DNA of 33,326 nt from Actinomycetota bacterium (GTDB lineage Bacteria; Actinomycetota; Actinomycetes; Actinomycetales; Microbacteriaceae), in NCBI GenBank assembly GCA_013297645.1, contig JAAFHU010000005.1, forward strand, positions 1 through 33,326, given 5' to 3'. The notes under the pieces are model-generated. The model searched no databases. It saw nothing but the letters and a program-made list of their open reading frames with translations, and was not told the DNA's origin. Position numbers and translations under genes: made by a program. Each line of letters opens with the position of its first letter. Positions within the stretch are counted from its first letter, which is position 1. Positions 1-33,326 of this stretch are shown one piece after another.

Positions 1-2
1 TC

Positions 3-50
3 GACCGCGCTCTCGAGATCTACGCCGAGGCCAACCGCGAGCTCGAGTGA
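3..50 (+). CDS. C-terminal end of an unidentified protein (partial)
   Basis: Frame 3 is open from the window edge to a TGA at 48-50 and encodes about 15 residues rich in Glu and Ala, ending in ELE. The helical, charged composition fits the end of a cytoplasmic protein, but nothing here identifies the family. It lies 25 nt upstream of the SRPBCC gene on the same strand. Confidence 0.5.
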   Translation, partial: DRALEIYAEANRELE

Positions 51-75
51 TCACGACATTGGCTACCCTGATCGC

Positions 76-519
76 ATGAGCCGCACCGGCACCTTCAGCT
101 ACGCGATCGATGCATCCTGCGACGCCGCGACGGCGAGCGCGCTGCTCGGCGACCCGCGTCGCAGCGGCGAGCTGCACCCGCTCATCCAGTCGGTGCACGA
201 GGTGGACGCGCAGCCCGGCGCTGTCGCCAGCTACCGCATCACCGACCTGCTGCCGCTCGGGCCGTGTCGATTGCGAATCGTCTACGAGGCCGACGTCATC
301 ACAGCGACCACCGAGGAGGTCGTCACCGTCGCCCGCCAACGGCCGGCAACGACGGTGCGCAACGAGACCCGCATCCGCGCGACGGATGACGGCGTCGCGA
401 TCGCGGTGACGATCACCATGGCTGCGCCGACCCTGCTCTTCGGCTACGCGTTCCGCACTGCGCGCGCAGCGCACCTCGAACTCGGCAAGCGCATCGCCGA
501 GCGGCTGTCGCGTTCGTAG
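76..519 (+). CDS. SRPBCC-family (polyketide cyclase/START-like) protein
   Basis: This 147-residue protein has the size and pattern of a single START/SRPBCC fold: an opening beta strand (TFSYAIDA), a helix, a run of beta strands with alternating hydrophobic residues, and a long C-terminal helix (residues about 122-145). Members bind hydrophobic ligands in a helix-grip cavity, and the ligand cannot be told from sequence. There is no signal peptide or membrane span, so it should be cytoplasmic. No Shine-Dalgarno is visible. A TACCCT at 64-69 lies 6 nt before the ATG, which suggests a leaderless mRNA. The gene ends convergently with the small reading frame at 540-665. Confidence 0.7.
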   Translation: MSRTGTFSYAIDASCDAATASALLGDPRRSGELHPLIQSVHEVDAQPGAVASYRITDLLPLGPCRLRIVYEADVITATTEEVVTVARQRPATTVRNETRIRATDDGVAIAVTITMAAPTLLFGYAFRTARAAHLELGKRIAERLSRS

Positions 520-539
520 GCGACGTCGATATTGGTGCG

Positions 540-665
540 CTACGCGCCAATGTCGACGGGCTGCGACGTCGTTCCGCCCGGCTCGATATTGCTCGGGTCA
601 CCCCAGCCGACCGCGGTTATCACGCCACTGGAATCAGCGGCGAAGACGGGGTGGATGTCTGTCAT
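540..665 (-). CDS. Small 41-residue protein of unknown function
   Basis: ATG at 665-663 is preceded by AGGAG 6 nt upstream, a good ribosome site. The frame encodes 41 residues beginning MTDIHPVFAADSSG and ending PVDIGA. The composition is soluble and mildly acidic, with Gly, Pro and Asp turns and no cysteine or membrane span. I do not recognise a family. A longer frame continues upstream to 1145, but its composition there is that of a shadow of the membrane-protein gene at 749-1684. The ribosome site is the main argument that this short version is real. It lies 83 nt downstream of that membrane-protein gene on the same strand and could be co-transcribed with it. Confidence 0.4.
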   Translation of the reverse strand: MTDIHPVFAADSSGVITAVGWGDPSNIEPGGTTSQPVDIGA

Positions 666-748
666 GAGAACTCCTGTGCAGATCGGTTGGTAACCGCCGC
701 CAGGGACTGGAGCAACTGATCTGACACTACGTGTCGCTCTGCCGCCGG

Positions 749-1684
749 CTAGGGACTTTGTGCCCCCGACGAGACCTTCTGCCGTGCCCCCGCCCACGCA
801 ACGATGAAGAGCACCGTGCCCAGCGGCACGGTGACCACGTAGAACAACCAGCCAGTCGGAATCGCCTCGGGAGCAGCCGTGATGAGAGCGAACGCTCCTG
901 TTGCGACCACGGGGATGACCAGCAACCGCCACAGTGATCTGTGCGGCGCGGGTCCGTCCGAGGCCAGCAGCGGGGCATCCGATGGCGCCGTGCGCGCGAT
1001 GGCGAACAGCGCGAGGCCCACCACCGCTGGCCCGATCAGCGTCACTGGGTTCGCGATGCCGTTTACGACAGCGAGCGCCACGAGCAGCACGATCGCTATT
1101 GCCGAACCACCGAGACTCGGGTTGGCGCGACCGCGCACACTCCACCAGATCGCGAGCCCGGCGGCATAGGCCGCGGTGGTCGCCACGGCGAAGAGGGCAT
1201 ACTCCGCCAACGGGGTGTGCACGCCCTCCTCAAACCGCCAGAAGCTCGCCCAGGCCCCGACGCCGAGACCGAGAACGGACAGCCGCACGAGCGACCCGCC
1301 CAGCGAACGCTCGAGCACCCTGGGCACCCACCACCAGCCGAGCAGCACGGTGAACAGGGCATGCCAGGCGAGCCCGGTATAGCTGATGCTCAGCGGCAGA
1401 TCCTCGACGACGGTGGTGACGAGCACTCCCTCGATGAGCCACCCATAGAGCGCGCCGACCAGAAAGACACGCTTCCAATCGGATGCCGCCACCCGCCACC
1501 GAAAGCTCACGTATCGCACGACCTGCACCGCGAGCCCGTAGCCGATCACCGTCTCGACGAAGCCGACCGCGGAGTCCTCGGGGCGCCATCGACCGTAGAA
1601 CCAGGACTCGCTCCACACCACGGAGGCGAGGGCGAGGCCCGCGGTCGCGGCGAACGACAGTGCCAGCCTGAGGGGTGCGCGCAT
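749..1684 (-). CDS. Multi-spanning membrane protein of unknown function
   Basis: The 311-residue protein has nine or ten hydrophobic segments spread over its whole length (for example residues 5-25, 70-90, 130-147, 195-230 and 250-300) and ends in a short polar tail. Loops rich in Trp, Tyr and Arg (WSESWFYGRWRPED near residue 25) are distinctive, but I cannot assign a family. An in-frame TGA lies two codons before the ATG, so the start cannot be further upstream. A GAGGG abuts the ATG, leaving poor spacing. The gene follows the heliorhodopsin gene on the same strand after a 97-nt gap, and a shared transcript is possible. Confidence 0.7.
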   Translation of the reverse strand: MRAPLRLALSFAATAGLALASVVWSESWFYGRWRPEDSAVGFVETVIGYGLAVQVVRYVSFRWRVAASDWKRVFLVGALYGWLIEGVLVTTVVEDLPLSISYTGLAWHALFTVLLGWWWVPRVLERSLGGSLVRLSVLGLGVGAWASFWRFEEGVHTPLAEYALFAVATTAAYAAGLAIWWSVRGRANPSLGGSAIAIVLLVALAVVNGIANPVTLIGPAVVGLALFAIARTAPSDAPLLASDGPAPHRSLWRLLVIPVVATGAFALITAAPEAIPTGWLFYVVTVPLGTVLFIVAWAGARQKVSSGAQSP

Positions 1685-1781
1685 CCCTCATCGTCATCCC
1701 CGAACGGGCCTGGTCGCATCCATCGCGAGTAGTACGCAACGACCTACGCGTCGGCACAAAGAATGACGCCGCTAGCGCCGG

Positions 1782-2588
1782 TCAGGAGCTAGTGATGGCC
1801 GGGATGATCGCCCCAGAGAACACCTGCCACGCGAGCGCGGTCTTCGCGACAAGGCTGAGCGTGATGTAGGTGCGCTCCCCATGGAGGTAGCTCGCCCACT
1901 TTCCGACCTGCTTGTACTGCAGCCACTGGTTTATCGCGAAGGTGTTGAAGAACAGGAACAGCGAGATCACGATGCCGACAACGAATCCCGGGGCGGAGAC
2001 ATCACTCGTCGTGCCCGGGCGCAGGAAGTAGATGAGGATGAGGATCCACGGCACGATTCCCACCATCGACCCGAAGATGAACGGCAGCAGCTTTCCCGTT
2101 CCCGGCTGCTCGTACTTCTCCTGGAGCGCTCCGAACAAGATCATCGCCGCGTTGACCGCGAACACAGCGAACAGGGCACCGATGTCGGTCACACCGTTGA
2201 TCGCGAGGATCAGCCAGATCATGATCGACGAGCTCAGCGAGTACTCGACCCAGCGAAAGTAGTTGCGGTTCTGCATGAGGCCGGCCTTGTAGCGCGGGAA
2301 GAACCACGGGCTCGAGATGAGGAAGTGGAAGAACGCGCTGAGGGCGAGGAAGGCGACGACACCGATGCCGATGTTCACCTCGAAGAGCGTTACCCGCTCC
2401 GGCGGAATCGGCACCCCGGGAGGCCCTGCCAGATAGTCGGCCGTGACGGCGAACAACACCTGAGTGCTGAGCATCGTGAGGACCACCGCGAAGCCGATGG
2501 CCTGAAGCAGGTGCAGGCTTCCGGCGACCAGGTTGTAGGTCCTCAGCCGATCGATCTGCTGATCCGATGTGTAGCTCTTCTTGGCCAT
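1782..2588 (-). CDS. heR: Heliorhodopsin (retinal-binding light-sensor membrane protein)
   Basis: This 268-residue seven-helix protein carries the family signatures. Helix 3 reads FRWVEYSLSSS with Glu115 at the Schiff-base counterion position. The last helix reads SLVAKTALAWQVFSG with Lys249 as the retinal-attachment lysine. The histidines of the retinal-side pocket are present (His26 in HLLQ, His88 in FHFLISS). Motifs NAAMILFGALQEKY and ISLFLFFNTFA also match heliorhodopsins closely. Heliorhodopsins sit inverted relative to type-1 rhodopsins and have a slow photocycle without clear ion pumping; a sensory or regulatory role is proposed for the family. AAGGGAG lies 8 nt before the ATG. No carotenoid or retinal synthesis genes are in the window, so retinal must come from another locus or from outside. 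Identification is very secure; the biological role is not. Confidence 0.96.
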   Translation of the reverse strand: MAKKSYTSDQQIDRLRTYNLVAGSLHLLQAIGFAVVLTMLSTQVLFAVTADYLAGPPGVPIPPERVTLFEVNIGIGVVAFLALSAFFHFLISSPWFFPRYKAGLMQNRNYFRWVEYSLSSSIMIWLILAINGVTDIGALFAVFAVNAAMILFGALQEKYEQPGTGKLLPFIFGSMVGIVPWILILIYFLRPGTTSDVSAPGFVVGIVISLFLFFNTFAINQWLQYKQVGKWASYLHGERTYITLSLVAKTALAWQVFSGAIIPAITSS

Positions 2589-2624
2589 GAGCCAACTCCC
2601 TTGTTAGTTCTGGGGCTGACGCTA

Positions 2625-3590
2625 TCACCGCGAGTGCGCGCGGTTAACAGTCAAGTCGACCTCGAGGCGGCCGTCAGCCCACGTCACGGGCAGCGGGTCG
2701 ATGATGCTGCCCACAAAACCACCCTCTCCGTCATAGTTCTCGAACGCGAGCAGCTGCCACTGTCCGGCGCGGTCTTGCACCAACGTGCCCACATAGAGGC
2801 GCTCATCGGTGAGACGGTAGGCATCCTCGAGCGAGAAGGGTCCGACGAGGCTGTCGGCGGCAAACGCCCATATGCCGCCTACCGGATCCTGGTCACTGCG
2901 CCTCTGTGCCAGCTCCGGCGCGAGGCAGGAGAAGATTCCAACGGCACGTCCGTCGACGAGAGCGGTTTGAAGCACCTCGACCTGCCCAAACCCGGCGCCG
3001 GGGTTCGATAGGGGCGGCTCAATCGTCCAGTGCGTGAGATCGGTTGAGGTCGCGTGCCCGATGACTCCGCGATCGTCGGGATCGCCATGGTTGGCGCGTG
3101 CGGTAATTAGCATGTGCCAGCCACGCTCACCGCGAAAGACCCACGGATCGCGCCAAGCCTGATCGGGCCACTCTCTCGACTCTGCGGTTTCGTACCAGCG
3201 GGAATCGGGCTCGAGAACCTGTGCGTCGGGCTCGCGGTGCCAGCTAAAGAGATCGTCAGAGACGACGGAGGAGATGCGCTGGCTAAGTCCGCCGTCTGCC
3301 CTGCTGACCCCGGTGTAGAACATGCGCCAGCGGCCATCGTCACCCTGAACGACCGACCCGGTCCAGGTCGCGAGATCATCGAAGGCCGGCGAGTCGCCAG
3401 CGACGACGGCATCGGCCTGCTCCGTCCAGGTGATGAGGTCCGTCGACGTCGCGTGACCGATGGAGGCGCGAAAGTGCCGACGGTTGGGATCGAGCAGAGC
3501 GCGGGAGGCCTTGAGGAAGAAGAGGTGGTACTGCTCTCCGTCGTCGGCGATCCAGAAGTCCCACACCCATGAGCTGGCGAGTCGAAACAT
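2625..3590 (-). CDS. GH32/GH68-like five-bladed beta-propeller glycosidase
   Basis: The 321-residue protein shows the three acidic sites of clan GH-J (fructan-active) enzymes: Asp11 in the N-terminal VWDFW (nucleophile position), Asp148 in WRDPW (the RDP transition-state stabiliser motif), and Glu205 in QVEVLQ (acid/base position). Repeated HATSTDL-TW and SDDLFSW motifs mark successive propeller blades. It lacks a signal peptide and the C-terminal beta-sandwich usual in GH32, so it would be a cytoplasmic single-domain enzyme. Relationship to GH68 or an unclassified GH-J subgroup is inferred; substrate is unknown. The frame is open upstream to 3947, but that part is low-complexity Arg/Ala shadow sequence. 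I chose the ATG at 3590 because homologous residues start there, although its ribosome site is weak. It ends 36 nt before the heliorhodopsin gene. Confidence 0.75.
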   Translation of the reverse strand: MFRLASSWVWDFWIADDGEQYHLFFLKASRALLDPNRRHFRASIGHATSTDLITWTEQADAVVAGDSPAFDDLATWTGSVVQGDDGRWRMFYTGVSRADGGLSQRISSVVSDDLFSWHREPDAQVLEPDSRWYETAESREWPDQAWRDPWVFRGERGWHMLITARANHGDPDDRGVIGHATSTDLTHWTIEPPLSNPGAGFGQVEVLQTALVDGRAVGIFSCLAPELAQRRSDQDPVGGIWAFAADSLVGPFSLEDAYRLTDERLYVGTLVQDRAGQWQLLAFENYDGEGGFVGSIIDPLPVTWADGRLEVDLTVNRAHSR

Positions 3591-3646
3591 GGTGCTCAGT
3601 CTTGCAGTTCGGCTCGCTCGGCGGCGCGAGGCGCTGAAGCCACCGA

Positions 3647-4162
3647 CTAGCGCGGCAGCTCGCGGTCCTTGAGGGCGAGCACGATCGACGGGATGCTGAG
3701 GGCCGCGGCCTCGAGCAACCAGAAGATGCCCATCACACCGTTGTAGCTCAGTGCCACGCGCCACGTGTCGGGGTCCTCCCCGAGCACGATGAAGGCGAGC
3801 AGGCCAGCGCTCGCGAGCAGCACCACGACTCCCCCGAACCAGCGGTAGGCATCCACATAAACGCTGTTGCGCAACGCGGTCTGTCGCTCGTCGAGGTAGT
3901 CCTCGGGCAGGTCGGCGATGAGGCGCACCGACATGCGCAGCAGCCACCAGACGACGATGCCGACGACAACCGCGAGGATGCCGGGGATCGACCCGAACAG
4001 CACCCAGGACAGCGGGATGACCGCGATCAGCGCGATCATGGTGACCGCCAGCGCGACCCGGGCGCGCCTCGTGCGCAGACCCGCGAACCGGTTATCGGCC
4101 ATGATCGCTTCCACCCGGGCCGCGACGGCCTCGTCGTTCTTCTCCTTACGCGATGTGCTCAT
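3647..4162 (-). CDS. Membrane protein co-encoded with an XRE regulator
   Basis: The 171-residue protein has a polar, charged N-terminus (about 35 residues) and four membrane spans (about 37-57, 60-80, 108-128 and 143-163), with the conserved-looking loop LPEDYLDERQTALRN between the second and third. Such proteins commonly follow small XRE regulators in actinobacteria and firmicutes, and the pair is presumed to act together, but the function is unknown. The ATG overlaps the end of the XRE gene by 17 nt, indicating translational coupling. Confidence 0.75.
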   Translation of the reverse strand: MSTSRKEKNDEAVAARVEAIMADNRFAGLRTRRARVALAVTMIALIAVIPLSWVLFGSIPGILAVVVGIVVWWLLRMSVRLIADLPEDYLDERQTALRNSVYVDAYRWFGGVVVLLASAGLLAFIVLGEDPDTWRVALSYNGVMGIFWLLEAAALSIPSIVLALKDRELPR

Positions 4163-4418
4163 CGTTTCCTCCTGCGCCAGTGAAAGGGTCGAGTGCGAAC
4201 AGCTCGCCGATGGGGGTGTCGAGTTGGCGGGCGATGCGCAGTGCGAGCGCGAGGCTCGGGCTGTACTCGCCCCGTTCGAGGTATCCGATGGTCTGGTAGT
4301 GCACCTCGACCGAATCGGCTAGCTCTTGCCGCGTGATTCCCCGGTCGACGCGAACGGCCTCGATCCGACTGTAGACCGGTTCTTCGGATTTCGGCTTGCG
4401 TCCCATGTAAAGCAGCAT
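4146..4418 (-). CDS. XRE-family helix-turn-helix transcriptional regulator
   Basis: A 90-residue single-domain Cro/C1-type protein. The helix-turn-helix runs from about residue 30 to 55 (RQELADSVEVHYQTIGYLERGEYSPSL), followed by ALRIARQLDTPIGELF, typical of the YozG/immR-like short regulators. There is no sensor domain. The start may be the ATG at 4418 or the ATG four codons later at 4406; neither has a clear ribosome site. A perfect inverted repeat at 4420-4435 abuts the first ATG and is the probable autoregulatory operator. It is co-encoded with the membrane protein that overlaps its 3' end. Confidence 0.88.
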   Translation of the reverse strand: MLLYMGRKPKSEEPVYSRIEAVRVDRGITRQELADSVEVHYQTIGYLERGEYSPSLALALRIARQLDTPIGELFALDPFTGAGGNDEHIA

Positions 4419-4419
4419 A

Positions 4420-4435
4420 AATGCTACATAGCATT
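4420..4435. promoter_or_regulatory. Probable XRE operator (perfect inverted repeat)
   Basis: AATGCTA-CA-TAGCATT is a perfect 7-bp inverted repeat with a 2-bp centre, in an AT-rich patch two bases upstream of the XRE start codon. The position and half-site size suit a Cro/C1-type dimer repressing its own gene. Seen directly; the binding protein is inferred. Confidence 0.6.
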
Positions 4436-4641
4436 ATTGCAACATCCACTCGCTCCAGAGCCGGCTGGCAGTGGGGAGCGCCGCGCAGAGCTGTTCTTCG
4501 CGCGCTGAACGGGGCGGCGGGGTGCGCCGGGCACACGGGAATCCCGAACGACGTAGTGTTGAGAACTCGTCCACGTGGGGCGCAGTGCACGATCAGCCGT
4601 GATGGTGTGCGCCTCGGAAAATATGGGGTGTCTCCCGTCGC

Positions 4642-6108
4642 ATGGAACAGAACATCGGCCTCCAGCATTACGACCTCGTCGTCATCGGCGCGGGACCGGC
4701 TGGCACGTCCGCCGCGATTCGCGCCGCCGAATTGGGCGCGCGCGTCGCTGTAGTTGAAGCGTCACGCACCGGCGGAACCTGCGTCAATACCGGCTGCGTT
4801 CCGACGCGAGTGCTGGCGAAGACGGCCAGGCTGGTGCGCGAAGTCCGCATCGCCCACGAGTACGGCATCGCAACGTCGGCGCCCGAAGTGCAGTGGGACA
4901 CCACGGTGACCCGGGTGCGCGCGACGGTCGACAAGGTGCGGTCCCTGAAAGACGAGCCCGGGCGGTTCGCGGCCTCGGGGGTTGAGCTGATCCTCGAGGG
5001 CCGGGCGCGGTTCGCCGATGCGAACACCCTCGTGCTCGACAGCGGCCGGCGAATCACGGCCGACTCGGTGATCATCGCAGTGGGCGGGCACTCCCGGCGA
5101 CTGCCGATCCCCGGGGCCGAGCTCGCGACGGTGCCGGAGCACGTGCTCGAGCTTCCATCGCTCCCGCGTCGAGTCGCGATCATCGGCGGCGGCAACACCG
5201 GGGCTCAGCTCGTGACCGTGTTCAGCTCGTTCGGATCCGAGGTGGCAGTGCTGGATGTCGCGCCGAGAATCCTGGCGGCATCCGACAGCGAGGTTTCCGC
5301 TGCCGTCTCGACCGCCTTCGCGGAGCAGGGCGTTGCCGTTCACACCGGCCTGGATGGTGTCGACAGCTTGGTGACGTCGGCAGACGGCTCGATCACGCTT
5401 ACCTGGCGCGCCGGCGGGCACTCCGTCGAGCGCGAGTTCGATGCCGTCATCATGGCGACCGGGTGGCCTGCCGATGTCGACGACCTCGGCCTTGAGAATG
5501 CCGGAATCACAACGGTGCGATCCGCGATCCCCGTCGACCAGTACTTCCGTAGCGTCGTGCCGCACATCTACGCGGTCGGGGACGCAAACGGCCGCGACAT
5601 GCTGGTGCAGGCCGCGCATTTCGAGGGCGAGGCGGCAGCAGAGAACGCGGTTCTCGATGCGAACCGGCGCACCCCCCACCACCTTCTTCCCGCCGGCGGC
5701 TTCACCGACCCCGACTACGCCGGGGTGGGACTGACCGAGGAGCAAGCACGCGAGCGAGACCCGCACTGCATCGTCGCAACGGTGCCGTTCACCGAGCTCG
5801 ACCGTGCCGTGATCGACGACCGCTCCCGTGGCTTCCTGAAGCTGATCGCCGATCGCCGCCGCGAGCTGATCCTGGGGGCGCACGCCGTCGGCGAGAATGC
5901 AATCGAGGTCGTGCAGTCCGTTACCACCGCGATGGCTGCCGGAATCGACGTGTCGACGCTCGCCGGGGTGAAATTCGCGTATCCGACCTACAGCGCGGTC
6001 ATCGGGCTCGCCGCACGCGGCCTGCTCGCACAGGGCGCAGCTTCGCTGGAGGGCTCGGTGACACCGAGCTGGCCGGTTCGGGGCTGTCGCTCACGCCCGG
6101 CGCAGTAG
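4642..6108 (+). CDS. FAD/NAD(P)-dependent pyridine nucleotide-disulfide oxidoreductase (mercuric/lipoamide reductase-like)
   Basis: The 488-residue protein follows the class I flavoprotein disulfide reductase plan. It has an FAD Rossmann motif (VVIGAGPAGTSAA, residues 13-25), a redox CxxxxC pair (Cys47 and Cys52 in GGTCVNTGCVPTR), a second Rossmann motif for NAD(P)H (IIGGGNTGAQL, about residue 182), a second FAD contact (IYAVGDANG), and a C-terminal dimerisation domain. The usual C-terminal His-Pro-Thr..Glu dyad is replaced by AYPTYSAV. There is no MerA-type vicinal Cys pair at the C-terminus and no N-terminal heavy-metal domain. It is therefore neither a standard lipoamide dehydrogenase nor a standard mercuric reductase, and the substrate is unknown. 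Its last 18 nt overlap the convergent gene at 6091. Confidence 0.85.
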   Translation: MEQNIGLQHYDLVVIGAGPAGTSAAIRAAELGARVAVVEASRTGGTCVNTGCVPTRVLAKTARLVREVRIAHEYGIATSAPEVQWDTTVTRVRATVDKVRSLKDEPGRFAASGVELILEGRARFADANTLVLDSGRRITADSVIIAVGGHSRRLPIPGAELATVPEHVLELPSLPRRVAIIGGGNTGAQLVTVFSSFGSEVAVLDVAPRILAASDSEVSAAVSTAFAEQGVAVHTGLDGVDSLVTSADGSITLTWRAGGHSVEREFDAVIMATGWPADVDDLGLENAGITTVRSAIPVDQYFRSVVPHIYAVGDANGRDMLVQAAHFEGEAAAENAVLDANRRTPHHLLPAGGFTDPDYAGVGLTEEQARERDPHCIVATVPFTELDRAVIDDRSRGFLKLIADRRRELILGAHAVGENAIEVVQSVTTAMAAGIDVSTLAGVKFAYPTYSAVIGLAARGLLAQGAASLEGSVTPSWPVRGCRSRPAQ

Positions 6109-6516
6109 CGCGACGGCGGCCGTGGCCTGCCACACGACGAAAGCTTCGACCACCAGCGACAGCAGGCCGAGTGGTTCGAGCCAGTTGCCGATGTCATCGG
6201 TGGCGCCGGGCATCCCGACCGTGCGGTTGATGACGAAGGCGACGATAACGGCCGATCCGAGGGCCGCTGCGGCCAGGTAATCGACGAGCACCCCGCGCCG
6301 GAAGATGCGCTCCATGATCACGATGGCCGCGATGATGAGAACACCGTAGGCCACCGCCAGGTAGGGCACCTCCTCGATCTTTCCCGGGAGGTCGAGCACG
6401 TGGATCGCCGCGGTCACCGCGAGGGCGAGCCCCACCGCTACGCGACGGACATCGATCACCGATGCCGCCCCGATCCCGGTGGAAAGTTGGCTGCTGGGGG
6501 TTGCTAGGTTCGACAC
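6091..6516 (-). CDS. Four-helix membrane protein of unknown function
   Basis: The 141-residue protein contains about four hydrophobic spans (a helix starting VAVGLALAVTAAIHVL, then VAYGVLIIAAIVIM, YLAAAALGSAVIVAFVI and LGLLSLVVEAFVVWQA). The start is the GTG at 6516-6514, which has GGAG 6 nt upstream. The open frame continues upstream to 6639 but without a comparable ribosome site. No family is recognised. It converges with, and overlaps by 18 nt, the flavoprotein gene. Confidence 0.6.
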   Translation of the reverse strand: MSNLATPSSQLSTGIGAASVIDVRRVAVGLALAVTAAIHVLDLPGKIEEVPYLAVAYGVLIIAAIVIMERIFRRGVLVDYLAAAALGSAVIVAFVINRTVGMPGATDDIGNWLEPLGLLSLVVEAFVVWQATAAVALLRRA

Positions 6517-6692
6517 GTCGTTCTCCGATCGGGGGCGCAGTCGCGCTTCCCAGCCGACACCAGGGCCGGCTCCGACCGGCCCCGTGCGCGGAGAGCTTGC
6601 GTGTGAGAACTCGAATGGCGCAGGGCCCGAGGCTGCCAAGGTGCTGCAAAGAATCGGGCCACCGCAAGCCCCGCGAACACCTCATCCGCCCG

Positions 6693-6708
6693 TACTCCGT
6701 TCGGAGTA
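6693..6708. promoter_or_regulatory. 16-bp perfect palindrome upstream of the ABC exporter operon
   Basis: TACTCCG-TT-CGGAGTA is a perfect inverted repeat (7-bp arms, 2-bp centre) about 88 nt before the ATP-binding gene. The shape fits a TetR-family operator. It differs in sequence from the repeats at 6743-6776, so two regulators or two binding modes are possible. Confidence 0.5.
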
Positions 6709-6742
6709 TCTTGCGCAGGATCGCTTGGGGGTGCGTCCTATG

Positions 6743-6776
6743 TGCAGTTACTGTAACTGAAATTGCAGTTACTGCA
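6743..6776. promoter_or_regulatory. Tandem palindromes, probable TetR operator of the ABC exporter operon
   Basis: CAGTTAC-T-GTAACTG at 6745-6759 and TGCAGT-T-ACTGCA at 6764-6776 are both perfect inverted repeats. They also share an 11-bp direct repeat (TGCAGTTACTG) whose copies start 21 nt apart (6743 and 6764), two helical turns. The block ends 19 nt before the ATP-binding gene and would lie at or just downstream of the promoter. The co-encoded TetR protein is the natural candidate to bind. Confidence 0.65.
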
Positions 6777-6795
6777 CTAAGACAGGAGACGGAAA

Positions 6796-7497
6796 ATGCA
6801 CCAAGACCTCGTCGTCGATGCCCACGGCATCGGCAAGGAGTACGGAAGGGGCGCCGCCCGCTTCAGCGCCCTCAGCGACGTGACGCTGCAGATCGCCCGC
6901 GGTGAGTGCGTGGCCATCGTCGGCAAGAGCGGATCGGGCAAGTCGACCCTGATGCACGTGCTCGCCCTGCTCGACGCCCCAGATACCGGCAGGCTCAGCA
7001 TCGACGGCGTGGACACCCGCCAGCTCTCTGCACGCCAGCTCACCACGCTGCGCAACCGCACCTTCGGCTTCGTGTTCCAGCAGTTCTTCCTGACGCCCGG
7101 CACCTCGGTGCTCGACAACGTCACGCTCCCGCTCGAGATCGGCGGCACGCCCCCGCGCCAGCGGCGTGCGCGCGGAATGGCCGTGCTCGAACAGCTCGAG
7201 CTGGCAGACAAGGCCCGCAGCAACGCCAATGACCTCTCCGGCGGCCAGAAGCAGCGGGTGGTCATCGCCCGCGCCCTGGTCGGCGAACCGAGCGTCATCT
7301 TCGCCGACGAGCCGACCGGCAACCTCGACAGCGCCACCGGCGCGATCGTCGAAGAGACCCTCTTCTCGCTCAATCGCGATCGCGGCATCACCCTCATCGT
7401 CGTCACCCACGACGAGGACCTCGCCGCCCGCTGCGATCGGCAGATAGTCCTCCGTGACGGCGTCGTCGTCTCCGACAGCGCGGCGGTGGCAGCATGA
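6796..7497 (+). CDS. ABC transporter ATP-binding protein (MacB/LolD type)
   Basis: The 233-residue ATPase has Walker A GKSGSGKST (about residues 43-51), a Q-loop (FVFQQFF), the signature LSGGQKQR, Walker B VIFADEPTGNLDS and the H-switch VVTHDED. The architecture and the TGNLDS motif are those of the MacB/LolD/FtsE branch, whose ATPases power mechanotransmission complexes that export peptides, antibiotics or lipoproteins rather than moving substrates through the membrane channel. AGGAG lies 9 nt before the ATG. The stop overlaps the permease start (ATGA), so the two subunits are coupled. Confidence 0.95.
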   Translation: MHQDLVVDAHGIGKEYGRGAARFSALSDVTLQIARGECVAIVGKSGSGKSTLMHVLALLDAPDTGRLSIDGVDTRQLSARQLTTLRNRTFGFVFQQFFLTPGTSVLDNVTLPLEIGGTPPRQRRARGMAVLEQLELADKARSNANDLSGGQKQRVVIARALVGEPSVIFADEPTGNLDSATGAIVEETLFSLNRDRGITLIVVTHDEDLAARCDRQIVLRDGVVVSDSAAVAA

Positions 7498-8789
7498 GGG
7501 CCACCGACCTGGTCGCCAAGGCGGCGCGCAACACGGTGCGCAGCAAGACGCGAACGACGCTCACCGTGCTCGCGCTGTTCGTCGGCGCGTTCACCCTCAC
7601 CCTCACGACCGCTGTCGGCGCCGGGGTCACCGACTATGTGACCAAGCAAGTCGACTCGCTCGGGGCCGACGATGTATTCGTCGTCACCCGCACCGCTGCC
7701 GCGACGACCGACGGACCGGTCGCCTACGACCCCGAGACGTCATCCGCGTCGACGGGCACCACGGCGCCTGCGCTGCCCGGGGCCTCCGGCAGCGACCCCC
7801 TGACCGAGGGCGATCTGGATGAGCTCGCGGCGTTCGACGGCATCCTCAGCGTCGACCCGATCCAGGTCGCCGCCGTGGACTACGTGCGCTACGACGGCGG
7901 CAGCCGCTACGAGCTGACGATCAACCCGACCTCGTCGATCACCCGGTCGGATCTCGTCGCGGGCGAGCAGCTCGATTCGTCAGCGGGCGCCGGCCAGGTG
8001 ATGCTGCCGTCGGACTACGTCGACGCGCTCGGATTCGCCAGCGCCGAGGAGGCGGTCGGCAGCGTCGTCACCCTCGGCATCACCGACGTGCTGGGCGTGC
8101 AGTCCACCGTTGATGCCACGATCGTGGGTGTCTCCCGCGAGTCGTTGCTCAGCTCGGGGGCCGGAGCCAATACGGCGCTCGTGGCGGACCTCGTCGAGGT
8201 GCAGTCCGCCGGCGTCGACACCGGCGACCCGCGGTACGCGATCGCCGTCGCCCGTTTCGACGCCGACCTCAGCGCGGACCAGGTATCGGCCCTCAAGGCC
8301 GACATCGTGGACGCCGGCTACGGCGCTCAGACGATCCAGGACCAGCTCGGCGTGATCAAGACCGTGATCGACGGCATCATCGGAGTTCTCAACGCCTTCG
8401 CCGTGGTCGCCCTGCTCGCCGCCGCCTTCGGCATCGTCAACACACTGTTGATGAGCGTGCAGGAGCGCACCCGCGAGATCGGCCTGATGAAGGCGATGGG
8501 CATGCGCAGCGGCACGGTCTTCGCCCTCTTCAGCCTCGAGGCCACCGTCATCGGGTTCCTCGGCAGTGCGATCGGCGCGGGCGTCGCGATCCTGCTCGGC
8601 ACCGCCCTCAACGGGGCGCTCGCAGCGGGTCCGCTGGCGGCGCTGTCGGGGCTGAGCATCCTGTTGTTCGAGCCGGGTGCGATCCTCGGCATCATCCTGC
8701 TCATCATGGTGATCGCCTTCCTGGCGGGCACCCTGCCCGCCGCTCGGGCGGCCCGGAAGAATCCGATCGAGTCACTACGCTACGAATAG
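7494..8789 (+). CDS. ABC transporter permease (MacB/FtsX type)
   Basis: The 431-residue permease has one N-terminal membrane span (about residues 20-45, TLTVLALFVGAFTLTLTTAVGAG), a large extracellular domain (about 50-275), then three C-terminal spans in an FtsX domain (GIVNTLLMSVQERTREIGLMKAMGM is the diagnostic coupling segment; last span near 400-420). It ends in the usual ARKNPIESLRYE. The extracellular domain contains a Ser/Thr/Gly-rich linker (about 75-100). As the partner of the ATPase just upstream it forms a type VII ABC exporter. Substrate is unknown; the adjacent TetR gene suggests induction by a toxic or signalling compound. Confidence 0.93.
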   Translation: MRATDLVAKAARNTVRSKTRTTLTVLALFVGAFTLTLTTAVGAGVTDYVTKQVDSLGADDVFVVTRTAAATTDGPVAYDPETSSASTGTTAPALPGASGSDPLTEGDLDELAAFDGILSVDPIQVAAVDYVRYDGGSRYELTINPTSSITRSDLVAGEQLDSSAGAGQVMLPSDYVDALGFASAEEAVGSVVTLGITDVLGVQSTVDATIVGVSRESLLSSGAGANTALVADLVEVQSAGVDTGDPRYAIAVARFDADLSADQVSALKADIVDAGYGAQTIQDQLGVIKTVIDGIIGVLNAFAVVALLAAAFGIVNTLLMSVQERTREIGLMKAMGMRSGTVFALFSLEATVIGFLGSAIGAGVAILLGTALNGALAAGPLAALSGLSILLFEPGAILGIILLIMVIAFLAGTLPAARAARKNPIESLRYE

Positions 8790-8796
8790 CGACGAA

Positions 8797-8847
8797 GGAG
8801 GTCACCGCATGGATCGCTCACGCAGCGCCCGTCATGCGGTGACCTCC
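8797..8847 (+). promoter_or_regulatory. mRNA hairpin burying the ribosome site and start codon of the TetR gene
   Basis: GGAGGTCACCGCATG (8797-8811) and CATGCGGTGACCTCC (8833-8847) are exact reverse complements: a 15-bp perfect stem with a 21-nt loop. The first arm contains both the Shine-Dalgarno (GGAGG) and the ATG. The permease stop codon (8787-8789) lies 7 nt upstream, so a terminating ribosome would reach the base of the stem. Translational coupling or autoregulation is the inferred role. Confidence 0.65.
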
Positions 8848-9420
8848 CGCGCGATCGAGCAGAACGCCGTGCGGCTCGTGCTCGAGCACGGCTTCGACTC
8901 GGTCACGGTCGACATGATCTGCGAGGCCGCGGGCATCTCGCAGCGCACCTTCTTCAACCACTTCCCGACCAAGGTCGACGCGATCGTCGGCACAGTGGGC
9001 CCGCGCGTCGACGAGGTCGCGGTGCGGCGCTTCCTCGCCTCCGACAGCACCGACGTGCTCGGCGACCTGCTCGAGCTCGTCGCCCACCTCGCTCCCGGCG
9101 GGTCCGACGACCCGGCCTTCGCGGCCGCCCGCTGGCAGCTCGTCAGCCGCGAGCCGGCTCTCTTGAAACTGCAGATGGACCGGATGATCTCGGTGCAGCG
9201 CGAGATGGTCGAGATTCTCGTACTGCGGCTGGCCCGCCACGTCGGCCCCGACGAGACGGCAGACGAAATCCGCGACCAGGCCGACATGCTGAGCCACCTG
9301 GTCGCAGGAATGGTGCGCTTCTCGATCGAGGGTGGCCGGCCCGACCTGCCGCCCGGCCCGCTCGACTTCGAGCGCACGCGCGCTGTGCTGCGGCGGCTGC
9401 TGCCGAAGCTGGGCGGATGA
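8809..9420 (+). CDS. TetR/AcrR-family transcriptional regulator
   Basis: The 203-residue protein has an N-terminal helix-turn-helix (about residues 15-60: VLEHGFDSVTVDMICEAAGISQRTFFNHFPTKVDAI, the TetR consensus) and a variable all-helical ligand domain. It is the third gene of the exporter operon, 19 nt after the permease stop, and probably represses that operon through the palindromes upstream of the ATPase gene. AAGGAGG precedes the ATG at good spacing, but it and the ATG are buried in a 15-bp hairpin. Confidence 0.93.
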   Translation: MDRSRSARHAVTSRAIEQNAVRLVLEHGFDSVTVDMICEAAGISQRTFFNHFPTKVDAIVGTVGPRVDEVAVRRFLASDSTDVLGDLLELVAHLAPGGSDDPAFAAARWQLVSREPALLKLQMDRMISVQREMVEILVLRLARHVGPDETADEIRDQADMLSHLVAGMVRFSIEGGRPDLPPGPLDFERTRAVLRRLLPKLGG

Positions 9421-9506
9421 CGCTGTCGACACCATCCCCCCGCTCGCCATCTCTATGATCTAAGCACCGTGAGACGGCATCGCTCAGGGAGCCGAAGGAG
9501 GCATTG

Positions 9507-9980
9507 ATGAAGGCATATTCACTCGGACGCCTGCTTCCGACGAATACAAGCGAGTATTTCGGGCCTCGCATTGTTGTGGTTGTTCTCGTCATCCTCAACA
9601 TCGTCGGGACGGTGCGCAGCTGTATTCACATCTTCGCCCCCGACAGCGGCGCTGAGTCCATCGCCGGAATGGATGTCACGGTCGCTGGTGGATCCAACGC
9701 CATCGCCCTGTTGGCACAGTGGGGCGGAGCGCAACTGCTCGAAGCCATCGTCATCTGGGCGGTGGTGCTCCGCTATCGCGGGCTCGTTCCCCTCATGATG
9801 CTGATCGTGACGCTCGAACAGATCGTCCGCACCCTGATCGGCGGGTTCAAGCCAGTCACGTCGGCGCACACGCCGCCGGGAGCTGTCATGACGAACCTTC
9901 TGCTGCCGATCTGCGTTCTCGTCCTCATCGCATCGCTCTACGTGCGGCGACGCTTCAGAACACCACCCGCCGGCGAGTAA
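9507..9980 (+). CDS. Four-span membrane protein of unknown function
   Basis: The 157-residue protein has four predicted spans (about 22-40, 67-87, 92-110 and 125-145). I place the start at the ATG at 9507, which has AAGGAGG 5 nt upstream; a TTG one codon earlier is the alternative. A short extracellular segment (FAPDSGAESIAGMDVTV) lies between spans one and two. No family is recognised. It stands alone between the TetR gene and the wall protein. Confidence 0.7.
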   Translation: MKAYSLGRLLPTNTSEYFGPRIVVVVLVILNIVGTVRSCIHIFAPDSGAESIAGMDVTVAGGSNAIALLAQWGGAQLLEAIVIWAVVLRYRGLVPLMMLIVTLEQIVRTLIGGFKPVTSAHTPPGAVMTNLLLPICVLVLIASLYVRRRFRTPPAGE

Positions 9981-10107
9981 GGTCCAGAATCGCGGTCGGT
10001 GTTGCGAGTCCTGGGCCGGCCCTCGGTGACCGAGTTCGACGATAGGCTCTCGAACGGCGGCAGCAGGCCATCGTGCCGTTTCCCGATCAGAAATCGGAAC
10101 ATCCACC

Positions 10108-11196
10108 ATGCGCGCTCATCGTCGAATTGTCACCGCCATTGTTGCGGCGGCCATCGTCGCGTCCGGACTTCTGCTGACGGCACCCGCCGCGCCCGCCTGG
10201 GCCGCCGGCAATTTCGCCCTGAGGTTCACCGGCGACACGGCGGTCGACGCCAACATGGTGGCAACGACGTCGTCCCCCGTTTTGACCAACAGTTTCACGG
10301 TCTCTGCAGATCTGCGCTGGGATGGCACTTCTGGGTACAGGGCGGCAGTGTCTATGCCGAACGCCGACAACGCCGGCTCATCGTCATCGGGGATGGCCTT
10401 GGGACTCGCCGACGGCATCCCCTTCTTTGCGTTGAAAGACTCGGCTCTCGTCGGCCGGGTCGTCGTTGCTACGACACCCCTAGCGATCGGCCAATGGTTC
10501 ACGGTCACCGCGACCTACGACGGTCAGGTCACGAAGATCTTCGTCGACGGAGTACTCGTCGTGACACAGGACTTCGGCTCCTTCGCCGACCTGGCCCCGA
10601 CCAACGGAACCATCCTGATCGGGCGCGAATTCTCCCAATCCACTGATCCGGACCTCAACGCTCGCGGCTTCCACGGCGACATCGACAATCCCACAATCTC
10701 GTTGGGGCTCTATCCAGCGGCCCTGGCGGCGCTCGCGAGCTACACCTTCTCGGAGGGCAGCGGGCTTTCCACGGCAGATGGCACGCCATCCAGCTACACG
10801 GGCACGCTCAGCTCTACGACAACGCCCGAATGGGTGCAAGGGTCGGATCCGATCGCCCTCACCTACACGTCGGCCCCGTCGGGAGCGACGCCCATCACGA
10901 CCCTCGTGCGTCCCTACACTCCCATTACCTACGGAGGCGCCACCACCTTTGCGCGATCCGGGTACACCCTCACGGGGTGGACGAACGCCTCAACCCTCGT
11001 CACCGTGTCTCCTGGGGATGCGGGGGTGAAGGCCCTCACACCAGAGACCTTCGAGGCGGTGTGGGCTGCCAACGCACTCGCCGCCACTGGCGCGAACGAG
11101 TCTGCGCTGAGGGGGAGCCTGGCGGTCGCCGTAGCGGTGCTCGGCCTCGGAGGCGCCCTGGTGATTGCAGCTCGGCGTCGCTCCCGATCCAGTTAG
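10108..11196 (+). CDS. Sortase-anchored cell-wall protein with LamG and InlB-type repeat domains
   Basis: The 362-residue protein begins with a signal peptide (basic RAHRRIV, hydrophobic core to about residue 28, AxA-type cleavage near PAWAAG). Residues about 30-240 resemble a concanavalin A-like/LamG beta-sandwich (FTVSADLRWDG, then TYDGQVTKIFVDGVLV and the aromatic-rich FHGDIDNPTISLGLY). Residues about 250-320 resemble a Listeria-Bacteroides (InlB B) repeat with GYTLTGWTN and FEAVW. LAATG at 324-328 is followed by a membrane span (about 338-356) and the basic tail RRRSRSS, a class E (LAXTG) sortase signal. It should be covalently displayed on the wall and bind glycans or adhere; the ligand is unknown. 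The ribosome site is weak. Confidence 0.8.
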   Translation: MRAHRRIVTAIVAAAIVASGLLLTAPAAPAWAAGNFALRFTGDTAVDANMVATTSSPVLTNSFTVSADLRWDGTSGYRAAVSMPNADNAGSSSSGMALGLADGIPFFALKDSALVGRVVVATTPLAIGQWFTVTATYDGQVTKIFVDGVLVVTQDFGSFADLAPTNGTILIGREFSQSTDPDLNARGFHGDIDNPTISLGLYPAALAALASYTFSEGSGLSTADGTPSSYTGTLSSTTTPEWVQGSDPIALTYTSAPSGATPITTLVRPYTPITYGGATTFARSGYTLTGWTNASTLVTVSPGDAGVKALTPETFEAVWAANALAATGANESALRGSLAVAVAVLGLGGALVIAARRRSRSS

Positions 11197-11247
11197 CCGA
11201 GGTGCGCAGGGTGGAGACCGGCTGATCCGACTACTGCGTTCGGGATC

Positions 11248-12660
11248 TCAGGAATCGAAGGAGAAACCCATCGCGTTTGCTGTGCGCAGGATGATGTCGT
11301 CCTTACCGCCGTTGCTGTCAGATTTCGCGATCGAGCGACGAATAACCTGCACGGCCGGGTAGGCGATCGGCTCCGGTGGAATAGGTAGACCCTTCGAGGC
11401 CACCACGCTCGTACGGGTGCGCTCTGTGTCGCGCCCGCCGAGCAGGTCGAGCATGACGGATGCCGCGTACCGGGTCGCCGCGACGCCGAGCCCCGTGAAG
11501 CCACTGGCATAGGCCACCTTGCCGCCGACGGCTGCGCCCTGGAACGCGACGAGCCGCGTGGACATGTCGATCATGCCGCCCCACTGGTGCGTGAAACGGA
11601 TGTCGCCCAACTGCGGGAACGTGCGCAGAAAGTGGTCGGCCAGGCGGCGGAAGGTCTCGGGGTTCTGGTCGTGCTCCGAACGGATTCTGCCGCCGCGGTG
11701 GTAGACCGCGTCGTAGCCGCCCCAGAGGATCCGGTTGTCGGCGGTCTTGCGGTAGTAGTGAAACTGGCGCGACGAGTCGTTCATGCCGAAGCGGTCGATC
11801 CATCCGATGTCGGCCAGCTGGGCATCCGTCAGCGGCTCGGTCATGAGCACGTAGTCGTAGATCGGCACGGTGAAAAGCCGATTGCGCTTGAGCAGCGACG
11901 GGAAGCCGTTGGTGGCGAGGGCGATGTTTCGCGCCACGATGGCGCCCGACGCGGTGACTGCGCGCACGGTGGGCCCGCCGTCGACAATGCGCGTGACGGG
12001 GGTGTTCTCGAAGATGCGCACGCCGAGGCGCAGGCAGGCCGCGCGCAGTCCGAAGGCGAGCTTGGCGGGGTTGACGAGGGCCACATCCGCTGTTTCCAGT
12101 AACCCAGCGCGGAAGAGCGGCGACTTCACCGGCAGGGTCTCGGCGTCGTAGAAGACGGTCGTTTCGGTCTCGAGGCTGTGCAGCCAGTCGATCTGGTGCG
12201 GCTCGGTGGCAATCATCAGCTCACCACTGCGCTCGAACTCGGCGTCGATTCCATGACGCGTGAGAGTTGCCTCGAACTCGTCGAGGTTCTCCCGGCCGAG
12301 ACGCTCGAGCAGGGGCAGCTCCGAGGCGAAATAGCGCTTGCCGTTGTCGGCTCCGTGGGTGAGGCTCGCCTCGGCGAAACCGCCATTGCGACCACTCGCA
12401 GCCCAGCCGATGCGCTTGCCCTCCACCAGCACCACGTCGCGGTCGGGATCGGCCTCCTTCGCCATGAGGGCTGTCCAGAGACCGCAGTACCCGCCACCGA
12501 CGACGAGCAGGTCGGTCTCGATGGGCCCGTGCACCGCCGGCTCTGCAGCAGGTCGATCGTCGGTGTCGAGCCAGAATACTCGGGGCACAGCGTCGGCCAA
12601 CGCCCGGTCGATGCGGGCCGCGTCGACGCGGATGTTCTTGTCGTACGCGGCAATCGTCAC
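11248..12660 (-). CDS. DAO-type FAD-dependent oxidoreductase (possible gamma-glutamylputrescine oxidase relative)
   Basis: The 470-residue protein has an FAD dinucleotide motif offset from the N-terminus (LLVVGGGYCGLWTAL, about residues 51-65), the GWAASGRNGGF active-site loop typical of PuuB/OrdL-like amine oxidases, YDYVLMTEPL, and a C-terminal FAD contact (GGKVAYASGFTGLGVAATRYAA). The DAO family oxidises secondary or primary amines to imines with peroxide formation. A polyamine-type substrate is likely from similarity but not proven. The GTG start overlaps the cupin stop (GTGA), so the two are translated together. Confidence 0.85.
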   Translation of the reverse strand: MTIAAYDKNIRVDAARIDRALADAVPRVFWLDTDDRPAAEPAVHGPIETDLLVVGGGYCGLWTALMAKEADPDRDVVLVEGKRIGWAASGRNGGFAEASLTHGADNGKRYFASELPLLERLGRENLDEFEATLTRHGIDAEFERSGELMIATEPHQIDWLHSLETETTVFYDAETLPVKSPLFRAGLLETADVALVNPAKLAFGLRAACLRLGVRIFENTPVTRIVDGGPTVRAVTASGAIVARNIALATNGFPSLLKRNRLFTVPIYDYVLMTEPLTDAQLADIGWIDRFGMNDSSRQFHYYRKTADNRILWGGYDAVYHRGGRIRSEHDQNPETFRRLADHFLRTFPQLGDIRFTHQWGGMIDMSTRLVAFQGAAVGGKVAYASGFTGLGVAATRYAASVMLDLLGGRDTERTRTSVVASKGLPIPPEPIAYPAVQVIRRSIAKSDSNGGKDDIILRTANAMGFSFDS

Positions 12661-12989
12661 GGGATCACGTACACCTTTCGCAGGGTCTCTGTCACAGTCC
12701 AGACCGTGCGGTCCCCCTCGTGCAAGCGCAGCAGCGTGCCCGGCAGCAGGTGCACTGTCTCGGTCTCGTTGATCACGACGGTTGCCTCGCCCGAGACAAT
12801 GACCGACAGCTCGTCAACCTCCACATCGGTGCTGACTCCCGGGGTGTGCGTCCAGACGCCAACGGATGCCCCACCCACCGTTCCGACGTCCGTGGCTCCG
12901 GCCCGCGGCTCGCCGCTCACAATCAGCTCGCGCGGCAGCGCTTCGAGGTCGATGCGCAGGGAGGCCGTGTCGATGGTTCGGGAGGGCAT
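12657..12989 (-). CDS. Cupin-domain protein
   Basis: The 110-residue protein is a single small cupin barrel resembling the DUF861/ureidoglycine aminohydrolase-type cupins: TPGVSTDVEVDELSVIVSGEATVVI followed by LLPGTLLRLHEGDRTVWTV, ending in KVYVIP. The first metal-binding motif lacks the classic His pair, leaving one Glu/Asp-rich strand, so metal binding is uncertain. Such cupins are often encoded beside DAO-type oxidases in amine catabolism, as here. Four nt overlap with the downstream oxidase. Confidence 0.85.
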   Translation of the reverse strand: MPSRTIDTASLRIDLEALPRELIVSGEPRAGATDVGTVGGASVGVWTHTPGVSTDVEVDELSVIVSGEATVVINETETVHLLPGTLLRLHEGDRTVWTVTETLRKVYVIP

Positions 12990-13014
12990 CCCCCATTATC
13001 AATCGGGCGAGCAG

Positions 13015-13965
13015 TTACTGGTGGAGGGCGGCCGCAATGGCGGCGCCGAGTGCATCGCCGGAGGCCCATGCCGTGCCCACGGACGACCGTTCCCCCCACG
13101 CGTCACCGCAGACTCCAATGCCATCGGCCCAGTAGAACTGTTCGGGATGCTGGGTGGTCGGGCGCGCGAAAGTCCAGCGGTGCGCGAACGTTCGCGTGGG
13201 AGAGTGCGCCAAGCCGAGCAGCCGCTGCACCGCGGCGGACGTCGGCGCGATCGCACCATCGGGGTCGTCGAGGTGGATGCGGGCCGACTGCTCGGTGGTG
13301 TGAGCGACGAGCACCGCGGCACCGTCACCGCGCCGGTCGCCGTCGTCGGCAACGGTGAGCACCTCCGGCGCGTTGTTCACGAATGCCGCCCGGAACGGAT
13401 CCCATTGCCGAGCCTCCCACTCGAGCACGACCGCGATGCTCGGCGACCAGGCAGTGTTTAACACTGCGTCCAACGGTGATCGCCCGTCGAGCAGGCGTCT
13501 CGCCTGCGGGTCGGGCATCGCCAAGACGACGGCGTCGTAACGCTCGCCGTCCGCGACGCCCGGCGCCACGTGCTGCACCGTGATCTCCTGCTCGATGGCG
13601 AGCCCCCGCGCCAGGTCGACGACGAGGCCACGCAGACCGCCCGGGGCGGCGTAGCGCGCGGGGCCAGTGGTGGAGCCGTGGATTCCATCCGCCTCTGCCA
13701 CGGCGAGCGTGTCGGTCCATGGCCTAGCGAGACCCCGCTCGACCCAGTCCGTCACGACACCGTGGAAGGGCGTGCCCGGTTCGGCGGTGAAGTACGCCGC
13801 ACCGATGTCAACGATTCGACCGTTGATCGTGCGGCTCGCCATCCGGCCTCCCGGCTGTCGGCCGCGGTCGACCACGCGCGGTGCAATGCCCGCGCTGCGC
13901 AGCGCCCGCGCACACGCGATCCCCGATATCCCGGCGCCGACGATGAGTACGCGGGGTGCATCCAT
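13015..13965 (-). CDS. Renalase-like FAD-dependent amine oxidase
   Basis: The 316-residue flavoprotein opens with VLIVGAGISGIACARAL (residues 6-22) and continues with PGGRMASR, the arginine-containing motif of monoamine-oxidase and renalase-type enzymes. Later motifs include DIGAAYFTA, YDAVVLAMPDPQARRL and a terminal FAD contact GVCGDAWGERSSVGTAWASGDALG. Bacterial renalase-like proteins oxidise off-pathway dihydronicotinamide isomers, but this subgroup is broad and the substrate is unassigned. GAGGA lies about 9 nt before the ATG. It ends 25 nt upstream of the cupin gene start and may be co-transcribed with the cupin and oxidase genes. Confidence 0.85.
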   Translation of the reverse strand: MDAPRVLIVGAGISGIACARALRSAGIAPRVVDRGRQPGGRMASRTINGRIVDIGAAYFTAEPGTPFHGVVTDWVERGLARPWTDTLAVAEADGIHGSTTGPARYAAPGGLRGLVVDLARGLAIEQEITVQHVAPGVADGERYDAVVLAMPDPQARRLLDGRSPLDAVLNTAWSPSIAVVLEWEARQWDPFRAAFVNNAPEVLTVADDGDRRGDGAAVLVAHTTEQSARIHLDDPDGAIAPTSAAVQRLLGLAHSPTRTFAHRWTFARPTTQHPEQFYWADGIGVCGDAWGERSSVGTAWASGDALGAAIAAALHQ

Positions 13966-14061
13966 GTCTTTATCCTCGCAGCGCGGCAGGCGATCGCGAT
14001 GCCGCGATGGGTGTCAACGCCATCAAGCGCCTCGCTCAGGTCTTCGGATGCGGAAACCAAA

Positions 14062-14083
14062 AACCCCCGGCTGACCGGGGGTT
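14062..14083 (-). terminator. Intrinsic terminator, original terminator of tRNA-Arg
   Basis: AACCCCCGG-CTGA-CCGGGGGTT forms a 9-bp stem with a 4-nt loop. On the minus strand it is followed by a T-rich run (TTTTTGGTTT). It lies 27 nt beyond the 3' end of the partial tRNA copy, in the tRNA's orientation, so it is most simply the native terminator of the tRNA that has been separated from its 5' half by the inserted element. Confidence 0.8.
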
Positions 14084-14109
14084 GTGAATCTCTTCTGACT
14101 GAGACTGCT

Positions 14110-14156
14110 TGGTGCGCCCGGAGGGATTTGAACCCCCGGCCTATTGATCCGTAGTC
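14110..14156 (-). repeat. Left attachment-site copy: 47-bp duplicate of the tRNA-Arg 3' part
   Basis: This segment is identical over 47 bp to 26486-26532. It corresponds to tRNA-Arg positions 30-76, from the end of the anticodon stem through the anticodon loop to the encoded CCA. Identity stops sharply on both sides. It lacks the acceptor 5' strand and D-arm, so it is not a functional tRNA. Confidence 0.92.
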
Positions 14157-14310
14157 GAAGGTCGTCTCCCCGGAGTTATGTGGAAGTTGCCGATATTCCG
14201 CCAAAGCACTGGTGACTGAGAGCGACCTCGATGACGCGAGTTGACCAGAATGTTCTCCATGTGTAGGTGAAATGTGGGCAGAGCCATTTCTGACGAATCC
14301 TCCATGAACG

Positions 14311-14340
14311 AGTCCCCGGCCGCGTTTCCGGCCGGGGACT
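14311..14340 (-). terminator. Strong hairpin after the Cys-rich peptide gene
   Basis: AGTCCCCGGCC (14311-14321) and GGCCGGGGACT (14330-14340) form a perfect 11-bp stem with an 8-nt loop, 10 nt after the stop of the Cys-rich peptide gene. There is no clear U-run, as is common for actinobacterial terminators. It probably ends the cmtR transcript. Confidence 0.75.
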
Positions 14341-14350
14341 CTAGAGGCTG

Positions 14351-14416
14351 TTAGCAGCAGACGCACCCTTCGGCGCAGTCGGTCGTGCAGCAGCTGGCGT
14401 CACAACATTCAGTCAT
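14351..14416 (-). CDS. 21-residue Cys-rich peptide, putative micro-metallothionein
   Basis: The ATG at 14416-14414 has GAGGAGG at 5-nt spacing, among the best ribosome sites in the window. The frame encodes only 21 residues, eight of them Cys (positions 4, 5, 9, 10, 14, 18, 20 and 21), in CC, CC, C, C and CC groups with acidic and small residues between (starts MTECCDASCC, ends EGCVCC). No aromatic residue, membrane span or signal is present. This spacing would let it wrap a small thiolate metal cluster as bacterial metallothioneins do; mycobacterial MymT is a larger known example. It starts 36 nt after the CmtR-like gene on the same strand and is followed by a strong hairpin, so regulator and peptide form a compact operon. 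Cd(II), Pb(II), Zn(II) or Cu(I) binding is inferred. Confidence 0.75.
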   Translation of the reverse strand: MTECCDASCCTTDCAEGCVCC

Positions 14417-14452
14417 GGTTGCCTCCTCTCCGTCCCGTTGTTTGCGGGCGGT

Positions 14453-14803
14453 CTACACGGGATCGCAGCATCCCGGTACCTCGCAGCTTCCATCGAGGCA
14501 AGGTGCGCCTTCGTCGACTGCGAGTACGACATTGACCAAGGCGGCGAGGGCTTGGGTCAGGTGTGGGTCGGCGATCTCATACCTCGTTCGTCTACCTTCT
14601 GATTCGGCGGTGACGAGTCCGCACCCGCGCAGGCAGGCGAGGTGATTGGAGACATTCGTTCTGGTGAGCTCGAGATCCTGAGCGAGTTCGGCCGGGTAGC
14701 CAGGACGCTCGAGCAGGCTCAGCAGGATTCGTGATCGTGTGCCGTCGGCCATGGCACGGCCGAGTCGATTCATCACGTCCACCCGAGAAGCAATAGTCAG
14801 CAT
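14453..14803 (-). CDS. cmtR: CmtR-type Cd(II)/Pb(II)-sensing ArsR-family repressor
   Basis: The 116-residue winged-helix protein matches mycobacterial CmtR, including the metal ligands: Cys57 and Cys61 in the recognition-helix motif NHLACLRGCGL, and Cys102 in the C-terminal APC. These are the three thiolate ligands of M. tuberculosis CmtR at the same numbers. Upstream motifs LGRAMADGTRSRIL and LTRTNVSNHL are family-typical. The C-terminus carries three further Cys (107, 112, 113) not explained by the known site. When metal binds, the repressor should leave DNA and derepress its own operon, here the Cys-rich peptide rather than the usual P-type ATPase. The ATG appears leaderless, about 7 nt from a TATAGT. 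Confidence 0.9.
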   Translation of the reverse strand: MLTIASRVDVMNRLGRAMADGTRSRILLSLLERPGYPAELAQDLELTRTNVSNHLACLRGCGLVTAESEGRRTRYEIADPHLTQALAALVNVVLAVDEGAPCLDGSCEVPGCCDPV

Positions 14804-14809
14804 GTGATG

Positions 14810-14827
14810 ACTATACAGTGAATACTG
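14810..14827 (-). promoter_or_regulatory. cmtR promoter -10 and overlapping operator-like palindrome
   Basis: On the minus strand TATAGT (14815-14810) sits 6 nt before the cmtR ATG, implying a leaderless mRNA. Directly upstream is CAGT-GAAT-ACTG (14816-14827), a short palindrome in the -10/-35 spacer, the normal place for an ArsR-family operator. No clear -35 is visible. Confidence 0.5.
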
Positions 14828-14884
14828 ACCTATTGGAGGACAGAGCTCTCCCCTCAGTGGAGGGTGTGCTTTTTGAAACTCGGC

Positions 14885-15049
14885 CTACTTGCGGCGCGGG
14901 TTCCTCAGAGCCCGGAGCAGTCCGCGCACGCGACGGTACCCACGAGCACTGCGTCCGAACACAACTGCGTAGAGCAGCGGTGCCATGAGCAGGATCGCGA
15001 GAACGTCAGGGGCGTTGCTCACCAGGATCTCAAGCAGCTTGGGGAACAT
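14885..15049 (-). CDS. Small single-span membrane protein, 54 residues
   Basis: ATG at 15049-15047 with GGAGGAAA about 6 nt upstream. The peptide has a hydrophobic helix (NAPDVLAILLMAPLLYAVVFG, about residues 12-32) and a strongly basic tail (RSARGYRRVRGLLRALRNPRRK) expected to stay in the cytoplasm. No family is recognised. The gene begins about 170 nt downstream of a strong promoter that is followed almost at once by an intrinsic terminator, so its expression may depend on antitermination, or it may use a separate weak promoter in 15050-15175. Confidence 0.55.
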   Translation of the reverse strand: MFPKLLEILVSNAPDVLAILLMAPLLYAVVFGRSARGYRRVRGLLRALRNPRRK

Positions 15050-15175
15050 AGCGTTTCCTCCACTGTGAGCCGACGGCGAATGCCGCCTACCCCTCGGTAT
15101 CAAGGGGAGCTGAAAGAGCCGAAGAGTCGGCCGCCCGTTTGAGCAGCTCGGAGCCGCAATCCAGAAAGCGGGCAT

Positions 15176-15217
15176 AAAAAAACCCGGAACAATGTCCGGG
15201 CACGCACTATGGGCGTG
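15176..15217 (-). terminator. Tandem hairpins ending in an intrinsic terminator close to a promoter start
   Basis: On the minus strand, CACGC/GCGTG (15217-15213 with 15205-15201) forms a 5-bp hairpin. It is followed directly by TCCGGA-type stem CCCGGA/TCCGGG (15200-15195 with 15188-15183) and a run of seven T (15182-15176). RNA started at the promoter at 15252-15223 would end after only about 40 nt. This could be a tiny non-coding RNA or an attenuator ahead of the 54-residue protein gene. Confidence 0.6.
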
Positions 15218-15222
15218 AACAA

Positions 15223-15252
15223 AGAATAAGGGCCGTTGGGTTCTTTTGTCAA
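15223..15252 (-). promoter_or_regulatory. Near-consensus housekeeping promoter
   Basis: On the minus strand, TTGACA (15252-15247), an 18-bp spacer and TATTCT (15228-15223) make the best sigma-70-type promoter I found in the window. Initiation is expected near 15216, at the base of the tandem hairpins. Confidence 0.65.
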
Positions 15253-15273
15253 CCTCGGTCGAAGGGAGGATAG

Positions 15274-15384
15274 ATGGAAGCCGTGAGTAGGGTGGCCGCT
15301 CGGCCAATGGCGGCTGCCCGCTGGGGCGCGGCGCGTCTGATTTTCGACACCCACAAGTTCCTGAGTTTTCCGCGATCGGCATGA
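15274..15384 (+). CDS. Possible 36-residue peptide
   Basis: ATG at 15274 has GGGAGGA 4 nt upstream and opens a 36-residue frame (MEAVSRVAARPMAAARWG at the start, SFPRSA at the end), basic and alanine-rich. It begins beyond the minus-strand promoter at 15223-15252 and ends 42 nt before the DUF1232 gene. There is no homology I recognise; the ribosome site is the only support. Confidence 0.25.
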   Translation: MEAVSRVAARPMAAARWGAARLIFDTHKFLSFPRSA

Positions 15385-15426
15385 CACTCGCCCTGCGCGC
15401 CCGAATGCCCCAATAGGCTTCCCGGA

Positions 15427-15837
15427 GTGGAGTGGTGGCAGATCTTTCTCGGCGTGGCGGGCGGCCTCCTGCTGCTCTGGCTCGTGCTGATCGCCGCTCT
15501 CGCGTGGGTTTCCCGCGGACAAGCCGAGAAGCTCAAGCTGATCGACGCTCTGCGGCTTGGACCGGACGTGGTGCGCCTCACCCGCCGCCTAGCTGCAGAC
15601 CCGACCGTTCCCCGCGGGGTGCGCATCTGGCTTATCGTGCTGCTGGTCTACCTACTGCTGCCGATCGACCTAGTCCCCGACTTCATCCCGGTAATCGGCT
15701 ATGCGGACGACGCGATCATCGTGGCGCTCGTGCTGCGATTTGCTACTCGCCACGCGGGTGCAGACGCCCTCGACCGCCACTGGCCCGGCACGCCGCAGGG
15801 CCTGCAAGCGCTGCGCTCAATCACTGGCCTCACCTAG
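15427..15837 (+). CDS. DUF1232 (YkvA-like) membrane protein
   Basis: The 136-residue protein has an N-terminal span (about residues 5-28) and the DUF1232 core RIWLIVLLVYLLLPIDLVPDFIPVIGYADDAIIVALVLR (about 64-102), which includes the diagnostic P-I-D-L-V-P-D-F-I-P. The function of the family is unknown; members are small membrane proteins. The start is a GTG with a poor ribosome site, and the frame does not offer a better one. It is the only confident plus-strand protein gene inside the element and converges with the DUF305 gene over a shared hairpin. Confidence 0.85.
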   Translation: MEWWQIFLGVAGGLLLLWLVLIAALAWVSRGQAEKLKLIDALRLGPDVVRLTRRLAADPTVPRGVRIWLIVLLVYLLLPIDLVPDFIPVIGYADDAIIVALVLRFATRHAGADALDRHWPGTPQGLQALRSITGLT

Positions 15838-15854
15838 CAGGCGCGATCTGTTGA

Positions 15855-15885
15855 GGCGGGCGCGGCATCGAGTGCCGTGCCCGCC
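15855..15885. terminator. Bidirectional terminator between convergent genes
   Basis: GGCGGGCGCGGC (15855-15866) pairs with GCCGTGCCCGCC (15874-15885), a 12-bp stem with one G-T position and a 7-nt loop. It stands between the stops of the DUF1232 and DUF305 genes and can serve both. Confidence 0.7.
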
Positions 15886-15902
15886 CCGCCCTGCGAATAG
15901 GT

Positions 15903-16508
15903 CTACTTGAGGGTGCCGAGGATGTCCGACATCTCGGTGATCTCTGCCGACTGGCCGGTGACGATCGCGTTGGCGAGTTTGATCGCGTCGGGATTCTCTC
16001 CGTCGCTGATCTCGGTCTTCGCCATCGTGATCGCACCCTGGTGGTGGGTAGTCATCTGCTCCAGGAACAGCTTCGACGCCTCGACTCCGGTGGCTGCATC
16101 GAGGGCAGCCATGTCGTCGTCGGACATCATCCCTTCGCCCATGCCGCCCATTCCCGACATCGAATCCATAGGGCTGCCCCAGGTTTCCAACCAAGCTGTC
16201 ATCTCGACGATCTCGGGGTCCTGTGCGGCCTTGATCCTTGTGGCAAGGTCGATGACCCTCTGGTCGATCCCGTCTTTCGCGAGGATCATGCCGGCCATCT
16301 CGACTGCTTGCTGGTGGTGCGGAACCATGCCCATGGCGAACGCAACATCGGAGTCATTGAAGGCTTCCGTGTTCTCGGAGGACGACGACAGTGCGGATGA
16401 ACTGCTGTGGTCCATCCCACCCATGGTCGTGGTTGTCGAGCATGCGGACAGGGTGATGACTGTGGCGAGAACGCCGACGATCGTGAGGGTTGAACGAAGT
16501 TGTGACAT
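15903..16508 (-). CDS. DUF305 lipoprotein, metal (copper)-associated
   Basis: The 201-residue protein has a lipoprotein signal (hydrophobic residues 8-20, lipobox LSAC with Cys23), then two ferritin-like DUF305 halves. The first has FAMGMVPHHQQAVEMAGMIL and the second LEQMTTHHQGAITMAK, each giving a double-His motif, with a Met/Gly-rich linker (MDSMSGMGGMGEGMM). The family is frequently encoded in copper resistance loci and is thought to bind metal outside the membrane; the detailed function is unknown. It follows the DUF6153-like gene after 70 nt on the same strand and is probably the last gene of the transcript controlled from the copper-type operator at 17127-17141. Confidence 0.93.
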   Translation of the reverse strand: MSQLRSTLTIVGVLATVITLSACSTTTTMGGMDHSSSSALSSSSENTEAFNDSDVAFAMGMVPHHQQAVEMAGMILAKDGIDQRVIDLATRIKAAQDPEIVEMTAWLETWGSPMDSMSGMGGMGEGMMSDDDMAALDAATGVEASKLFLEQMTTHHQGAITMAKTEISDGENPDAIKLANAIVTGQSAEITEMSDILGTLK

Positions 16509-16578
16509 GCGTGTTTTCCTATCAGTTGAGGTGTGAGTTTTCAGCGCGCGGAATCGCCCGGGGTTTGGGCTCGCCGGA

Positions 16579-17019
16579 TCACGTCCTGCTGATGGAGAGT
16601 GCGTTCAGATCTGGTGGCGGCATCGCGGCTATCGCGACGGCGACAATCGCCAGCCAACGATTGCCGACGGCCGTGAAGAAATTTGACCATCTGCGGGAGG
16701 CCGAAATCGCGAGTACGAGTGCTGAGAAGAGCAACGCGAGCACGCACGCCATGTTCGCCATGATGTGGTCTGAGCCGCACATCCCGCCACAGTCGGTGGT
16801 TGTCTCGGCCGGGGTAGGAGCTACGTCGCCGTGACTTTCTGGGTGGCTAATGTCGGCTGACATGACGGATGTCGTTGTCATGTGCTCGCCCGAAGCTGAC
16901 GAGATGGTGTGCATCGCGAGTAACCCAATGAGCACTCCGCAGACCAACGCCAGAATAAGAACGGCGCGCCCGATTACCCCTGGCCGCAAGGCCAGCGCCC
17001 TGAAACGCATCAATGTCAC
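16579..17019 (-). CDS. DUF6153-like small membrane protein with Cys/His/Met motif
   Basis: The protein (146 residues from the GTG at 17019) has a first membrane span (about 20-38, VLILALVCGVLIGLLAMH), an extracellular loop with HMTTTSVMSADISHPESHG and DCGGMCGSDHIM, and a second span (about 100-125). The His, Met and Cys-x3-Cys residues lie outside and could bind metal. The GTG overlaps the TAG stop of the 31-residue gene by one base (TAGTG), and GAGG lies 10 nt upstream, so I prefer it to the ATG three codons later. The open frame reaches 17211, but the extra part is Arg/Pro-rich shadow sequence crossing the promoter. Such proteins are often found beside DUF305 genes. Confidence 0.75.
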   Translation of the reverse strand: MTLMRFRALALRPGVIGRAVLILALVCGVLIGLLAMHTISSASGEHMTTTSVMSADISHPESHGDVAPTPAETTTDCGGMCGSDHIMANMACVLALLFSALVLAISASRRWSNFFTAVGNRWLAIVAVAIAAMPPPDLNALSISRT

Positions 17020-17114
17020 TAGTGCACTACCTCGCAGAGGAGTACCACCGTGATTGCTGCCAGCAGCGGGGTGAGGAGTCCGGAGATTGCAATCCGGCTC
17101 GCGTCGTCGTTCAT
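17019..17114 (-). CDS. 31-residue membrane peptide, leader of the DUF6153-DUF305 operon
   Basis: ATG at 17114 opens a 31-residue frame: a polar start (MNDDASRIA) and one hydrophobic span (ISGLLTPLLAAITVVLLCEVV) ending in Cys-Glu-Val-Val-His. The stop overlaps the next start as TAGTG, a coupling arrangement that supports translation. No Shine-Dalgarno is present, but TACGCT lies 8 nt upstream of the ATG, so the mRNA may be leaderless. Function is unknown; the terminal Cys and His might touch metal. Confidence 0.5.
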   Translation of the reverse strand: MNDDASRIAISGLLTPLLAAITVVLLCEVVH

Positions 17115-17122
17115 TGTTCGCA

Positions 17123-17141
17123 AGCGTACCCCCTAGGGGTA
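17123..17141 (-). promoter_or_regulatory. CsoR/RicR-like copper operator overlapping a -10
   Basis: TACCCC-CTA-GGGGTA (17127-17141) is a perfect 6-bp inverted repeat with a 3-bp centre and matches the known pseudo-palindrome of Cu(I)-sensing CsoR-family repressors. Its edge overlaps TACGCT (17128-17123, minus strand), a fitting -10 for a leaderless start at 17114. No csoR gene is in the window, so the repressor would act in trans. Copper control is inferred from the operator and from the DUF305 gene downstream. Confidence 0.7.
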
Positions 17142-17217
17142 TTTTGGGGATTCGACGATGACCGAGCCGCCTCGGGATGGAATCTGGGCACGGCAGCAAT
17201 TCTGGGTTCACCGATCT

Positions 17218-18600
17218 TCATTCGGATCGGCTTGAGTTCGGTGGTTGTTCGGGCTGAATGGGGAGAAGCGCTTTGACCTCAAGACCGGTGCCGACGGTGT
17301 TCACGAGGGTTAGTTTCCCGCCGGCGACCTCAACGAGCGCTGACACGATTGCCAGCCCTAGCCCGGAACCACCCGCAACTCGAGCCGAGTTGGCTTGGGA
17401 GAAGCGGTTCAGTGCGTGGGGCAGGAATGCCTCGTCCATCCCGCCAGCGTCATCCTTCACCGTGAGCACCACGTTGCCCGCATGCTGCGCAAGGTCGAGG
17501 ACTACCGTGCCGCGAAATCCCATCGCCGCCAGTGCGTTCTCGACGAGATTGCTGCACAGCCGACCGAAGTCATTCGCGCTGATCTGGACCCGACTCTCCC
17601 CTGTCGCCAGTGCGGAGTCGTATTCGATTTGGATGTCTCTTGCTCCAACGTGGCGCCTGCCACGATCGGCAGCATCCGCCAACTCCCTGCTCAACTCTTC
17701 GAGAGTCGCCGATCCGGGAACCGTCTGCGCTTCAATGCGCGACAGCTCAAGCATCGACGTCGCGAGTGCAGCTAGGCGCGCAACGGTCGCTTGAGCTGCC
17801 CTGACGTCGCCTTTCATTTGGGAGAGCGATGAGGCATCCGCCTGAGCGAGCTCAAGCTGGGTCTGCAGGATAGAGATCGGGGTTCGGATTTCATGGCTTG
17901 CGTCCGACACGATTTGGCGCTCTCTGTCGTTCGACTCGCGCATTTGCTCGATGAGTTCGTTGAGAGTCTCTGCGAGTTCGGCAATCTCGTCGTGGGCAGG
18001 GCCGACCGGAAGCAGTTCTCTAGTTGGAGATCGAACTAGCTTCTCGGCGCTCCGCCGGAGTCGAGTCACGGGGCTGAGCACCGCATTTCCGATCAACCAG
18101 GACGCGCCTCCGAAGGCGAGATTGATTGCAGCGATGCTCGCGACCAAGAGAACTGCAACCTGATTGAGCACGGATTGCTGGATGTCGTTGGCGCTTGCTG
18201 CGATCACGCTCCATGTGCCTTGTGGCGTCGAAACCGCCGTTACCCGCACAAGGTAGGAAGCCGAGTCGACCGAGAGAGTGCGAGTGCCCTCCGACTTCGC
18301 TAGCTCGGTGGTCGTGCCCGCCAGCGCGGCAGGCAGCGTGTTGACCTGGGGAGTACCGGAGGGGTTCACGACAGCGACCATCTGGCTCGCCCCGGGCGGG
18401 TCAAACGCCTCGGTCGGCTCCAGTGCCAAAGCAGACAGATAGGGCGCTTCGACATTCGCGAGCACTGCGACCTGCCCATCCGAGACGATGCGCTGAACCT
18501 GGCTGAAGATGAGGATGCCAGCGGCCACAGAAACCAGCGCCGCAATGAGCAGGCTTCCGCCGGTGATCCGGGTGCGGATGCCGAGGCGCGACCAGATCAC
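17218..18600 (-). CDS. Sensor histidine kinase (first two-component system)
   Basis: The 460-residue kinase has a span at about 13-34, an extracellular sensor domain (about 35-143), a second span (about 146-172), a HAMP linker, a dimerisation/phosphoacceptor domain with His236 in SDASHEIRTP, and a catalytic ATPase domain (N-box NLVENAL, G-box GGMDEAFLP and GSGLGLAIVSAL). The sensor domain has no Cys cluster or metal-rich motif, so the signal is unknown. The GTG start overlaps the response regulator stop by 4 nt. It belongs to the operon PAP2-COG4705-regulator-kinase. Confidence 0.95.
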   Translation of the reverse strand: MIWSRLGIRTRITGGSLLIAALVSVAAGILIFSQVQRIVSDGQVAVLANVEAPYLSALALEPTEAFDPPGASQMVAVVNPSGTPQVNTLPAALAGTTTELAKSEGTRTLSVDSASYLVRVTAVSTPQGTWSVIAASANDIQQSVLNQVAVLLVASIAAINLAFGGASWLIGNAVLSPVTRLRRSAEKLVRSPTRELLPVGPAHDEIAELAETLNELIEQMRESNDRERQIVSDASHEIRTPISILQTQLELAQADASSLSQMKGDVRAAQATVARLAALATSMLELSRIEAQTVPGSATLEELSRELADAADRGRRHVGARDIQIEYDSALATGESRVQISANDFGRLCSNLVENALAAMGFRGTVVLDLAQHAGNVVLTVKDDAGGMDEAFLPHALNRFSQANSARVAGGSGLGLAIVSALVEVAGGKLTLVNTVGTGLEVKALLPIQPEQPPNSSRSE

Positions 18601-19277
18601 TTGGACACGGCCGCGAGCTGAAACCCCACACCGCGGGAGTTGACGATTCGCAGAGGCGCGCCAACGGCCTCCAGTTTCTTGCGCACGTACCTGACGTACT
18701 GGTCGACGATGTTCGCGTCGATGTTCTCAGGTGATCCCCACAGCGATTCCAGGATCTCGGCTCGCGGGATCAGCCTGTCCATGTTCTCGGCAAGCAGGCG
18801 AAGCAGATCGAACTCGGTGCGGCTGAGTCGAAGTTCATTCCCATCGCAGGTGATCTGGTGTCGTGTCAGGTCGATGCGAAGGCGATCGATGTCAATCCGG
18901 CTGGCGCCGATGGCGTCACGTCGCCGCAGCGCGCGGAGCCTGGCGGCCAGCTCAGCGAACATGAAGGGCTTGGTGAGGTAGTCGTCCGCGCCGGCGTCCA
19001 GGCCTCGTACGCGGTCGTCGAGAGCGTCTCTCGCTGTGAGGAGAAGAATCGCGATCCCGTGGGTGTGCTCGCGCAGTCGCCGGCAGAGCTCGAATCCCGA
19101 CATCCCTGGCAGCATGACGTCGAGAACGGCAAGGTCGTAGGCGTTTTCGTTGCTGAGCGTGATGGCGTCAATGCCGTTGTCGGCAAGGTCGACCGCGTAG
19201 CCCTCCGCGCGTAGCCCGCGGGCGAGGAGAGCCGCCATCTCTGGCTCGTCCTCTACGACGAGTATGCGCAGGGCCAC
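18597..19277 (-). CDS. OmpR/PhoB-family response regulator (first two-component system)
   Basis: The 226-residue regulator has a receiver domain with the acidic pocket ED-E at 9-11, phospho-acceptor Asp53 (AVLDVMLPG) and Lys in LTKPF, then a C-terminal winged helix (LRLSRTEFDLLRLLAENMDRLIPRAEILESLWG, then YVRYVRKKLE). The GTG start has GAAGGG upstream. It follows the COG4705 gene after a 36-nt gap and overlaps the kinase gene by 4 nt. The genes it controls are not known; the PAP2 promoter region is the nearest candidate. Confidence 0.95.
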   Translation of the reverse strand: MALRILVVEDEPEMAALLARGLRAEGYAVDLADNGIDAITLSNENAYDLAVLDVMLPGMSGFELCRRLREHTHGIAILLLTARDALDDRVRGLDAGADDYLTKPFMFAELAARLRALRRRDAIGASRIDIDRLRIDLTRHQITCDGNELRLSRTEFDLLRLLAENMDRLIPRAEILESLWGSPENIDANIVDQYVRYVRKKLEAVGAPLRIVNSRGVGFQLAAVSK

Positions 19278-19313
19278 GCGGCCACCCTTCCTCGGTGTGC
19301 TGAATCCTACGGG

Positions 19314-20126
19314 CTACGCCGCTGCTGGCACCTGGTCGGGGTCGACGAGGGCCTCCTTGCGCTGCCGGCCGACCTTGATGCCTAGGTAGGTTGCTGCGCC
19401 GATGATGACTCCCAAGAACACAATGCTCGTCACTGTCGTGCCTAACCCGAGCCCTCCGTCGGCGGGAGCCTGAGAGAGAAGGTCGCCCATCGACGCTCCG
19501 AGCGGGCGCGTGAGAATGTATGCGGCCCAGAAGCAGAAGACCACGTTTGCCCGGAAGGCGAAGCGCGCGATCGCGATGATGCCGATGAGCGACGCGAAGA
19601 GGATGGTTCCGATGAGGTATCCCAGGCCGAAGCCCTCGGTGATGAGGTCGCCCGCGGCCGTGCCCAGCGCGAAGGTGAAAAGAATCGCGATCCAGTAGAA
19701 GGCCTCGCGCCGGCGGGTGAAGATGGTGTGGATCGAGAGGGTGCGCTCGCGCGCGAACCAGATACCGAATGTGACTGCCAGAAGCGTGGAGAACGCCACC
19801 GTGCTCAGCCACAACGGCACCCCGAACACATCGGTGAGGTTATCGGTGAGAAGCGTGCCGACAACGCTGATCAGCACCACCACCGTCCAGTAGACGCCAG
19901 AGGTATACCGCTTGGTGGCGAACTGGGCGACAAGCGCGACAACGAGAAGAGCCGTCATCACCCATGACGTAATGGTCAGGCCCAAGCCGAGGGTCGAGTT
20001 GAGATAGTCGGCCGCAGTTTCTCCGGAGGTGGTCGACAGGATCTTGATCACCCAGAACGCGAAGGTAATCTCGGGCACCCTGTTGAACAGGATGGTGCGG
20101 ACGTGGTCAGGAAGTGTGTTGGTCAT
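19314..20126 (-). CDS. COG4705-type integral membrane protein
   Basis: The 270-residue protein has eight membrane spans arranged as two similar halves; VPEITFAFWVIKILSTTSGETAADYLNSTLGLG at the start is repeated in modified form by AFYWIAILFTFALGTAAGDLITEGFGLGYLIG in the middle. The repeated T-x-G-E/D-x-x-D motif within membrane helices suggests a transport or metal-binding role, but the family (uncharacterised membrane-anchored proteins, COG4705) has no assigned function that I know. The ATG overlaps the PAP2 stop (ATGA). The frame continues to 20702 inside the PAP2 gene but is a shadow there. It sits between PAP2 and the two-component genes. Confidence 0.85.
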   Translation of the reverse strand: MTNTLPDHVRTILFNRVPEITFAFWVIKILSTTSGETAADYLNSTLGLGLTITSWVMTALLVVALVAQFATKRYTSGVYWTVVVLISVVGTLLTDNLTDVFGVPLWLSTVAFSTLLAVTFGIWFARERTLSIHTIFTRRREAFYWIAILFTFALGTAAGDLITEGFGLGYLIGTILFASLIGIIAIARFAFRANVVFCFWAAYILTRPLGASMGDLLSQAPADGGLGLGTTVTSIVFLGVIIGAATYLGIKVGRQRKEALVDPDQVPAAA

Positions 20127-20842
20127 GAGGACAGGGTTTCGGTCGTGACTTGTTCGTTGCCGAGAAAACTTCGGTCGGCGAGTGAGGGTTTTCTCAGTGA
20201 GCCGTGAAGTCGCGATTGGCTTGCAAGAGCCTTGCCAAGTACCGCGGCCATCAGCACGGCCACCGATGCACCAAGCACCGCACCCGCGATCACATCCGAT
20301 GACCAGTGCACGAGCAGGTAGGTGCGGCTCAGTGCCATGCCCGCCACCCAGACCCCGGCAAGGGCCCAGCTCCAGACCCGCGGAAAAGCGAGGGCGATTG
20401 CGATGGCGAGCGCCGCCGCTGTCGTTGTGTGGCCAGAGGGGAACGAATCCGTGCCGAAGTCGACGATCCCATCCAGTGGCCGCGGCCGCGCGATCGCTAC
20501 CTTGAGACCGGTGCACAGCCCCGACGCCAGCGCCACTGTGACTGCGACGATCAGTGCCTGTCGTCGTTGTCGTGCGACGAGAAGCAGAACAACGACCACG
20601 GCCGTCACCAGCGTCATCGAGAGGGTTCCGCCGGCGGTATTGAGAAACCGAGCGATCGTGTCCGCGACGCCGTTCCGGTGCGCGGCCATGGCGTCGTGCC
20701 ACCAGAGGTCTACCGGGAGCGGCTTGTCTTGCCAGATGAAGCGGATCGTGACTCCGGCAAGCACCACGAAGGCGATGCCAATCACAGCGACGAAGCCGCC
20801 GACGGGCGGCACTCCCGTGGCTTGCCTGCGTGTGCTCGTCAT
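20123..20842 (-). CDS. PAP2-family membrane phosphatase
   Basis: The 239-residue protein carries the three acid phosphatase motifs: KVAIARPRP (K-x6-RP), SFPSGHTT (PSGH) and SRTYLLVHWSSDVIAG (SR-x5-H-x3-D). Six hydrophobic helices place the active site outside the membrane. Family members dephosphorylate lipid phosphates such as undecaprenyl pyrophosphate or phosphatidic acid, so a role in envelope lipid carrier recycling is likely. The start is the ATG at 20842 with GGGAG upstream; the frame reaches 20962, but the added residues show no homology and cross the promoter. It is the first gene of the operon with COG4705 and the first two-component system. A GAGAAAAC/GTTTTCTC inverted repeat (20162-20195) lies in its 3' end. 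Confidence 0.92.
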   Translation of the reverse strand: MTSTRRQATGVPPVGGFVAVIGIAFVVLAGVTIRFIWQDKPLPVDLWWHDAMAAHRNGVADTIARFLNTAGGTLSMTLVTAVVVVLLLVARQRRQALIVAVTVALASGLCTGLKVAIARPRPLDGIVDFGTDSFPSGHTTTAAALAIAIALAFPRVWSWALAGVWVAGMALSRTYLLVHWSSDVIAGAVLGASVAVLMAAVLGKALASQSRLHGSLRKPSLADRSFLGNEQVTTETLSS

Positions 20843-20917
20843 GTGTTGCTCCCTAGGGTCGCCATGAAGACTAGGTGTGCGAATTGGGGGGACTGCTCGA
20901 AGGCAGTCGTCTCGGAC

Positions 20918-20931
20918 TGAGAGTTTTCTCA
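20918..20931. promoter_or_regulatory. Palindrome upstream of the PAP2 operon
   Basis: TGAGA-GTTT-TCTCA is a perfect 5-bp inverted repeat about 75 nt before the PAP2 ATG. Its half-site TGAGA is the core of the boxes at 21378-21395 and 26230-26247, here arranged as an inverted rather than direct pair. It also overlaps CGTGAGA on the minus strand (20933-20927). Regulator binding is inferred. Confidence 0.4.
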
Positions 20932-20943
20932 CGGGTATGGCAA

Positions 20944-20976
20944 CGGGGCCGAGCCGCCTCACGGCGTTCGGCCCCG
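20944..20976 (-). terminator. Terminator of the acidic secreted protein gene
   Basis: CGGGGCCGA (20944-20952) pairs with TCGGCCCCG (20968-20976), with an inner GCCG/CGGC stem and a 5-nt loop, 9 nt after the stop codon of the acidic protein gene. Confidence 0.75.
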
Positions 20977-20985
20977 TCGTGCGGC

Positions 20986-21309
20986 TCAGTCCTGAGTGCC
21001 GTCTTCCACAGCGACGCCATTGACGTCGTCGCTGGTGTCCTCGGTGCCCTCGTCGTCGGCAGTCTCGCCGTCGTTCGTGCCGTCCTCGACCTCGGTGCCG
21101 GTCTCGTCGTCAGCGGTCTCGCCGTCGGCGGTGCCGTCTTCGACCTCGTCCTGAACGTTGTCCGTGTCAGTGGCGTCGACGGGTGCGACGACCGACACGG
21201 ACTTGCCTGCCGGGGCCGCCTGGGCGGGCAGGGCGATCGCGAGCCCTCCGGCGACCAGGATGGCCAGAGCAGCAGCGGAGCCTGCTGCGATCTTTGCGTT
21301 TTTCTGCAT
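20986..21309 (-). CDS. Secreted acidic repeat protein
   Basis: The 107-residue protein has a signal peptide (MQKNAKIAAGSAAALAIL, hydrophobic to about residue 27, cleavage near AQAAP) and then a nearly pure Asp/Glu/Gly/Thr region with a repeat of the type VEDGT(A/N)DGETADDE occurring twice, and VEDGTQD at the end. There is no Cys and no anchor. The mature part would be disordered and highly negative, able to bind Ca(II), other cations or cationic peptides; this is an inference. AAAGGAAA precedes the ATG. The promoter carries tandem regulator boxes shared with the ABC/two-component operon, which ends just upstream on the same strand. Confidence 0.8.
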   Translation of the reverse strand: MQKNAKIAAGSAAALAILVAGGLAIALPAQAAPAGKSVSVVAPVDATDTDNVQDEVEDGTADGETADDETGTEVEDGTNDGETADDEGTEDTSDDVNGVAVEDGTQD

Positions 21310-21361
21310 GATCGTTTCCTTTCGTGAAGCTGCGCCATGCGGTGTGCATGACGTTGGCTCC

Positions 21362-21395
21362 ACGCTAGAAAGGCGACCGTGAGACGAACGTGAGA
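21362..21395 (-). promoter_or_regulatory. Promoter of the acidic protein gene with tandem response-regulator boxes
   Basis: On the plus strand CGTGAGA-cgaa-CGTGAGA (21378-21395) is an 11-bp-spaced direct repeat, the usual format for OmpR/PhoB-family regulators. On the minus strand a -10-like TAGCGT lies at 21367-21362, with its upstream edge 10 nt from the boxes, so they occupy the -35 region as activator sites do. The same arrangement occurs at 26214-26247. Confidence 0.65.
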
Positions 21396-21417
21396 GGGAG
21401 GTGCAAGTGGTCGCGGT

Positions 21418-22359
21418 TCACGGCTGGCGCTCAGGCAGCGTGAGGATGACGGTGGTCCCCGATCCTGGCGCTGAGGTGATGGTCGCTTTACCCTTATGGG
21501 CGGAAGTGATCTGTCTCACCAGGGGTAGGCCGAGGCCGAAGCCCGGTGTTGCGCGCGCGTCCTGCGCGCGCCAGAAGCGGTCGAACGCATGAGCGGTCTC
21601 GGCGCCTGACATGCCGGCTCCGCTATCGGCGACCTGAATGGACGCGATCCGACCGGTGGCCGAGATCACGATGTCAATGCGACCCGACTCATCGGTGAAC
21701 TTCGCTGCGTTGTCCACGAGATTGGTGAGTGCCCGCGATAGCAGCTCGGGAGAGCCATCGACGATGACCGGGCGCGACGCTGTCACCGCTATCCGGCCTG
21801 CGGCGCGGTGACTGCGGGCGACTTTGCGCGCGAGGTCGTCGAGAGAGACCGGCTCGAAGGTCGCTGCCAGCTCGTCGCCGTCCTCCCGCGTGAGAAGCAG
21901 CAGATCGTTCGTCAACCGAGTCAGGCCTTGTGCGGATTCGAGCGCGGCCTTCATCGCCGCGCGGTACTGGAAGGGGGTACGAGACCGCGAGAGGGCCAAC
22001 TCGAGCTCGCCTTGGATGACACTCAGCGGGCTGCGGAACTCGTGCGACGCCCCGTCGACGAAACGCTGCTGCAGCTCGTAGCTTCGGCGTACCGGTGCCA
22101 AAGCGATGCGCGCCATGAGGTAGCTGGAGATCGGTAGCACCACGACGAGCGCGGCATAGCCGGTGAGAAGTCCGTTCCGCAGCAGCTCGAAGCCCTGCTC
22201 GGCGCTCGCGACGGCACCTTCCCCGTCGAGTTCGGGAGCATCGAAGTCGAAGGTCCCGGTGACAAAGGCATAGATGCCTACTGCGAAGGCGCCAAAGAGC
22301 AGCAGCTGCACGACGGTGTAGGTCAGCGTAAGCCGGATGACCGCGCGGCGAAAGATCAT
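21418..22359 (-). CDS. Sensor histidine kinase (second two-component system)
   Basis: The 313-residue kinase is short: two membrane spans (about 8-33 and 64-86) enclose a roughly 30-residue extracellular loop (FDFDAPELDGEG), with no separate HAMP of full length, then His106 in VDGASHEFRSPL, N-box NLVDNAAK, and ATP-lid motifs DSGAGM and FGLGLPLVRQI. A very small sensing loop is typical of kinases that read the state of a partner membrane complex, such as an ABC transporter, rather than a ligand directly. The ATG overlaps the response regulator stop (ATGA). It is the last gene of the ABC-lipoprotein-regulator-kinase operon. Confidence 0.95.
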   Translation of the reverse strand: MIFRRAVIRLTLTYTVVQLLLFGAFAVGIYAFVTGTFDFDAPELDGEGAVASAEQGFELLRNGLLTGYAALVVVLPISSYLMARIALAPVRRSYELQQRFVDGASHEFRSPLSVIQGELELALSRSRTPFQYRAAMKAALESAQGLTRLTNDLLLLTREDGDELAATFEPVSLDDLARKVARSHRAAGRIAVTASRPVIVDGSPELLSRALTNLVDNAAKFTDESGRIDIVISATGRIASIQVADSGAGMSGAETAHAFDRFWRAQDARATPGFGLGLPLVRQITSAHKGKATITSAPGSGTTVILTLPERQP

Positions 22360-23036
22360 CGATCTGCCGCGATCACGTAGCCGGCCCCGCGGCGAGTCTC
22401 GATGATGTCGAGTTCGCCGGGCAGCGTCAGCTTCTGCCGGAGGTAGCGGATGTAGGTCTGCACGACATTGCTGTACCCCTCGTAGTTGCTGTCCCAGGCG
22501 TGCGTGATCAGTTCGGAGGCGCTGATGATCTGCCCGTTGTTTCGCATGAGGTATTCCAGCACGGCAAATTCCTTCGCCGTCAAGGTAATGGTTCGGCCGT
22601 TTCTGGCCGCTGTTCGGGTCGCCGGGTCGAGGTCGACTCCCTGCGCCGTCAGGATAGGCGCATGCGCCCTGGGGGCCCGGCGAAGCAGCGCGCGAACCCG
22701 GGCGAGGAGCTCCACGAGATGGAAGGGCTTGACGAGGTAGTCATCTGCTCCGGCATCCAGCCCTTCCACTCGTTTGCGCGCCGAGTCCAAGGCGGTGAGC
22801 ATGAGCACCGGTATGTCACGGTTGAGTTCGCGGATGCGCGCACAGACGTCCATGCCGCCTCTGGGCAGCCCGGGCAGCATCAGGTCGAGCACAACAAGGT
22901 CGTAGGTCTCGATCTCGAACGCCTCCACTCCGGCTGGAGCGGTGTGGACCACATCGACGGCGTAGCCGGCTTCGGAGAGAGTGCGTCGGACGACATCCGC
23001 GATGCGAATGTCGTCCTCGACAACGAGCAGCTTCAC
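22356..23036 (-). CDS. OmpR/PhoB-family response regulator (second two-component system)
   Basis: The 226-residue protein has a receiver domain (acidic pocket ED-D near residue 7, phospho-acceptor Asp51 in LVVLDLMLPG, Lys in LVKPF) and a C-terminal winged helix (ITLTAKEFAVLEYLMRNNGQIISASELITHAWD, then YIRYLRQKLTLPG and TRRGAGYVI). The start is a GTG 21 nt after the lipoprotein gene. It is the likely binder of the 11-bp-spaced CGTGAGA boxes at 21378-21395 and 26230-26247, which lie upstream of the acidic protein gene and of its own operon. Confidence 0.95.
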   Translation of the reverse strand: MKLLVVEDDIRIADVVRRTLSEAGYAVDVVHTAPAGVEAFEIETYDLVVLDLMLPGLPRGGMDVCARIRELNRDIPVLMLTALDSARKRVEGLDAGADDYLVKPFHLVELLARVRALLRRAPRAHAPILTAQGVDLDPATRTAARNGRTITLTAKEFAVLEYLMRNNGQIISASELITHAWDSNYEGYSNVVQTYIRYLRQKLTLPGELDIIETRRGAGYVIAADR

Positions 23037-23057
23037 TGGAGCGCCGTACAGCCCGGG

Positions 23058-23612
23058 TTAGTCCGCTGCATCGCCCTCACCCGACCCTCTCGTGGCTGTC
23101 GCGGTGGCCACCTGCACCCCGCTAGCGCTGACCTCGACCGTGAAGTCCACCTGGTTCTTGGAGGTGCGGTAGATGCTGAAGGTGTTGTCAGGGAAATGAC
23201 CAGGCCCGCTCTCGCCGTCGAACGACAGCGTACTCGTCGCACCGGCCGGAAGGGTGAACCCTGTCAGGGCCTGGTAGTACGCCTCACTCTGGCCTGTCGT
23301 CACATCTGTCATGACGTAGTAGATCTCGAAAGTGGACAGCTCGGAGGTGGTGTCATTCTTGACCGTCACCTGCAGCCGGTCGTCAATCGCCGCTTTTGTC
23401 ACGGGGTCGACGTTGTCCTCAGCCGCGGCGGACACGATGGTGAGCCCCGGGGCGGTGCTCGTATTGACGATGGGGTTCGAGTCCACCGGCAGCACAGCGC
23501 TGACCTGCGAGCCGGCTGGGGCCGGCGCAGAGGTGGCCGTCTGGCAGCCTGCCAACCCAGCGACCGTGAGGGATGCCACCAGCGCGACGGGAACGAGCAG
23601 TCGTAGTTTCAT
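23058..23612 (-). CDS. Lipoprotein encoded with an ABC exporter
   Basis: The 184-residue protein has a signal with lipobox LAGC (Cys23), an Ala/Pro-rich linker, and a beta-rich domain of about 130 residues (RLQVTVKNDTTSELSTFEIYYVMTDV, TGFTLPAGATSTLSFDGESGPGHFPDNTFSIYR) that looks like an immunoglobulin-type or DUF4352-like sandwich; this fold call is tentative. It should be anchored on the outer face of the membrane beside the ABC permeases. The ATG at 23612 overlaps the permease stop (ATGA), and AAAGGAAG provides the ribosome site. Confidence 0.8.
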   Translation of the reverse strand: MKLRLLVPVALVASLTVAGLAGCQTATSAPAPAGSQVSAVLPVDSNPIVNTSTAPGLTIVSAAAEDNVDPVTKAAIDDRLQVTVKNDTTSELSTFEIYYVMTDVTTGQSEAYYQALTGFTLPAGATSTLSFDGESGPGHFPDNTFSIYRTSKNQVDFTVEVSASGVQVATATATRGSGEGDAAD

Positions 23613-24580
23613 GAGATCTTCCTTTGCAGATTGCGCCGGGTGGTAGCCCCGACGGCGAAGGTCACAGAGGCGAGGGTCGCCGCCGCGAGTGTGATGGCGT
23701 AGCCCCACATGTCGGTCCACACGAGGCCGAGGGGCTGCTGGTTGTACTTGTCCTTGATGCCGAGGAACGCGAACGACAGACGCTCGAAGTGCTTGGTGAT
23801 CGACGAGACCTCTAGCCCATTGCGGATGCCGTCGAAGGCAGCGAAGTTCGCCAGCACCTTCAACTCGTCGGGCTTCTGAATCTGCAGGGTGGCGAACAGT
23901 CCGCCGGGAACCTGGTTATCGGGATCCATAGTGTCGCCGATCTGCGGGACGATCAGCACGAATGCCAACCACACAACGATTGACACGATCAGACCCGTGC
24001 TCAAGCGGGGCGAAAGGGCCGTGATTCCAATCGCCAGAGAACTCCAGAAAACGAGGTACACCCACGCCACGACCGCGGCGATGAGGATCCTCGCGACGTC
24101 GATCCCCTGCAAGGGCGCGTTGCCAATAACGAGGATGGCGAGGGTCGTCAGCACAGTCAGCACTGCGACCACGACCAGCCACACCACCGCAAGGCCGAGC
24201 ACCTTGCCTGCGGGGATCGCGAACCGGCCGACCGGGCGACTCAGCAGCAGCTGCAGGGTGCCCCGGTACTTCTCCTTAGCGACCGTGCCGTATCCGAGAA
24301 CGATCGCAAACAAGGCGCCGAGGATCTCGAGGTACTCCACCCCGCCCCTCAACAACTGCAGCGGGAACAGCTGCGGCGCCGCGGGTGGTGTTGTGCTGCC
24401 GCTGGCGGTGAGCTGCTGTACGTAAAGGTTGTAGGCATCCAGCTCGGTGCGGAAGGCCGCGGCCGCGACTCCGACAGAGATCAGCGTTGCGATCGCGAGG
24501 AATCCGATGAGCACGGCGAAGAGGCGGTCGCGGCGCAGGTCGAGCAGCTCCTTACTGGCGATGACCCAGGTGCTACTCAT
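23609..24580 (-). CDS. ABC-2-type transporter permease (second of pair)
   Basis: The 323-residue permease has six predicted spans (the first about 21-43; the last about 290-312) and the ABC-2 pattern ASKELLDLRRDRLF at the start, YGTVAKEKYRGTLQLLLSRPVGRFAIPAGKVLGL in the middle, and a large extracellular loop between the first two spans (about 45-90). The start ATG at 24580 has GAGGAG about 9 nt upstream and overlaps the preceding permease gene by 8 nt. With its sister it forms the membrane part of a NosFY/CcmA-type exporter whose substrate is unknown. Confidence 0.88.
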   Translation of the reverse strand: MSSTWVIASKELLDLRRDRLFAVLIGFLAIATLISVGVAAAAFRTELDAYNLYVQQLTASGSTTPPAAPQLFPLQLLRGGVEYLEILGALFAIVLGYGTVAKEKYRGTLQLLLSRPVGRFAIPAGKVLGLAVVWLVVVAVLTVLTTLAILVIGNAPLQGIDVARILIAAVVAWVYLVFWSSLAIGITALSPRLSTGLIVSIVVWLAFVLIVPQIGDTMDPDNQVPGGLFATLQIQKPDELKVLANFAAFDGIRNGLEVSSITKHFERLSFAFLGIKDKYNQQPLGLVWTDMWGYAITLAAATLASVTFAVGATTRRNLQRKIS

Positions 24581-25472
24581 TAAGACCACTCCTCATTCGA
24601 TTGCGCGGAGTCACCACGACGACGACCGTCATGACGACGAGAAAAGCAAGGAGGATGAGGATGCTCGAGGTCGCCTCACCCGTGACATTCGGGTCCTGCA
24701 GGATCATGCTGGATGCCCGCTTGAACTGCTCGGTCAACGACAGCGGACCGGTGAACGCGGACACCACGTCGAAGTAGCCGCCCGTCGATGCCACAGCCGG
24801 CACGGGATTGAGCAATGCGACCGGGCGGGCCGCCGTGCCGATCTGCGGGAGCACGAAGGCGACGGCGCTCCAGATCACGAACGGCACCAGCAGCGCCGTG
24901 GTCTCCTGCTTGCTTCGCAGACCAGTGAGCATCCCGAGCAGGGCGAATGCTGTCAGGAGAACCCACGACAGCGAGCCGAACGCGATGACCCGTCCCGTGT
25001 CATCCCAGCCCAGCGGAGCGCCGTTGATGATGCTTATGATCAGCCAGCTCACCGAGAAGCTGATGGCGATCACGGCCGCGAGCACCACCGCGAGTCCGGC
25101 GAGCTGACCCAGCAGTCGGGCGGGGGTGGCGACCGGTCGGCTGAGCACCAGGTCGACGGTGGACGCCTTGCGGTCGCGCAGTGTGGCCTGCACCCCGAGC
25201 ACGATCGCCATCAGGGAGCCAATCAGCAGCACGTAGATCACGGCATTGCGGGCGTAGTACAGCGGACTCACACCGGCGAACGGGTTGGGCGCCGTCGTCA
25301 AGCCGTCGGCGACGACCTTGTTGTAGACGCCGGTTACCGTCTGGTTCGTGACCCATCCGATCACGGATGAGGCGATCACCATCCCGATGAACACGATGAG
25401 AAGGATGTGGGCGGTCCGAGCACGCCGGGTGTTGAGCATCTCGTGTCGGGCACTCACCAGGAAGGTGTTCAC
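24573..25472 (-). CDS. ABC-2-type transporter permease (first of pair)
   Basis: The 299-residue permease has the same layout as its sister: VSARHEMLNTRRARTAHILL at the N-terminus, a large extracellular loop (about 45-90), GVQATLRDRKASTVDLVLSRPVATPARLLGQ, and six spans ending in a C-terminal helix (SSILILLAFLVVMTVVVVV). The two permeases probably form a heterodimer. I use the GTG at 25472, which overlaps the ATPase stop as GTGA; the frame reaches 25604, but the extra residues are a shadow of the ATPase gene. Confidence 0.88.
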   Translation of the reverse strand: MNTFLVSARHEMLNTRRARTAHILLIVFIGMVIASSVIGWVTNQTVTGVYNKVVADGLTTAPNPFAGVSPLYYARNAVIYVLLIGSLMAIVLGVQATLRDRKASTVDLVLSRPVATPARLLGQLAGLAVVLAAVIAISFSVSWLIISIINGAPLGWDDTGRVIAFGSLSWVLLTAFALLGMLTGLRSKQETTALLVPFVIWSAVAFVLPQIGTAARPVALLNPVPAVASTGGYFDVVSAFTGPLSLTEQFKRASSMILQDPNVTGEATSSILILLAFLVVMTVVVVVTPRNRMRSGLNE

Positions 25473-26206
25473 GAGACCGGCTCCGACTCCAGCTGGAAGT
25501 AGATCTCCTCGAGGGAGTCCTCGCCAGGGAAGTCGGCGAGGGTCTTCGCCAGGGTGTCGTGGTGGACGAGCGTGCCGCCCCGGAGGATCCCGATGCTCGT
25601 GCACGTCTTGGTCACCTCGGAGAGCAAGTGCGTGTTCATGAAGATCGTCATGCCGAACTCGGAATTCAGGCGCACGATCGTCTCGCGAAGGGTACGAACG
25701 CCTTCCGGATCTAGGCCCGAGGTCGGCTCATCGAGGAACAGCACCGACGGTGCATGCAGGATCGCTTGCGCGATCCCGACGCGCTGGCGCATCCCCTTGC
25801 TGAAGGTACCCAGTCGCTGCCGGTCGCGACCCTCGAAGTCGAGGATGCGCAGCACATCGCGGATGCGCTGGTCCGGCCGGCGCAGGCCTGACAGCTCGGC
25901 GAAGAACCGCAGGTTCTCGATCAAGGTGAGGTTGTCGTAGAACTGCACATTCTCGGGTAAGTACCCGATCGCACCACGGACCGCCCGCGCATCGGCGATG
26001 ACACTGTGGCCAGCCACCTCTGCATCGCCCTGTGTTGGCTCAAGCAGAGTCGTGAGCACGTTCACGGTCGTTGTCTTCCCGGCGCCGTTGTGGCCGAGAA
26101 GACCGAACACTTCACCGGCAGCGACTTCCAAGGACAGCGCATCCAGCGCCAACGTGGATCCATACGACTTCGACAGGTTGTCAGTCGCGATTGCTGATTT
26201 CGTCAT
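25469..26206 (-). CDS. ABC transporter ATP-binding protein (CcmA/NosF type)
   Basis: The 245-residue ATPase has Walker A GHNGAGKTTT (about residues 38-47), a Q-loop region (IGYLPENVQFYDNLT), the signature FSKGMRQRV, Walker B VLFLDEPTSGLDPEG and the switch MNTHLLSEV. It is the CcmA/NosF branch that pairs with ABC-2 permeases in exporters of drugs, lipids or maturation factors. First gene of a six-gene operon (ATPase, two permeases, lipoprotein, response regulator, kinase), nearly all overlapping. No Shine-Dalgarno is visible; a -10-like TACGGT ends 7 nt upstream of the ATG, suggesting a leaderless mRNA. Confidence 0.94.
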   Translation of the reverse strand: MTKSAIATDNLSKSYGSTLALDALSLEVAAGEVFGLLGHNGAGKTTTVNVLTTLLEPTQGDAEVAGHSVIADARAVRGAIGYLPENVQFYDNLTLIENLRFFAELSGLRRPDQRIRDVLRILDFEGRDRQRLGTFSKGMRQRVGIAQAILHAPSVLFLDEPTSGLDPEGVRTLRETIVRLNSEFGMTIFMNTHLLSEVTKTCTSIGILRGGTLVHHDTLAKTLADFPGEDSLEEIYFQLESEPVS

Positions 26207-26213
26207 AATGCCG

Positions 26214-26247
26214 ACCGTATTCAGGACATCGTGAGAGCACGATGAGA
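26214..26247 (-). promoter_or_regulatory. Promoter of the ABC/two-component operon with regulator boxes
   Basis: On the plus strand CGTGAGA (26230-26236) and the variant GATGAGA (26241-26247) form an 11-bp-spaced direct repeat. The minus-strand -10 candidate TACGGT (26219-26214) has its upstream edge 10 nt from the boxes, exactly as at the acidic protein promoter. The region also contains CATCGTG-AGAG-CACGATG (26227-26244), a perfect 7-bp inverted repeat. Confidence 0.6.
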
Positions 26248-26299
26248 GAAGACGCTCGGCACTTGGCCAATCACTCGCTGATGTGGCCTACGGATCATA

Positions 26300-26480
26300 G
26301 GTCAATTGGTCAACTAAGCCGGCTGGACCAGAACCTCGACAAACACTGGGCTGTGGAGGGCTAGACAGCTCGAGTTTCGTTCCAAAATCGGGCCCAAATG
26401 TTTTCAACTGTGGGCAGAATGTGGGCACAAACCACAACGGGCCCGACCACATTCCAGAAGAAGTGCTGGTCAGACCCGTT
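26300..26480. repeat. Repeats in the non-coding right end of the element
   Basis: No gene is supported in 26248-26485. It holds a GGTCAA direct repeat (26300-26305 and 26308-26313), two copies of TGTGGGCA 11 bp apart (26409-26416 and 26420-26427; a third copy is at 14273-14280 near the left end), and an imperfect inverted repeat in which AACGGG (26436-26441) and GACCA (26445-26449) face TGGTC (26467-26471) and CCCGTT (26475-26480). Short repeats beside an att site suit recombinase arm sites, and the hairpin could act as a replacement tRNA terminator; both are inferences. Confidence 0.4.
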
Positions 26481-26485
26481 ATTTG

Positions 26486-26532
26486 TGGTGCGCCCGGAGG
26501 GATTTGAACCCCCGGCCTATTGATCCGTAGTC
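26486..26532 (-). repeat. Right attachment-site copy within tRNA-Arg
   Basis: Identical over 47 bp to 14110-14156. The insertion has rebuilt a complete tRNA, so the host keeps a working gene. Confidence 0.92.
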
Positions 26533-26561
26533 AATTGCTCTATCCGCTGAGCTACGGGCGC
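26486..26561 (-). tRNA. tRNA-Arg (anticodon ACG)
   Basis: Reading the minus strand, all cloverleaf elements are present over 76 nt: acceptor GCGCCCG/CGGGCGC, D-arm GCTC/GAGC, anticodon stem ATTGA/TCAAT with loop CTACGGA (anticodon ACG at positions 34-36), a 5-nt variable loop, T-stem GGGGG/CCCTC (one G-T pair) with TTCAAAT loop, discriminator A and an encoded CCA. It reads CGN-type Arg codons after A34 is converted to inosine. The 3' 47 nt come from the element side and are duplicated at 14110-14156; the 5' part is native. Confidence 0.97.
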
Positions 26562-26603
26562 ATGTGCCTGACTGTGCTTTCTTCAACACGAGGCAACCTG
26601 AAA

Positions 26604-26609
26604 ACTATA
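26604..26609 (-). promoter_or_regulatory. -10 element of the tRNA-Arg promoter
   Basis: TATAGT on the minus strand lies 42 nt before the tRNA 5' end, in a locally AT-rich patch. The -35 is not obvious. Confidence 0.45.
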
Positions 26610-26634
26610 CCAGTCGACTCGGGGCCGAGAGAAC

Positions 26635-27363
26635 CTAGCCCCAGGTGCCCGCCGGCGACTTCACCACAGGGACCTCGGCGTACGACCAGTGGCCGCCGTT
26701 GGCGTAGTGGCCGGAGGCCCAGTTGGAGTTCCAGATGGCCGACTCGATCTGGTCGGTCGGGGTCGAGCCGCTGGTGAGCGCCTCGACGATGCCGCGGTAC
26801 CCGGCGAGCTTGCCGAGGGCCTCGGCCGCCTTCTGCGCGGCGATGACGAGGTTGGCGTAGCGGCCGGTGCCGCCGCCGCCGCCCGATCCCCAGCCGTTGT
26901 TGAGGGGGTTGTTGCGGTTCCACCAGTTGTTGGTGCCGTTCTCCTGCCGCATCCAGCGCATGACCACGGTGATGTTCGAGTCGGTCTGTGGCCAGCCGCC
27001 CGACAGCAGCACGAGCTGCGCCCAGTCGCGGTTGGTTCCACCGGCGGCGAGCGTGGCGATGCCGGGGCTGACGGAGTAGCTGGCGCGGGTGATCTCGCTG
27101 GTGCTGAGCACCGGCGAGACCGCCATCGACTGCGCGTTGTCGCTGATGTACTCGGCGAGCACCTCAGCCTCGGTTGGCGGCGCGGGAATGACGATGGCGA
27201 GCGAGACGGTCAACGCCATGGCGGCGACGACGACGATCTTCTCGCGCAGGGGCACCTTGGCGACCTTGAGGGTCACCGGGTGGCCGGCGACCTTCGTCAC
27301 GGCGGGGTGGCTGGCGACCCGCGACGCGGCGCGGCGAATGGATTCAGTGAGAGGTAGCTTCAT
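26635..27363 (-). CDS. Secreted or membrane-anchored protein with a lysozyme-like domain
   Basis: The 242-residue protein has a long basic N-terminus (about 40 residues with repeated VA-HP motifs), one hydrophobic helix (about 42-62, IVVVAAMALTVSLAIVIPAPP) and an extracellular part. Its C-terminal domain (about 115-240) contains WAQLVLLSGGWPQTDSNITVVMRWMRQENGTNNWW followed by NNPLNNGWGSGGGGG and a TxxQIESAIWNSNWASGHY segment. The RWMRQEN Glu and the NPLNN loop resemble glucosaminidase or lytic transglycosylase folds, so a peptidoglycan-acting role is plausible but not shown. Similar proteins appear to be common in Microbacteriaceae. The ribosome site is weak. Confidence 0.75.
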   Translation of the reverse strand: MKLPLTESIRRAASRVASHPAVTKVAGHPVTLKVAKVPLREKIVVVAAMALTVSLAIVIPAPPTEAEVLAEYISDNAQSMAVSPVLSTSEITRASYSVSPGIATLAAGGTNRDWAQLVLLSGGWPQTDSNITVVMRWMRQENGTNNWWNRNNPLNNGWGSGGGGGTGRYANLVIAAQKAAEALGKLAGYRGIVEALTSGSTPTDQIESAIWNSNWASGHYANGGHWSYAEVPVVKSPAGTWG

Positions 27364-27448
27364 AAGTGAGCGGGACGCGCGGGTAGCGGCGCAAGTCCGT
27401 CGGCGACCGTACCAGCCCTTTCTGCGCTGAAGCTGGCAAAATGGTGGG

Positions 27449-27739
27449 ATGTCATTTCAGGCCTACCTCGACACGGTCGAGAAGAAGACCGGACTCACCC
27501 CGCGGCAGCTCATGGAGCAGGCCAACGAGAAGGGCCTCGACGCCCCCGGCACGAAGGCCGGAGCCATCATCGAGTGGCTCGCCGCCGACTACGCGCTCGG
27601 CCGCGGCCACGCCATGGCAATGGTGCACGTCATACAGAAGGGCACGACGATCAGCGAGAAGCACGTCGGCACCGACGGCGTGCACCGCGACGAGTCGGTC
27701 GAGCTCTGGATCGACGGGGCAGCCACCAAGCCCACCTAG
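27449..27739 (+). CDS. DUF4287-domain protein
   Basis: The 96-residue protein matches the DUF4287 pattern: FQAYLDTVEKKTGLTPRQLMEQANEKG near the N-terminus, then TKAGAIIEWLAADYALGRGHAMAMVHVI. Members are small cytoplasmic proteins, often next to DUF1801 or DUF5655 proteins and of unknown role. It ends 9 nt before the next gene and may share its transcript. Confidence 0.88.
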   Translation: MSFQAYLDTVEKKTGLTPRQLMEQANEKGLDAPGTKAGAIIEWLAADYALGRGHAMAMVHVIQKGTTISEKHVGTDGVHRDESVELWIDGAATKPT

Positions 27740-27748
27740 GCTTGCTGC

Positions 27749-28414
27749 ATGCTCTCTGTTCTCGTTCCCTGGCGCCCCCAGCCCTCCCGCATCGAGGCCT
27801 TCGAGGCGCTGAAGGCCTGGTACGCGCGGCACGTGCCAGAGGCCGTGATTCGCACCTTCGACAGCGACGATGAGATCTTCAACCTCTCGGCCTGCCGCAA
27901 CATCGCCATCGCCTCGATCGATGACGAGAACGAGGTGGTCGTCATCAACGACGCGGACACCGTGCCCGAGCTGGGCCCGCTGCTCGCCGCCGTCGAGGCT
28001 GCCGCGACCAGCAACCGCGTGCACCTGCCCTACGACCGCTACCACTGGCTCGGCGCGGCCGGCACCGCGCAGTTTCTCGCCGGAACCGAGCCAGAGGACT
28101 GCGAGTTCGAGCTCGTCATCGGCGCGCGCAGCGGCGTCTACGTCAGCACGCCCGCGACCTGGTGGAGTCACGGCGGGCAGGACGAGCGCTTTCGCGGCTG
28201 GGGCTTTGAAGACGCCGCCTGGTACGTCGCCCACGAGACCCTGCTCGGCGAGGCACCGCGCCGGCACCCGGGCGCCGTCTACGCGCTGCACCACGAGACG
28301 CAGCTGCGCGAAGGGCCGCAGTACGACCTCAACGCCCAGCTGATGGACCGCTACACCGCAGCCAGCACGAGTAAAGACGCGATGGCTCAGCTGGTCTTCG
28401 AGAAGGACGCGTAG
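27749..28414 (+). CDS. Glycosyltransferase of GT-A fold (galactosyltransferase C-terminal type)
   Basis: The 221-residue protein begins with a GT-A nucleotide-binding strand (LSVLVPWRP), includes the DxD-like VVVINDADTVPE (about residue 70) for metal-nucleotide sugar binding, and the downstream motif GGQDERFRGWGFEDAAW (about 146-162) typical of the galactosyltransferase C-terminal region found in phage and bacterial polypeptide/sugar transferases. No membrane span. Acceptor is unknown. Its 3' end overlaps the convergent GT1 gene by 28 nt. Confidence 0.78.
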   Translation: MLSVLVPWRPQPSRIEAFEALKAWYARHVPEAVIRTFDSDDEIFNLSACRNIAIASIDDENEVVVINDADTVPELGPLLAAVEAAATSNRVHLPYDRYHWLGAAGTAQFLAGTEPEDCEFELVIGARSGVYVSTPATWWSHGGQDERFRGWGFEDAAWYVAHETLLGEAPRRHPGAVYALHHETQLREGPQYDLNAQLMDRYTAASTSKDAMAQLVFEKDA

Positions 28415-29622
28415 GCGCGATCGGGGCCGTTGGTCTGCTCGACCGTGACCTCTATCTCGAGAACGCGGCGCAGGGCATCCGCCAGTTCGTCGACAGTGGC
28501 CTCGTTGGGCGCGAGCGCGACGCCGAAGCCGGCCCGCTCGAGGTCGGCTGCTCCGGCGAACTGGTCGGTCGAGAAAGGCAGCACGAGCAGCGGCACCCGG
28601 TGGTGCATGGCCTCGGTGACGCTGTTGTTGCCACCGTGGGTGACCGCGGCCGCGGCCCGGCCGAGCAGGCGAACCTGCGGCAGGAAGGGGCGCACGAGCC
28701 AGTCGGCGGGGGCGTCGACGACGGAGTTGCCAGTAGCGATGGCGGCGCGCAGTCCCGCCTGGCGAAGAGCGTCGGCCACTCGCTGCAGCACATCGTCGCG
28801 CACCGAGAGGAAGCTGCCGAAGCTGACATAGACGAAGGGCTCGTCGGCCTCGAGCCACAGCTCGATGTCGGGGTCGACGGGCTCCTCGCGGATGGCTGAC
28901 CCGAGGAACACCGCGTCGCGGTCGCACAGCTCGGCCGGGTAGTTGAGCAGTAGCAGGTCGCCGTGCTCCTTGAAGGCGCTCGACGAGGGGGTGGCCGCCG
29001 GGTTCAGCTCGAGAAGGGCGGTGTTCCACTCGTTCGTGAAGGAGGCGGAGACCCGCTCGCACAACTCTCGCAACTGCTCCAGTGACGCGGCAGACGGCGT
29101 GAACGCGGCGGGCCAGCGGGGCGGGTAGCCATAGACCTCGCCTGCCACCGGCAGCGCCGACGGGTGGCCGAGCACGACGTCGGCGTGCTCGATGCCCGCG
29201 GCCACGAGCCCGACCCGCGCGCTGAACGCGAGGTGGTCGACGATGATCTGGTCGGGTTGCAGGTCGGCGACGATCTGCTGCACTGCGCGGGCCTGGCGCA
29301 CTGGCTCCCACATGAGGTCGCTCAGGCGCGCCTCGGCCTGGAAGCTGAGGGTCTCGACCATGCCGCGGCGGGTCGCGTCGAAGAAGCCGCGCAGCGCGTC
29401 ATCCTCGCCCTTGGGCTGGTCCTCGGCCTTGATGACCCCCGGGTTGGACCCCTTGCCCAACTGCAGATTCACCCGCTCGTACCCGAATGACTCGACGATC
29501 GCGGCCGTCGCCGGACCGGTCGCCACGACGACGCGCTCGCCCCGTTCGCGCCAGGCGGTGCCGAGCGTGGCGAGGGGCAGCAGGTGTGACGCGTAATCCG
29601 GGCTGATGATCAGCAGGGTCAC
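28387..29622 (-). CDS. GT1-family UDP-glycosyltransferase (MGT-like)
   Basis: The 411-residue protein has the GT-B plan of the UGT/MGT family: an N-terminal acceptor domain opening LLIISPDYASHLLPLATLGTAW (His13 fits the catalytic base) and a C-terminal donor domain with FVYVSFGSFLSV, RPFLPQVRLLGRAAAAVTHGGNNSVTEAMHHRVPLLVLPFSTDQFAGA, the nucleotide-sugar signature including the HGGNNSxxE and the final D-Q pair. Such enzymes glycosylate lipids, macrolides or other small acceptors. The GTG start overlaps the upstream GT4 stop (GTGA). The open frame extends to 29823 only as shadow. Confidence 0.9.
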   Translation of the reverse strand: MTLLIISPDYASHLLPLATLGTAWRERGERVVVATGPATAAIVESFGYERVNLQLGKGSNPGVIKAEDQPKGEDDALRGFFDATRRGMVETLSFQAEARLSDLMWEPVRQARAVQQIVADLQPDQIIVDHLAFSARVGLVAAGIEHADVVLGHPSALPVAGEVYGYPPRWPAAFTPSAASLEQLRELCERVSASFTNEWNTALLELNPAATPSSSAFKEHGDLLLLNYPAELCDRDAVFLGSAIREEPVDPDIELWLEADEPFVYVSFGSFLSVRDDVLQRVADALRQAGLRAAIATGNSVVDAPADWLVRPFLPQVRLLGRAAAAVTHGGNNSVTEAMHHRVPLLVLPFSTDQFAGAADLERAGFGVALAPNEATVDELADALRRVLEIEVTVEQTNGPDRAYASFSKTS

Positions 29623-31763
29623 AGGGCGGTCACCGCTTCGCGCAGTTCGCTCTCTTCGGCGTCGACGCGGGCGTAGACGCCGCCGAGGGCGCCGGCCATT
29701 GCCTCGATGGTGAAGCTCTTCTCGACGGTGGCCCGTGACTGCAGGGCACGCACCTCGCCCGACTCGCCCTGGGCCGCGGCGAGCGCCTTCGTCATCGCGG
29801 TGCGCAAGCGCTTCGGGTCCCACGTGGGGGCGAGGTAGCCGGTGACCCCCTGCTCGACGTAGGTGGCCGGGCCACCGCTGTCGGGGCCGACCACGAGAAG
29901 TCCTGCGCCCATCGCCTCGAGGAGGGCGATGCCGAACTCCTCCTTGAGGCTGCCGCAGACGTAGATGCCGCGCGGGGCTGCGAGGTCACCGACGCCGAAG
30001 CGGGCGGCCGCGACCCAGCGCGCGACAACGTCGTTCGGGCGGTGGCCGGCGAGGATGAGGCCGGCCGCACGCCGTGCCGTCGGCGCGACAATCGCGTCGA
30101 TGAGGCCCAGTTGCTCCCGCTCGTCCGCCGAGGGGGTGACGAGGTCGCCACCGACGAGAATGAGGTTCGCCTTGTCGCGCAGCGGCCCGTTGGCCCACGC
30201 GTCGACGATGGTCGCCATGCCCTTGACGCGGTGGAAGCGCCCGACGCTGATGACGATCGGAAGGCCGCGGCGCTCGGCCGGCAGCTCGCTGAGCAGCTCT
30301 TCGAGCATGGCGAGCGGCGGGGTCGCGGGCTGGCCGGCGCTGAAGTCTGCGGCCTCGGAGACACCTTGGTCGACGACCCCGAGGTCGATGCCCTCGGGCA
30401 CGATGCTGTGGCGCTCGGGGTGCTTCGAGATGTCGATGCCGACGAGGGTCTTCATGTCTTCTGCCAGCTTCGGGCGCGGGAAGAGCACGGTGTGCGCGGC
30501 GTTCGAGGCGAGCTGCTGCACCAGGCGCGCGCGGAACCAGAAGTGCTCGGTCTCGTCGATATCGCCGAAGTTGGCGTGCGAGAGCCGTCCCGACAGGTCG
30601 AGGGTGTTGATGACCGCGTGCGGGTCGGGCGCGACGGTGAAGACCACGGGAATGTCGAGTTCGCGCGCGACGTCGGCCGCCGCGAGGCTGCCGACGTCGG
30701 CCATGCGCAGGTGCACGACATCGACGCCGCCGGCGGCGCGCAGCAGGCGGCGGATTCCGCGGCGGGCGGCGACGCGCAGCGGCCAGGCGTTGGCCGACTG
30801 CACCGGCTCGCTGAGCAGCGGGATGCGGCCGTAAACGTGGCCATCGGCGGCCGCGCTGATCGACGAGACACTCTCTGTCGCGTCGGCCACCGACCCGCGC
30901 GACATGGTCAGCACGCGGGTGTCGGCGTCGCGCGCGACGAGGGCGTCGCCGAGGCGCACGAGCAAGGTCGCGATACCGCCGTTGTCGCCGCGGCCGGCGT
31001 GCTGCAGGCCCGCGTCGATGTCGGCGTGCAGAAAGAGCTGGGCGACGCTGAGACGGTCGTGGTTCTTCGGGGGCAGCGGGGGTGCAGCGAGGTCGACGAT
31101 TGCGAGCTTGGCGACGTCGGCGAGCACGTCGCCGCCGAGACTGAGCGCGTCGAGCAGCGCGGGCACCTCTTTGTCGGTGCGGCGCTGGCCGAGGGCCGAG
31201 ACGGCGGCGATGCGCACATTCTCGGGCTCCGACTGGTCGGCAGCGATGCGCAGCAGGGGGCCGCTGGCGATGCGGTGGCGCACGAGGCCGATTGTCTCGA
31301 CGAGGCGGTACCGGGCCTCCGGCGCGGTGATGCCGAGCAGCGCGCCCTCGAGGCCGATAGCCACGTGCTTGGCGGCCTCCGACGACCACTGCTCGAGCGT
31401 GCGCTGCGCGAGCATGCCGCCGAAGCCGCCGGCGGCCACGGTGGCAACGAGGCGGCCGATGGTGTCGTAGCGCGGCAGTCGCGAGGCGAGCGCCCACGTC
31501 GCGTGCTCGCGGATGAACGCGCGGTCGTCGCTGAGCAGATCGCTGAGCAGCACGTCGGCCTCGGCGTCGAAGACCTGCGCGAGGGCGTGCACTGCAGCGA
31601 TCGCGGCGATCTGGTCATCGCCGGTCAACGCGCTCGTGAGAACGCGGATCGTGCGGGCTCCCCCGTCGCGATTCGCGTCGAAGGCGAGGTCATCGGCGAG
31701 GCGCAGCGCGTCGATCACGCGGTCCGCGTTGCGGACTGCGTCGAGTGAGGTAAGGATTCCCAC
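29619..31763 (-). CDS. HEAT-repeat and GT4 glycosyltransferase fusion protein
   Basis: The protein (714 residues from the GTG at 31763) has an N-terminal alpha-solenoid of about 240 residues with HEAT/PBS-lyase-type repeats (for example ADVLLSDLLSDDRAFIREHATWAL and PLLRIAADQSEPENVRIAAVSALGQRR). A retaining GT4 glycosyltransferase follows: the Gly-rich acceptor-side loop HAGRGDNGGIATLLVRLGDAL, PVVFTVAPDPH, VISVGRFHRVKGM, and the donor motif GSLKEEFGIALLEAMGAGLLVVGPDSGGPATYVEQG with its E-x7-E pair. The GDNGG and layout recall sucrose-phosphate-synthase-like GT4 enzymes. The GTG at 31763 has GAAAGG upstream; an ATG at 31808 with no ribosome site is the alternative. It forms an operon with the GT1 gene (4-nt overlap). 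Confidence 0.88.
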   Translation of the reverse strand: MGILTSLDAVRNADRVIDALRLADDLAFDANRDGGARTIRVLTSALTGDDQIAAIAAVHALAQVFDAEADVLLSDLLSDDRAFIREHATWALASRLPRYDTIGRLVATVAAGGFGGMLAQRTLEQWSSEAAKHVAIGLEGALLGITAPEARYRLVETIGLVRHRIASGPLLRIAADQSEPENVRIAAVSALGQRRTDKEVPALLDALSLGGDVLADVAKLAIVDLAAPPLPPKNHDRLSVAQLFLHADIDAGLQHAGRGDNGGIATLLVRLGDALVARDADTRVLTMSRGSVADATESVSSISAAADGHVYGRIPLLSEPVQSANAWPLRVAARRGIRRLLRAAGGVDVVHLRMADVGSLAAADVARELDIPVVFTVAPDPHAVINTLDLSGRLSHANFGDIDETEHFWFRARLVQQLASNAAHTVLFPRPKLAEDMKTLVGIDISKHPERHSIVPEGIDLGVVDQGVSEAADFSAGQPATPPLAMLEELLSELPAERRGLPIVISVGRFHRVKGMATIVDAWANGPLRDKANLILVGGDLVTPSADEREQLGLIDAIVAPTARRAAGLILAGHRPNDVVARWVAAARFGVGDLAAPRGIYVCGSLKEEFGIALLEAMGAGLLVVGPDSGGPATYVEQGVTGYLAPTWDPKRLRTAMTKALAAAQGESGEVRALQSRATVEKSFTIEAMAGALGGVYARVDAEESELREAVTAL

Positions 31764-31864
31764 GGGCGGCCTTTCGGTTGTGCGGCCCTCAACGGGCCGA
31801 CCCTGCATCGTACCGAGCGCAACTGACGCGCGGCTGACCCTTGCGTTTAGTCGATACTTGATGA

Positions 31865-33007
31865 ATGCATTTCGTAGCCATCGGCGATATCGGTCCCGTC
31901 GACGGAATGCTCCACGTGGGCGATGAGGCCATGTTCGAGGCGCTCGTGCTCGAGCTGCGGGCGCGGGGCGTCGACCGCATCACCGCCATCACGTCCAACT
32001 CCGCCGACAGCGCCGCGCGCTACGGCGTCGATACCCTTGCCGGGCTCGGTTTCACCGCCGACCGGGAGCACAACGAGCGGCTGCTGGCGGGGGGCGTGAG
32101 CGCTGCCGTCCGGGAGGCGGTCGAGCAGGCCGACGCGGTCGTCGTCGCCGGCGGCGGCAACATGACGTCGATCTGGCCCGCCCATGTGTACGCGCGGGCG
32201 GCGCTGGGGGCCGTGGCGGCATCCAGCAGTGTTCCCTTCGTGGTGAGCGGGCAGACGATCGGGCCGCAGTTGAACGAGCGGGACTCCGAGCTCGTCGCCG
32301 GCATGCTGCGCTCGAGTGCGCTCTTCGGTGTGCGCGAGCGCGACAGCCTCGCGCTGTGCAGCTCGCTCGGCCCCTCACCGTCATTGAACGCGGACGACGC
32401 CTCCTTTCTCGCAGACATCACGACGACGCGCGAGCCGCTGCCCCCTGTTCCCTATGCCCTTGTCTCGCTGTCGACCCACACCGCCGACTTCGACAAAGCC
32501 CACTTCGTCACGGCGATGGCGGCCATGCTCGACGAGGTTGCGCGAAACACCGCCGTGCTGTTCAGCGCGCACTTCACCCCGTTCGACGGACCACCGCGCG
32601 GCGATGAGGTCATGCACGAGCGGGTGCGGTCGGCGATGACGCAGCCGAGCGGGGTGGTGCGCGTGCGGGACTCCGCCACGAGCGCGGCCCTGGCCCGCGG
32701 CGCCGAGCTCGTCATCAGCAGCCGCTACCACCCGGTCGTCTTCGCCGTCTCGGGCGGCGTGCCGTCGATCGGGGTTCCGGTCGACGATTACACGACCACG
32801 AAGCTGCACGGCGCGCTCGGCAACTTCGGCCAGAGCTCGCTGCTGCCGATCGAGCGGCTGCTCGCCGGCGACGGGCCCGACCTGGCCTTCGACGTCTGGC
32901 AGGCGCGGGCGGTGATCCGCGAGCGCGGCCTGGCCGAGGCTGCCGTGCAACGGGCCGCGTCGACGGCCTGGTGGGACCGCGTCGCTACAGCAGGCGGATC
33001 CAGATAG
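31865..33007 (+). CDS. Polysaccharide pyruvyl transferase family protein
   Basis: The 380-residue protein shows the PS_pyruv_trans layout: an N-terminal GDIGPVDGMLHVGDEAMFEALV (family G-N/D-x-G-D/E-A motif), a central VVAGGGNMTSIWP, VVSGQTIGPQLNERD, VRERDSLAL, and a C-terminal VISSRYHPVVFAVSGGVPSIGVPVDDYTTTKLHGAL. CsaB-like enzymes add ketal pyruvate to cell-wall polymers used for S-layer anchoring, and others modify exopolysaccharides. It is divergent from the HEAT-GT4/GT1 operon, suggesting one locus for a surface glycan. The ATG lacks a ribosome site, and a GATACT (31853-31858) 6 nt upstream of the ATG suggests a leaderless mRNA. Confidence 0.9.
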   Translation: MHFVAIGDIGPVDGMLHVGDEAMFEALVLELRARGVDRITAITSNSADSAARYGVDTLAGLGFTADREHNERLLAGGVSAAVREAVEQADAVVVAGGGNMTSIWPAHVYARAALGAVAASSSVPFVVSGQTIGPQLNERDSELVAGMLRSSALFGVRERDSLALCSSLGPSPSLNADDASFLADITTTREPLPPVPYALVSLSTHTADFDKAHFVTAMAAMLDEVARNTAVLFSAHFTPFDGPPRGDEVMHERVRSAMTQPSGVVRVRDSATSAALARGAELVISSRYHPVVFAVSGGVPSIGVPVDDYTTTKLHGALGNFGQSSLLPIERLLAGDGPDLAFDVWQARAVIRERGLAEAAVQRAASTAWWDRVATAGGSR

Positions 33008-33101
33008 CCGCCGGGCTCGGCGACGTGCACTGCTCGACCTCCCACGGCTCGCGCTCGGCCAGGGGAACGTAGGTCAACCACTCTCGTACTCGTGTGAACA
33101 T
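32985..33101 (-). CDS. Possible 38-residue protein
   Basis: ATG at 33101 opens a 38-residue frame (MFTRVREWLTYVPLAE at the start, AAIWIRLL at the end) that overlaps the end of the pyruvyl transferase gene by 23 nt on the opposite strand. Its balanced Trp/Tyr/Glu composition is more protein-like than the surrounding shadow frames, but no ribosome site is visible and no family is recognised. Confidence 0.35.
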   Translation of the reverse strand: MFTRVREWLTYVPLAEREPWEVEQCTSPSPAAIWIRLL

Positions 33102-33152
33102 GACTGGACGACGAACGCCGCGCGCGCTTATCGACAGCGGTAACGTCAGAGC

Positions 33153-33326
33153 ATGAAACGAATCGTGCGCCGCATTCTCCTCGGGGTGGCCGTCGCCCTC
33201 ATCGCCGCGCTCGTCGCCTTCGTGATCTGGGCCGAGAACCCCATGCGCGCCGAGGCGGGCGCGCTGTCGACCGTGTCGTACGTCGACCAGCCCGAGGGCG
33301 TTGTGCTCACGCCCGACGAGCCCAAC
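33153..33326 (+). CDS. Alpha/beta-hydrolase-like protein, N-terminal part (truncated by window end)
   Basis: The 58 visible residues start MKRIVRRILLGVAV, followed by a hydrophobic signal anchor (about residues 7-26), then IWAENPMRAEAGAL and YVDQPEGVVLTPDEPN running off the window. This opening resembles membrane-anchored alpha/beta hydrolases of the dienelactone-hydrolase-like group that begin with a signal anchor and a WAxxPxxAE segment. The catalytic residues are beyond the window, so the assignment is tentative. Confidence 0.5.
   Translation, partial: MKRIVRRILLGVAVALIAALVAFVIWAENPMRAEAGALSTVSYVDQPEGVVLTPDEPN

Follow-up and report, generated by a model that had tools for sequence, protein, structure and literature searches.

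The function of heliorhodopsins (HeRs) is often guessed from their operon neighbors. Elsewhere, in a different species each time, HeR has been reported to partner with a glutamine synthetase, a photolyase, or an ABC transporter (PMC9529153, PMC9769723, PMC11109279; here and below, published work is cited from the available parts of each paper). Ten classes of neighbor are given in the available text of PMC11109279: glutamine synthetase (GS), NAD synthetase, photolyase, MerR, TerC, ABC transporter, SDR, alpha/beta hydrolase, DUF2177, and DUF2238. Other frequent neighbors include glutaredoxin and glutathione peroxidase genes (PMC8612252).

The HeR gene described here lies in a 33,326-nucleotide window (the whole stretch of DNA that was analyzed), which corresponds to contig C185 of G000, a metagenome-type assembly of 2.45 Mb in 239 contigs with 83% completeness and 0.8% contamination. 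Its product belongs to the same photoreceptor family as the HeRs encoded with glutamine synthetase, photolyase, or ABC transporter genes and may share their mode of action, but those HeRs have the partner in their operon (PMC9529153, PMC9769723, PMC11109279), whereas none of the ten classes in the available text of PMC11109279 occurs in the same-strand block around the window HeR (749-4418). From upstream to downstream, this block codes only for an XRE regulator, a 171-aa membrane protein, a GH32-N glycosidase, HeR, and a membrane protein, TM_749. The opposite strand has ABC transporter genes at 6796-8789, 4.2 kb from HeR. None of the frequent neighbors in the available text of PMC8612252 (glutaredoxin, glutathione peroxidase, and others) was found beside the window HeR. 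The features of the locus are:

4146-4418, minus strand: XRE-type HTH regulator, 90 aa, overlapping the 171-aa membrane protein gene by 17 bp; not conserved with HeR
3647-4162, minus strand: 171-aa membrane protein (TM4_3647), no family match; not conserved with HeR
2625-3590, minus strand: GH32-N-like glycosidase (GH), 321 aa, upstream of HeR with a 36 bp gap; not conserved with HeR
2619-2627, minus strand: probable extended -10 element TGATAGCGT, predicted from sequence and comparison
2596-2602, minus strand: ribosome-binding site AAGGGAG, identified by eye
1782-2588, minus strand: heliorhodopsin (HeR), 268 aa, ATG start; open reading frame with Pfam, NCBIfam, and PDB matches
1765-1779, minus strand: terminator-like hairpin with a T-rich tail, 2 nt past the HeR stop codon; a consensus match only
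749-1684, minus strand: ~10-helix membrane protein TM_749, downstream of HeR with a 97 bp gap; not conserved with HeR

An earlier note on this DNA had named the gene a heliorhodopsin, and profile searches agree by a wide margin. The open reading frame matches Pfam PF18761 (Heliorhodopsin) with an E value of 2.8e-93 and 312 bits against a cut-off of 26.7 (profile positions 1-241 of 242), and the NCBIfam equivalog NF038020 with 340 bits against a cut-off of 100 (positions 1-244 of 244). It is the only PF18761 match in its own assembly. The HeR 48C12 (PDB 6su3 and 6su4, with near-identical matches 9ljj and 6uh3) is of the same family and aligned with residues 10-265 of the window HeR, nearly its whole length (E 3.3e-90, 306 bits); all 11 mapped residues are identical, and the alignment gaps, of 3, 1, and 1 residues, are all in the first quarter. 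Residues K249, E115, H26, and H88 correspond in the pairwise alignment to 48C12 K241, E107, H23, and H80, with K241, the equivalent of K249, being the retinal (Schiff-base) lysine in helix 7. The retinal lysine, counterion glutamate, and pocket histidines had been described as conserved, and K249, E115 (the helix 3 counterion), H26, and H88 are indeed invariant in 81 of 81 aligned HeRs, as are the seven further positions tested (11 of 11 in all). In 48C12, E107 is the main counterion and H23 and H80 are not essential (PMC6951262). Twelve chosen homologue pairs gave dN values of 0.05-0.08, dS values of 0.55-1.04, and dN/dS ratios of approximately 0.05-0.14, which together with the invariant residues indicate strong purifying selection on HeR. 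Judged by its sequence, this is an intact and strongly conserved canonical type-3 (heliorhodopsin) photoreceptor that should bind retinal, given a retinal supply, and that is expected to have the inverted topology of the family (cytoplasmic N-terminus). The functional photoreceptor anticipated earlier is to this extent supported by the intact, conserved protein, with retinal binding a prediction conditional on supply. The window HeR is a further member of a well-known family, and the gene itself is ordinary.

Comparisons with other loci used the best 80 of 483 HeRs confirmed in species genomes, with HeR identities of 68-92%; these loci span 3.2-16.8 kb, and many flanks end at contig ends. A tree constructed with a quick method placed the window HeR in a starred clade of 31 rows, of mixed genera and dominated by Microbacteriaceae, which is consistent with the Micrococcales genome proposed earlier. 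HeRs from Cryobacterium, Salinibacterium, Microcella, and others (L001-L027) are 84-92% identical to the window HeR and many have the extended -10 layout, but no relative of the window's HeR-adjacent genes occurs in their available flanks. A recent transfer of HeR was considered, but with a clade that mixes genera and nucleotide identities to the window HeR reaching 85% at most, no recent donor is shown. HeR was above cut-off in 43 of 249 family genomes and matched in six of 60 genomes (own included; one of the six matches is weak and partial), and five congeners (one, G002, 63% complete) had no match for HeR or type-1 rhodopsin, a pattern compatible with either gain or loss. No HeR was found in viral contigs by a method that detects close relatives only. 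Two plasmid records carry HeRs that are 41-43% identical; the HeR annotated on a 10.5-kb Lactococcus petauri plasmid (NZ_CP141705.1:4149-4943) has 43% identity. One HeR placed among actinobacterial HeRs in the tree (L072) comes from a contig titled as an Acidobacteria MAG, which reflects mis-binning or transfer.

Patterns upstream of the gene suggest that HeR probably carries its own extended -10 promoter. The TGA within TGATAGCGT (2627-2619) doubles as the GH stop codon, and transcription predicted to start at ~2611 would give a leader of 23 nt. Of 78 rows (the window plus 77 loci), 39 have the motif TGNTANNNT within 25-60 nt upstream of the start codon, whereas 500 mononucleotide shuffles of all 78 upstreams averaged 1.07 such rows and never exceeded 4; L025, L027, and L072 were left out of this count because their match does not start at residue 1. 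Among called genes of the same loci, 29 of 822 have the motif upstream; HeR calls are among these genes, and their start positions are predictions. We chose the motif visually, from upstream regions as far as L044, and it is present in 32 of the 43 rows inspected beforehand but in only seven of the 35 that were not inspected. When the 39 upstreams were aligned on the motif, 31 had an A at the predicted start distance and no conserved -35 was found; a sigma-70 two-hexamer scan with a -35 requirement returned 0 promoters, with 0.5 expected.

Downstream, terminator-like sites follow 17 of 81 HeRs, compared with a mean of 1.35 and a maximum of 3 in shuffles (n = 40) and with 41 of 834 among all called genes. 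Within the 4.3 kb scanned in the window (500-4800) there are six such sites against 2.3 expected. Half of the rows (39 of 78) lack TGNTANNNT and 64 of 81 loci lack a terminator-like site, so self-containment is a tendency only. These counts, too, are not independent, given the number of closely related loci. HeR would thus tend to be mainly its own transcription unit, with a 36-bp GH-HeR gap that allows read-through. HeRs are predicted to share a promoter with a neighbor in 38.6% of cases, and the pattern within Actinobacteria is 18.8% (PMC11109279); these figures are in line with mostly solo HeR genes. In Aurantimicrobium photophilum, HeR transcripts increase in darkness and are similar to those of carotenoid genes (PMC8591293, in part), a pattern that by analogy fits regulation of HeR apart from its neighbors, without showing it. 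No title on HeR promoters or on neighbor turnover was found in the literature searched, which was available in part, and no priority is claimed.

Three descriptions of the neighboring genes required revision. The "GH32/GH68-like enzyme" has a GH32-N match (58 bits, cut-off 22.1) and is corrected to GH32-N. The "10-span" protein at 749-1684 has ~10 helices in a single-sequence model of low confidence (mean pLDDT 50) and matches nothing in Pfam or NCBIfam, even at E 10. The "XRE pair" proved to be one XRE protein overlapping the gene of the 171-aa membrane protein. TM_749 was also tried as a hidden carotenoid enzyme and rejected, having no family match at E 10 and no plasmid match, with a model too poor for structure search. 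Elsewhere in the window, two histidine kinase/response regulator pairs are present on the minus strand at 17218-19277 and 21418-23036, 15-20 kb from HeR, alongside ABC-2 transporter genes at 23609-26206. The lowest G+C in the window (0.60-0.64 per kb) is at 14001-18000.

We searched the 80 HeR loci for relatives of these neighbors to see whether any are kept with HeR. There was no relative of GH, TM_749, TM4_3647, the XRE regulator, or the more distant SRPBCC-like, TM_6091, and FtsX proteins in any of the 80 (tblastn, E 1e-5; many flanks are short). Matches to the flavin reductase (two of 80 loci) and the ABC ATPase (10 of 80) have just 27%-36% identity and are probably paralogues. Homologues of GH occur in 23 of 60 genomes (own included), 20 of which have no HeR match at all, and GH adjoins HeR in its own genome only and in none of the four clearly HeR-bearing relatives among the other 59.

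Turnover of the surrounding genes was counted by comparing the six nearest called genes among 58 rows, made up of the window and 57 loci, each having two or more called genes on either side. Loci L003 and L068 were dropped from neighbor clustering and from this count because no HeR was called there. In clustering and turnover, a shadow ORF (3114-3572) stood in for the GH gene, which the gene caller had missed; the tblastn search used the GH protein directly. Any near gene was shared by 15 of 17 locus pairs at HeR identities of at least 95%, 23 of 87 at 90%-95%, eight of 186 at 85%-90%, 11 of 159 at 80%-85%, 25 of 864 at 70%-80%, and seven of 340 below that, counts that are not independent, the loci often being close relatives. 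The window shares no near gene with any of the 15 closest loci listed. Gene context is kept among near-identical HeRs and mostly lost under 90% identity. The counts stand without a matched control gene, so we make no claim that HeR moves more than average.

These results bear on the proposal that GH, HeR, and TM_749 form an operon specific to this lineage, with HeR acting as a light-dependent regulator of the glycosidase or the membrane protein, as it does for glutamine synthetase or the ABC transporter OmrDE in other species. The three genes are on the same strand with gaps of 36 and 97 bp, and published partners are operon neighbors of HeR (PMC9529153, PMC11109279, in part). A GH13 alpha-glucosidase gene, named by eye, also precedes HeR in some Rhodoluna-type loci (cluster c1), so a sugar-enzyme neighbor is not unique to the window. 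Against the operon are the lack of relatives of these genes in all 80 loci, the 20 genomes that have GH homologues without HeR, the probable promoter overlapping the GH stop codon, and the terminator-like hairpin preceding TM_749, and we consider this arrangement unlikely. The Rhodoluna-type loci with HeR after the GH13 gene are L053, L057, L058, L062, L063, L065, and others (named from one cluster member), and in several Rhodoluna-type loci HeR is followed by a LacI-like regulator, again named by eye from one cluster member.

The earlier note had regarded any of the same-strand neighbors as potentially informative unless conserved in no relative, and among the relatives examined none of them is conserved with HeR. 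A local partner for HeR was rejected on the basis of these comparisons. Because HeR appears to be self-driven in changing surroundings, the adjacent genes probably give no clue to its role, and the glycosidase, the membrane proteins, and the XRE regulator are probably bystanders.

We therefore favor, as the likely reading, a self-contained HeR gene with its own extended -10 promoter and lineage-varying neighbors, whose partner is encoded elsewhere. Retinal, whatever its origin, would be bound at K249 and isomerized by light; a slow photocycle would then alter the cytoplasmic loops of HeR, and the changed cytoplasmic face would modulate a protein encoded elsewhere. A broader version, put forward only tentatively and judged less likely than not, is that HeR spreads in Microbacteriaceae and their relatives as a solo cassette (promoter, gene, and sometimes terminator) into unrelated sites and has a target in trans that is common to many genomes, with retinal from an enzyme yet to be discovered.

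Retinal supply was addressed in 37 HeR genomes: the genome of the window, four relatives, and the genomes of 32 of the 80 loci (completeness of the latter not given). A beta-carotene cleavage enzyme elsewhere in the genome, to which the earlier note had looked, did not appear; the 83%-complete MAG has no match to Blh (PF15461) or RPE65 (PF03055), although a type-1 rhodopsin and a carotenoid cluster are present. The type-1 rhodopsin (G000:C161:9626-10471, L162; PF01036, 137 bits) adjoins a MarR regulator gene named by eye. The carotenoid cluster on contig C158 codes in a row for a polyprenyl synthase, a phytoene synthase, an amine-oxidase-type desaturase, two lycopene-cyclase domains, and a UbiA prenyltransferase; UbiA beside two lycopene-cyclase domains is the layout of C50-carotenoid clusters. 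Lycopene cyclase domains were found in 38 of 42 genomes (the 37 HeR genomes and the five congeners). Blh is present in 10 of the 37 HeR genomes and an RPE65-type oxygenase in none, compared with two of 14 control genomes. Neither enzyme was matched in 27 of the 37. A type-1 rhodopsin occurs in 24 of the 37, the window's own genome among them (eight of the 10 with Blh and 16 of the 27 with neither enzyme), and in 0 of five congeners. No other gene family was shared beside type-1 rhodopsin in more than six of 20 stretches examined, four of which are from Blh genomes.

The lack of Blh and RPE65 matches and the C50-type cluster layout would both suit an organism that is unable to make retinal and in which HeR is usually an apoprotein. 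We find this improbable, given that the assembly is just 83% complete, that HeR is under strong purifying selection, that a type-1 rhodopsin is present, and that among the other HeR genomes searched 26 of 36 also have no Blh match and 36 of 36 no RPE65 match. Retinal has been measured in Aurantimicrobium minutum, which makes it without blh or known genes (PMC7734400), and exogenous retinal, argued for in Luna-1 (PMC12422013), is a further possible source. Both A. minutum and the window organism are rhodopsin-bearing actinobacteria without a known retinal-forming enzyme, but the former has measured retinal (PMC7734400, in part) and the latter is known from an incomplete MAG alone. In view of the A. 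minutum and Luna-1 reports, as available, the missing enzyme is no proof for or against a working HeR.

A helper role for HeR toward a photolyase, as in Trichococcus, where HeR helps the photolyase encoded in its operon (PMC9769723, in part), was considered because of two genes on contig C173. The last 205 bases of C173 match window positions 1-205 at 202 positions, so C173 probably adjoins the left end of the window. It codes side by side for two photolyase-type proteins (DPRP, 256 bits; FAD_binding_7, 84 bits; G000:C173:13027-15928, L149), which, with the two contigs joined, would be 4-7 kb from HeR. A DPRP-like protein is found in three of five congeners at only 39%-41% identity. Despite the precedent and the proximity, a helper role is very unlikely and the photolyase link was rejected, as there is no operon, two plus-strand genes intervene (a MarR-like one, named by eye, and 76-519), and the C173 proteins matched in only one of 80 HeR loci (L020, 38% identity).

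The self-contained gene with a partner elsewhere thus remains the favored reading. Across the 80 closest loci found, the neighbors vary, the protein stays, and the promoter motif is present in half, which argues for looking genome-wide for HeR partners in this group. The genomes surveyed also bring further examples to bear on how actinobacteria lacking blh obtain their retinal.
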